Of a stretch of 64,000 nt of DNA, positions 1-64,000 are shown piece by piece. Each line of letters starts with the position of its first letter. Within the stretch, counting starts at the first letter, position 1. Made by a program: the position numbers and the translations under genes. The notes under the pieces are model-generated. The model did not search any database and had not been told where the DNA came from. It saw only the letters and a program-made list of their open reading frames with translations. Source of the stretch: Anthopleura xanthogrammica (lineage: Eukaryota; Cnidaria; Anthozoa; Actiniaria; Actiniidae); contig OZ025222.1 in NCBI GenBank assembly GCA_964019055.1, positions 9,976,543 through 10,040,542 on the forward strand, read 5' to 3'.

Positions 1-638
1 TTTATGTCTATGTTACGCCACTGGAAGCAATATTTAGACAATATACAACATTTTGGAATATCTATATTTGTGGAACCTAACTGTATTATAAAATATTGAA
101 TACAAAATAACACTTGAAATTGAGCAAACGAACATCTGAACCACCAAACCCGAGACCTAATCTATAGAATATGTTGGAGCCCAGTTCTAGTCAGTTTGTT
201 GTACATAAAGTTTTATCGGGATTTTTAACAGTTCCTTTTCTAAATGACTAATGTATTTTTGTTGGTCTGATACAGTTAATAAGCTGATCTTCGAAAGATT
301 TGTACGAGTTAAAGGAAACTGAAGCTGGAAAGAAGTAAAAGCGGAGTCTTGACCAACGTGGTTCCATTAAAGAATCCTCAAATTGAAACATTAAGGTAAA
401 CTAAATAAGGAACAAATTGAAATGATAAAAGAGGACTTTGCAGATTAAATTATTTTTCAACCTCCAATTGATTTTGAGTTGACGAGATTCGTATTTTCTA
501 GGTATTGAAAGCTCAGCAGCCAAGGAATCACAATACTGACAAATATTGAAATTGCAAGAAGTACCAGAACGAGCACCGCTACAGAGGTAAGCATACTAAC
601 TGCAAGTGAATTATTGAAATTATGTTTATCTACTGTAA
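1..638. other. No gene recognised
   Basis: AT-rich sequence matching 37574-38208 with scattered substitutions. The short open frames here are broken or unconserved. I see no domain or RNA gene. Confidence 0.5.
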
Positions 639-1063
639 CTAGAGTGCAAACAATATAACCGTGAAACACAAAAACTATTTAGTCGAAATTTAGTAGAAAT
701 TAGTGAAAAATAGTCGAAGCGTGAATAGACTAAATTTAGTGTGCACGTGCAATCAGCCAAGTGTCCTAGCGCACAATACGCAAGTAAAATCGTTTTTGAG
801 TCTATTCGTTTGCGCTGCCGCAAAATCAAGACGCTAGACACAACCAAAGCTAAAATAACTACAATACGCAAGTAAAATCATTTTTGAGTCTTTATTCGTT
901 TACGCTGCCGCAAAATCAAGACGCAATTCCACAATTATACGAAATATACAATGCACGCATTCGCGGTTCAGTGATCACACTAAATTAACAATAGACTAAT
1001 TTAGTGAAATTTAGCAAAATTAGTTTTTGTTAATGTTTCACGGTTATATTGTTTGCACTCTAG
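639..1063. mobile_element. Inverted-repeat element with perfect 30-bp ends (copy A)
   Basis: Bases 639-668 are the exact reverse complement of 1034-1063 (ends CTAGAGTGCAAAC / GTTTGCACTCTAG). A TA dinucleotide at each end is compatible with a Tc1/mariner-type target duplication. The interior holds a direct repeat of about 65 bases (near 770-832 and 861-923) that is single in copy B, so it arose or was lost after the duplication. No transposase frame is present, so it is MITE-like. Confidence 0.75.
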
Positions 1064-1388
1064 CTAGTGTAAGCGGTTTATGTTGAAAATCAAGAAATTT
1101 AAGATGTTTCCGTACTGTTTTCAAACAACCGCACCGAACTTTTTGAGCTGCCATTAAACTAACTTTCCTTAGTTCGATTATTATGGAATTCATACAAGAT
1201 ATTCTCTTTAGATTGAAGAAGAAAAAAAATTCAAAATTTCAGCAAAAGCAGCGATAAACAAGAATATTCGAATTCAGCTAAGTCTCAAGTCTCAGCGATT
1301 ACGACGGTATCTAAAAAAAACAATTCTGTTAAATGGCAAACAAAATATTTTGAGTAAATCGTAAAAACATTTTAGATCTGAGATTTTG

Positions 1389-1687
1389 CATCCATCCCAT
1401 CCATCCCATCCATCCCATCCATCCCATCCATCCCATCCATCCCATCCATCCCATCCATCCCATCCATCCCATCCATCCCATCCATCCCATCCATCCCATC
1501 CATCCCATCCATCCCATCCATCCCATCCATCCCATCCATCCCATCCATCCCATCCATCCCATCCATCCCATCCATCCCATCCATCCCATCCATCCCATCC
1601 ATCCCATCCATCCCATCCATCCCATCCATCTCATCCATCTCATCCATCTCATCCATCTCATCCATCCCATCCATCCCATCCATCTAT
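1389..1687. repeat. 9-bp minisatellite (ATCCATCCC)n, copy A
   Basis: About 33 units of a 9-base repeat with a few CATCT variants near the right end. Because 9 is divisible by three it is open in several frames (His-Pro-Ser on plus; Gly-Trp-Met and Gly-Met-Asp on minus). These are repeat artefacts, not genes. Copy B has less than half this length. Confidence 0.95.
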
Positions 1688-1799
1688 CCAGGAGAAAGAA
1701 GAATAGAGTTAATAAACTAGTTCTCGATACTAAGAAGAAATTCTTTCAAAACCAGTTTACTCCGGTAATTCCAAAATGACTTTGAACGACTTGAGAGGA

Positions 1800-2280
1800 A
1801 AGAAATCCAGTGCTACAGAAATTAAAGAAATGTAAATCGGTCCATCTGAATCAGTAACGTGTGCAAGTGAAATAGAAGATGTTTTGAATTCTCATTTCAC
1901 TGAGATTGCTGCAAAACTCGCATCCGAAATTGATCTAGACTTGGGTGATGTAAGCCCAGACTATTTCATGAATAGAGTTGACTCGGTCTTTAGATCCTAC
2001 GAGAGTACTGGATCTCTTAAATATCGTTAATGTCCTAAAAGCTACCGGCCTCGATGGAATTTCTAACTTTCTATTGAAAAGTGCAGCACCATTCATTCAT
2101 AAATCATTAGTGGAACTATTCAATCTTTCACTCTCTAATACTTTTCCAGCAGATTGGAAATATTTTTAGATTTTCAATATTCTACGGCCTCTAGGTAGAG
2201 CAAAATTAAGTATTATTTCTGTACTTAATATTGATAGAGCAACCGTGTTTAAATAAAGATTTCAATCAATCAATCAATCC
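1800..2280 (+). mobile_element. Internally deleted LINE fragment, copy A
   Basis: Translated pieces resemble the region just before the reverse-transcriptase core of CR1/L2/jockey-like elements: a segment ending NSHFTEIAAKLAS, then after a frameshift KATGLDGISNFLLK and FPADWK. The frame then stops and jumps to a 3'-end-like sequence ending in an AATAAAG-type signal and an (AATC)n tail at about 2265-2280. The RT core with the FADD motif is absent, so this is a deletion derivative and not active. Confidence 0.7.
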
Positions 2281-2454
2281 ATCCCACCAGAGATTCAAGA
2301 AGATAATCCCTGATCTCTGCATCGATTATTGACCATTTTTCTTTGGAATTTTTTACCTCTAATTATTATCCTCTGTTTTAGATTACAGTTTCTTCAAATA
2401 TTATACATTATTATAAATTTTCAGTTTCATGAGATATTTGTAAACTTTTAGAAT

Positions 2455-2706
2455 TTCAATATTCTACGGCCTCTAGATAGAGCAGAACTAAGCAATGTTA
2501 ATGTACAGAGTTGATAGAGTCAGGGGCGTAGCCAGGATTTTGCCTTGGGGGATCAACCAAAAAAAAAAACGGCCAACCATAAATGGCAAACCAAAAGAAC
2601 GGCAAAGACGATGGAGGAGGGGGCCCATCCAGGCTCCCTGGGCCCCCTGACTACGCCCCTGAAAGTAACCGTGCTTAATTAAATAAAGGTTTTAATCAAT
2701 CAATCT
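2455..2706 (+). mobile_element. Second LINE 3' tail with nested inverted-repeat element, copy A
   Basis: The flanks (TTCAATATTCTACGGCCTCT and the AATAAAG / (AATC)n end) repeat the 3' end seen at 2170-2280. The tail is split by a 141-bp element at 2521-2661 with ends CAGGGGCGTAG and CTACGCCCCTG. The target duplication is not clear. Confidence 0.7.
2521..2661. mobile_element. CAGGGGCGTAG inverted-repeat element, copy A
   Basis: Short non-coding element with 11-bp inverted ends CAGGGGCGTAG/CTACGCCCCTG and an A-rich interior containing GGCCAACC-like words. The same words occur in a degraded relative at 32310-32575. The transposon superfamily is not certain. Confidence 0.7.
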
Positions 2707-3151
2707 ATTTATTCATTCATTTATTTTTGTCTCCATATTTCTTGTACAACTTCCCATATCTAACTGGCATTAAAATGGCTTCCAAGAATCTAATGTAAGT
2801 TTTATTCAACAGAAATAAACCTGATGGCAACTGGTTGGGCAGCAATTGGACTTCATCAAGAATCTTGAAGACAAACTGAGCAAAGCATATAAAGACCATT
2901 ATAAAGAGCAGTGAACAGCGAGTGATAGATAAGTTAGAAGAAATGAAAAGAAATCTAGGTATCTACTGTTTTCTCTTTTTCAATTTTGATATGGCCGCTT
3001 AGAAAATACGATTTTTATCTTTTGATGAAAACTTCGACACTCAAAGATAAAATTGGCATTTCAACGCGCCTTTGTAATTATGATCTTTTTAATAATGATG
3101 ATGATGATATACAGAGTATTCTAGCATCTCTATGCGTCTTGCAATAACTAT

Positions 3152-3156
<5 letters not shown>

Positions 3157-3217
<61 letters not shown>
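3157..3217. repeat. (TA)n microsatellite, copy A
   Basis: About 30 TA units. The counterpart at 40480-40500 has about 10. It underlies the Ile-Tyr runs in minus-strand open frames, which are not genes. Confidence 0.95.
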
Positions 3218-3220
<3 letters not shown>

Positions 3221-3247
3221 GTAAATAAACCCTTCCTGGCAGCTGGG

Positions 3248-3377
3248 ATATCGGCTGATAATGTCCAAGGATGAGAAATGGTCCGTAAAAAGAACATTTG
3301 GCTGAGAAGCCAAGCTTCGAGGGCAAATGTGATATTTTGAGGACCATTTCTCATCCAAGGACATTATCAGCTGATAT
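3248..3377. repeat. Hairpin element, about 37-bp arms
   Basis: The arm at 3248-3284 is nearly the reverse complement of 3341-3377 around a loop of roughly 56 bases. The copy B counterpart is 40531-40660. Probably a foldback/MITE remnant. Confidence 0.7.
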
Positions 3378-3724
3378 TATTTTATAACCCAACGACTTCA
3401 CTGAAATTAATTCAGCAAACTGCATCGACTCGTCATCTCCAGAGTTTTCAAAAAATAATTCTCTCTCGTCTCCAAGCTGGATATAAAAACAATTATTTTG
3501 GTAAATGAAAGCTGTTTGACATTGAATTATTCTATTGTTTGACATTTGTTGTTGAATTCTTTGTTGGTTTTTAGTAGTTTATAAAAACAATTTTGAAAAC
3601 AAACCAAAAACTTCATTCACAAAACATGGATGCTTACCATTGAAGACATTTTTACCTTCTGCTGGACGAATATCAGGATATCGCCTGATACCCGTATATG
3701 TACAAGTATATCAAAAGCATATGA

Positions 3725-3817
3725 GAAATTATGGGATATCATTCCTGATATTTTTTTCAGAAAGCCCAAGTGATAGGCAACCCGAAAAAAATATCAGTGA
3801 TGATATCCCATAATTTC
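3725..3817. repeat. Hairpin, 34-bp arms
   Basis: 3725-3758 pairs with 3784-3817 almost perfectly around a 25-base loop. In copy B (about 41206-41290) the outer part of the left arm has been replaced, so only the inner stem remains. Confidence 0.7.
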
Positions 3818-4172
3818 TGACATACTTGTATATATATCAGGAATATCATGATTTCTGCATATCGCTGTATATATATAAATATATATATATGTAGATGTAT
3901 GTCTATACTGTCGGTAGAGTGCTCAATACATTAAAATGTAGAGCATTATAAATACATAACGAATTACATAGGGCTGACAGAAGGCACATTCAAGCAACGA
4001 TACACACAGCATAAGCTATCATTCCGAAACAAAAAATATGCCAACAGCACTGAACTCTCAAAACATATCTGGAAACTTAAAGAAGACAAGAAGGACTGCG
4101 TATACACTATTAAATGGTCAATTATCACCTCGGCAAGCTCATACAGCAACATTTCTAAAAAATGCAACCTAT

Positions 4173-5232
4173 CCCTGGTGCAAATCTTGGACAGGATCCT
4201 GCCAGGATCCTACCAGGATCTTACCAGGATCCTACTCAGGATCTTGAACAGGATCCTGATAGGATCCCTGTATCAAGATTCTACAGGATCTTGTACAAGA
4301 TCCTACAGGATCCTACAATATCCTACTCAGGATCTTGTACAGGATCTTGTACAGGATCATGTATCAAGATCCTACAGGATCCTGTTAGGATCCTACAGGA
4401 TGTTGTTAGGATCCTAGACTAATCCTGTATACATTGCAGTAATTTATTTATAGTTTTCTAATTCGCAATATTATAAAAAGGTTTTATTTTTTTATTAAAT
4501 AAAAATTAGAAATTCCAAAAAAAACAAAAAACGAAAGAGTACAAACCCAACATTTTTTTTGGCCTCACCCTCCCCTCCCTTGTTCTCTTCTATTTCCCTA
4601 CCTCCTTCTACTCTACCACCCCTCCCATTCAATGCTTGCTCCCCTCCCCACTCTGTTTTACTAGTTATTATTATTATTTCATTATTTTATTTTTTACTTA
4701 CCTCAGTGGGGCTTGAACCTCCAACCTTTGGCTTACAAGCCGAACACTTTACAAACTTGACCATTGAAGAATTATTAAAAGAATCACCATACATTTGCAT
4801 TTTATTTATGACTTTCAATTCCATGATGTCATTGAAGTGATTGAAATTCATGCATGCTTTGTAGTAGCAAGATATTACCTCTGGATCCTACAGGATCCTA
4901 CCCAGGATCCTGTTCACACTCAATTAGGATCTTATTCAGGATCTTAATAAGTTCTTTTACAGGATCCTACCCAGGATCCTGTTCACACTCAATTAGGATC
5001 TTATTCAGGATCTTAATTAAGATCTTTTACAGGATCCTACCCAGGATCTTGTTCATACTCAATTAGGATCTTATTCAGGATCCTAATTAGGATCTTTTAC
5101 AGGATCCTGATGCTATATTTTAAGATCTTACATAGGATCCTATCATCTCTTAGTTTTTGACTCCATTTTAGGATCCTATCTAGGATCTTATACATGATCT
5201 TATTTAGGATCTGTGTAAGATTTGCACCAGGG
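4173..5232. mobile_element. Terminal-inverted-repeat element filled with GATC palindromes (copy A)
   Basis: Ends are perfect 16-bp inverted repeats, CCCTGGTGCAAATCTT at 4173-4188 and its complement at 5217-5232, flanked by AT on both sides. Most of the interior is an irregular satellite of AGGATCCT and AGGATCTT blocks joined by short ACC/ACA/ACTC spacers, each block being a near-palindrome. The middle (about 4430-4860) is unique and holds an antisense tRNA-like stretch. No transposase is seen. The longer open frames here are translations of the satellite. Confidence 0.8.
4701..4763 (-). repeat. tRNA-like SINE head, antisense (copy A)
   Basis: Read on minus, the segment has a box-A-like start, a CTTGTAAGCC anticodon-arm-like block and a box-B-like GGTTCAAGCCCC. 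Such heads are typical of tRNA-derived SINEs. It lies inside the GATC-rich element. The copy B counterpart is about 42480-42542. A functional tRNA is unlikely: the acceptor stem is poor. Confidence 0.5.
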
Positions 5233-5486
5233 ATGTCTAACAGAAAAACTCCAAATTATCAAAGCCAACAAAGCCAGCCTCCTAAACAAAAAGTCGGAGC
5301 TATTAATTTCTAAATGCCGACACGAAAACAAGTTTTATCTGGTAAACACCTACTGCCGAATAATATGACATATCACACATCAATAGGTCAACGAGACAAC
5401 TCATCGAGTTAATGATATAACAATAGATTAATAGAACAATAGCGCCATATATATGAATTATAGTAAGGATTATTCTTCATTAAAGC

Positions 5487-5526
5487 CTGTCTGATGATCA
5501 CGTAAGCGTGAAACTCCGAGTAACAG
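5487..5526 (+). ncRNA. Hammerhead-ribozyme-like motif at Penelope 3' end (copy A)
   Basis: Stem I CTGT (5487-5490) pairs with ACAG (5523-5526). The core CTGATGA is at 5491-5497 and GAA at 5510-5512. Stem III ACT/AGT (5513-5515 with 5519-5521) closes a CCG loop, and A5522 sits at the expected cleavage position. Stem II (5498-5509) is weak: ACG/CGT pairs but leaves a two-base offset, and an alternative five-pair stem TCACG/CGTGA would take up the GA of the core. Hammerhead motifs are known in terminal repeats of Penelope-like elements; activity of this copy is inference. Confidence 0.5.
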
Positions 5527-5567
5527 CAAAAGTGATGTACTCTTTAATTTATCTTTAATCTACAATT

Positions 5568-5607
<40 letters not shown>

Positions 5608-5668
5608 CCGCGATATGCAGAAATTATGATCCTCTTGATATATATACAAGTATATCAAAAGTATATTT

Positions 5669-5775
5669 AACAATTAGTCCTCGAGTCCGAATCGTCTACG
5701 AGTCAATAGCCCATGAGACCGAAGGCCGAATGGGCTATTGACTTGTAGGCCATGAGGGCGAGAGGTCTAATTGTT
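5669..5775. mobile_element. Short palindromic element (copy A)
   Basis: Outer ends AACAATTAG/CTAATTGTT enclose an inner hairpin AGTCAATAGCCCAT/ATGGGCTATTGACT. The counterpart is 43777-43883. No coding capacity. Confidence 0.6.
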
Positions 5776-6201
5776 TTAGTAAAAACCTACTAATCGGTCC
5801 AATAAAAGGATGCAAAAAGTTTTGGATTTTGCTTTAAATATTTTTTTTTTGGTTTTCAAAACCGGCGCTTTTTGCTACTAGAGGTCTATCACTAATAGAC
5901 CCCTAGTAGCTCAGCCAATCACAGGGCTCAAGCTTACAATTTACTATGAGTGAAAACATGAAATGTAACGGTTTGTTTGTCCTCATCAGTAGCGCTGATG
6001 AAGACTTTTGAATAAAGTCGAAAATTTGGCTGTAAAGGTTTATTATCCAGCTTTTTGATAATTTATACATTGATTCTGGGAAAACGTTAAACACAAAGAA
6101 GATTTTGAAGATATATATATATATAAGGCTTTATCAGTTTTGATAAAGATAACAATATGATGTTGATAAATTTATTGAAAGCACAGATTATTTTTTTTCA
6201 G
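5776..6201. other. Non-coding stretch upstream of NLR copy A exons
   Basis: Contains a hairpin around GCTACTAG/CTAGTAGC (about 5873-5913), a short (AT)n run near 6112-6124 and a polypyrimidine tract leading into the exon at 6202. No gene recognised. Confidence 0.5.
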
Positions 6202-9200
6202 GGGATGGACAGCCTGCCTCGAATGTTACATATAACATAACAGTTACAGACCATAGTAGTGCAGCAATAGGACCCAATGCATCTCTTACAAAGTAAGTGA
6301 CTGTCTCTTGATCGTAAACATTATTGTGATAATTCAATAACATAGTTCTTTATTTGTAACAATCATCTCATAGTGATTGTTGTTTAGTAATATCATTAGA
6401 AGAAGTTTATTGTCAATTGTTCTATCTGGTTTCTGGCTATGTTGCTAATTCTAACAATAATTGTTACCCAAGCTTTTAGGTCTTTGACCCATCATCAGCC
6501 GGGATGTAAAAAGGTGATGTTGGCATTGGTAAAGGACCAGAAAACTTGGGTGACTGTTAGAACTTTGAATGAAAAGAAACCAGACAGAAAAGATATTAGG
6601 GAACATACAATGAAAGCCTCAAGTTTGATGACATTGTAAATATCAATTTCATCTTATTTTATCACAGTGCACGTGGTGAGAGAACAAGTGATCAACCTGC
6701 AGAGAAAGATCTCTCATCAAGAGCACTAGGTAAAGGCCAAATCTTGTGTTTGTAACAATTGTTCATTCTCCTTTCACTTCAAGCTCAAATGCAATCACAG
6801 TTGATTGATTGACAAAATTGATTTTGTTTCAATATTATGAAATGTACAAATATATATACTAAACAATTTAGAAAATGAATGGAGATCATATTCTAGTAAA
6901 AGTCAAATAGTTAATAACAAATAATTAAGTGACTGTTCATTATTCATCTGAGAGGGGGTATGGGTTAGAAAAGAGAAAAAAAGGCTCTCCTATATATAAC
7001 TCATCCATCATTTCAAGACCCCTCTTTACAGGGTCACTAAAATTTAGGCCCTCCCATTTTTCACCTGTCCCCCCTCCCTTCAATAAATATGAATGGTCCC
7101 TAACAGTGATAAATGTGGATCTCTACAAAGTGTAAAATTTGTAAATATAACGAAAATCTTGCCTGGCTATAGACCTTATGCAAAACCCATAAATGACGGG
7201 AAATGAGGATTACTTTACTAGTATTGTTTTCCACTCAGGAGCTGGTCAGCTCCTAAAGTCATAACAGCCAGCAGTCGAAATCATATGCTTAGATTAGTAT
7301 TTAAGCAGAATTTGAAAATTGCATTGTAAATATTTCGTAGTGCTTTTTTGAATGGATGGATGGATGGATGGATGAATGGGATAGATGGATTAAGGATGAA
7401 TGGATGGATGAATGGGATGGATGGATGAATGGGATGGATGGATAAATGGGATGGATGGATGGGATGAATGGATTATGGATGCATTATGGATGGATAGATG
7501 CATGGGATGGAGGGATGGATGGTTAGATGGATTATGGATGGATGGATTATGGATGGATGTATGGGATGGATGAATGGGATGAATGAATACATAAATTAAT
7601 GAATGCATAGATAAATGAATGAATAGATGAATGAATACAGAATAAATGAATGAATGCATTAAAATAAAGGGATAAATACATAAATAAATGAATGAGTAAA
7701 TGAATAAATGAATATATACATTAATACACTGAGCAGGAAACAGAAACAAAAGAACAAGAAAACCCTATAAACAATTAAACTCACTTTCTAACTTACAAAA
7801 AATTATTATATTGATAGATCAATAGGTAAACAATGATAGGATGAATAGATAGATAATTGAATAGATAGATCAATAGATGGATAGATAAATGTGAAATACA
7901 AAACCCATAGTTTGAAACAGTCCAATGAGAAAAACCTCATATATTTAATCCTTACCTTGTCTTCCTGTCTTTTGGGTGTTAAATTATTGTGTTTTTATTT
8001 TCAGAATATACAGAAAAACTGAAGTCATCCATTAAAAAACAAACCGATTTTCTGTTGGCGGAGGAAGAAGAGAAGAAAATTAGAACCGATGACATCTTCA
8101 CGAATGTGACTATCCAACGCGGCCAGAAACAATTCAAGGAACCCGAAGCTAAAAAAAGGAGATATAGCAGGAGGCAAATGGATGAAGTTCCAGAAAGTAG
8201 AACAGCACTGAAAACATGTTCAGAGATGTTTGTTTACCCAGAAAATGATGATCAAAAACCCACAGCTTCTGGCACGACCAATCCTAAATCTATCTTGTTG
8301 ATTGGCAAAGGAGGGATCGGAAAGTCTCTGTTTTGTCGGAAGCTGGTGCGGGATTGGTCAGACAACAAATTGTTTGAGAAAAGTCAAGAAAAAGCCAAAG
8401 TACCTGATTTTCAGTTTGTATTCCTGTTGACATTCCGTCAATTTCTTCTTCCGGAAGAAGAAAAAGTTGATTTGCGTGATATGTTAAATAAGTCCTCCCT
8501 CTTAGACGAGCATTCAGCTGTGGATGAGCCATTACTGCAGTATATCATTGAAAATCCTGAGAAGCTAGTCATAATTCTTGACGGATTTGATGAGTATAAA
8601 CATCGAGAGAAAATCACCGGGGACTTTGAAACAAGATACTCAAACAACCCTCATGAGAAAATCCCTGTTCCTGCTCTGTTAGCCAAAATCATGAAAGGCA
8701 AGATGTTAAAAGAGTCAGTGGTTGTTGTAACTTCAAGGCCTGGCGAAGCAGAGAAATTAAAAAAAATTATCTTTGATGTGAGATGTGACATTCAAGGATT
8801 TTCTTCGCCTCAAGTTGTGGATTACATTAAAAAATATTTTAAAGAGAACGAAAGCATGAAGAAAAAAGTAATTGATCAAGTGGAAGCCAATGAAATTCTT
8901 TTAAGTTTTGGCCACATCCCCGTGATGTGTTATTTAATGTGCTATTGTATTAAATGGTACATGACTGAATCAAAAACCACAGATAAACTACCCGTCACAA
9001 GAACAGAACTTTATCATCAAGTCATTCAACTATTTATCAAGAAACATTCCTCTTCTAAATATGAAGAAATGGAAGAAACTAAAGTACAAGAAATATTACA
9101 TAAACTAGCTGAACTAGCGATGAATTTAATGATTGAAGGAAAATATATTTTCGAGGAAAAAGAAATGAAAAAGTTCAATTTTAAAGAAGAAGAAATTACA

Positions 9201-10046
9201 AACCTGAAAGCGAGTGGATTACTTGACTGTTGTCCTGGCGTTAAAAAATGTCCATCCGAGAAACCACCACTTGAATATACCTTCACACACCTAACGATAC
9301 ACGAGTATCTTTGTGCTTATTCGTTTGTAGAGAAAAAAGAAATACCGAAGGAAGAAGAAGCAAGTGCAGTGACGCTTGAGTTTGTAGCGGGGATTTTGTC
9401 AACAAAAAACGATGAAAAACTGATGGAAGAATTGATAGAAAATATCAAACCAGAGAATGAAGAGGATGATAGGAATCAACTGCTAACTTTATCCTGTCTG
9501 TACGAGTACAAAGACAATGGGTTTTCTACCAGAGTAATAAATAACCTTAAATACAGATACTGTAGTAAGTATGGGTGGATATCATTTCGTGTAATAACTG
9601 ATATCGATTGTTTGTACATAAGTTATTTATTAGATATAGTGAATTTAATCAACGCAGAACAAACTAAACAACATCTAACATCTACACAGTCATTTATTGT
9701 TGATACATTGTACATTGATATGTCATCTTTATCAGCATCAGGGATCAGAATGTTGTGTAATTCTCTTGTTAGTATTTCTACTGTTACTGAACTGTGGCTG
9801 TGGGGTTGTAAATTAGACGATGAATGTGTTGTAATAATATCTAACATGTTGTCTGACACTAATATAACTAACCTAGACCTAAGTCATAATAAGATAACTA
9901 ATGTTGGACTTCAGTGTTTGTATTCAGTGTTAAAAACTGGTGATTGTCGTGTAGAAGTGTTAGTCTTAGAGTTTAATGATGAAATAACTGTTGAATGTAA
10001 ACAATGGGCAAGACAACAGATCCCTGATGTTAAGTTGTATATTTAG
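6202..10046 (+). CDS. NACHT-LRR receptor (NLR), copy A, three visible exons
   Basis: Visible exons are 6202-6292, 6668-6729 and 8005-10046, all with consensus splice sites and matching phases. The first encodes a RHIM-like segment ([18 protein letters not shown]), the second a short polar linker, and the third about 680 residues ending at TAG 10046. In the large exon: a charged N-terminal region with a basic KKRRYSRR patch, Walker A GKGGIGKS (about residue 100 of the exon), Walker [11 protein letters not shown], a winged-helix-type [14 protein letters not shown] block, and a C-terminal LRR region of ribonuclease-inhibitor type (LDLSHNKIT). NACHT proteins oligomerise on nucleotide binding and LRRs usually sense ligand; the role here as a cytosolic immune receptor is inferred. 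The 5' exons probably lie left of the window, as copy B suggests. The ATG at 7989 is intronic. A polyadenylation signal AATAAA lies at 10096. Confidence 0.85.
6931..7099. mobile_element. Short inverted-repeat element in NLR intron (copy A)
   Basis: Begins GACTGTTCATTATTCAT and ends in a near complement TAAATATGAATGGTCC. Related ends occur near 33297, 11633 and 17830, so this is a dispersed family. The interior has C-rich CCCCTCCC words. The ends are imperfect, so limits are approximate. Confidence 0.45.
7172..7318. mobile_element. TATAGACCTTATGCAA element, right end deleted (copy A)
   Basis: The left part matches the complete element at 45274-45613 in copy B. About 220 bases including the right terminal repeat are missing here. 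The deletion joins directly to sequence just before the tetranucleotide repeat. Confidence 0.7.
7350..7725. repeat. Tetranucleotide (ATGG/ATGA)n tract, copy A
   Basis: Degenerate ATGG, ATGA and ATAA tetramers in the intron before the NACHT exon. On minus it gives Ile-His-Pro-Ser open frames that are not genes. Related tracts lie at 45661-45910 and 33667-34230. Confidence 0.9.
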
Positions 10047-10561
10047 ATGAATCTAACTTAAGCTTATTTATGTAAAAAAAAGACAATGAACCAATAATAA
10101 ACAAGTAGACAATAATCTGTTTTTGTAAATAATAACATATTTTATTGAATAATAAAGAAATTGTCGTAGTTTTATCTTTGTAGTTGATTGAAATGATTCT
10201 TGTTTTACTCAACAAATATTCAAACAAATCCATTGAAAATCAAAAATATTTCTTGACAAATGACCAGTAGTTTGATATCAATACAAGTACAAGTTTGTTT
10301 TCATCAATATTTTTATTCAATCAAGTTAAAAGAGACTTTTTTCATCAAATAAAGTCATTTTTCTTCATATTATGAACAAGTGAGTTGGACTTGAAACACG
10401 AACAACAGAAAAAATACTTGTTTTCTTTGTCAAATCAAAATATTTGCCATCCAAATGAAAGAAACCATCAATATTTATCCTTATTTTAGAGCATTTGATT
10501 GATAAAATAGTATTTTGAGTTGGTTTTGTTTTGTTTTGAAGTCAACAAAAACTTGTGGTGA

Positions 10562-10572
10562 AAAATGGCGGC
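10562..10572 (+). promoter_or_regulatory. YY1-type word AAAATGGCGGC (copy A)
   Basis: Matches the animal promoter motif AANATGGCGGC in its usual orientation. It lies downstream of the NLR stop and 2.2 kb before PTDSS. The ATG inside it opens only a 12-codon frame. Role uncertain. The counterpart is 48648-48658. Confidence 0.35.
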
Positions 10573-12055
10573 AAATGATGGTTTGTTTTGTACAAGACTT
10601 TAGTTGAACATGAACGAAGAAAACACTACACGACTAATACAAGCTGGAATAATACGAATAAATCAATAAATAATTCTAGCCTAATGTGGTTCAATAATCA
10701 TAGTTATCTAGTTTTATTTTCAATGTGAAGATCAGCAATAATTCAGCTCACCTCAGTTTATTCACTTGTCTTTGTTCAGCTCACCTCGACTCTGAAAGAA
10801 AATAAATAACGTGGATATTTAGAACAAATTCTTTACTCAAAAACAAGACGTCTACAAAACAAACTTTCCTTGTGGTTTTGGTTTTTCTTTTCCTGGGTCT
10901 TTTTACATCAGATCAAAGAGGACAAAATACTGACTAAACGAAGGTCTTGACTGCGGACATTTTCCAGTTTGAGATTCTCGAAAAAAGCGAATTTTTCCCC
11001 AACTTTTCTTGATTTTTCCAAACAGATGTCAATAATTCAGTAGTTGAGGTATTTTCTTTCAATGTGGTTGGTTGTGTAAGTCAGTAAACTGTTGGGAAGA
11101 GAGCAATAATCCAGTAGAAATTCTTGGTTGATGAAGAACAAAAAACAAAACCAACTTTGAAAAACGGAAAACCAAATGGTCACGTGATGAAAAGAGCGGG
11201 AAAATAATCATCGAGGCTGATTGGTTCATGTCAGGTAACTTGAACCAATCAGAGAACATCAATTATCATAGAATGAAAAATATTATTCATCGTGGAAATG
11301 TAATCAATGATACTTTATCCGTTTGTCTCACGATTGAGGGTCATTTGTGGAAAGGACCATGACGTTTTGACTGCAAGCAGCTTGTCTTCATTTCGAATGG
11401 GTTTCCTTGCGGTCACAAAACAGGGAAAAAACAGCACAGTTGTGGCCAGCTTTGATTAGCTGAGGATTACGTCATCGTTTGATAGAAGAATTCTATTGGT
11501 TGATAGAATTCCTCTCTAAAAATCATTATGTGAATATGAGTGTTGCGTGGACACAGAATGTTGGACCGTAGAGCTATGTTGTTCCCAAAATTTAAAAAGA
11601 TATTTTTTATATTAAAATGCATTCCTAGGGGTCTGTTCATTATTAACATTGAAGGGGGGCTGGTGCAAATGGGGCGGATGAAAATTTTTCAGCCATGATA
11701 TAGTGGGGATGGTTTTAATTTTTAAGATCAAGAAGGGGGGATGCACGGCGCGCGGAGAGGGAGGGGCTTGGGGGGGAGGGCTGAAAAAACTCCAGTCCTG
11801 TGCTCACCCCCCCCCCCCCCCCCCCACTTTCAAGCTTGCTCCACAGGCCCTGGGATGTAAGTTTTTACATAAGTTCTCAAAAATAAAGATAGTCCAAAGC
11901 TGTCACTACACAGTTATTATATCCAGTGGTTTTTATGAGTTTGCAGGGTCTTTTCATTTGTTTGGTGAGGAGGGGGGGGGGGGCTTCCTTCTTTCTTTAT
12001 GAGAGAGGGAAGAAGCCAAGATATAATTAGAAGGGCAATATAATAGTCCACATAT

Positions 12056-12274
12056 ATGAACGGAAGAATAAGGGTCCTAGGCACCAAGAACAAGACGTCG
12101 AATGCGCACCAGAATCACACCAGACAGCGATATGGGGCGAGTGATTATGAAATAGCATATGTTGATAGTGTTTGTACTGATGATGCAAACGAGGAAGAAG
12201 ACGAGAAGGACGAAGACATCAACAATGATATAGCTGTGGAGGATTTAGTCAGTTGTATGTATATTTCAGAGTAA
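12056..12274 (+). CDS. Hypothetical 72-codon acidic open frame (copy A)
   Basis: ATG at 12056, stop at 12274. The basic N-terminal half is followed by an acidic stretch (EEEDEKDED). Identical in copy B (53081-53299), but the surrounding non-coding DNA is also nearly identical, so conservation is weak evidence. No family recognised. It may be chance or part of a repeat. Confidence 0.2.
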   Translation: MNGRIRVLGTKNKTSNAHQNHTRQRYGASDYEIAYVDSVCTDDANEEEDEKDEDINNDIAVEDLVSCMYISE

Positions 12275-13243
12275 AACACTGCGAATTGAACTTTACTCGT
12301 ATTATAAAATATGCCTAGATAGTTGACATATTGGCAAGTTCTTTCCAAACACAGAGTACCTTAATAATATATCATATATGAACAAATTTTATTTTGGGGA
12401 GAGGGGGTCGAACCAGCCTCCTCCTCTAATGTCAACAATGAATTGTCCCTAAATTTCGTCACTATGATGTAGCGCGCTCCCTTCAATTTTCGATCCAGTT
12501 CAACTTGATGTATTTATTTGGTTATTTCTGTGCAACATAATAAATCAAAGTCATTTTGATGTTGCGGTTTGACTGTACTGCGCCCCCTTAATATTCATGT
12601 TATCCGTGAGGGCATGGGGTGAGTATAATTCCCAGTCCTCCTCGTTCATTACAGGTTGTTATAATCAACAGGTTTATTTCGAAGGAATTCCAAAACATCC
12701 AACACAAAAAACACCCCAAACCATCCTCGATCTCCTTGATAACCCACCATGGCCAAGCTAAAGGAGTCTACTAAGTGCACATGTACTTGTAGACAGTGCT
12801 GTTGTAAGAGTTCTATGGATAAAGTCAGGACATTAAGTGAGCAGTCGACAGTGAAAGCCAATGGGAGAGGAGACCTTGTTGAACGACGCCCTTTTGCGAT
12901 TGCATGTGAATGGGATCGCAAACAAACACAACAGTTCACTGATGATGGCACGAATACCTTTTTCTGGTAGGTTTAAACTGTGTTATTGAGCTTTCACTCA
13001 CAGAAAACTGATCGTTGAAGGAAGTCCTTCTTAATATCTGGGTTTACACGCTTATTATTGTAAACAATTTGCTATTAACACTTCAACTTCAGCTCAAATT
13101 AGTTCATAAACTCTTCTCATTGAATTATTTTACTACATAAGATTGTTTTAACCTTCTACATGATATTACTTATCAATAACAGCCTTAATCCAATCAATTT
13201 GTTCTCTATCTTCGAGTCAAATAAAATGGAATAAATGATCTTA

Positions 13244-13480
13244 CTATGCAGACACACTAACCGGGACCACTGGAATAAAACTGACCAATCAGATAACAGT
13301 AAACTAGACAGAGATCGAACTGATAACAGCATTAGCCAATCAGATTATAACATTCTCACGCTCTTTTCACATCGATGTGCTATCTGATTGGCCGGTTAAA
13401 GATATTGAGCTAAATATCGCAATATGATTGGTTAATGACACTAGTTTATCAAAGTGGTCCCGGTTGGAGTATCCGTACAG
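13244..13480. mobile_element. 237-bp inverted-repeat element, copy A only
   Basis: Ends CTATGCAGACACACTAACCG and (complement) CTGTACGGATACTCCAACCG are imperfect inverted repeats with an identical inner CCGGGACCAC. TA flanks both sides (13242-13243, 13481-13482). Copy B has the clean empty site ATCTTAATACTAG near 54270. The interior has several CCAATCAG boxes. Non-coding, Tc1/mariner-like by its TA duplication. Confidence 0.85.
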
Positions 13481-13812
13481 TAATACTAGTATAGTCGTTG
13501 CATATTGCAAGTGAAGTGCTGTGAGTCTGTGTAGAATGACTTGTAATTAATGATATCTAAGTGACTGATCAGTTGTGGCTCCTACGATAACATACTAGTT
13601 ATCCATGGTAATCCATGTCTCTTCATGTCATTCATTTGTTATGGTGCAGCTGATAAAAATAATACTGATCAAGTAGTATAGCTGTCTCTAATTAAAAATT
13701 ATTACAACAGAAAAAGAAATTGCTATATTGTTATATAAATATATACAAACAGACTCAGCAGGCTTTTAGAAAGATAGAAATAACTCAAATAAAATATGCT
13801 GATCACTGGCTA

Positions 13813-13960
13813 AGACTTTTTAGACTTAGACTTAGACTTTTATTTATTCACACACATTTTAAATATTACATAAGGTTACAAAATGCAACATGATAGAAAA
13901 ATATATATATATTACATCTGAATTTACAAGTGCTAAGCAGCTGGGTCATGCGAGTCAGCA
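13813..13960 (-). mobile_element. LINE 3' end with (AGTCTA)n tail, minus strand (copy A)
   Basis: On minus the sequence ends AATAAAAGTCTAAGTCTAAGTCTAAAAA, a hexamer tail typical of some CR1/jockey-like elements. Only 3' UTR-like sequence is visible. The counterpart is 54599-54746. Confidence 0.55.
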
Positions 13961-14838
13961 GTTAGCTGGTAGTAGATCTTCCTCGGCAAAGACATGATCA
14001 ATCTTGGCCACTGTCCATTATTAAATCGGGAAACCTTGAGCACACAAAAGCAACGAAAATCTCATAAAATAACATCGCCTTCCCAGTAAAATGTCATTAA
14101 ATTGTTTGCAAACTTGACTAATGGCTTCCAGCAATAAATAAATTTAAGTTAAGTTCCAGCAATAAATAAATTTAATATTCACTCTGGTAAATAATTGTTA
14201 AATATAATTTGCAATATAATATGATTATTTGTTAGGTCCTGTGATATATAGAAAAACTCTAATAACTACTCATTATTTAATTACTAATAAGAATTGCTAA
14301 AATATGTACACATGATATTAAATGTCAGCTGAGCAATATTAAACAAAGATTTCTTAAATAGATAAGTTTTATGACAATGACAGCGGAGCACCCTTAAAAG
14401 TCGGGAGGGAGGGGGCTAGGATTGGAAACTATAAGAGAATAGTATGCAAAAGGGAAAAGGTGGGGGAGGATAATTAGAGCCCCCATAGCCCCCCGTCTCA
14501 GTGGTCCCTGTGAGATAAGATCCAGAAATGAATTCCATGTGTGTGAAGATTATACTTGAAAATACAACAGCCTTTTATTAGATTTTGAGATATATATAAT
14601 CATCAATAAATATCTACTGATAAATATCTTATAGTGATGATGGGTGTATCTTTGTATGTAAAAATGAAAGAAAAAGTCTCCAGTTGAAACGCTTTGTTTA
14701 ATCTTATCTCCAGGCAAGCGCATACCATCACAGTACTTGTTGGGATGCTTTCTGTGCTTGTATATGTTGCACATTGATTGAGTCAATGCCGATGAACAGT
14801 CAGTACAATACCAAAAGGTATTCTATATTAATATAAAA

Positions 14839-15098
14839 GTGTGGCTTGGTTGGTAAATGTGCTGTCTGCTAAGCAAGAGATCCATAGTTTGATCCTCAGT
14901 GACCACACACATGTGTTTTAAGGAGCAAGTGTGGCTTGGTTGGTAAATGTGCTGTCTGTTAAGCAAGAGATCCATAGTTTGATCCTCAGTGACCTCACAC
15001 ACTTGTTTTAAGGAGCAAGTGTGGCTTGGTTGGTAAATGTGCTGTCTGTTAAGCAAGAGATCCATAGTTTGATCCTCAGTGACCTCACACACTTGTTT
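14839..15098 (+). repeat. Three tandem tRNA-like 90-bp units beside PTDSS exon 3 (copy A)
   Basis: Units start at 14839, 14929 and 15019. Each has a box-A-like TGGCTTGGTTGGTAAATG, an anticodon-arm-like CTGTCTGCTAAGCAAGAG and a box-B-like AGTTTGATCCTC. The last unit runs into the polypyrimidine tract of the exon 3 acceptor (AG 15109-15110). Spacing is exactly 90 bp. Probably a tandemly amplified SINE head; true tRNA function is doubtful because acceptor arms are poor. Confidence 0.65.
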
Positions 15099-15294
15099 CT
15101 ATCTTTTCAGAGGATTATTTGCTTGTGTCATGGTGTTCTTGTTGTTTGGTGTCACTCAGATCAGAGATGGTTCATTCAAGCGTCCACCTCCAGGTATCTC
15201 ATGTCTGTAGTATGTCATAATGCTGAAGGATATGACATCCAATGTTGATGGCATCATTGTGAGATAAATAAGCCTATCTTACTTCATCAGTAAA

Positions 15295-15492
15295 GTTTTC
15301 CCATCTCAAACCACATCATTCCCTTGAGTATTATTTATTTCATTGAAGCCTTCCACAATCTTATATTCTCAAGGAATGACATGATTAGTCTGAAAAGGAA
15401 AACTTTATGCTAAAGTGCATGGTCTATTGTATATTTGAAACTTTTCTAGAAATAATACTCAAGAGAATGACATGTGGGCTGAGATAGGAAAC
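15295..15492. repeat. Imperfect foldback repeat in PTDSS intron 3 (copy A)
   Basis: GTTTTCCCATCTCA...TTGAGTATTATTT at the left is mirrored by AAATAATACTCAAG...GCTGAGATAGGAAAC at the right. The GAATGACATGTGG words inside also occur in the 102-bp minisatellite near 24 kb, so the two are related. The copy B counterpart is about 56081-56278. Confidence 0.55.
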
Positions 15493-15513
15493 ATAACTGA
15501 TGAAGAAAGAAAT

Positions 15514-16441
15514 AAACAAGCGTTCATTTAAAAATGGAAAACTCCATTTAAAAATGTAATCACTTCTGAAAACAAGGCTCTCGGAATGATCCCGTATTTC
15601 AACCAATAGGAAGTCTTAAAATCATTGGAAGATCATAGATGCGGGATCATACCAGGAATTGACCAATCAGATTAAGGATTTGTAATACTATACCTAGCCT
15701 CTTTGGATGATAACATGTATCAACCAATCAGGGGGCTTTTATATGGAAAAGTAATTATGAACTTGATGACAGCTAAGGTTATCTCCATGACCTTTCTAAT
15801 ATATAAGTGACATGACTAAAAAGAATCACAATTCAACATGCATATTCAATACTACAGAGAAACGTTCTGTTACTTGTGTTCTGGTGGTTAACTACTTCTC
15901 AATGCAAACCTTTTTTTACACAGAAAAGCTCATAAAAATTTATTTCAAAAATAGCAGTTCCTATTTGACCTTGAGTCATTACTACAGTGACATACATATT
16001 AAACTGGTCTCTACTGTTAATATTTTGGCACCAAATGCACTCCAATTTTGATATGATTACAGGAGTTACAATGCCAACCAATCTGAACTTTGATTATTTT
16101 ATTTGTTGTAGCTAAAACTGAATATAGGAACATAAGATGTGATGTTCGAATCACTTTCTTTAGGAAGTTTTAGTTTTTAGCCGAATGACCTGGACTTTAA
16201 TATCAAGTAAGTTAGCTGTAGCAGGCATTTCAATCAATCAAAAGCTGTACAATTTTTTTCAGGATATGATATGAAAAAGTGCGGCCCAGTAGTACAAAAT
16301 GATGTTATTTTACATTTGAATCTCATGGTTACAAAAAATTGAATAATACAAATTTATTTGGCTGGAAAATTTAGAGAGTGACATTACTACAGTGATTACA
16401 TTTTTAAATGGAGTTTTCCATTTTTAAATGAACGCTTGTTT
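15514..16441. mobile_element. 928-bp foldback element with perfect 51-bp arms (copy A)
   Basis: 15514-15564 is the exact reverse complement of 16391-16441. Each arm itself contains an inner palindrome (CATTTAAAAATGG / CCATTTAAAAATG). AT dinucleotides flank it. No transposase frame inside. The counterpart 56300-57227 keeps the arms perfect. Confidence 0.8.
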
Positions 16442-16529
16442 ATAATACTTATTATAAGGGAATGACAAGTGAATGAAAGCAAGGAACTAAATGAAAAGAG
16501 GGAATACTATTTGAAAGTTTTTTTTAATT

Positions 16530-17014
16530 CCAACCTCTAATCTGTTATACAGGAACACTTTGCCAACTGACTTAAGAACCATTGATTCCTTGATCGCTTT
16601 TAAATCCAGCATTAAGACTTATTTATTTAAGAAAGCATATCCATGACAACAAAATCTCATTTATATATTTTTTTGATTTTCTTTTCAATTTATATAGCTT
16701 TGCTACTTGATCTAAGAACTATGGATTTCTTTGAACGTTTTTAAGTTCAGCATTAAGATTGATTTATTTAAGAAAGCTTACCCATGATGGCTCATTATTT
16801 TAAATAGCTAATTATACAGACTCATAGACATACTAACTTATTTCATTAACTTTTATCTAAATAAATTAAATACCTAATCTCTAAATTTTATGAAAATGAT
16901 TGTAAATAGAAAATTTTCAATTTTACCATGTAAATATGTAATTCTATACACCGTATTTCTGTAAACGCATTGAGGCTCTGCAAAAGCTGTAATTATTATT
17001 ATTATTATTATTAC
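16530..17014 (+). mobile_element. LINE C-terminal and 3' UTR remnants with (ATT)n tail (copy A)
   Basis: 16552-16647 translates to NTLPTDLRTIDSLIAFKSSI-type sequence ending KTYLFKKAYP, the usual end of a non-LTR reverse-transcriptase protein. A decayed second version follows at about 16700-16790, then a 3' UTR and an (ATT)n tail at 16991-17013. The counterpart is about 57315-57799. Confidence 0.65.
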
Positions 17015-18503
17015 AGTATGACTAAGAATTTTTGTGGAATTTTTGCAAAGAAATGTATATGTCCAGCCCTGATAATGAGGCTGATAACGCATAATATGAT
17101 GTTTATCTTTTATCATCTTATCATTTATCATTACAATGCTTTTCTTTGCAAATATAAAGGAATCTTTGCAAAACTTTATGATATTTTACTAAATATCAAT
17201 GTGACAAATTTGATATTCAACTCCTTTTTCTGATAAATCAAATATCTTATAATGTCACGCTAGTGTGATAAGGGTCTATTAATAGTAACATATTTTTGTG
17301 TTTTGATGTGTAGCGTTTTGGAGACTGATGCTGTGTCTAAGTGTGCTGTATGAATTGGCTTTGATCTTCATCTTGTTTCAGGTATTGTTCCTTCATTAAT
17401 CGTAACAATTACTGTTGAATAATACTGCATGAGTTTGAACACTATAGACTACATTTCATGCTATTATTCACTATTCCACCAAACTTTCTCCATCAAACAA
17501 GAGAGTAATAGAGTACCAACATGTGACATCATCAAATTCCAAATTTTACAGTTCAGTTTTGAAATGTTCATGTTCGAAGACAACACAACATTGACTACAT
17601 TTCTGCCAACTTTAACGCTGCTGTGAGGCGTAGAAATGGAGATATTGGGCAGGCATGTACGCTTCAAAAATACCCAATACATTTTGAATTTCACTTGCAC
17701 AAATTTTTGTGACCCCTCCCCCTAAAGTGCCCTTTGTCTCTCTTATCTTAGCCCCGTCCTTTGTGGAGTATAAAAAATGTTGGCCTCCTTCATTTGCATC
17801 AGCCCTCCCCCCCCTCCCCTCCCTGTAAATAATGACTGGTCTCTTATATCGTATTTTGTTTCAAGACTTTAGATGATGCCAGGCAGTTGTTAAAGTATGT
17901 TGACAAAAGTCTTGGGGAGCCATTACCAGAGACCCTGTACTGCGAAGATTGTTCATTTTATACTCCTGGTCACCCTGATGGCCCATTCCATAACTTCATG
18001 GTAATCAATTATTATTAGAATTATATTAACAACATTAATAAACTGGTCATTCTATCATTCATACACTCACCATGTACTTTTACTGCGTGATACGCGAAAG
18101 TATGATCACATTTAATGTATTCACATACTTGTATGCACAGGCTATTTGCTGCCAAACAAGCTTTAACATGCCTTATTTGGTAAAACCAGATAGCTTTGCA
18201 TCAGAATGTGTAGGTTAACATCCAAGAGCCCTTGCATAAAAGTATGCAAATACATTATTGCCAGTCATACTTTTGCAAGTCAGTCTGTAACAATCATTTG
18301 TGATGAAGAAAAAGTTTAAAAAATCAGTGATTTTCTGTACTTTTTATGTGTAGAGTAACTGCAGTTTGTTTATAAGAAAGCTTGTCTCATTTATTGATTG
18401 ATATTTAACTGTTTGTTTTATGCAGGAAAAATGTGACTTTTTCGTGTTTTGCCATTTGATTGGTTGGTGGGCTAAGGTAAGCCTCTTACTTGATTAATAT
18501 TTA

Positions 18504-19036
18504 ATATTTTCCTCCATGGTACACAGTGGAGTATGGATATTTTCCTCCATGGTACACGGTGGAGTATGGATATTTTCCTCCATGGTACACGGTGGAGTAT
18601 GGATATTTTCCTCCATGGTACACGGTGGAGTATGGATATTTTCCTCCATGGTACACGGTAGAGTATGGATATTTTCCTCCATGGTACACAGTGGAGTATG
18701 GATATTTTCCTCCATGGTACACGGTGGAGTATGGATATTTTCCTCCATGGTACACAGTGGAGTATGGATATTTTCCTCCATGGTACACGGTGGAGTATGG
18801 ATATTTTCCTCCATGGTACACGGTGGAGTATGGATATTTTCCTCCATGGTACACAGTGGAGTATGGATATTTTCCTCCATGGTACAAGGTGGAGTATGGA
18901 TATTTTCCTCCATGGTACACGGTGGAGTATGGATATTTTCCTCCATGGTACACGGTGGAGTATGGATATTTTCCTCCATGGTACACGGTGGAGTATGGAT
19001 ATTTTCCTCCATGGTACACGGTGGAGTATGGATATT
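18504..19036. repeat. 33-bp minisatellite, 16 units (copy A)
   Basis: Unit GGTACACGGTGGAGTATGGATATTTTCCTCCAT type, containing the palindrome CCATGG. It lies just after PTDSS exon 6. As 33 is divisible by three the array is open in at least five frames; none is a gene. Copy B has only about two units. Confidence 0.95.
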
Positions 19037-19069
19037 TTTTACACATTGAATGTGCATAGTGGATAATTA

Positions 19070-19329
19070 AAGTGCACCTAACCCCTGATACAATACTTTC
19101 AGTATTGATTCTACATGAAGTGAATATTATGCTTTTTAAATACTTTTATGTGAACCTGTTTGTATATTTAATGAAGCCTGCCATGATGTCACAGTCATTA
19201 ACATATTGCAAGTATAAACCTTCATAACTTGAAGATGCAACACTCTAATGAAGAAATATTCCACCATTCAACTATTCTCTTCATGTAGAATCGATGCTGA
19301 GAGTATTGTATCAGGGGTTAGGTGCACTT
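19070..19329. mobile_element. Inverted-repeat element with about 49-bp ends (copy A)
   Basis: AAGTGCACCTAACCCCTGAT... at the left is mirrored by ...ATCAGGGGTTAGGTGCACTT at the right, continuing inward with mismatches to CTACATGAAG/CTTCATGTAG. Copy B has a longer version (59395-60075) because this one has lost an internal stretch that in B contains a SINE. Confidence 0.75.
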
Positions 19330-19956
19330 TCATCAATAATTATTAGTTGATGTGTTTGTTGTTTTTATGTAGGCCCTGATGATTCGTGATTGGTGGTTAT
19401 GTACTGTTAGAAGTATTTTGTTTGAGATTCTTGAATACACACTGGAACATCAACTGCCTAACTTCTGTGAATGCTGGTGGGACCATGTAAGTTCAACTAC
19501 AGATAGTTTTACTATATTCCATATTTTCTATATTCCATACTTTCTTAATATTTCATATTTATGCAAGCCCTAAGCCTCATGTTCATGCAGCTCATACATA
19601 ATTTATGGCATACTTCTATGCATCAGGGCTTTTTGCTGCCAAACAAGCTTAACACTCATAAAGCCAGCCAGCTTCGCATTAAAAAGCCTGCACACATGAA
19701 ATTATGCAGATACATTAAATGTGGTTATACCTTTGCGCGTCGCTCTGTAATATTTAATGAGCTGCATGCATGAAAGTGAGGCTAAGGACTTCATAGATAA
19801 ATATTAAGAAAGGTCTATAAGGTCAACATACATAGTTTGAAGAAATTTTTTTTGTCAAACCTATAATTAATATTGGTTGGCACATTAACATTACCATGGC
19901 AATGTCTATAAGCATTATGTCTTCAATTTCTGTACTGACAATATTATATATAAAAT

Positions 19957-20256
19957 CAGGGTTCCCACGGTCAGGGAAAAGTCAGTGAATTCTGAATTTC
20001 TTTCAAGGTCAGGGAATTGTCAGGGAATTTTGATTTTGGTCAGTGAGTTTTTGTAATTCACCCAAAAGTCAGCAAAAATTCAGGGAAATTCTGTCAGCCT
20101 TCAAAAAATCGTTTTAAATTTGGAATTTTTAGTTGGGCTTCCTGTGGTTGAACTAGCATTTTTCATGAAATAAGTGCACAGTGTGGTCAGTGGAAAATGG
20201 TTTTTGGTCAGGGAAAAGTCAGTGAATTTTATATTTCCAGATGAGTGGGAATGCTC
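19957..20256. mobile_element. CAGGGTTCCCAC-type repeat (copy A)
   Basis: Begins CAGGGTTCCCACGGTCAGGG, is full of GTCAGGGAA words and ends GTGGGAATGCTC. The ends are a rough inverted repeat. A dispersed, possibly hAT-type non-autonomous element; the class is uncertain. The counterpart is about 60696-60995. Confidence 0.45.
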
Positions 20257-20374
20257 AACCATGGAAATAAGTTTCTTTTATATTCTTTATTTGTAGTGGA
20301 TAATGGATGCTTTAATATGTAATGGTTTTGGAACATACCTTGGTATGAAGACTTGTGATTATCTGGCCATCAAG

Positions 20375-21676
20375 GTGAAGAACAACCTCTACTACCTACT
20401 GACATTTCCTTCTTAAGATTTTCAACCTTCTTCCATTCCTCCATCTCTCTTCTTCATTGGTTGTCAAGGCCCTTTTATATGTTGACAACTTTGAGCTGAA
20501 ACTTGTGTGCAACGGCATTGACAGCGAGACAAGTCTTAAAATGTATTGTGAGAAACTTTCACGAAAAGTCAGTAGAACTGCTTTCTAATTATGCAACTGA
20601 AGCTTGTGTCGCAAAAAGGTTTCAGGATAAAATTGCACTGTGTATCGCCCCTCCTGAAACTTTTTTCAACATGGTCCAGTAAACAATCCAATCAGAGACC
20701 AATTAGCTTCTTAGTATGGACCTGTTAAGCGGGTCATGATTCATCGTCCCGACACTATCAGGAAACAAATCGTGCGTGTAGTTTAGAGCCTGATTCGAAC
20801 CCGATCCCAAAAAATTGAATCGGCCCGATTACAAAATCTGTAGCACTGTCACAGATTTTCTCATGTCAGCCTGATTTTTAAATTCAAATCGTGCTTGAAT
20901 CGGCGCACTAAAGTACACGCACGATTTGCTTCCTGACATATTCTGACGAATAATCGGGCGTGTAGATGGGCCTTTACACATCGAAACTTTTTTGGTGAAA
21001 CTTGTGTGCAATGGTGTTGCAAGACAAGTTTCAGAACAAATTGCACCTTGTAACAGCCCTGTGAAAGTTTTCTCTCAATGTCGTTACACACAGGGAGGAT
21101 AGATGGGTGGAGCATGGGTGATGTGAGCTGCCTCTCACCAATGTGACTTGGGTTCGATTCCCAAGCTCATTTGTGAGTAGAGTTGCTTGTTGGTTCTCTC
21201 CTGTGCTTCAAGGGTACACCCATTACACCCATTTTCAAAATTACGCGACCTGGACAGTTCCAGTCGTCAGGAATTTTGGCTTCCGTCAATCAAAGTGAGC
21301 ACAGGCCGAGTTAAAAGTAATTCCCGCTCAACCAATCAGAGACAACCATTCCCATGCCTGTAATGAACAAGGTATTTAAGAAAATGCCATTCAATAAAGT
21401 TGAGTTGTATCCATATTCATGTGTCTTCTAATGCGCAACCATTAAACAAAGAAATGATACTCTAGGGAATGACACGTGGTCCTGAAAGGAGAAACATTAA
21501 CCCAGGGTAAAGAGGTCTATTACGTGAACAACTACAAAACCAAAAACTCTTATGTGTTTGTTTGGACTTCTCTTGTCTTCGTCAGTAGTAATGAGAGTGG
21601 ATGTTGCAAGTGTGAGAATCCTTTCTTGGCTTGAGTTGATGTACACTTAGCGTTGTTTCTAATCATATTATTGTAG
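20375..21676. other. PTDSS/SETDB1 junction zone: nested repeats, no exons found (copy A)
   Basis: Contains two direct copies of a GAAACTTGTGTGCAA(C/T)GG segment (about 20497 and 20997), an inner inverted repeat around AAATCGTGCGTGTA (about 20758-20790 with 20905-20937), a tRNA-like SINE at about 21090-21230, and one unit of the 102-bp minisatellite family near 21405-21490. No PTDSS exon 9 and no SETDB1 pre-SET or early SET exon was recognised. The equivalent zone in copy B is 61114-62415. Confidence 0.55.
21090..21230 (+). repeat. tRNA-like SINE fragment (copy A)
   Basis: GGGTGGAGCATGGGTGATGTGAGCTGCCTCTCACC followed by a box-B-like GGGTTCGATTCCC and the SINE body phrase TTGGTTCTCTCCTGTGCTT. 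Same family as 59571-59822. The copy B counterpart is about 61829-61969. Confidence 0.6.
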
Positions 21677-21875
21677 GAATCAAGAGATCTGCAAGTCCCG
21701 GTATGACTGGAGACAGCCCTGTCAAGAAAGCAACCACAAGAAGCCTGTTTGACGAGGAACATTGTTACGTCATTGATGCCAAAGCATACAGCAACTGTGG
21801 CCGTTATTTGAATGTATGTACATCTCACTTCTGGCATGGCGCATGCTCATAATCCTTTAGAAAACCTTTTATCGA

Positions 21876-23690
21876 TACCCTGAAACAACCTCTGTGCTGA
21901 TCTAAGTCAGGGCACAGCTAACTCACAGACTGAACCATGAAACAACCTCTGGGCTGATCTACGTCAGGGCATGGCTTACTCACAGATAGAACCCTGAAAC
22001 AACCTCTGGGCTGATCTACGTCAGGGCATGGCTGACTCACAGATAGAACCCTGAAACAACCTCTGGGCTGATCTAAGTCAGGGCATGGCTAACTCACAGA
22101 TTGAACCCTGAAACAACCTCTGGGCTGATCTAAGTCAGGGCATGGCTAACTCACAGATAGAACCCTTAAACAACCTTTGGGCTGATCTACGTCAGGGCAT
22201 GGCTGACTCGCAGATAGAACCCTGAAACAACCTTTGGGCTGATCTACGTCAGGGCATGGCTAACTCACAGATAGAACCCTGAAACAACCTCTGGGCTGAT
22301 CTAAGTCAGGGCATGGCTAACTCACAGATAGAACACTGAAACAACCTCTGGGCTGATCTAAGTCAGGGCATGGCTAACTCACAGATAGAACCCTGAAACA
22401 ACCTCTAGGCTGATCTAAGTCAGGGCATGGCTAACTCACAGATAGAACCCTGAAACAACCTCTAGGCTGATCTAAGTCAGGGCATGGCTAACTCACAGAT
22501 AGAACCCTGAAACAACCTCTATGCTGATCTAAGTCAGGGCATGGCTAACTCACAGATAGAACCCTGAAACAACCTCTGGGCTGATCTAAATCAGGGCACG
22601 GCTAACTCACAGATAGAACCCTGAAACAACCTCTAGGCTGATCTAAGTCAGGGCACGGCTAACTCACAGATAGAACCCTGAAACAACCTCTGGGCTGATC
22701 TAAGTCAGGGCAGGGCTAACTCACAGATAGAACCCTGAAACAACCTCTAGGCTGATCTAAGTCAGGGCATGGCTAACTCACAGATAGAACCCTGAAACAA
22801 CCTTTGGGCTGATCTACGTCAGGGCATGGCTGACTCGCAGATAGAACCCTGAAACAACCTTTGGGCTGATCTACGTCAGGGCATGGCTAACTCACAGATA
22901 GAACCCTGAAACAACCTCTGGGCTGATCTAAGTCAGGGCATGGCTAACTCACAGATAGAACACTGAAACAACCTCTGGGCTGATCTAAGTCAGGGCATGG
23001 CTAACTCACAGATAGAACCCTGAAACAACCTCTAGGCTGATCTAAGTCAGGGCATGGCTAACTCACAGATAGAACCCTGAAACAACCTCTAGGCTGATCT
23101 AAGTCAGGGCATGGCTAACTCACAGATAGAACCCTGAAACAACCTCTATGCTGATCTAAGTCAGGGCATGGCTAACTCACAGATAGAACCCTGAAACAAC
23201 CTCTGGGCTGATCTAAATCAGGGCACGGCTAACTCACAGATAGAACCCTGAAACAACCTCTAGGCTGATCTAAGTCAGGGCACGGCTAACTCACAGATAG
23301 AACCCTGAAACAACCTCTGGGCTGATCTAAGTCAGGGCAGGGCTAACTCACAGATAGAACCCTGAAACAACCTCTAGGCTGATCTAAGTCAGGGCATGGC
23401 TAACTCACAGATAGAACCCTGAAACAACCTCTGGGCTGATCTAAATCAGGGCACGGCTAACTCACAGATAGAACCCTGAAACAACCTCTAGGCTGATCTA
23501 AGTCAGGGCACGGCTAACTCACAGATAGAACCCTGAAACAACCTCTAGGCTGATCTAAGTCAGGGCATGGCTAACTCACAGATAGAACCCTGAAACAACC
23601 TCTAGGCTGATCTAAGTCAGGGCATGGCTAACTCACAGATAGAACCCTGAAACAACCTCTGGGCTGATCTAAGTCAGGGCGGGGCTAACA
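21876..23690. repeat. 57-bp minisatellite with 627-bp higher-order repeat (copy A)
   Basis: About 32 units of a 57-base repeat (CCCTGAAACAACCTCTGGGC...CTCACAGATAGAA) in the intron between SETDB1 exons. Variant units recur exactly 627 bases apart, for example GGCTGACTCG at 22201 and 22828 and ATGCTGATCT at 22521 and 23148, that is 11 units, showing a block duplication. Confidence 0.95.
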
Positions 23691-23692
23691 CG

Positions 23693-23815
23693 ATAGGTTT
23701 TGCGAAAGGAGGAAAACCGGAGAACCCATGATGCCGAGTCTGTGAATCGAGCCTGAGACCCCAGATGTGAGAGGCGAGTGTATTACCACTACACCACCCT
23801 TGATTCCCAAGCTTG
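23693..23815 (-). repeat. tRNA-like SINE, antisense
   Basis: On minus: GGTGGTGTAGTGGTAATACACTCGCC with a box-B-like GGCTCGATTC, then TCCGGTTTTCCTCC as in the SINE at 59571. It directly follows the 57-bp array and precedes SETDB1 exon 23861-23949. Confidence 0.65.
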
Positions 23816-23974
23816 TTAGATCCACCTTTTTTATTCCATTTCTTCTGTTTTGATTTACAGCATAGCTGTTCTCCAAACCTGTTCGTCCAGAACGTGTTTA
23901 TCGACACCCACGACTTGCGGTTCCCTCGCGTGGCTTTCTTTGCCCAACAGTAAGTATAGACACTTTACCTTGGG

Positions 23975-24575
23975 TGTAATGTCTTCCCATTGAAGACCAC
24001 ATGTCATTCTCTTGAGAATAAGATTCTTTGTTTGAGTTGTATCCATATTCATGTGTCTTCTCATGTACAACCATTAAAGAAAGAAATGATACTCTAGGGA
24101 ATGACACGTGGTCTTGAGAATAAGATACTTTGTTTGAGTTGTATCCATATTCATGTGTCTTCTCATGTGCAACCGTTAAACAAAGACATGATACTCTAGG
24201 GAATGACACATGGTCTTGAGAATAAGATTCTTTTCTTGTCTTGTATCCATATTCGTGTGTCTTCTCATGTGCAACCATTAAACAAAGAAATGATATTCTA
24301 GGGAATGACACGTGGTCTTGAGAATAAGATTCTTTTCTTGTGTTGTATCCATATTCATGTGTCTTCTCATGTACAACTGTTAAACAAAGAAATGATACTC
24401 TAGGGAATGACACGTGGTCTTGAGAATAAGATTCTTTGTTTGAGTTGTATTCATATTCATGTGTCTTCTCATGTACAACTGTTAAACAAAGAAATGATAC
24501 TCTAGGGAATGACACGTGGTCTTGAGAATAAGATTCTTTTCTTGTGTTGTATCCATATTCATGTGTCTTTGTTGT
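23975..24575. repeat. 102-bp minisatellite in last SETDB1 intron
   Basis: About 5.5 units of 102 bases (GAGTTGTATCCATATTCATG...GGGAATGACACGTGGTCTTGAGAATAAGATTC). 102 is divisible by three, which yields a spurious 230-codon minus-strand frame of 34-residue repeats. A single related unit lies near 21405-21490 (62144-62229 in copy B). Confidence 0.9.
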
Positions 24576-24770
24576 TATTTTTAGTAACATATCTGCTGGT
24601 TCAGAGTTAACTTGGGATTACATGTAAGAAGTTGGCAGCGTCCAAGATAAAGTTCTGCGCTGTTACTGTGGCTCTTCTCAATGTGGTGGAAGATTATTAT
24701 GATGTCATCAGCCGCCCTCCCCTCCCCTCCTCTCCCTAGTCAAGTCACTGTTCTTTGGATTAAAGTTTAC

Positions 24771-24956
24771 ACCTATTGCTAAAAACGTTGTCGGTCGGAC
24801 ATCTGAAATCTGGTGTCATATTTCAATATGAACTTGTTGTGAACTACTAATGAAAAAGACAAAGCAATTATCACTTTCCTTCATATTTCAATTCACAGAC
24901 CACAATTCATTTGGGTGTCAGATTTCAGATCTGCTGACAACGTTTTTTCAATAGGT
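24771..24956. mobile_element. 186-bp inverted-repeat element just after SETDB1
   Basis: ACCTATTG..AAAACGTTGTC... at the left is mirrored by ...GACAACGTTTT..CAATAGGT at the right, with inner arms extending to TCTGAAATCTG/CAGATTTCAGA. Non-coding. Confidence 0.7.
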
Positions 24957-26278
24957 TTAATACATATTTATATCGTGTGTAAGGGTTTGTAGTCAGTAGA
25001 ATGTCATACGAATGTATAATAATGTATAGAATATCAGAATAGCCAAACTGATAACCAATATTCTTAGACAGAGTGCAACTGAACTTTTTAGACATTTCTT
25101 TTTCTATTTTTGAGCATTTTTAGCTCTCAAAAGACTTTTTTATTTGATCATAATGTGTAGAATGTAATATTCATATCCATTCATGAACGTTATTGGTACA
25201 TACGTGTACCTGGATAGATCTATCATAATGTGTAGAATGTAATATTCATATCCATTCATGAACGTTATTGGTACATACGTGTACCTGGATAGATCTTTCT
25301 CTACCGAACTGGCATTGGAATAAAGATATTTTGTTGGTATTTCTTTGTAATGTAGTTAATTTGATCACGAAAAGTGAGAAAAATGAGAGATTAATTATGG
25401 GGTGACGTAGTGGTTACTGCCCACCCCAGCACTGTGGTCAAAAAAGTTGGGCAGTTTGTTAGAACCCTGTATAAGGGTCGTTTACTAAGATTGTTCCTTC
25501 CCAAAAAATGGTTTGTGGCTGGAAAAATCTTTACAAAGGACCCTCTTATAAGGTTCTAAAAAGCTTTCCAACTATTTTCCAGGGTTTATGGCTGACAAAA
25601 TCTGCTGAAACGACCCTCTTGTATGGTTCTAAGAAACTTTCCAACTTTTCTTCGAGGTTTATGGCTGGAAAAACCTATGCAAACAACCCTCCAATATGGT
25701 TCTAGCAAACTATCCAACCTCTTCCTGGGGTTTTAAGGACAAGGTTTGTTTCGTAAATTTTTTTTTTGCGCAAAGTGTTGCACGAAACAAAGCTCAGTTC
25801 TACTTTTCGAAACGGATTGCAGCAACTGGCAACGCTATTGCACAGTGTATCACCTCTACAGCAACTTTTCTCACTTTTCTCGTTGCAAGTTGCTGAGATC
25901 TCGTTGCAGTGTAACACCTCACTTCGGCAACCTGCAACGCTATATTTTCGAGCATTGCAAAAAGAAATAGAAAAGAAATACCCCTGTTAGCATCTCATCC
26001 AATATCATTTTAAAAGGAGTTTTTGCGCTATTTTGGGGTTTGCCCCACCCCCTCCCCCCATCACGTCGTACCAGTCCCTCTGCTGTAACATGATTCTAAT
26101 GGGTTATGGGTTTCCTGTGGTAAGCCATTCAACTGTTCAGTCCTGTTCAGTCGGATTTACATTTCCTGTTTGTTGGGTGAAAGATTCAAGCGTCTTGTTC
26201 TCGTTGTTCTTGTCCTTCTTCTTCTCGCTCTCAAGTAAGTCTTACGTGTTAATTTGTATCAATCAGTGCATAAATACA
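24957..26278. other. Repeat-derived DNA, no gene recognised
   Basis: Contains a 75-bp tandem duplication (25148-25222 and 25223-25296), diverged repeats of about 74 bp around 25500-25740 (GTTTATGGCTGGAAAAA words), and GTTGCA-rich inverted motifs at 25770-25970. The open frames here are short and unconserved. Confidence 0.5.
25148..25296. repeat. 75-bp tandem duplication
   Basis: Two nearly identical adjacent copies beginning TCATAATGTGTAGAATG and ending GGATAGATCT. Confidence 0.9.
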
Positions 26279-27200
26279 TTAGGTACGTGTGATGTAGTAG
26301 ATCTCTTAGTATGTTCTAGATAAGATTGACTGTAAGGTTCTACAATACACAACTTTGATCATGGAAGAGTTGAACTTGTAACTGTCTGATTTGATCCCCT
26401 GTAAAAACCTCATTTAACCAACTAACCAGATAGGATAATGCTTGTAGGATAATGAAATACTAGAATATGATTACCAAGCAGTTTAGCTGGGCCTATATCA
26501 GTCGATCGAGGGACGCTATCACCAAAATTTTTAGCCATTAAACAACGGCTAAATATGAGGTGACTATTATAACTGAGACGATTTTTAGCCTTTAAACAAC
26601 GGCTAAATATGAGGTGACTATTATAACTGAGACGATTTTTAGCCTTTAAACAACGGCTAAATATGAGGTGACTATTATAACTGAGACGATTTTTAGCCAT
26701 TAAACAACTGCTAAATTCATCTCATATATTATATCAGAGCAGGTTTATTGCATAATTATTTTCACATATATAGAGATAATTGAATGCGAAATTAACCATT
26801 GTCTTATTTCTGGGCCTATATCAGTCGATTGATGGATGCTATTCCCTGTTTGTCAGTGAAAGAAAAAGAAAAAGAGAGTCTCTCAGCAGGGAGGGAATGG
26901 ACGCTATAAATGTGGGTGTCGTTTGCATCTATACAATTTGTCTACACATGCGCCAGATCTTCGCCTTGTTTGCGTTTTGAGCCGCGGTAGAAGTTAGTGG
27001 ATGATCTAGGCCTGTTTTATGGATATACGAGAGAGGCCATCAAAGGGATTAGACAGTCTATCTGCATTTGTAGTGCTGTGGATGATTATTTTCAATGTGA
27101 AGCTCGTAGATTACAAATATTTAGGATCAAAGTCCGTCGAAACAAGGAAAATGTTTCAAAACCACCTACATTCTTCCAGGGTAACCTTCAAAATCGAAGA
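26279..27200 (+). repeat. Flanking block X (left copy), possible promoter-like sequence
   Basis: Matches 36158-36835 in the same orientation, except for an extra 310 bp holding the 54-bp array at 26528-26710. The conserved part includes GCGTTTTGAGCCG(C/T)GGTAGAAG and a region open in different frames in the two copies, which argues against coding. Together the two blocks bracket the HEPN exon set. Confidence 0.65.
26528..26710. repeat. 54-bp tandem repeat, about 3.5 units
   Basis: Unit ATTTTTAGCCTTTAAACAACGGCTAAATATGAGGTG type, containing an imperfect palindrome TTAGCC/GGCTAA. Inserted in block X and absent from block X'. Confidence 0.85.
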
Positions 27201-28190
27201 TGATTACAGTCAAAACCGTTTTATCGCTCGGAATGATTTAAAATTCTTCACTCAGATTGGGTTTTTCTAGGCCTAGCCGTCAATCATTATGCAAATTAGA
27301 GGTTGAACAAACTTGCTCGATTGCTTGCACAAATTCCACCATTACAAAGTGCTTGTGCAAAAATGGCAAAATATTTCCAAAGTTGCTGGAAGCAGTGTTA
27401 GTTAATTCCTGTTCTCAGACAGAATTGTACTTTCCAGCTGATCTGAAATAGTGATGAAGAAATGTCATATATAGTTAGATACGCCACTTTGTAGAGCGAG
27501 CAAAAAATACAAACATGTTGCATTAAAAATATAAAACTCGTGGATTATTGTGTTTAACTGTTATCATTATTGGCAACGTTATTTCGAAGATCGAAGGAAT
27601 AGTCATGTTTTAAAGCTGGTTATAAAACACATGAATAATTAATGAGGAAAGCACAATAGAAATCATTGTCCGTGGAGGAGGTTGTATATCTGAAACAAAA
27701 TCGTCCTGATTTGCATAAACTTTAACTCCAATTTTCTCAGCCAAATTCAATTTTATCTTTAAAATTTTAGTAGAACATGAATGTATACACCTAGACGTTT
27801 CATAAGTAATATACAATATGAGTGTCCGTGTTGTATCAGATATACAACCATGAGCTGAAGGCGGGCACTCAACACGGCCACTCATATTGTATATATTACT
27901 TAAGAAATGTCTTGACAACAAATTAAAGTCCCTCAGTGTTTAAGTAAATATTTTAGTTTCAATAAGGATGTTGTATCCAGAGCCACTAGAAAAAGGAAAA
28001 TTCCTACATTTACCATCTGTTAGGATAGAAGCCGCCAAGAAAAGTTTTTATTATAATGGTTGTTTAGTTTTTAATAATTCTTTAAGTAAGTAATCATATA
28101 TTTTAGCATTTTAGATTAATTTTATAATATTTTCTTCTTCGCTTAGCTAGCTAGGTTTGTATATTTTCCCACTTTTCTCATTTTTTATAT
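27201..28190. other. No gene recognised; hairpin element inside
   Basis: A hairpin at 27804-27901 (arms AAGTAATATACAATATGAGTG / CACTCATATTGTATATATTACTT) belongs to the same family as one at 29060-29158. Otherwise AT-rich DNA without recognised content. Confidence 0.5.
27804..27901. mobile_element. Hairpin element, about 30-bp arms
   Basis: Left arm 27804-27832 pairs with 27871-27901. The loop is about 38 bases. Sister copy at 29060-29158. Confidence 0.65.
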
Positions 28191-28318
28191 CTTATTCTTA
28201 GTATTTTTATAGTTTATATATATCTAGCGTATTTCTAGTGTTTTAATTGTAGGGCTCCTATTGATAACAGAGTGTCTATGACGTACACTCTGAATGGATT
28301 AACCCTGTTTAAATAAAG

Positions 28319-28357
<39 letters not shown>

Positions 28358-28383
28358 TTTTTTTTTTTTTTTTTTTTTTTTTT
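28190..28383 (+). mobile_element. LINE-type 3' end with (TTA)n and poly-T
   Basis: AACAGAGTGTCTATGACGTA...CCCTGTTTAAATAAAGGTTATTATTATT resembles the 3' ends at 2235 and 2670, here with a (TTA)n tail (28320-28356) and a run of about 26 T. No coding part is visible. Confidence 0.6.
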
Positions 28384-29595
28384 CCATTTAGTGGCCTGGA
28401 TATTAATCCATAATCATAATTATAAGAGGCCAAGGCTACTAATTAGGCTTACACTACGTACAGTTTTGCAAATTTTCTCAATCCTGATTGCATGGTTAAA
28501 CATTTTCCCTTAGATCAGCTAGTTATAGAAACAATGTTTTGAGCATTCGTATGGTGTCCGGCCTCCAAATGTCCAGCCACTCATACATTCTTTGTATAAT
28601 AATTATATTTATTATCATATTCATTACTAATTCATTAGGGTGAGATCCAATGAAATCGCAATACTGGGGTCACATGAAAACACTGTAAACCCCATACAGC
28701 TCAGCTAATTAGTATTCTGTATTGGGGATTTACTGAATATTAATAATTAGGCTAATAAATTAGTATTCTATAAATCCAATACAGAATACTAATTAGCCTG
28801 TAGGTCCAGCTTAAGGAGGATGGTTTCCCAGAGCCTTTTCAAAAGCCAGTCCCACCAACTAGATCAAACACCCTGCAACCTTGCTTTGTTAACCTAAACA
28901 CAATATTCAATGTGGGATGCCCGTACCAAACAATGCGTGACCTCAGAAAACATTGTACGCATGCTCCTTAGAAATATAACACTGCTTTTCTTGAATAACG
29001 CTGCTTTTAAAATCTATTCTTCAGAAATCAGTATCTTCCTCAAGAACGAATATGATAAGAAAGATACAATATTCATGACCATGTTGTATGGGACATACGA
29101 TCATGAACCAGAGGCTCGTGATTGTATATCCCATACAACGCCACTTATATTGTATCTATTACTTAATAAACATTTTTAAAATATCGTAATTTCATATTTT
29201 CAATTTTCCCAAACTCAATCAGATTTTCAAATCTTACTAATTTTTATGTGCTCTTTCTCTAGAAGTGGTTTGTTTGGGAATTAGATCAAAATTTAATTTA
29301 AGAAACTCATTTTTTTCTTTTTCTTATAGACTGACATCTCATTGAGATGTTTTTCCTTTCTTCAGGTCTTCTTTTATAGTGTTAACCTTTTTATTTCAGT
29401 GAATAATATTTAAGAAACTCATTTTTTTCTTTTTCTTATAGACTGACATCTCAAGTTGTTGCTAATCTGCTTTCAAATATTCACTGAAATAAACAAGTTA
29501 ACACTATAAAAGAAGACCTGAAGAAAGGAAAAACACAGAGGTGATGAGCAAGACCTATCCATATATATGTTGAATGTTTGATACATTGAATAAAC
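28384..29595. other. HEPN gene upstream region: hairpins and inverted duplication
   Basis: Contains a hairpin 28706-28797 (CTAATTAGTATTCTGTATTGG arms), a hairpin 29060-29158, and a complex repeat at 29300-29535. In the last, a 45-base segment ending GACTGACATCTCA occurs twice (29301 and 29411), and about 57 bases (29351-29408) reappear inverted at 29477-29534. The last copy ends 61 bases before the HEPN start codon. No TATA box stands out. Confidence 0.6.
29060..29158. mobile_element. Hairpin element, sister of 27804-27901
   Basis: Arms around GATACAATATTCATGACCATGTTGTATGGGA and TCCCATACAACGCCACTTATATTGTATC. It shares its terminal sequence with 27804-27901. Confidence 0.6.
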
Positions 29596-32305
29596 ATGGA
29601 TGAAGAAGAGAGGTAAGATATTGATGGTTTATGTCATTTACTTTCTTTAAAAAATTTAAAATGATATTACCCACTTATTATAATTGCTAAGATGTAATTT
29701 TACATTCTCCATTAATTTTGCGTCTGTGAGGTCATGTACATGCACTGGCATTGTACAGCTAGTTAATCAGTGCTCAGACTTGCTATCATATACTATGCAG
29801 GTGTCTACCTAGTTGTTTGTTGGTTTTCTCTTGTGCTTTGAGGGTTTTTCTCCAGGTTAATTCTCCAGACTTCCTCCCTGTTCACAAATCAAAATTCCTA
29901 TATTACAATTACCAGACTATATACTAATTAAGTGGCTTTATATTCAACAGGAATTACTGTTGCCTGGCCTTACTTCTGTTAAGAGTAGGGAATCCATGTC
30001 TGCGTCATTACTTAAAAAATCAGTGGGATGTTGCAGGAAAATACAGACCTTGGACTGACTGCGCCCAGAATGGAGCTGACCTGCTGCGGATGTTTAGGCC
30101 TCTTCCATATGAAAGAAATACAGTGCAATCTGGCGATACATCGCAATGGGACTTGTCTCTTTTTGTCAAAGCTCTTCTTCAATCACAGCCGCCATTTGTT
30201 GTAGCAGCTAATCTGGTAACAGCCCTTCAAACATTAAAAGAAATGCGAAACAAGTTGTGTCACTCTCCAATTCCAAGGGTTAAAGCTGCTGATTTCCAAA
30301 AGTCATGGATTGATGGATGTAATGCACTGAACTTATTTGGAGCTACCGTTGTGGACTTTGATAAAGTGAAACAAGGTGAGAGTGATATTTCAGACAGATC
30401 ACACCCAACATTCAATAATAAGAATATACACCTACTTCAATAAAGGTTGTCACAGCGAAAAACAACAAGTGACAAGCAACAAGCCAAGACCACCTGCAAA
30501 CAAAGTTTTAATTAGCTGAAGATTCGGGACAACACTTAAAGAAATGAAACAGTTGCAGCCTACCATTACAAAACGACTAAAATAATCGCCTCTAGATGAA
30601 TAAGGAGTAAAATGACAGATGTTCTTTGCGATCTTGTGTTGTTGCTTTCAGCTGCGACAACCTTTTTTGAAATAGGTGTATATATCAATCATTATTACTC
30701 ACATTCATTCATTTAGTCATTCATTTACTATCTCCATACCGATTAATACAGATATAAATGGATTAAGCCTGGCTAGCAGCATGTGTTCTGACACATCAGT
30801 GCTTAGCCATCTTTAATGCATGCAACAACAAAATCATTTGCATATTACACAGGTATCCCAAACCTTGCATACATTTATACGGTACTACAATCCATTCTTT
30901 CCTTTAGCAATTTAGAATGGGATAGAAAAAAAGAAAGGAACAGAACTGAATAGAACAGGAATAGAATGGAATAGAGTAGGAATACAGAATTCAGTAGAAT
31001 GGATTGGAATATAGAATGGAAAATACTGTATTCAGGGGGGGCTTATTTTCAGAGGGTTTCCTTATGAAAAGAATCAGGGCTTTCAGAATGCTTTGGAGTA
31101 GGTGTTCGTAAGTCTGAAGTAGCTGGCTGTGATCCAATAATTTTTTATAGAAAAACAAAAAGTAGCCCGCAGTTAACAATGAAGCCACCGACAATAGAAC
31201 AGAAGGGGATTGAATGTAACAGAACAGAATAGAATCAAATAGAATAGGAATAGAATGGAATATTTACCGATATTAAAGAAGTACGTGTTATGCATTTGAC
31301 AAGGAAAATAAAGGAAAAGAAGTTTGAATGGTTATGTATAAACATGTGGTTCTCTGATACACATATCTCTTTTCCCAAGATGTTCAAAAGCCATGGAGTG
31401 AACTACTTCCAATGATGAAACACTGTGCAGACCAAGACAAAGCCATTCTAGATGGACTGGGTTTAAGTAAGTTACGTCGTAAGGAAGTTGTTTTCTTTGC
31501 AATAAAAGTTGATACATGTATTGTAAAAATTTTATTTTGATATTCAAATAGTTAACAGCAAATTAGAACAACTACAGCAAGGACAAGACAGCATTGCTGA
31601 GGGTCAGTCCAAACTACAGCAAGGACAAGACACCATTGCAGATAATCAGGCTAAACTGCAGCAAGGACAAGACAACATGCTCGAAAAATTTACATCACTA
31701 AAGCAAGATGAGAGAAATAGTAAGAGAGAAATAGTAAGAGAGGAATAGGGAAAGATAGATGATATATTGTTATATGAAGTGGTTGGTATGGTGACTGTAA
31801 TGGTCCAGTCAGGTTAATGATTAAGATGAATAATGAAGATGATAAATTTATGGCAAGCACAATTATTTGTTTCAGGGGATGGGGAGTCTGCCATGAATGT
31901 TACATATAACACAACAGTTACAGACCATAGTAGTGCAGCAATAGGACCCAATGCATCTCTTACAATGTAAGTGACTGTCTCTTGATTGTGAACATTATTG
32001 TGATAATTCAACATCCATTCTTTATTTGTAACAATCTTCTCATAGTGATTGTTGTTCAGTAATATCATTAGAAGAAGTTTATTGTCAATTGTTCTATGTG
32101 GTTTCTTCTATGTTGGTATTTCTTTGACCCATCATCAGCCGGAATGTAAAAAGGTGATGGGTAGAGGACCTGAAAACTTGGGTGACAGAAACCAGATCAA
32201 ACAAGTGTTATGAAACCTTACATACCATGTTTGTTGACATTGTAAATATCAATTTCATTTTATTTTATCATAGACAGAACAAGTGATCAACCTGCAGAGC
32301 AGTGA
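29596..32305 (+). CDS. HEPN - coiled coil - RHIM-like exon set (short protein, or 5' half of NLR copy B)
   Basis: Exons: 29596-29612, 29951-30375, 31380-31466, 31552-31719, 31876-31966, 32278-32305. All junctions are GT/AG with fitting phases; the total of 816 bp gives 271 residues plus TGA. Residues about 7-147 are a HEPN domain of the DZIP3 type with RNKLCH (Arg105...His110), the R-x4-H signature of HEPN ribonucleases. About residues 180-225 hold a 14-residue (two-heptad) coiled-coil repeat LQQGQDSIAEGQSK occurring three times. Residues about 233-263 carry a RHIM-like segment, [16 protein letters not shown]. The last mini-exon is a shortened, shifted form of the NLR linker exon. Alternatively exons 1-4 or 1-5 splice on to 44308/44777/46091 and give a full NLR. 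The start is supported by ATG in exon 1 with a consensus donor. The short terminus rests on one chosen acceptor (AG 32276-32277). Confidence 0.7.
30424..30683. mobile_element. 260-bp inverted-repeat element in HEPN gene intron 2
   Basis: ATATACACCTACTTCAATAAAGGTTGTC is mirrored at the right end by GACAACCTTTTTTGAAATAGGTGTATAT. It begins 49 bp after the donor of the HEPN exon. Non-coding. Confidence 0.75.
30905..31265. repeat. Degenerate (GAATA)n-type simple repeat
   Basis: Two tracts of AGAATAGAAT/GGAATAGAAT words (about 30917-31020 and 31199-31265) in an intron of the HEPN gene. Confidence 0.7.
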
Positions 32306-32309
32306 ACAC

Positions 32310-32575
32310 CTAAGGTGTGAGTATCTAGGGGGTCCTGGAAAATTTTGGAAATTTGGACCTCTTAGAATGCATTTCCAGCATTCTGGAGCAAGAATTGGCA
32401 GAACATGAACCAAAGAAATGACAAACCAAAAAAAAAGGCCAGCCTAAAAATGGCCAACCACATTGAAAAAAAAACGCCAACTTAAGAAAAAAAAGCCAAC
32501 CTCTCAAAAACCGGCCGACCTAACAAAAAAAAAGGTTGGCACAATCGACGAGGGCTGCCCCCCTGGTTACACCTC
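32310..32575. mobile_element. Degraded GGCCAACC-rich element
   Basis: Contains repeated GGCCAACC/GCCAACTT words separated by A-runs and a C-rich end (CTGCCCCCCTGGTTACACC), like the interior and end of the element at 2521-2661. Limits are uncertain. Confidence 0.4.
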
Positions 32576-33666
32576 TCATTGGGGTATTTTACAAAGATGG
32601 AAACATCGTATATTTTTAGTATTTTTATTCTTTATTTAGACTTGTCCTGGTAACGAACCATTCCTGCAACAAACTGCAGAAATGAAATTTTTATTTATTA
32701 TTACTCGAATTTCAGGCAAGTTTCTTTAACGTGAATAAATCTGGGTTGAACCAAGATTCGTGTTCTCTGGCGAATCTTTCTGGCATTTTTCCTAAATTTA
32801 GGAAAAGCTTTCAATCAAAATAGGTGGCAAGTTCATCAGTGCGAAATACCCAGCGAGTTTTGCCGGCCACCGCTGCTATTGAAAACATTGATACAGCGGC
32901 CATCTTGAATTATGGGATGCTGGGGGGGCAAAATAATTTTTGAAAAATATATAGTATGTACAGCTGTCAGTGTATTATTGCCCTCTCGGCATCCCATGTC
33001 TTACTTAAAACAATAGAATACAAGTGGCTGCCGTATCGGTAAAAAGGCCCATTGTTTATTCTTTTTTTTAACTTCTAGCTCAAATATTATTGGTTGATTG
33101 ACAATTGTTTTTTTTTGGCATAAATATTGGGAAATTTACGAAAACATATACTAAAAAATTGAGAAATGAATGGGGATAAAATAACCCTTAAATTAGATAA
33201 ATATCCCATCAATTATTTCAAGACCCTTTTTTTCAGGGTCACTAAAATTTAGGCCCTCCCATTTTTCACCCTTCCTCTCCTCATTCAATAAATAATGAAC
33301 GGTCCCTAACAGCAATACATGTGGATCTCTAGCCAGCTGATCTGAAATAGTGACGTAGAAATGACGTCACTGCAAGAAGCCTGCGAAAATTGACTTATAA
33401 AAGTTTATATGCGAGATAAATCTAGATTTTCAGGAAAAGTTTTTGATATTTTACATACATTTACTATGATATTCATCCGTTTCACGATTCGCTGGGCTAC
33501 TAAGGATGATACCTCAGTTTTGCAAAGATTCTCGATTCTGATTGGCCAACATTTTTTGTCAGATCAGCTGGAGAAAGTGTTAATTATGTATGTATAACGA
33601 AAATCTTGCCTGGCTATAAGTGTGGGAATGCCAGTTTAGTTAATTTAGTTATGCCTTTTTTTATTG

Positions 33667-34230
33667 AATGGATGAATGAATAAATGAATGAATGGATGGA
33701 TGAATGAATGAATGGATGAATGAATTAATGGATGAATGAATGCATGTATGGATGAATGGATAAATGAATGCATGTATGGATGAATGGATAAATGAATGGA
33801 TGAATGAATGAATGAATGCATGTATGGATGAATGGATAAATGAATGGATGGATGAATGAATGGATAAATGAATGAATGCATGTATGGATGAATGGATAAA
33901 TGAATGGATGGATGGATGAATGCATGGATGAATGAATGAATGGATGGATAAATAAATGGATGGATAAATGAATGCATGTATGGATGAATGAATGGATGAA
34001 TGGATGAATGAAAGAATGAATGAATGCATGTATGGATGAATGAATGGATGGATGGATGAATGAGTGTATGCATAAATGAATGGATGAATGATGGATGGAT
34101 GGATGGATGGATGGATGAATGAATGGATGCATGAATAGATGGATGGATGAATGATGGATGGATGGATGGATGGATGGATGAATGAATGGATGCATGAATA
34201 GATGGATGGATGGATGAATGAATGAATAAA
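33667..34230. repeat. Tetranucleotide (ATGA/ATGG)n tract, third copy
   Basis: Longest of the three related tracts. It yields spurious minus-strand frames of up to 213 codons rich in Ile-His-Pro-Ser. Not coding. Confidence 0.95.
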
Positions 34231-34299
34231 TAAATACATTAATACACCAAACAGCAAACAAACGAACAAATAAACAAAAATATTAACGAAAAACACAAA

Positions 34300-35249
34300 C
34301 AATTTTAATAAACTACGTTTTAACTTGGAAATAAATTAATATATCGATAGATAAACAACGACAGATGATCAAAAAATCAAATTCGCTCTCCTTTTGAAGT
34401 TAGATAGGCCTTTATCAGATATAAATCTCTGTGTAGTTGGTTTTTGAAAATATTTTTCGTTTTCGAGAAAACGGCCAAAGAGTGTTTCGACCTGAGCCTC
34501 AAGTGAGAGACGCTCAAGAGGGGTCAAAATGGCAGAACTTTGATGTCTTAAAATTGTTGCACAGAGTTAATCTAGTACAACTGTAGATCCCGATAGATCC
34601 CGACAGCGGCGAAACTTTTGTTACCACTAGCTGTCGTTTCTTCTATGCCTCCCGAAAACCTAATTGACCCTAAATGCGGATTGGTACAATCAATTAAATC
34701 AATTAAACCTTTACTCAGTACAAAGTTTCTCGATATACCAAAGATACATTTATGTGTTTGTTTTCTGTAGCTTCTCCTTTCTTTGAGGGCGGTCTGAAGG
34801 GGTAAAACTGATGGGAGCTGGGATTCACCGTTTTTGAGGCTGGGAAAATGGGGTTTCATGCACTGGGACTGGAATTTAGCCATTACTGGGATTACAATTT
34901 TTTCTAGCTCTCCAACCCTAGCTCTATAATGCAACTAGACCGTCGCTATGCTAGCCGCGTTCACTCTGGCTCCTATGGAGAAGAAGAGGCGTTAGTAAAA
35001 CAGGGAATGACTGGGAATGGAGACCTAAATGAGAGATTATCAGTTCAAACATGTGAAACTGGTCATGGCGTCCAGAATGTTGTGTTTTTATAACGGGAAA
35101 TGTACCAAATTGAGTGCAATGGTTCACAAACGTCGGAAATATGTTTGAAAAAAAGGAACAGTCGGGTAATCAGTAGGTATTACTAAAATAGGAAATGGGG
35201 AATGATGAATGGAGACTGGGACATAGGTATTACACTGATACATGTTAGT
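34300..35249. other. No gene recognised
   Basis: A minus-strand frame of 120 codons (34572-34934) has no recognisable domain and lacks a counterpart elsewhere in the window. Otherwise nothing stands out. Confidence 0.4.
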
Positions 35250-36129
35250 TTAGTACATTGTAATTCCATTGTAACATATTGAATAAAGTGCGATAGCAAA
35301 ACACTGCTTATCAGCACAATAAATAATACCAACAGCTGTATATTCCACTGTTAAAATGAATGATTCAAAAGCTCTTTCTAGGGCCATAGTATAGTGATAT
35401 TCCTCAATTGTAGCATCCCCATGTACATTACCAGTATAGCTTTCACTGTATTCAAGCTGATAATTTTCCTCTAATACTGTAAGCATTGTTGGTAATTCTG
35501 TTAGCATCAGGAAGGACTATCCGGGCTAATTGTGACAAACTAGAATAGAGTTGATTTCCAACATCCATTATTTGCACCAAGTCTCTAGGGGAGAGTATTC
35601 CTCTCACATTGTAATATATCAAAGCACATAAACTCAATGCAACACATTGTTGTCCAGCATTTTGCCCAAATATAATAACATCCCCTTGACTATATGGTGC
35701 CCTTATTGTTTTACTAGGATCAACATGCATGGAGATCATGTACAGTGACAAGTAGTTACTTAGGTCCTTCTGTCCATGTGTACTTTCCCTCAAACAGCGT
35801 TTGTAACCACGATTGAAGGAATAGCATCGTTTTCGTACTTTATAATTTGGTTTTCTTACCCGTGTACGTACCAACCGTGCATAACTATTCCTTTACTTGT
35901 GACTTGGTCTATGGATTTTCGACGACTTTGGAGTGTTTTTAAGTATTCGTCTGCAAACAGACTTCCGTAGCTTTTTGCTTTCGTGAAAGAGACGTCCCAA
36001 CCTATTCAGTGGTATTCTGCTCGGTTCACAATCACGTCTATACCCATGGCATGTACACACAACACGATTGTAATTATAATATAAATACTTGGCATGACGA
36101 GATCTGAATTCTTTTACTATTATTCTCAC
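35250..36129 (-). pseudogene. Broken transposon-type protein with papain-like peptidase-like domain
   Basis: Three overlapping minus-strand frames (36129-35893, 35874-35452, 35507-35250) together look like one decayed protein of about 240 residues: a basic N-terminal part with CTCHGYRRDC, then SQGDVIIFGQNAGQQC, then SYTGNV and a C-terminal VGIIYCADKQCFAIALYS. The QGD..FG..AG.QC signature recalls a papain-like cysteine peptidase-like domain found in uncharacterised invertebrate mobile-element proteins and in some large DNA virus tegument proteins; this is from memory and not certain. The frame breaks near 35500 and again near 35880, so it is not functional as read. Confidence 0.4.
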
Positions 36130-36157
36130 TTTAAGATCATGTGTTATTATTAGATAA

Positions 36158-36835
36158 ATTAGGTACGTGTAATGTAGTAGATCTCTTAGTATGTTCTAGA
36201 TAAGATTGACTGTAAGGTTCTACAATACACAGTTTTGATCATGGAAGAGTTGAACTTGTAACTGTCTGATTTGATCGCCTGTAAAAACCTCATTTAACCA
36301 ACTAACCAGATAGGATAATGCTTGTAGGATAATGAAATACTAGAATATGATTACCAAGCGGTTTAGCTGGGCCTATATCAGTCGTCTGTTAACGAACAGT
36401 TTTGATCATCGATCGATCGAGGGACGCTATTCCCTGTTTGTCAGTGAAAGAAAAAGAAAAAGAGAGTCTTTCAGCAGGGAGGGAAGGGACGCTATAAATG
36501 TGGGTGTTGTCAGCATCTATACATGCGCCAGGCTTTAAACTTCGCCGCCATTTTGTTTGCGTTTTGAGCCGTGGTAGAAGTTAGTGGACGATCTAGGCCT
36601 GTTTAATGAATATACGAGAGAGGCCATCAAAGGGATTAGACAGTCTATCTGCATTTGTAGTGCTGTGGATGATTATTTTCAATGTGAAGCTCGTAGATTA
36701 CGAAATAATTAGGATCAAAGTCCGTCGAAAGAAGGAAAATGTTTCAAAACCACCTACATTCTTCCCGCAGGGTTTATACAAATCGAAGATGATTAAAAGG
36801 AATGCCTGCCAGTCACTGAAGTTTGTAGTAATATT
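36158..36835 (+). repeat. Flanking block X' (right copy), possible promoter-like sequence
   Basis: Counterpart of 26279-27200. It adds GCCGCCATTTT at 36544-36554, the inverted form of the YY1 promoter motif. It lies about 740 bp before copy B begins. Confidence 0.65.
36544..36554 (-). promoter_or_regulatory. YY1-type word GCCGCCATTTT
   Basis: Reverse complement of AAAATGGCGGC. In the left block the corresponding bases are lost (about 26962), so the site is specific to the right block. Functional use is inference. Confidence 0.3.
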
Positions 36836-37573
36836 TTGAAGCTTTGATACATTCTGTGAATTACAGTTGTCTGACCTGAGTCTATACGTATCAATAAAAT
36901 ATTTTGCTCTGTTTGGTATACTAAAATCTTAAGCTCATAAAGTTATGCGCCCGAGCCAACTTTGGCGAGTTTTGAGTAAAAAAATTATTCCTTTTTGTAC
37001 ATCAAATAAGCATATGTTCTACTTTCAATAAACTAACCATGAAGAAGAGTACATGAAGAAGATGTGGTTTATTGAGAACCAAGTTTGTTAGTAGCTAATT
37101 GAAACGAGGTTGACATGTTAACGACATCAATAAGGAAATCAAAGACCCGTAGTTTTCATGGGAGGAGAGAAGGGAAATTGTGAAAAAGAATTTCTTATTC
37201 TACTTTTTGGTCTTTTTTATCATCAAATTCTTGCAGGATTGAAGTCGTATTGATAGGATATTGATATTTCACAAACAATAATGAATGTCAATCTGCAGTA
37301 GACCCATAAGTGATGAGACAAATGCTTGATCGATCAAGAAGAAGAAGACTGTTTATTTAAACTATCAACCGTGATACAAACTATTTAGAAAGATGGATAA
37401 TAATTATCTTTATTGAATATTAATTATCCTGATGTACCCGTGTTAGTAATGTGCTGAAATAATGAAGTAAAGGTCGTTTGTGAATAGATAAAGATAAAAT
37501 CGCACCCATCGTTTTCATAACAGCGAAAAGAACTTATAATATTTTGTTTTGATGTGCCCACCCAGCCATCGTG
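36836..37573. other. Spacer before copy B, no gene recognised
   Basis: AT-rich, without long open frames, inverted repeats or recognised elements. Its left partner, if any, lies outside the window. Confidence 0.5.
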
Positions 37574-38209
37574 TTTATGTCTAAGTTACGCCACTGGAAG
37601 CCATATTTCGACAATATACAACATTCTAGAATATCTATATTTGTGAAACCTAACTGTATTATATAATATTGAATACAAAATAACACTTGAAATTGAGCAA
37701 ACGAACATCTGAACCACCAAACCCGAGACCTAATCTATAGAATATGTTGGGGCCCAGTTCTAGTCAGTTTGTTGTACATAAAGTTTTATCAGGATTTTTA
37801 ACAGTTCCTTTTCTAAATGACTAATGTATTTTCGTTGGTCTGATACAGTTAATAAGCTGATCTTCGAAAGATTTGTACGAGTTAAAGGAAACTGAAGCTG
37901 GAAAGAAGTGAAAGCGGAGTCTTGACCAACGTGGTTTCATTAAAGAATCCTCAAATTGAAACATTAAGGTAAACTAAATAAGGAACAAATTGAAATAAAA
38001 GAGGACTTTGCAGTTTAAATTAGTTTTCAACCTCCAATTGATTTTGAGTTGACGAGATTCGTATTTTCTAGGTATTGAAAGCTCAGCAGCCAAGGAATCA
38101 CAATACTGACAAATATTGAAATTGCAAGAAGTACCAGAACTAGCACCGCTACAGAGGTAAGCATACTAACTGCAAGTGAATTATTGAAATCATGTTTATC
38201 TACTGTAAC

Positions 38210-38536
38210 TGTGCAAACAATATAACCGTGAAACACAAAAACTATTTAGTCGAAATTTAGTAGAAATTAGTGAAAAATAGTCGAAGTGTGAATAGACTAA
38301 AATTAATTTAGTGTGCAGTGCAATCAGCCAAGTGTCCTAGCACACAATACGCAAGTAAAATCGTTTTGGAGTCTATTCGTTTGCGCTGCCGCAAAATCAA
38401 GACGCAATTCCACAATTATACGAAATGTATACAGTGCACGCATTCGCGGTTCAGTGATCACACTAAATTAACAATAGACTTATTTAGCAGAATTAGTTTT
38501 TGTTAATGTTTCACGGTTATATTGTTTGCACTCTAG
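38210..38536. mobile_element. Inverted-repeat element, copy B, left end eroded
   Basis: Partner of the element at 639-1063. The left end has lost the outer AGAG bases and the internal direct repeat occurs once. The right end (38507-38536) is unchanged. Confidence 0.7.
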
Positions 38537-38870
38537 CTAGTGTAAGCAGTTTATGTTGAAAATCAAGAAATTTAAGATGTTTCCGCACTGTTTTCAAACA
38601 ACCGCACCGAACTTTTTGAGCTGCCGTTAAACTAACTTTCCTTAGTTCAATTATTATGAAATTCATACAAGATATTCTCTTTAGATTGAAGAAGAAAAAA
38701 AATTCAAAATTTCAGCAAAAGCAGCGATAAACAAGAATATTCGAATTCAGCTAAGTCTCAAGTCTCAGCGATTACGACGGTATCTAAAAAAAACAATTCT
38801 GTTAAATGGCAAACAAAATATTTTGAGTAAATCGTAAAAACCTTTTAGATCTGAGATTTTGCATCCTTTG

Positions 38871-39004
38871 CATCCATCCCATCCATCCCATCCATCCCAT
38901 CCATCCCATCCATCCCATCCATCCCATCCATCCCATCCATCCCATCCATCCCATCCATCCCATCCATCTCATCCATCCCATCCATCCCATCCCATCCATC
39001 TATC
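38871..39004. repeat. 9-bp minisatellite (ATCCATCCC)n, copy B
   Basis: Shorter allele of the array at 1389-1687, about 14 units. Confidence 0.95.
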
Positions 39005-39115
39005 CAGGAGAAAGAAAAATAGAGTTAATAAACTAGTTCTCGATACTAAGAAGAAATTCTTTCAAAACCAGATTACTCCGGTAATTCCAAAATGACTTTG
39101 AACGACTTGAGAGGA

Positions 39116-39596
39116 AAGAAATCCAGTGCTACAGAAATTAAAGAAATGTAAATCGGTCCATCTGAATCAGTAACGTGTGCAAGTGAAATAGAAGATGTTT
39201 TGAATTCTCATTTCACTGAGATTGCTGCAAAACTCGCATCCGAAATTGATCTAGACTTGGGTGATGTAAGCCCAGACTATTTCATGAATAGAGTTGACTC
39301 AGTCTTTAGATCCTACGAGAGTACTGGATCTCTTAAATATCGTTAATGTCCTAAAAGCTACCGGCCTCGATGGAATTTCTAACTTTCTATTGAAAAGTGC
39401 AGCACCATTCATTCATAAATCATTAGCGGAACTATTCAATCTTTCACTCTCTAATACTTTTCCAGCAGATTGGAAATATTTTTAGATTTTCAATATTCTA
39501 CGGCCTCTAGGTAGAGCAAAATTAAGTATTATTTCTGTACTTAATATTGATAGAGCAACCGTGTTTAAATAAAGATTTCAATCAATCAATCAATCC
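39116..39596 (+). mobile_element. Internally deleted LINE fragment, copy B
   Basis: Counterpart of 1800-2280 with the same internal deletion and the same (AATC)n tail, so insertion and deletion predate the segmental duplication. Confidence 0.7.
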
Positions 39597-39836
39597 ATCC
39601 CACCAGAGATTCAAGAAGATAATCCCTGATCTCTGCATCGATTATTGACCATTTTTCTTTGGAATTTTTTACCTCTAATTATTATCCTCTGTTTTAGATT
39701 ACAGTTTCTTCAAATATTATACATTATTATAAATTTTCAGTTTCATGAGATATTTGTAAACTTTTAGAATTTCAATATTCTACGGCCTCTAGATAGAGCA
39801 GAACTAAGCAATGTTAATGTACAGAGTTGATAGAGT

Positions 39837-39977
39837 CAGGGGCGTAGCCAGGATTTTGCCTTGGGGGATCAACCAAAAAAAAAAACGGCCAACCATAAAT
39901 GGCAAACCAAAAGAACGGCAAAGACGATGGAGGAGGGGGCCCATCCAGGCTCCCTGGGCCCCCTGACTACGCCCCTG
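39837..39977. mobile_element. CAGGGGCGTAG inverted-repeat element, copy B
   Basis: Exact positional counterpart of 2521-2661, so its insertion predates the segmental duplication. Confidence 0.7.
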
Positions 39978-40530
39978 AAAGTAACCGTGCTTAATTAAAT
40001 AAAGGTTTTAATCAATCAATCTATTTATTCATTCATTTATTTTTGTCTCCATATTTCTTGTACAACTTCCCATATCTAACTGGCATTAAAATGGCTTCCA
40101 AGAATCTAATGTAAGTTTTATTCAACAGAAATAAACCTGATGGCAACTGGTTGGGCAGCAATTGGACTTCATCAAGAATCTTGAAGAATGGGAACAAACT
40201 GAGAAAAGCATATAAAGACCACTATCAAGAATAGTGAACAACGAGTGATGGACGAGCTAAAAGAAATGAAAGAAAAATTAGGTATCTACTGTTTTCTCTT
40301 TTTCCATTTTGATATGGCCGCTTAGAAAATACGATTTTTATCTTTTGATGAAAACTTCGACACTCAAAGACAAAATTGGCATTTCAACGCGCCTTTGTAA
40401 TTATGATCTTTTTAATAATGATGATGATGATATACAGAGTATTCTAGCATCTCTAAGCGTCTTGCAATAACTATAAAATTATATATATATATATATATAT
40501 TTAGTAAATAAACCCTTCCTGGCGGCTGGG

Positions 40531-40660
40531 ATATCGGCTGATAATGTCCAAGGATGAGAAATGGTCCGTAAAAAGAACATTTGGCCGAGAAGCGAAGCTT
40601 CGAGGGCAAATGTGATATTTTGAGGACCATTTCTCATCCAAGGACAATATCAGCTGATAT
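40531..40660. repeat. Hairpin element, copy B
   Basis: Counterpart of 3248-3377 with a few substitutions in loop and arms. Confidence 0.7.
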
Positions 40661-41641
40661 TATTTTATAACCCAACGACTTCACTGAAATTAATTCAGCA
40701 AACTGCATCGACTCGTCATCTCCAGAGTTTTCAAAAAACAATTCTCTCTCGTCTCCAAGCTGGATATAAAAACAATTATTTTGGTAAATGAAAGCTGTTT
40801 GACATTGAACTATTCTATTGTTTGACATTTGTTGTCGAATTCTTTGTTGGTTTTTAGTAGTTTATATAAAAACAATTTCGAAAACAAACCAAAAACTTCA
40901 TTCACGAAACATGGATGCTTACCATTGAAGACATTTACAGTATATTTTGTTGATTTTTTCGTGTTTCCTGGCGTAGTTTTCTCAACCAGTCTTTGTATTT
41001 TACTCTCACTTGTTTGTAAAAACCGAGTTTCTTTGTTTTCCGTGTTTTTTCTTTTCTTTTTTTAACGTTTTTACCTTCTGCTGGACGAATATCACTTCGG
41101 ACGGGGGATATCGCCTGATACCCGTCCTGCACGTGACCCATTTGAACCAATGACAGTGCGCGAAAATTCATCATTGGGTTATAAATCTACATATACAGCC
41201 TACAGATATCATTCCTGATATTTTTTTCAGAAAGCCCAAGTGATAGGCAACCCGAAAAAAATATCAGTGATGATATCCCATAATTTCTGATATACTTTTT
41301 GTATATATATCAGGAATATCATAATTTCTGCATATCGCTATACATATATAGATATAGATGTATATGTCTATACTGTCGGTAGAGTGCTCAATACATTAAA
41401 ATGTAGAGCATTATAAATACATAACGAATTACATAGGGCTGACAGAAGGCACATTCAAGCAACGATACACACAGCATAAGCTATCATTCCGAAACAAAAA
41501 ATATGCCAACAGCACTGAACTCTCAAAACATATCTGGAAACTTAAAGAAGACAAGAAGGACTGCCTATACACTATCAAATGGTCAATTAATTATCACCTC
41601 AGCAAGCTCATACAGCAACATTTCTAAAAAATGCAACCTAT

Positions 41642-43189
41642 CCCTGGTGCAAATCTTGGACAGGATCCTGCCAGGATCCTACCAGGATCTTACCAGATCC
41701 TGCTAAGGATCTTGTACAGGATCCTGTATCAATATCCTACAGGATCTTGTACAAGATCCTACCAGGATCCTACAGGATCTTACCAGGATCCTACCAGGAT
41801 CTTACCAGATACTACTAAGGATCTTGTACAGGATCCTGTATCAATATCCTACAGGATCTTGTACAAGATCCTACAGGATCCTACAGGATCTTGTACAAGA
41901 TCCTACCAGGATCTTACCAGGATCCTACTCAGGATCTTGAACAGGATCCTGATAGGATCCCTGTATCAAGATTCTACAGAATCTTGTACAAGCTACAGGA
42001 TCTTACCAGGATCCTACTCAGGATCTTGAACAGGATCCTGATGGGATCCCTGTATCAAGATTCTACAGGATCTTTTACAAGATCCTACAGGATCCTACAA
42101 TATCCTACTCAGGATCTCGTACAGGATCTTGTACAGGATCATGTATCAAGATCCTACAGGATCCTGTTAGGATCCTACAGGATGTTGTTAGGATCCTAGA
42201 CTAATCCTGTATACATTGCAGTAATTTATTTATAGTTTTCTAATTCGCAATATTATAAAAAGGTTTTATTTTTTTATTAAATAAAAATTAGAAATTCCAA
42301 AAAAACAAAAACAAAAGAGTACAAACCCAACATTTTTTTGGCCTCAACCTCCCCTCCCGAGTTCTCTTCTATTTCCCTACCTCCTTCTACTCTACCACCC
42401 CTCCCATTCAATGCTTGCACCCCTCCCCACTCTGTTTTACTAGTTATTATTATTATTTCATTATTTTATTTTTTACTTACCTCAGTGGGGCTTGAACCTC
42501 CAACCTTTGGCTTACAAGCCGAACACTTTACCAACTTGACCATTGAAGAATTATTAAAAGAATCACCATACATTTGCATTTTATTTATGACTTTCAATTC
42601 CATGATGTCATTGAAGTGATTGAAATTCATGCATGCTTTGTAGTAGCAAGATATTACCTCTGGATCCTACAGGATCCTACCCAGGATCCTGTTCACACTC
42701 AATTAGGATCTTATTCAGGATCTTAATTAAGATCTTTTACAGGATCCTACAGGATCCTACCCAGGATCCTGTTCACACTCAATTAGGATCTTATTCAGGA
42801 TCTTAATTAAGATCTTTTACAGGATCCTACCCAGGATCTTGTTCACACTCAATTAGGATCTTATCCAGGATCCTAATTAGGATCTTTTACAGGATCCTGA
42901 TCAGTGCTATATTTTAAGATCTTACATATGCTAGGATCCCATCATCTCCTAGTTTTTGACTCCATTTTAGGATCCTATCTAGGATCTTATACATGATCTT
43001 ATTTAGGATCCTAATTCTTCTTAGGATATTACATAGGAATTAATGTAATGCAAGATCCTATTCTTATGCAGGATCCTACCTAGGATCCCAACTAGAATCC
43101 TGTTCCTAAGCAAGATCTTACTCAGGATCCTATTTCTAAACAAGATCCTATAGGATCCTACAGGATACTGTGTAAGATTTGCACCAGGG
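41642..43189. mobile_element. Terminal-inverted-repeat element filled with GATC palindromes (copy B)
   Basis: Same ends and same insertion site as 4173-5232 but about 490 bp longer. The extra length is additional AGGATCCT-type blocks on both sides of the unique middle, showing that the satellite part changes length quickly. Confidence 0.8.
42480..42542 (-). repeat. tRNA-like SINE head, antisense (copy B)
   Basis: Counterpart of 4701-4763 with nearly identical sequence. Confidence 0.5.
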
Positions 43190-43440
43190 ATGTCTAACAG
43201 AAAAACTCCAAATTATCAAAGCTGACAAAGCCAGCCTCCTAAACAAAAAGTCGGAGCTAATTTCTAAATGCCGACACGAAAACAAGTTTTATCTGGTAAA
43301 CACCTACTGCCGAATAACATGACATATCAGACATCAATAGGTCAACGAGACAACTCATCGAGTTAATGATATAACAATAGATTAATAGAACAATAGCGCC
43401 ATATATATGAATTATAGTAAGGATTATTCTTCATTAAAGC

Positions 43441-43480
43441 CTGTTTGATGATCGCGTAAGCGTGAAACTCCGAGTAACAG
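43441..43480 (+). ncRNA. Hammerhead-like motif with mutated core (copy B, first)
   Basis: Counterpart of 5487-5526, but the first core base is T (TTGATGA), a position essential for hammerhead activity. Stem I CTGT/ACAG and stem III are intact. Predicted inactive. Confidence 0.5.
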
Positions 43481-43619
43481 CAAAAGTGATGTACTCTTTA
43501 ATTTATCTTTAATCTACAATTTATATATATATATATATCTGGATGTGTCTTCTGACGTTTAAGTGCTCAATACATTGTAGAGTGTTATAGATTATAGATT
43601 ATAGATTTAAGATTAAAGA

Positions 43620-43659
43620 CTGTCTGAAGATCGCATAAGCATGAAACTCCGAGTAACAG
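43620..43659 (+). ncRNA. Hammerhead-like motif (copy B, second)
   Basis: A second copy 179 bp downstream, absent from copy A. Stem I CTGT/ACAG, core CTGAAGA (the fifth core base may vary), GAA, stem III ACT/AGT with CCG loop. Stem II is again imperfect. The DNA just before it (about 43565-43590) repeats part of the Penelope flank at 3911-3945, as expected for tandem Penelope ends. Confidence 0.5.
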
Positions 43660-43776
43660 CAAAAGTGATGTCTTGTCTTTGATCTATCTACAATCTATAT
43701 ATATATATATATATACCGCAATATGCAGAAATTATGATCCTCTTGATATATATACAAGTATATCAAAAGTATATTT

Positions 43777-43883
43777 AACAATTAGTCCTCGAGTCCGAAT
43801 CGTCTACGAGTCAATAGCCCATGAGACCGAAGGCCGAATGGGCTATTGACTTGTAGGCCATGAGGGCGAGAGGTCTAATTGTT
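43777..43883. mobile_element. Short palindromic element (copy B)
   Basis: Counterpart of 5669-5775, essentially identical. Confidence 0.6.
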
Positions 43884-44307
43884 TTAGTAAAAACCTACTA
43901 ATCGGTCCAATAAAAGGATGCAAAAAGTTTTGGATTTTGCTTTAAATATTTTTTTTTTGGTTTTCAAAACCGGCGCTTTTCGCTACTAGAGGTCTATCAC
44001 TAATAGACCCCTAGTAGCTCAGCCAATCACAGGGCTCAAGCTTACAATTTACTATGAGTGAAAACATGAAATGTAACGGTTTGTTTGTCCTCATCAGTAG
44101 CCCTGATGAAGACTTTTTAATAAAGTCGAAAATTTGGCTGTAAAGGTTTATTATCCAGCTTTTTGATAATTTATACATTGATTCTGGGAAAACGTTAAAC
44201 ACAAAGAAGATTTTGAAGATATATATATATAAGGCTTTATCAGTTTTGATAAAGATAACAATATGATGTTGATAAATTTATTGAAAGCACAGATTATTTT
44301 TTTTCAG

Positions 44308-47300
44308 GGGATGGACAGCCTGCCTCGAATGTTACATATAACATAACAGTTACAGACCATAGTAGTGCAGCAATAGGACCCAATGCATCTCTTACAAAGT
44401 AAGTGACTGTCTCTTGATTGTAAACATTATTGTGATCATTCAATAACATAGTTCTTTATTTGTAACAATCATCTCATGGTGATTGTTGTTCAGTAATATC
44501 ATTAGAAGAAGTTTATTGTCAATAATTGTTCTATCTGGTTTCTGGCTATGTTGCTAATTCTAACAATAATTGTTACCCAAGCTTTTAGGTCTTTGACCCA
44601 TCATCAGCCGGGATGTAAAAAGGTGATGTTGGCATTGGTAAAGGACCAGAAAACTTGGGTGACTGTTAGAAATTTGAATGAAAAGAAACCAGACAGAACA
44701 GATATTAGGAAACCTACAATGAAAGCCTCAAGTTTGATGACATTATAAATATCAATTTCATCTTATTTTATCATAGTGTTGAGAGAACAAGTGATCAACC
44801 TGCAGAGAAAGATATCTCATCAAGAGCACTAGGTAAAGGCCAACTCTTGTGTTTGTAACAATTGTTCATTTTCCTTTCACTTCGAGCTCAAATGCAATCA
44901 CAATTGATTAATTGACAAAATTGATTTTGTTTCAATATTATGAAATGTACAAAATTATATACTAAACAATTTAGAAAATGAATGGAGATCAAATTCTAGT
45001 AAAAGTCAAATAGTCAATAACAAATAATTAAGTGACTGTTCATTATTCATCTGAGAGGGGGTATGGGTTAGAAAAGAGAAAAAAGGCTCTCCTATATATA
45101 ACTCATCCATTATTTCAAGACCCCTCTTTACAGGGTCACTAAAATTTAGGCCCTCCCATTTTTCACCCATCCCCCCTCCCTTCAATAAATATGAACAGTC
45201 CCTAACAGTGATAAATGTGGATCTCTACAAAGTGTAAAGTTTGTAAATATAACGAAAATCTTGCCTGGCTATAGACCTTATGCAAAACCCATAAATGACG
45301 GGAAATGAGGATTACTTTACTAGTATTGTTTTCCACTCAGGAGCTGGTCAGCTCCTAAAGTCATAACAGCCAGCAGTCGAAATCATATGCTTAGATTAGT
45401 ATTTAAGCAGAATTTGAGTGCTCTAGCATAAATACTAGGGAAGTTACAGCAATTTAAAATTAGAAGGATTTGTATGTAACTGTGCACACTTACTAATTCA
45501 CTGATGGTATTTCATGTGAAGACAAAATATCTTCTCAATTCAAAATATTTCAAAAATGTTTTTCTAACCTTTTCCTTTATGCACATTAGGAGCAACCGGT
45601 ATTGCATAAGGTCTATAAGTGTGGGAATGTCAGCATTGTAAATATTTCGTAGTGCTTTTTTGAATGGATGGATGGATGGATGGATGAATGGGATGGATGG
45701 ATTATGGATGAATGGATGGATGAATGGGATGGATGGATGAATGGGATGGATGGATGAATGGGATGGATGGATAAATGGGATGGATGGATGGGATGAATGG
45801 ATTATGGATGCATTATGGATGGATAGATGCATGGGATGGAGGGATGGATGGTTAGATGGATTATGGATGGATGGATGGGATAGATGAATGGGATGAATGA
45901 ATACATAAATTAATGAATATGATAGGATGAATAGATAGATAATTGAATAGATAGATCAATAGATGGATAGATAAATGTGAAATACAAAACCCATAGTTTT
46001 TAACAGTCCAATGAAAAAAAACTCACATATTTAATCCTTACCTTGTCTTCCTGTCTTTTGATTGTTAAATTGTCGTGTTTTTATTTTCAGAATATACAGA
46101 AAAACTGAAGTCATCCATTAAAAAACAAACCGATTTTCTGTTGGCGGCCGAGGAAGAAGACAAGAAAATTAGAACCGATGACATCTTCACGAATGTGACT
46201 ATCCAACGTGGCCAGAAACAATTCAAGGAACCCGAAGCTAAAAAAAGGAGATATAGCAGGAGGCAAATGGATGAAGTTCCAGAAAGTAGAACAACACTGA
46301 AAACATGTTCAGAGATGTTTGTTTACCCAGAAAAAGATCAGAAACCCACAGCTTCTGGCACGACCAATCCTAAATCTATCTTGTTGATTGGCAAAGCAGG
46401 GATCGGAAAGTCTCTGTTTTGTCGGAAGCTGGTGCGGGATTGGTCAGACAACAAATTGTTTGAGAAAAGTGAAGAAAAAGCCAAAGTACCTGATTTTCAG
46501 TTTGTATTCCTGTTGACATTACGTCAATTTCTTCTTCCGGAAGAAGAAAAAGTTGATTTGCGTGATATCTTAAATAAGTCCTCCCTCTTAGACGAGCATT
46601 CAGCTGTGGATGAGCCATTACTGCAGTATATCATTGAAAATCCTGAGAAGCTAGTCATAATTCTTGACGGATTTGATGAGTATAAACATCGAGAGAAAAT
46701 CACCGGGGACTTTGAAACAAGATACCCAAACAACCCTCATGAGAAAATCCCTGTTCCTGCTCTGTTAGCCAAAATCATGAAAGGCAAGATGTTAAAAGAG
46801 TCAGTGGTTGTTGTAACTTCAAGGCCTGGCGAAGCAGAGGAATTAAAAAAAATTATCTTTGATGTGAGATGTGACATTCAAGGATTTTCTTCGCCTCAAG
46901 TTGTGGATTACATTAAAAAATATTTTAAAGAGAACGAAAGCATGAAGAAAAAAGTAATTGATCAAGTGGAAGCCAATGAAATTCTTTTAAGTTTTGGCCA
47001 CATCCCCGTGATGTGTTATTTAATGTGCTATTGTATTAAATGGTACATGACTGAATCAAAAACCACAGATAAACTACCCGTCACAAGAACAGAACTTTAT
47101 CATGAAGTCATCAAACTATTTATCAAGAAACATTCCTCTTCTAAATATGAAGAAATGGAAGAAACTAAAGTACAAGAAATATTACATAAACTAGCTGAAC
47201 TAGCGATGAATTTAATGATTGAAGGAAAATATATTTTCGAGGAAAAAGAAATGAAAAAGTTCAATTTTAAAGAAGAAGAAATTACAAACCTGAAAGCGAG

Positions 47301-48132
47301 TGGATTACTTGACTGTTGTCCTGGCGTTAAAAAATGTCCATCCGAGAAACCACCACTTGAATATACCTTCACACACCTAACGATACACGAGTATCTTTGT
47401 GCTTATTCGTTTGTAGAGAAAAAAGAAATACCGAAGGAAGAAGAAGCAAGTGCAGTGACGCTTGAGTTTGTAGCGGGGATTTTGTCAACAAAAAACGATG
47501 AAAAACTGATGGAAGAATTGATAGAAAATATCAAACCAGAGAATGAAGAGGATGATAGGAATAAACTGCTAACTTTATCCTGTCTGTACGAGTACAAAGA
47601 CGATGGATTTTCTACCAGAGTAATAAATAACCTTAAACACATATACTGTCGTGAGTATGGGGGGATTGGATTTAGTGATATAACTGATATCGATTGTTTG
47701 TACATAAGTTATTTATTAGATATAGTGAATTTAATCAACGCAGAACAAACTAAACAACATCTAACATCTACACAGTCATTTATTGTTGATGCATTGTACA
47801 TTAGTTGGTCATCTTTATCAGCATCAGGGATCAGAATGTTGTGTAATTCTCTTGTTAGTATTTCTACTGTTACTGAACTGGGGCTGTGGGGTTGTAAATT
47901 AGACGATGAATGTGTTGTAATAATATCTAACATGTTGTCTGGTACTAATATAACTGACCTAGACCTAAGTCATAATAAGATAACAAATGATGGACTTCAG
48001 TGTTTGTATTCAGTGTTAAAAACTGGTGATTGTCGTGTAAAAGTGTTAGACTTAGAGTTTAATGATGAAATAACTGTTGAATGTAAACAATGGGCAAGAC
48101 AACAGATCCCTGATGTTAAGTTGTATATTTAG
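44308..48132 (+). CDS. NACHT-LRR receptor (NLR), copy B, 3' exons
   Basis: Exons 44308-44398 (RHIM-like), 44777-44832 (linker) and 46091-48132 (NACHT-LRR, stop TAG). Walker A reads GKAGIGKS where copy A has GKGGIGKS; Walker [11 protein letters not shown] and the [14 protein letters not shown] block are unchanged. The phase of 44308 accepts the coiled-coil exon ending at 31719, and 44777 accepts the RHIM-like exon ending at 31966. So the full gene can run 29596-48132 and encode 961 residues: HEPN, coiled coil, RHIM-like, NACHT (Walker A near 382, Walker B near 470), LRR. The first two exons here are nearly identical to those of copy A, but the LRR region differs by 17 residues. A polyadenylation signal AATAAA lies about 50 bp after the stop. 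Confidence 0.85.
45274..45613. mobile_element. Complete inverted-repeat element with TATA target duplication (copy B)
   Basis: Ends GACCTTATGCAA / TTGCATAAGGTC, each preceded or followed by TATA. The truncated third copy of the region has an unoccupied site GGCTATAAGTG at 33612-33622, which confirms the limits. 340 bp, non-coding. Confidence 0.8.
45661..45910. repeat. Tetranucleotide (ATGG/ATGA)n tract, copy B
   Basis: Shorter counterpart of 7350-7725. Confidence 0.9.
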
Positions 48133-49122
48133 ATGAATCTAACTTAAGCTTATTTATGTAAAAAAAAGACAATGAACCAATAATAAACAAGTAGACAATA
48201 ATCTGTTTTTGTAAATAATAACATATTTTATTGAATAATAAAGAAATTGTTGTAGTTTTATCTTTGTAGTTGATTGAAATGATTCTTGTTTTACTCAACA
48301 AATATTCAAACAAATCCATTGAAAATCAAAAATATTTCTTGACAAATGACCAGTAGTTTGATATCAATACAAGTACAAGTTTGTTTTCATCAATATTTTT
48401 ATTCAATCAAGTTAAAGGAGACTTTTTTCATCAAATAAAGTCATTTTTCTTCATATTATGAACAAGTGAGTTGGACTTGAAACACGAACAACAGAAAAAA
48501 TATTTGTTTTCTTTGTCAAATCAAAATATTTGCCATCCAAATGAAAGAAACCATCAATATTTATCCTTATTTTAGAGCATTTGATTGATAAAATAGTATT
48601 TTGAGTTGGTTTTGTTTTGTTTTGAAGTCAACAAAAACTTGTGGTGAAAAATGGCGGCAAATGATGGTTTGTTTTGTACAAGACTTTAGTTGAACATGAA
48701 CGAAGAAAACACTACACGACTAATACAAGCTGGAATAATACGAATAAATCAATAAATAATTCTAGCCTAATGTGGTTCAATAATCATAGTTATCTAGTTT
48801 TATTTTCAATGTGAAGATCAGCAATAATTCAGCTCACCTCAGTTTATTCACTTGTCTTTGTTCAGCTCACCTCGACTCTGAAAGAAAATAAATAACGTGG
48901 ATATTTAGAACAAATTCTTTACTCAAAAACAAGACGTCTACAAAACAAACTTTCCTTGTGGTTTTGGTTTTTCTTTTCCTGGGTCTTTTTACATCAGATC
49001 AAAGAGGACAAAATACTGACTAAACGAAGGTCTTGACTGCGGACATTTTCCAGTTTGAGATTCTCGAAAAAAGCGAATTTTTCCCCAACTTTTCTTGATT
49101 TTTCCAAACAGATGTCAATAAT
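48133..49122. other. NLR copy B 3' region
   Basis: Nearly identical to 10047-11033; I count three differences in about 980 bases. It has the AATAAA signals and the YY1-like word at 48648. No other gene. Confidence 0.6.
48648..48658 (+). promoter_or_regulatory. YY1-type word AAAATGGCGGC (copy B)
   Basis: Counterpart of 10562-10572, identical. Confidence 0.35.
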
Positions 49123-52046
49123 CTACATCTACATCTACATCTACATATGGGGGGCCTTGCAAAAGGGTTTACCTATCACTGCAAGACTTGGGGGTAGTAT
49201 AAATAAAATCTGATAAATACATAATATATACAATATAAAAATGAAATAATTAGAAAAAGTATATGCAAATATATAAATAGAAATAATAAAAATAGTAATA
49301 ATAATAGAATTAAACGATTAATAAAATTATGTATATATAAAATGGTAAAGCAAATTCAATTATTCTGATCTAAGAGCTTTCTTAAATAGTGGAGCTTCAA
49401 CTATATCTAAAACATTGCTAGGCAATGAGTTCCATTCTTTTATGGTTCTGCAATAGAAGGAGTTTCTATAGGCTTCAGTATGTGGAGTTAGTTCAATGAA
49501 TTTGTCCTTGTGGTAAGATCTTAATTGTCGGTTGCGCCTTTGGATATAGCTGGGAATTTCCATTAAGGATTCGCCATGAATGGCTTTATGTAGAAGTGTA
49601 AGACGAGCAGTTTTCCTTCTTTCTTGAAGGGGAGGCCAATCCAGATTATTTAATAAGTTTGTGACAGTTCCAGGTGTTCGCTCCCAACAATTTTTTACAA
49701 ATCGTGCAGATCGCCGTTGAACAGCTTCAATTTGCTGTATATGCTTGTCTAACCAGGGGTCCCACACTGGACTTGCATATTCAACATGAGGTCGTACCAG
49801 GGCTTTATAAGCTAATTCTTTAATTGATTCAGGGCAGTTGCCAAGATTTCTTCGTAGAAAGCCGAGAGTTTGATTTGCTTTTGTTACCTTGCTGTCAATG
49901 TGATGGCTCCAGTCTAGAGTATTGGATAGTTCAACTCCAAGATATGGATGATGTGACACTGGTTTCAGTGAATGACCCATTAATTTATAATCATAAATAA
50001 CAGGTTCATGCTTTCTGGTTATTCTCATAACAAAACATTTGCTGGGATTAAATTGCATCAGCCATTCCTTTGACCAGTGTTCTATGATGGATAAGTCAGA
50101 TTGGAGATGTTCTGCATCACTTGTTGACTCTATGACACTATATAGAACGGTATCATCTGCAAATAGACGTATGGTGGACGAACAATTATCACCAATGTCA
50201 TTTATATATAAGAGGAACATCAAGGGACCTAAAACAGTTCCCTGTGGCACACCAGATGATACATGAACTGCAGGGGATGAGACACCATCAACTACAACAG
50301 ACTGTTCCCTTAACGTGAGCCAAGTTGTTATCCAGTTTTTAAGGTGGCCACGTATACCATAGTAATCCAATTTATTAATTAATCGCTGGTGAGGTACAAC
50401 ATCAAATGCTTTAGAGAAGTCCATAATTATAAGGTCTGACTGTTTACCATTATCAAGAGACTTGGCTATTTCCTCTACAGTAGTTATTAATTGAGTTTCA
50501 CAAGAAAGCTTCTTACGAAAGCCATGTTGAGAATTAACCAGGATGTTATTGGAGTCCAAGTGGGCCATTATATTGTGAAAAATAATATGTTCTAGGATCT
50601 TGCATGGCACAGCTGTCAATGAAATAGGGCGGTAATTAGCCACAAGATGTTTACTACCTTTTTTGAAGACAGATGTGACATTAGCCTTTAACCAGTCACT
50701 TGGTACAGCACCAGATTCCATAGACTGGGAAAACAGGAATTGTAGAAAAGGGGCAATCTCCACAGCTGCTTCTTTAAGAATGCGGCATGGTATCAAATCA
50801 GGGCCATTAGCTTTCTTTGGATTGATATTATTCAACAGCTTAATTATTCCTGGTATGGCAAACATAGCAGATGGTACATCAGGATAAGGACTAGGGCCAA
50901 TAGATGGAATGTTATTAAGGTTTTCGTTAGTAAAAACTGACTTGAATTGATTACTCAATAAATTGGCTTTTCCAAGGCTGTCATTGACATCAACATCATT
51001 ATTTTTCAGTGTGGCAACTCCAACATCATTGGATTTCTTAGATTTTATATAGGACCAGAAGCGTTTAGTTGGAACTGGTTTATTAGGACACGATTCTTCA
51101 GAAGGTGATAGTAGCTGCGATACGTACTCATTGTGAGAAGCAGATAGTTGTTTCTTTACATGCTTTCTAAGATCTTTGAACTTTTTCCAATCACTGGGGT
51201 TATCAGTTCTTCGTGCTTTATTGTATAGTCTCTGTTTTTTCCTAGTCAATCGTTTGATAGAATTAGTTAGCCAGGGTACATTCCACCGTCCACTGATGTT
51301 TTTTTGAGGAATGTGATTCTTTATGACTTCATTAATTGATGTTTTGAAAAAATGATAGTTTTCATCCACTGATTTGATTGAGGCTTCAGAGAATAGATAG
51401 TCTTGAAAGCATTTATTTAAGTCATTCCTGACAGCGTCCATATTACCTTTCTTGAACATGAATACTTTCCTTGGTGGTTTTCTATTAGTTGATGGTTTTA
51501 GAACAATATCGAAGACAACAGCATCATGATCACTCATGCCACTCTGAACTTTCAAATTGGTAACCATGTCTGGGTTAGTTGTAAAGACTAGGTCTAGGAT
51601 GTTATGACCTCTTGTGTTTTGATGGACATGTTGGGTTAATGCATGGTCGTTAACAATGTCCAACATTTTATTATTCAATTCTACTCCGTATGCAGGATTA
51701 GATTGGATGGTGTAGTTCTCACCCCAAGAGATATTTGGCAGGTTAAAATCACCAGTAAGTAGGATATTTGGGAGAGATTTCTGAGTTAGGTGACACAATG
51801 TTTCATCCAGGGCCTCTAAAGGTTCTACATCAGGATTGGGTGGTCTGTAGATGGAACCAATGTAGAGTGGTTTGTTTCCAACAATTTCCACTTTAGACCA
51901 GATGCCTTCATAATTACCAGATAAGTGTTGTTCATGGGATACCGTTAAATCATTAGAGAAAGCAGATAATACTCCTCCCCCATGGGTGTCTCTATCTTTA
52001 CGAAATATAGTATATCCATGTTCAAAGATTTCAGATGAATAAACAT
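49123..52046 (-). mobile_element. 5'-truncated non-LTR retrotransposon (jockey/CR1-like LINE), copy B only
   Basis: A 2924-bp insertion bounded by AATAAT at 49117-49122 and 52047-52052; copy A has the empty site GTCAATAATTCAG near 11030. The minus-strand 3' end carries a (TAGATG)n tail. One frame is open from the truncated 5' border (about 52046) to the stop at 49360, around 895 codons. It has the distal part of an apurinic-type endonuclease (TGDFNLPNISW, SDHDAV) and a complete reverse transcriptase with DFSKAFD, SGVPQGTVLGP and FADD. The N-terminal endonuclease and ORF1 are missing, so this copy cannot move by itself, but its frame is undamaged and therefore young. Confidence 0.9.
49360..51891 (-). 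CDS. LINE endonuclease/reverse transcriptase, N-terminally truncated
   Basis: 843 codons from the first internal ATG; the frame continues open upstream to the insertion border. Domain order: endonuclease C-terminal half (GDFNLPNISW about residue 46, SDHDAVVFD about residue 120), a linker, reverse transcriptase (DFSKAFDVVPH, GVPQGTVLGP, RLFADDTVLY), and a C-terminal thumb-like region with EYASPVWDPW. The product would act on its own RNA in target-primed reverse transcription. In this copy the ATG is not a natural start. Confidence 0.85.
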   Translation of the reverse strand: MEIVGNKPLYIGSIYRPPNPDVEPLEALDETLCHLTQKSLPNILLTGDFNLPNISWGENYTIQSNPAYGVELNNKMLDIVNDHALTQHVHQNTRGHNILDLVFTTNPDMVTNLKVQSGMSDHDAVVFDIVLKPSTNRKPPRKVFMFKKGNMDAVRNDLNKCFQDYLFSEASIKSVDENYHFFKTSINEVIKNHIPQKNISGRWNVPWLTNSIKRLTRKKQRLYNKARRTDNPSDWKKFKDLRKHVKKQLSASHNEYVSQLLSPSEESCPNKPVPTKRFWSYIKSKKSNDVGVATLKNNDVDVNDSLGKANLLSNQFKSVFTNENLNNIPSIGPSPYPDVPSAMFAIPGIIKLLNNINPKKANGPDLIPCRILKEAAVEIAPFLQFLFSQSMESGAVPSDWLKANVTSVFKKGSKHLVANYRPISLTAVPCKILEHIIFHNIMAHLDSNNILVNSQHGFRKKLSCETQLITTVEEIAKSLDNGKQSDLIIMDFSKAFDVVPHQRLINKLDYYGIRGHLKNWITTWLTLREQSVVVDGVSSPAVHVSSGVPQGTVLGPLMFLLYINDIGDNCSSTIRLFADDTVLYSVIESTSDAEHLQSDLSIIEHWSKEWLMQFNPSKCFVMRITRKHEPVIYDYKLMGHSLKPVSHHPYLGVELSNTLDWSHHIDSKVTKANQTLGFLRRNLGNCPESIKELAYKALVRPHVEYASPVWDPWLDKHIQQIEAVQRRSARFVKNCWERTPGTVTNLLNNLDWPPLQERRKTARLTLLHKAIHGESLMEIPSYIQRRNRQLRSYHKDKFIELTPHTEAYRNSFYCRTIKEWNSLPSNVLDIVEAPLFKKALRSE

Positions 52047-52052
52047 AATAAT

Positions 52053-53773
52053 TCAGTAGTTGAGGTATTTTCTTTCAATGTGGTTGGTTGTGTAAGTCAG
52101 TAAACTGTTGGGAAGAGAGCAATAATCCAGTAGAAATTCTTGGTTGATGAAGAACAAAAAACAAAACCAACTTTGAAAAACTGAAAACCAACAAGTCACG
52201 TGATGAAAAGAGCGGGAAAATAATCATCGACGCTGATTGGTTCATGTTGGTTCATGTCAGGTTACTTGAACCAATCAGAGAACATCAATTATCATAGAAT
52301 GAAAAATATTATTCATCGTGGAAATGTAATCAATGATACTTTATCCGTTTGTCTCACGATTGAGGGTCATTTGTGGAAAGGACCATGACGTTTTGACTGC
52401 AAGCAGCTTGTCTTCATTTCGAATGGGTTTCCTTGCGGTCACAAAACAGGGAAAAAACAGCACAGTTGTGGCCAGCTTTGATTAGCTGAGGATTACGTCA
52501 TCGTTTGATAGAAGAATTCTATTGGTTGATAGAATTCCTCTCTAAAAATCATTATGTGAATATGAGTGTTGCGTGGACACAGAATGTTGGACCGTAGAGC
52601 TATGTTGTTCCCAAAATTTAAAAAGATATTTTTTATATTAAAATGCATTCCTAGGGGTCTGTTCATTATTAACATTGAAGGGGGGCTGGTGCAAATGGGG
52701 CGGATGAAAATTTTTCAGCCATGATATAGTGGGGATGGTTTTAATTTTTAAGATCAAGAAGGGGGGATGCACGGCGCGCGGAGAGGGAGGGGCTTGGGGG
52801 GGAGGGCTGAAAAAACTCCAGTCCTGTGCTCACCCCCCCCCCCCCCCCCCACTTTCAAGCTTGCTCCACAGGCCCTGGGATGTAAGTTTTTACATAAGTT
52901 CTCAAAAATAAAGATAGTCCAAAGCTGTCACTACACAGTTATTATATCCAGTGGTTTTTATGAGTTTGCAGGGTCTTTTCATTTGTTTGGTGAGGAGGGG
53001 GGGGGGGGCTTCCTTCTTTCTTTATGAGAGAGGGAAGAAGCCAAGATATAATTAGAAGGGCAATATAATAGTCCACATATATGAACGGAAGAATAAGGGT
53101 CCTAGGCACCAAGAACAAGACGTCGAATGCGCACCAGAATCACACCAGACAGCGATATGGGGCGAGTGATTATGAAATAGCATATGTTGATAGTGTTTGT
53201 ACTGATGATGCAAACGAGGAAGAAGACGAGAAGGACGAAGACATCAACAATGATATAGCTGTGGAGGATTTAGTCAGTTGTATGTATATTTCAGAGTAAA
53301 ACACTGCGAATTGAACTTTACTCGTATTATAAAATATGCCTAGATAGTTGACATATTGGCAAGTTCTTTCCAAACACAGAGTACCTTAATAATATATCAT
53401 ATATGAACAAATTTTATTTTGGGGAGAGGGGGTCGAACCAGCCTCCTCCTCTAATGTCAACAATGAATTGTCCCTAAATTTCGTCACTATGATGTAGCGC
53501 GCTCCCTTCAATTTTCGATCCAGTTCAACTTGATGTATTTATTTGGTTATTTCTGTGCAACATAATAAATCAAAGTCATTTTGATGTTGCGGTTTGACTG
53601 TACTGCGCCCCCTTAATATTCATGTTATCCGTGAGGGCATGGGGTGAGTATAATTCCTAGTCCTCCTCGTTCATTACAGGTTGTTATAATCAACAGGTTT
53701 ATTTCGAAGGAATTCCAAAACATCCAACACAAAAAACACCCCAAACCATCCTCGATCTCCTTGATAACCCACC
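52053..53773. other. PTDSS upstream spacer, copy B
   Basis: Counterpart of 11034-12748: poly-C and poly-G runs near 52833-52850 and 53000, the 72-codon frame at 53081-53299, no other gene. It differs from copy A by a small GTTGGTTCAT duplication near 52246 and a few substitutions. Confidence 0.55.
53081..53299 (+). CDS. Hypothetical 72-codon acidic open frame (copy B)
   Basis: Identical in translation to 12056-12274, with the same caveats. Confidence 0.2.
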   Translation: MNGRIRVLGTKNKTSNAHQNHTRQRYGASDYEIAYVDSVCTDDANEEEDEKDEDINNDIAVEDLVSCMYISE

Positions 53774-54598
53774 ATGGCCAAGCTAAAGGAGTCTACTAAG
53801 TGCACATGTACTTGTAGACAGTGCTGTTGTAAGAGTTCTATGGATAAAGTCAGGACATTAAGTGAGCAGTCGACAGTGAAAGCCAATGGGAGAGGAGACC
53901 TTGTTGAACGACGCCCTTTTGCGATTGCATGTGAATGGGATCGCAAACAAACACAACAGTTCACTGATGATGGCACGAATACCTTTTTCTGGTAGGTTTA
54001 AACTGTGTTATTGAGCTTTCACTCACAGAAAACTGATCGTTGAAGGAAGTCCTTCTTAATATCTTGGTTTACACGCTTATTATTGTAAACAATTTGCTAT
54101 TAACACTTCAACTTCAGCTCAAATTAGCTCATAAACTCTTCTCATTGAATTATTTTACTATATAAGATTGTTTTAACCTTCTACATGATATTATTATCAA
54201 TAACAGCCTTACTCCAATCAATTTGTTCTCTATCTTCGAGTCATATAAAATGGAATAAATAATCTTAATACTAGTATAGTCGTTGCATATTGCAAGTGAA
54301 GTGCTGCGAGTCTGTGTAGAATGACTTGTAATTAATGATATCTAAGTGATTGATCAGTTGTGGCTCCTACAATAACATACTAGTTATCCATGGTAATCCA
54401 TGTCTCTTCATGTCATTCATTTGTTATGGTGCAGCTGATAAAAATAATACTGATCAAGTAGTAGTATAGCTGTCTCTAATTAAAAATTATTACAACAGAA
54501 AAAGAAATTGCTATAGTTATATAAATATATACAAATAGACTCAGCTGGCTTTTAGAAAGATAGAAATAACTCAAATAAAATATGCTGATCACAGGCTA

Positions 54599-54746
54599 AG
54601 ACTTTTTAGACTTAGACTTAGACTTTTATTTATTCACACACATTTTAAATATTACATAAGGTTACAAAATGCAACATGATAGAAAAATATATATATATTA
54701 CATCTGAATTTACAAGTGCTAAGCAGCTGGGTCATGCGAGTCAGCA
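54599..54746 (-). mobile_element. LINE 3' end with (AGTCTA)n tail, minus strand (copy B)
   Basis: Counterpart of 13813-13960. Confidence 0.55.
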
Positions 54747-55624
54747 GTTAGCTGGTAGTAGATCTTCCTCAGCAAAGACATGATCAATCTTGGCCACCGT
54801 CCATTATTCAATCGGGAAACCTTGAGCACACAAAAGCAACGAAAATCTCATAAAATAACATCGCCTTCCCAGTAAAATGTCATTAAATTGTTTGCAAACT
54901 TGACTAATGGCTTCCAGCAATAAATAAATTTAAGTTAAGTTCCAGCAATAAATAAATTTAATATTCACTCTGGTAAATAATTGTTAAATATAATTTGCAA
55001 TATAATACGATTATTTGTTAGGTCCTGTGATATATAGAAAAACTCTAATAACTACTCATTATTTAATTACTAATAAAAATTGTTAAAATATGTACACATG
55101 ATATTAAATGTCAGCTGAGCAATATCAAACAAAGATTTCTTAAATAGATAAGTTTTATGACAATGACAGCGGAGCACCCTTAAAAGTCGGGAGGGAGGGG
55201 GCTAGGATTGGAAACTATAAGAGAATAGTATGCAAAAGGGAAAAGGTGGGGGAGGATAATTAGAGCCCCTATAGCCCCCCGTCTCAGTGGTCCCTGTGTG
55301 ATAAGATCCAGAAATGAATTCCATGTGTGTGAAGATTATACTTGAAAATACAACAGCCTTTTATTAGATTTCAAGATATATATAATCATCAATAAATATC
55401 TACTGATAAATATCTTATAGTAATAATGGGTGTATCTTTGTATGTAAAAATGAAAGAAAAAGTCTCCAGTTGAAACGCTTTGTTTAATCTTATCTCCAGG
55501 CAAGCACATACCATCACAGTACTTGTGGGGATGCTTTCTGTGCTTGTATATGTTGCACATTGATTGAGTCAACGCCGATGAACAGTCAGTACAATACCAA
55601 AAGGTATTCTATATTAATATAAAA

Positions 55625-55884
55625 GTGTGGCTTGGTTGGTAAATGTGCTGTCTGCTAAGCAAGAGATCCATAGTTTGATCCTCAGTGACCTCACACATGT
55701 GTTTTAAGGAGCAAGTGTGGCTTGGTTGGTAAATGTGCTGTCTGCTAAGCAAGAGATCCATAGTTTGATCCTCAGTGACCTCACACATGTGTTTTAAGGA
55801 GCAAGTGTGGCTTGGTTGGTTAGTGTGCTGTCTGCTAAGCAAGAGATCCATAGTTTGAACCTCAGTGACCTCACATACATGTTT
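55625..55884 (+). repeat. Three tandem tRNA-like 90-bp units (copy B)
   Basis: Counterpart of 14839-15098 with the same 90-bp spacing (55625, 55715, 55805) and independent substitutions. Confidence 0.65.
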
Positions 55885-56299
55885 CTATCTTTTCAGAGGA
55901 TTATTTGCTTGTGTCATGGTGTTCTTGTTGTTTGGTGTCACTCAGATCAGAGATGGTTCATTCAAGCGTCCACCTCCAGGTATCTCATGTCTGTAGTATG
56001 TCATAATGCTGAAGGATATGACATCCAATGTTTATGGCATCATTGTGAGATAAATAAGCCTATCTTACTTCATCAGTAAAGTTTTCCCATCTCAAACCAC
56101 ATTATTCCCTTGAGTATTATTTATTTCATTGAAGGCTTCCACAATCTTATATTCTCAAGGAATGACATGATTAGTCTGAAAAGGAAAACTTTATGCTAAA
56201 GTGCATGGTCTATTGTATATTTGAAACTTTTCTAGAAATAATACTCAAGAGAATGACATGTGGGCTGAGATAGGAAACATAACTGATGAAGAAAGAAAT

Positions 56300-57227
56300 A
56301 AACAAGCGTTCATTTAAAAATGGAAAACTCCATTTAAAAATGTAATCACTTCTGAAAACAAGGCTCTCGGAATGATCCCGTATTTCAACCAATAGGAAGT
56401 CTTAAAATCATTGGAAGATCATAGATGCGGGATCATACCAGGAATTGACCAATCAGATTAAGGATTTGTAATACTATACCTAGCCTCTTTGGATGATAAC
56501 GTGAATCAACCAATCAGGGGGCTTTTATATGGAAAAGTAATTATGAACTTGATGACAGCTAAGGTTATCTCCATGACCTTTCTAATATATAAGTGACATG
56601 ACTAAAAAGAATCACAATTCAACATGCATATTCAATACTACAGAGAAACGTTCTGTTACTTGTGTTCTGGTGGTTAACTACTTCTCAATGCAAACCTTTT
56701 TTTACACAGAAAAGCTCATAAAAATTTATTTCAAAAATAGCAGTTCCTATTTGACCTTGAGTCATTACTACAGTGACATACATATTAAACTGGTCTCTAC
56801 TGTTAATATTTTGGCACCAAATGCACTCCAATTTTGATATGATTACAGGAGTTACAATGCCAACCAATCTGAACTTTGATTATTTTATTTGTTGTAGCTA
56901 AAACTGAATATAGGAACATAAGATGTGATGTTCGAATCACTTTCTTTAGGAAGTTTTAGTTTTTAGCCGAATGACCTGGACTTTAATATCAAGTAAGTTA
57001 GCTGTAGCAGGCATTTCAATCAATCAAAAGCTGTACAATTTTTTTCAGGATATGATATGAAAAAGTGCGGCCCAGTAGTACAAAATGATGTTATTTTACA
57101 TTTGAATCTCATGGTTACAAAAAATTGAATAATACAAATTTATTTGGCTGGAAAATTTAGAGAGTGACATTACTACAGTGATTACATTTTTAAATGGAGT
57201 TTTCCATTTTTAAATGAACGCTTGTTT
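56300..57227. mobile_element. Foldback element with 51-bp arms (copy B)
   Basis: Counterpart of 15514-16441, arms unchanged. Confidence 0.8.
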
Positions 57228-57314
57228 ATAATACTTATTATAAGGGAATGACAAGTGAATGAAAGCAAGGAACTAAATGAAAAGAGGGAATACTATTTGA
57301 AAGTTTTTTTTAAT

Positions 57315-57799
57315 TCCAACCTCTAATCTGTTATACAGGAACACTTTGCCAACTGACTTAAGAACCATTGATTCCTTGATCGCTTTTAAATCCAGCATTA
57401 AGACTTATTTATTTAAGAAAGCATATCCATGACAACAAAATCTCATTTATATTTTTTTTTGATTTTCTTTTTATTTTATATAGCTTTGCTACTTGATCTA
57501 AGAACTATGGATTTCTTTGAACGTTTTTAAGTTCAGCATTAAGATTGATTTATTTAAGAAAGCTTACCCATGATGTCTCATTATTTTAAATAGCTAATTA
57601 TACAAAGACTCATAGACATACTAACTTATTTCATTAACTTTTATTTAAATAAATTAAATACCTAATCTCTAAATTTTATGAAAATGATTGTAAATAGAAA
57701 ATTTTCAATTTTACCGTGTAAATATGTAATTCTATACACCGTATTTCTGTAAACGCATTGAGGCTCTGCAAAAGCTGTAATTATTATTATTATTATTAC
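57315..57799 (+). mobile_element. LINE C-terminal and 3' UTR remnants with (ATT)n tail (copy B)
   Basis: Counterpart of 16530-17014 with a shorter (ATT)n tail. Confidence 0.65.
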
Positions 57800-59283
57800 A
57801 GTATGACTAAGAATTTTTGTGGAATTTTTGCAAAGAAATGTATATGTCCAGCCCTGATAATGAGGCTGATAACGCATAATATGATGTTTATCTTTTATCA
57901 TCTTATCATTTATCATTACAATGCTTTTCTTTGCAAATATAAAGAAATCTTTGCAAAACTTTATGATATTTTACTAAATATCAATGTGACAAATTTGATA
58001 GTCAACTCCTTTTTCTGATCAATCAAATATCTTATAATGTCACGCTAGTGTGATAAGGGTCTATTAATAGTAACATATTTTTGTGTTTTGATGTGTAGCG
58101 TTTTGGAGACTGATGCTGTGTCTAAGTGTGCTGTATGAATTGGCTTTGATCTTCATCTTGTTTCAGGTATTGTTCCTTCATTAATCATAACAATTACTGT
58201 TGAATAATACTGCATGAGTTTGAACACTATAGACTACATTTCATGCTATTATTCACTATTCCACCAAACTTTCTCCATCAAACAAGAGAGTAATAGAGTA
58301 CCAACATGTGGCGTCATCAAATTCCAAATTTTGCAGTTCAGTTTTGAAATGTTCATGTTTGAAGAGAACACAACATTGACTACATTTCTGCCAACTTTAA
58401 CGCTGCTGCGAGGCATAGAAATGGAGATATTGGGCATGCATGTAAGCTTCCAAAATACCCAATACATTTTGAATTTCACTTGCACAAATGTTTGTGACCC
58501 CTCCCCCTAAAGTGCCCTTTGTCTCTCTTATCTTAGCCCTGTCCTTTGTGGAGCATAAAAAATGTTGGCCTCCTTTATTTGCATCAGCCCCCCCCTCCCC
58601 TCCCTGTAAATAATGACTGGTCTCTTATATCGTATTTTGTTTCAAGACTTTAGATGATGCCAGGCAGTTGTTAAAGTATGTTGACAAAAGTCTTGGGGAG
58701 CCATTACCAGAGACCCTGTACTGCGAAGATTGTTCATTTTATACTCCTGGTCACCCTGATGGCCCATTCCATAACTTCATGGTAATCAATTATTATTAGA
58801 ATTATATTAACAACATTAATAAACTGGTCATTCTATCATTCATACACTCACCATGTACTTTTACTGCGTGATATGTGAAAGTATGACCACATTTAATGTA
58901 TTCACATACTTGTATGCACGGGCTATTTGCTGCCAAACGAGCTTTAACATGCCTTATTTGGTAAAACCAGATAGCTTTGCATCGGAATGTGTTGGTTAAC
59001 ATCCAAGAGCCCTTGCATAAAAGTATGCAAATACATTATTGCCAGTCATACTTTTGCAAGTCAGTCTGTAACAATCATTTGTGATGAAGAAAAAGTTTGA
59101 AAAATCAGTGATTTTCTGTACTTTTTATGTGTAGAGTAACTGCAGTTTGTTTATAAGAAAGCTTGTCTCATTTATTGATTGATATTTAACTGTTTGTTTT
59201 GTGCAGGAAAAATGTGACTTTTTTGTGTTTTGCCATTTGATTGGTTGGTGGGCTAAGGTAAGCCTCTTACTTGATTAATATTG

Positions 59284-59357
59284 AATATTTTCCTCCATGG
59301 TACACGGTGGAGTATGGATATTTTCCTCCATGGTACACGGTGGAGTATGGATATTTT
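59284..59357. repeat. 33-bp minisatellite, about 2 units (copy B)
   Basis: Short allele of the array at 18504-19036. Confidence 0.9.
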
Positions 59358-59394
59358 TTGGAGTCATACATTGAATATGCATAGTGAATAATTA

Positions 59395-60075
59395 AAGTGC
59401 ACCTAACCCCTGATACAATACTTTCAGTATTGATTCTACATGAAGTGAATATTTGATTGGTGAAATATTTCTTTATTTGAGTGTTGGGTCTTTAAGTTAT
59501 GAAGGTTTATAGGCTTTTGAGTGTATTTGTTTTACTTGTAATACTAAACACTGGCCATTATATGAGACACATGGGTGGCGTAGCGGTGAGAGCACTTGCC
59601 TCTCACTAGGGCGACCCGAGTTTGAGCCCCACTGGGCTCGGTGTTGTATATGTGAGTAGAGAGCTGTTTGTTGGTTCTCTCCTGTGCTTTGAGGGTTTTT
59701 CCAGGTTGTCCGGTTTTTCCTCCCTCCTCAAAAATCAACTTCTAAATTCCAATTGGAATGCAGTGGAGGAAGAGCCACTCGGTGGATTCCACTGTTAATT
59801 CTCATTTTCTCCTTTTTTTCTTATGAGACACCAAATTTACAGTAAACGTTGAGGAAACCAGGAGTATAATGATGATGCTTTTTGAATACTTTTCTGTGAA
59901 CCTGTTTGTATATTTAATGAAGCCTGCCATGATGTCACAGTCATTAACATATTGGAAATATAAACCTTCATAACTTGAAGATGCAACACTCTAATGAAGA
60001 AATATTCCACCATTCAACTATTCACTTCATGTAGAATCGATGCTGAGAGTATTGTATCAGGGGTTAGGTGCACTT
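59395..60075. mobile_element. Inverted-repeat element with nested SINE (copy B)
   Basis: Longer counterpart of 19070-19329. The extra DNA includes a complete SINE at 59571-59822 with its own target duplication. Confidence 0.75.
59571..59822 (+). mobile_element. tRNA-derived SINE with 9-bp target duplication (copy B)
   Basis: The head GGTGGCGTAGCGGTGAGAGC with a box-B-like GAGTTTGAGCCCC is followed by a body containing TTGGTTCTCTCCTGTGCTT and a T-rich tail. It is flanked by ATGAGACAC at 59562-59570 and 59823-59831. Relatives occur at 21090-21230, around 29800-29880 and, inverted, at 23693-23815. Confidence 0.8.
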
Positions 60076-60695
60076 TCATCAATAATTATTAGTTGATGTG
60101 TTTGTTGTTTTTATGTAGGCCCTGATGATTCGTGATTGGTGGTTATGTACTGTTAGAAGTATTTTGTTTGAGATTCTTGAATACACACTGGAACATCAAC
60201 TGCCTAACTTCTGTGAATGCTGGTGGGACCATGTAAGTTCAACTACAGATAGTTTTACTATATTCCATATTTTCTATATTCCATACTTTCTTAATATTTC
60301 ATATTTATGCAAGCCCTAAGCCTCATGTTCATGCAGCTCATACATAATTTATGGCATACTTCTATGCATGGGCTTTTTGCTGCCAAACAAGCTTTAGCAC
60401 TCATAAAACCAGCCAGCTTCGCATTAAAAAGCCTGCACATATGAATTTATGCAGATACATTAAATGTGGTTATACCTTTGCGCGTCGCTCTGTAATATTT
60501 AATGAGCTGCATGCATGAAAGTGAGGCTAAGGACTTCATAGATAAATATTAAGAAAGGTCTATAAGGTCAACATACATAGTTTGAAGAAATTTGTTTTGT
60601 CAAACCTATAATTGGTTGGCACATTAACATTACCATGGCAATGTCTATAAGCATTATGTCTTCAATTTCTGTACTGACAATATTATATATAAAAT

Positions 60696-60995
60696 CAGGG
60701 TTCCCACGGTCAGGGAAAAGTCAGTGAATTCTGAATTTCTTTCAAGGTCAGGGAATTGTCAGGGAATTTTGATTTTGGTCAGTGAGTTTTTGCAATTTAC
60801 CCAAAAGTCAGCAAAAAGTCAGGGAAATTCTGTCAGCCTTCAAAAAATCGTTTTCAATTTGGAATTTTTAGTTGGGCTTCCTGTGGTTGAACTACCATTT
60901 TTCATGAAATAAGTGCACAGTGTGGTCAGTGGAAAATGGTTTTTGGTCAGGGAAATGTAAGGGAATTTTATATTTCCAGATGAGTGGGAATGCTC
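60696..60995. mobile_element. CAGGGTTCCCAC-type repeat (copy B)
   Basis: Counterpart of 19957-20256. Confidence 0.45.
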
Positions 60996-61113
60996 AACCA
61001 TGGAAATAAGTTTCTTTTATATTCTTTATTTGTAGTGGATAATGGATGCTTTAATATGTAATGGTTTTGGAACATACCTTGGTATGAAGACTTGTGATTA
61101 TCTGGCCATCAAG

Positions 61114-62415
61114 GTGAAGAACAACCTCTACTACCTACTGACATTTCCTTCTTAAGATTTTCAACCTTCTTCCATTCCTCCATCTCTCTTCTTCATTGGT
61201 TGTCAAGGCCCTTTTATATGTTGACAACTTTGAGCTGAAACTTGTGTGCAACGGCATTGACAGCGAGACAAGTCTTAAAATGTATTGTGAGAAACTTTCA
61301 CGAAAAGTCAGTAGAACTGCTTTCTAATTATGCAACTGAAGCTTGTGTCGCAAAAAGGTTTCAGGATAAAATTGCACTGTGTATCGCCCCTCCTGAAACT
61401 TTTTTCAACATGGTCCAGTAAACAATCCAATCAGAGACCAATTAGCTTCTTAGTATGGACCTGTTAAGCGGGTCATGATTCATCGTCCCGACACTATCAG
61501 GAAACAAATCGTGCGTGTAGTTTAGAGCCTGATTCGAACCCGATCCCAAAAAATTGAATCGGCCCGATTACAAAATCTGTAGCACTGTCACAGATTTTCT
61601 CATGTCAGCCTGATTTTTAAATTCAAATCGTGCTTGAATCGGCGCACTAAAGTACACGCACGATTTGCTTCCTGACATATTCTGACGAATAATCGGGCGT
61701 GTAGATGGGCCTTTACACATCGAAACTTTTTTGGTGAAACTGGTGTGCAATGGTGTTGCAAGACAAGTTTCAGAACAAATTGCACCTTGTAACAGCCCTG
61801 TGAAAGTTTTCTCTCAATGTCGTTACACACAGGGAGGATAGATGGGTGGAGCATGGGTGATGTGAGCTGCCTCTCACCAATGTGACTTGGGTTCGATTCC
61901 CAAGCTCATTTGTGAGTAGAGTTGCTTGTTGGTTCTCTCCTGTGCTTCAAGGGTACACCCATTACACCCATTTTCAAAATTACGCGACCTGGACAGTTCC
62001 AGTCGTCAGGAATTTTGGCTTCCGTCAATCAAAGTGAGCACAGGCCGAGTTAAAAGTAATTCCCGCTCAACCAATCAGAGACAACCATTCCCATGCCTGT
62101 AATGAACAAGGTATTTAAGAAAATGCCATTCAATAAAGTTGAGTTGTATCCATATTCATGTATCTTCTAATGCGCAACCATTAAACAAAGAAATGATACT
62201 CTAGGGAATGACACGTGGTCCTGAAATGAGAAACATTAACCCAGGGTAAAGAGGTCTATTACGTGAACAACTACAAAACCAAAAACTCTTATGTGTTTGT
62301 TTGGACTTCTCTTGTCTTCGTCAGTAGTAATGAGAGTGGATGTTGCAAGTGTGAGAATCCTTTCTTGGCTTGAGTTGATGTACACTTAACGTTGTTTCTA
62401 ATCATATTATTGTAG
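61114..62415. other. PTDSS/SETDB1 junction zone, copy B
   Basis: Nearly identical to 20375-21676: the same nested repeats, SINE and single 102-bp unit, and again no missing PTDSS or SETDB1 exon. The junction therefore predates the duplication. Confidence 0.6.
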
Positions 62416-62552
62416 GAATCAAGAGATCTGCAAGTCCCGGTATGACTGGAGACAGCCCTGTCAAGAAAGCAACCACAAGAAGCCTGTTTGACGAGGAACA
62501 TTGTTACGTCATTGATGCCAAAGCATACGGCAACTGTGGCCGTTATTTGAAT
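62416..62552 (+). pseudogene. SETDB1 SET-domain exon, copy B, runs into repeat array at window edge
   Basis: Counterpart of 21677-21813, with one visible replacement (Ser to Gly in AKAYGNCG). The following exons would lie beyond 64000. No upstream SETDB1 exons in the window, so the same 5' truncation holds. Confidence 0.85.
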
Positions 62553-62614
62553 GTATGTACATCTCACTTCTGGCATGGCGCATGCTCATAATCCTTTAGA
62601 AAACCTTTTATCGA

Positions 62615-64000
62615 TACCCTGAAACAACCTCTGGGCTGATCTAAGTCAGGGCAGGGCTAACTCACAGATAGAACCCTGAAACAACCTCTGGGCTGATCTA
62701 AGTCAGGGCATGGCTAACTCACAGATAGAACCCTGAAACAACCTCTGGGCTGATCTAAGTCAGGGCAGGGCTAACTCACAGATAGAACCCTGAAATAACC
62801 TCTGGGCTGATCTAAGTCAGGGCATGGCTAACTCACAGATAGAACCCTGAAACAACCTCTGGGCTGATCTAAGTCAGGGCATGGCTAACTCACAGATAGA
62901 ACCCTGAAACAACCTCTGGGCTGATCTAAGTCAGGGCAGGGCTAACTCACAGATAGAACCCTGAAACAACCTCTGGGCTGATCTAGGTCAGGGCATGGCT
63001 AACTCACAGATAGAACCCTGAACAACCTCTGGGCTGATCTAAGTCAGGGCAGGGCTAACTCACAGATAGAACCCTGAAACAACCTCTGGGCTGATCTAAG
63101 TCAGGGCATGGCTAACTCACAGATAGAACCCTGAAACAACCTCTGGGCTGATCTAAGTCAGGGCAGGGCTAACTCACAGATAGAACCCTGAAACAACCTC
63201 TGGGCTGATCTAAGTCAGGGCATGGCTAACTCACAGATAGAACCCTGAAACAACCTCTGGGCTGATCTAAGTCAGGGCATGGCTAACTCACAGATAGAAC
63301 CCTGAAACAACCTCTGGGCTGATCTAAGTCAGGGCATGGCTAACTCACAGATAGAACCCTGAAACAACCTCTGGGCTGATCTAAGTCAGGGCATGGCTAA
63401 CTCACAGATAGAACCCTGAAACAACCTCTGGGCTGATCTAAGTCAGGGCATGGCTAACTCACAGATAGAACCCTGAAACAACCTCTGGGCTGATCTAGGT
63501 CAGGGCATGGCTAACTCACAGATAGAACCCTGAACAACCTCTGGGCTGATCTAAGTCAGGGCAGGGCTAACTCACAGATAGAACCCTGAAACAACCTCTG
63601 GGCTGATCTAAGTCAGGGCATGGCTAACTCACAGATAGAACCCTGAAACAACCTCTGGGCTGATCTAAGTCAGGGCAGGGCTAACTCACAGATAGAACCC
63701 TGAAACAACCTCTGGGCTGATCTAAGTCAGGGCATGGCTAACTCACAGATAGAACCCTGAAACAACCTCTGGGCTGATCTAAGTCAGGGCATGGCTAACT
63801 CACAGATAGAACCCTGAAACAACCTCTGGGCTGATCTAAGTCAGGGCAAGGCTAACTCACAGATAGAACCCTGAAACAACCTATGGGCTGATCTAAGTCA
63901 GGGCAGGGCTAACTCACAGATAGAACCCTGAAACAACCTCTGGGCCGATCTAGGTCAGGGCAGGGCTAACTCACAGATTGAACCCTGAAACAACCTCTGG
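62615..64000. repeat. 57-bp minisatellite (copy B), continues past the window
   Basis: Same 57-base unit as 21876-23690 but with a different pattern of variants (alternating GGGCAGGGC and GGGCATGGC units), so the arrays have been homogenised independently. Two units have a one-base deletion (CTGAACAACC, near 63018 and 63531). Confidence 0.95.

Follow-up and report, generated by a model that had tools for sequence, protein, structure and literature searches.

Gene structure and tandem duplication at the locus

The 64,000-nucleotide stretch of Anthopleura xanthogrammica DNA analysed here (the window) holds, on its forward (+) strand, a seven-exon gene that joins a HEPN domain, a coiled-coil-like repeat, a NACHT domain and leucine-rich repeats (LRRs). 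An earlier note on this DNA had proposed such a protein and had placed a RHIM-like module within it as well; all of these parts except the RHIM are found in one gene model. When spliced by script, the exons yield 2886 nt and 961 amino acids with the sole stop codon at the end, regardless of whether exon 5 is taken at 31876 or at 44308. Every internal boundary has its AG acceptor or GT donor, exon 1 opens at its own ATG, and the running phases across the seven exons are 2, 1, 1, 1, 2 and 1. The exon coordinates, splice sites, compatible phases, summed length and single stop that had been claimed were thus all reproduced, and to the extent that sequence can show it the gene model is correct.

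Exon 1 (29596-29612) provides the start codon and the residues MDEEE, and this tiny exon is supported because the MDEEERNYC start created by splicing is identical in three proteins of Exaiptasia diaphana (P0008, P0052 and P0108). The HEPN domain, which is DZIP3-related and carries the motif RNKLCH, occupies exon 2 (29951-30375) and is backed by splicing, a family alignment and profiles. It is followed by a linker in exon 3 (31380-31466), whose spliced length of 87 nt recurs in a paralog (L039), and by exon 4 (31552-31719), in which a coiled-coil-like unit of 14 residues, LQQGQDxIAexQaK, is repeated about 2.6 times. Next comes the short conserved exon that had been called RHIM-like. Two copies are present, an alternative exon 5a (31876-31966) and exon 5b (44308-44398), and because both start in phase 1 and end in phase 2, they are unusable in series. 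Behind exon 5a, near 32270, lies a degenerate exon 6 copy in which an in-frame stop precedes any donor. Exon 6 itself (44777-44832) is a spliced linker of 56 nt, again the same length in L039, and exon 7 (46091-48132) encodes the NACHT domain, a winged helix region, a few LRRs and the stop codon.

The NACHT domain is a clear Pfam match (101.2 bits against a cut-off of 26.7, E 7e-29), as had been proposed, and the closest PDB match of the region is NLRP3 (E 3.3e-29). The adjoining NOD2_WH match is weak. Likewise, the LRR module is weak in Pfam, where a single LRR_6 stretch scores 22.4 bits, just below the cut-off of 23.4, yet residues 848-959 match the LRRs of ribonuclease inhibitor (E 3.6e-12), which places LRRs C-terminal to NACHT as the earlier note had it.

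A tandem duplication of the NACHT cassette, overlooked in that note, extends over most of the window. Unit A (1-23689) is homologous to unit B (37574-64000), which holds exons 5b to 7 of the gene, and the two are 95-99% identical outside simple repeats. The cassette of unit A lacks a HEPN head and consists of an exon 5 copy (6202-6292, + strand), an exon 6 copy that is 6 nt longer and keeps the frame (6668-6729, + strand, boundaries placed by eye) and an exon 7 copy encoding NACHT and LRRs in an open frame (8005-10046, + strand). With two more cassettes downstream of the window (C and D), there are four cassettes that each have exons 5 and 6 before an exon 7 that is open in all four. Only cassette B is preceded by a HEPN head. 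No HEPN exon occurs in the 16 kb upstream of cassette A (exons 5-7, 6202-10046), a span that includes none in the 10 kb preceding the window, and the + strand of the contig shows no HEPN among the matches listed except that of the gene itself. Cassette A is therefore headless or starts otherwise.

The exon 7 copies of cassettes A to D also differ along their length in the kind of substitutions they have accumulated. Over the first 500 residues, dN/dS is 0.47-0.76 in the six pairwise comparisons, and at the LRR end it is 1.26-63 in all six, values that there derive from only 0.2-7.2 synonymous differences per pair. A ratio above one at this end is as expected if the LRRs form a sensor surface under diversifying selection.

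The HEPN head and its joining to NACHT

The HEPN copy in the window is too divergent to be recognized by itself. Scanned alone, it matches HEPN_DZIP3 (PF18738) at 12.5 bits against a gathering cut-off of 27 (E 0.13), and no Pfam family reaches E ≤ 0.01. Its relatives are more informative. When 25 members of the family were scanned one by one, 18 matched HEPN_DZIP3 at E ≤ 0.01 (best 7.4e-7) and five matched HEPN_Swt1 at the same threshold, and hhalign aligned the family profile with five DZIP3-type HEPN segments from Actinia and Oculina NACHT proteins at 97.0% probability. The HEPN assignment is therefore established through relatives, as a sequence-based identity that holds for the family and not for the window copy alone.

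The HEPN superfamily is defined by an R-x4-6-H motif. In an alignment from 25 places in the genome, from which a relative with an internal stop beside the motif (L013) was excluded, the arginine is invariant (25/25) and the asparagine and histidine are kept in at least 90%; read by eye, R-N-x3/4-H is retained in 24 of the 25 members, the exception (L017) having lost both N and H. The R-x4-H motif that the earlier note had pointed out in the window copy is thus present and conserved across the family. Structure was less helpful. A model built from six sequences is all helical and poor (pLDDT 62.6), too weak for its fold matches to carry meaning; those listed by Foldseek and VIA-align were mostly globins, with no HEPN among them. 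The family profile found nothing in the PDB below E 0.57.

Whether the HEPN exons are ever spliced to the NACHT exon was judged from paralogs and relatives. The genome (289,826,900 bases in 125 contigs) holds at least 85 NACHT places and at least 43 HEPN matches, five of which are pieces of exon 3. Paralog L039, about 147 kb away on the same contig (9.86 Mb), has exons 2, 3, 4, 6 and 7 collinear on one strand within 4.4 kb, and its spliced product has no stop over 1968 nt, with exon 7 taken as far as it was fetched. Exons 2, 3 and 6 have the window lengths (425, 87 and 56 nt), and exon 4, 145 nt long, closes in phase 2 and is spliced straight to exon 6. Paralog L040 (9.20 Mb on that contig) has the same exon order, but its frame is broken in exon 7. 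A locus on contig C9 has HEPN and exons 3, 4, 5 and 6 in order with NACHT further on, and another on contig C2 has HEPN (60% identical) and exons 3, 4, 5 and 7; L039 is the one locus that was spliced through, and the exon 4 ends at C9 and C2 are unclear. Given the lost motif residues in L017, the stop in L013 and the broken frame in L040, the family evidently holds decaying copies too.

More broadly, among the matches listed, NACHT follows on the same strand 1.9-16.4 kb downstream at 13 of the 17 closest HEPN places, and random placement (2000 draws) gives a mean of 0.13 such places and a maximum of 3. The other four have no NACHT partner among the matches listed. This test was confined to the 17 closest places; a further 21, which are more remote and mostly sit on long open exons, show by eye no nearby NACHT among the matches listed. 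In databases, the best named proteins come from Actinia tenebrosa (60-74% identical where they cover the query), E. diaphana and the stony coral Oculina. Two of the Exaiptasia proteins span nearly the whole query (96% for P0008 and 98% for P0009), and these two along with P0010 and P0052 each combine the head with NACHT in one annotated protein. The L039 splice and these annotated proteins contradict the possibility that the HEPN exons never join the NACHT exon, which the earlier note had named as an outcome that would count against it.

The short fifth exon

Thirteen copies of exon 5 were measured: eight on the contig of the window, two on C18, and one each on C14, C9 and C2. All 13 have splice sites, with GTAAG as the donor, and when the acceptor is chosen, blind to frame, as the YAG preceded by the best pyrimidine tract, every length is 1 mod 3 (61, 79 twice, 85 three times, 88 and 91 nt six times). 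Under a cruder nearest-AG rule, the lengths of seven copies come out differently (80, 80, 80, 28, 68, 76 and 76), four of these not being 1 mod 3, and two copies are left with no core found. Because of shared ancestry, the 13 copies do not amount to 13 independent tests. In 11 of the 13 places the exon lies upstream of a same-strand NACHT exon, at most about 9 kb away (by eye, among the matches listed); the others are exon 5a, with its degenerate exon 6, and L043, which has no NACHT behind it among the matches listed. The exon is combined with a HEPN head in three places, namely the window, C9 and C2.

Most copies encode the pattern VTYNITV-x5-[VAFI]A[IV]G, and the copies in C9 and unit D have each lost one half or the other. 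Two distant copies (L044 and L045) have no nucleotide match to the window exon 5 or its introns at 1e-10, and their peptide was found by tblastn. The exon is optional, being absent from two close paralogs, L039 and L040, and it seems to be a genuine module.

The RHIM label fared poorly. The RHIM core tetrad is [VI]-Q-[VI]-G, and the natural tetrads tested all keep the glutamine, according to the available part of PMC12119088. The corresponding tetrad in the window is AAIG. Its second position is alanine in 11 copies and glutamic acid in unit D, such that none of the 12 copies with a preserved core has the glutamine, the core being lost in C9. We scored cores with BLOSUM62 against only two RHIM cores, those of RIPK3 and RIPK1 from PDB chains, with 105281 9-mers from 119 related database proteins as background. 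The window core AAIGPNASL scores 13, which is equalled or beaten by 144 of the 105281, and among the 9-mers of the protein it belongs to it ranks third to fifth, with two outscoring it and two tying with it. Paralogous cores do better: VAVGDNACI of L044 is matched by only 2 of the 105281 background 9-mers, that of L050 by 10, and those of C2 and L045 by 55 each. Pfam assigned no family, RHIM included, to six exon 5 peptides at E ≤ 10, with HMMER filters that drop most weak matches. Because the tetrad glutamine is absent and the window score is at chance level, we do not call exon 5 a RHIM; on these two grounds, the score being measured against two RHIM cores, membership of that family was rejected as unsupported.

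Searches for other relatives were similarly unproductive. Among 34 database candidates of about 529-1682 amino acids that share exact words with residues 222-276, none matches at E ≤ 10, and of 15 pattern-matching stretches in prokaryotic genome contigs, none was upheld by tblastn. The PDB returned one meaningless match (E 0.12). No description of a comparable exon in a cnidarian NLR appears among the matches listed from the open-licence literature, which comprised titles and the beginnings of abstracts, and the module is apparently undescribed so far. The overall HEPN-NACHT-LRR architecture is already known, and exon 5 is the one thing here worth following.

Proposed function and relation to known systems

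We believe that the gene is probably a member of an anthozoan family of HEPN-NACHT-LRR receptors in which ligand binding gates an RNA-cutting output and exon 5 aids assembly or contact. In the resting state, the NACHT and LRR regions would keep the protein closed. A ligand bound at the LRR end would release NACHT, which would then oligomerise with help from the coiled coil and thereby pair the HEPN heads. The paired heads might cut RNA of the host or of an invader through R-N-x3-H, and this cleavage would be the immune output. Exon 5 could add a strand-turn-strand (beta-arch) element to the assembly or to a partner contact, although we infer this shape ourselves. The likely function would be that of a ligand-gated receptor of RNase type.

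However, the head might instead be a catalytically idle adaptor or RNA-binding domain that signals through protein contacts, and this deserves some weight even though we consider it unlikely. The relative that lacks the motif would fit such a role, and the corresponding coral domain is termed RNA-binding in the available part of PMC10236652. Against this, the motif is kept in all but one of the aligned members even though identity to the window copy drops to 22-30% in the most distant. A further reading, which we regard as improbable, takes exon 5 to be a true amyloid signalling motif, either a member of the RHIM family or something analogous to it, and supposes that this motif templates an effector acting downstream, in the manner of fungal NLRs. 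Its conserved position upstream of NACHT exons, the pattern shared by most copies and the near-unique score of the L044 core speak in its favour. However, the window 9-mer has its 144 rivals, no copy has the glutamine, the six peptides have no Pfam match, two paralogs do without the exon, the copies in C9 and unit D are half lost, and no partner protein was found. There is only a slim chance that exon 5, whose motif occurs on five contigs in NACHT genes of sea anemones, and together with a HEPN head in three, might serve on the receptor side of amyloid signalling by animal NLRs, so that one receptor could both cut RNA and seed a partner.

Two other alternatives concern the locus itself. The HEPN head and the NACHT cassettes could be separate genes, or alternative splicing could let cassettes B, C and D use the head in common. 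Four same-strand cassettes with one HEPN head among the matches listed, each keeping exons 5 and 6 before exon 7, would fit such an arrangement. However, head and cassette lie in order and close together in L039, L040, C9 and C2 (only L039 having been spliced through), and cassette A cannot share the head in cis because it lies upstream of it; we doubt this explanation. It is very unlikely that the duplication is an assembly artefact of two haplotypes placed in tandem and the gene a decaying copy. Although the high identity of the units and the single occurrence of the head-bearing spacer could be read that way, there are at least four cassettes with dS of 0.02-0.07 between them, a retrotransposon is present in unit B only, and all four exon 7 frames are open.

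The HEPN-NACHT combination in anthozoans is already published and is not new. In the available part of PMC8260672, a Dzip3/hRUL138-like HEPN is the commonest NACHT partner domain in nine cnidarians, with 17-83 HEPN-NACHT fusions per anthozoan, and these receptors form the same fusion in large families that include sea anemones. The gene described here differs in having a HEPN copy that has diverged too far for the Pfam model to recognize and in carrying exon 5, of which that part of the article makes no mention. Likewise, the accessible text of PMC10236652 describes many N-terminal DZIP3-like HEPN domains on coral NACHT and NB-ARC proteins, and that of PMC8195603 reports HEPN with other cnidarian immunity domains. 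The resemblance to prokaryotic STAND/HEPN defence proteins that had been suggested stays an analogy: PADLOC matched neither the HEPN exon nor Exaiptasia P0010, and the NACHT exon gave one weak match (E 0.0016 over 35 residues). To our knowledge, the output of the dozens of anthozoan HEPN-NACHT receptors is untested.

Short, beta-prone motifs with a hydrophobic-glycine core, such as the RHIMs of RIPK1 and RIPK3 and the related fungal PP and bacterial BASS3, resemble exon 5, and the latter two are found within NLR genes or next to them according to the available parts of PMC7889193 and PMC12261475. Exon 5 differs from them in missing the core glutamine and the asparagine at G+3, and its window copy scores at chance. 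Should exon 5 turn out to form a signalling amyloid, this would be relevant to whether the RHIM is the only one in animals, a matter raised in the available part of PMC7889193. A natural series exists for examining its role, with loci that lack the exon (L039 and L040), have it (the window and C2) or have half of it (C9).

The Exaiptasia proteins, annotated as NLRC3-like (P0008), NLRP14-like (P0009), uncharacterized (P0010) and NOD2-like (P0052), have the same HEPN head and NACHT domain. A QGQ repeat is present in P0008 and P0009 and is shorter in P0052, LRRs are found in the longer proteins, and no exon 5 segment is seen in the four sequences. In P0008 and P0009, both the repeats and the LRR ends are longer than in the window protein. 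The NACHT and winged helix regions are homologous to those of vertebrate NLRP3 and NOD2, which carry a PYD or CARD head and not a HEPN.

NACHT cassettes on the contig carrying the window

Four NACHT cassettes lie on one strand of the contig (C19:9984834, 10022920, 10057067 and 10078241), and among the matches listed only one HEPN head accompanies them, placed before the second cassette. These cassettes can be read either as an array that shares a single head or as genes that lack one. In cassette D, downstream of the window, exon 5 is 61 nt long and in frame (positions 4030-4090 of stretch L062), and of the two halves of the motif it retains the second alone (NAEVGDNASRT).

Satellite and unit-specific segment in the tandem units

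A 57-bp satellite array was duplicated along with the tandem units, with about 32 copies in unit A (window 21877-23689) and at least 24 in unit B (62616-64000). Approximately 2.9 kb of unit B (49122-52047) is missing from unit A. On its minus strand this segment has a frame about 900 aa long that matches endonuclease and reverse transcriptase domains (PF14529, PF00078), and an ATCTAC repeat lies at the 3' end of the element, which is probably a recent non-LTR retrotransposon.

Exon 4 repeat length and front ends of relatives

Exon 4 (window 31552-31719) encodes a 14-residue QGQ repeat, also located in two other stretches of this genome (L047 3035-3373; L015 about 1-960), whose copy number differs widely among paralogs, from about three in the window to about eight on C9 and, judged by length, about 20 at C18:7.09 Mb, where one repeat contains a stop. 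It is possible that repeat number provides length-tuned oligomerisation.

The repeat is long in Exaiptasia. One protein from this anemone, P0108, combines the HEPN head seen in the window gene with the QGQ repeat and ends in an LRR-like region; its database name, Exosome component 10, seems to reflect either an annotation error or a gene model that is a fusion. P0001 from Actinia tenebrosa has a NACHT-LRR exon closely related to that of the window gene but a different front, comprising two HEPN_DZIP3 stretches together with weak DED and TRADD-like matches, and such a difference between close NACHT-LRR relatives points to front-end exchange.
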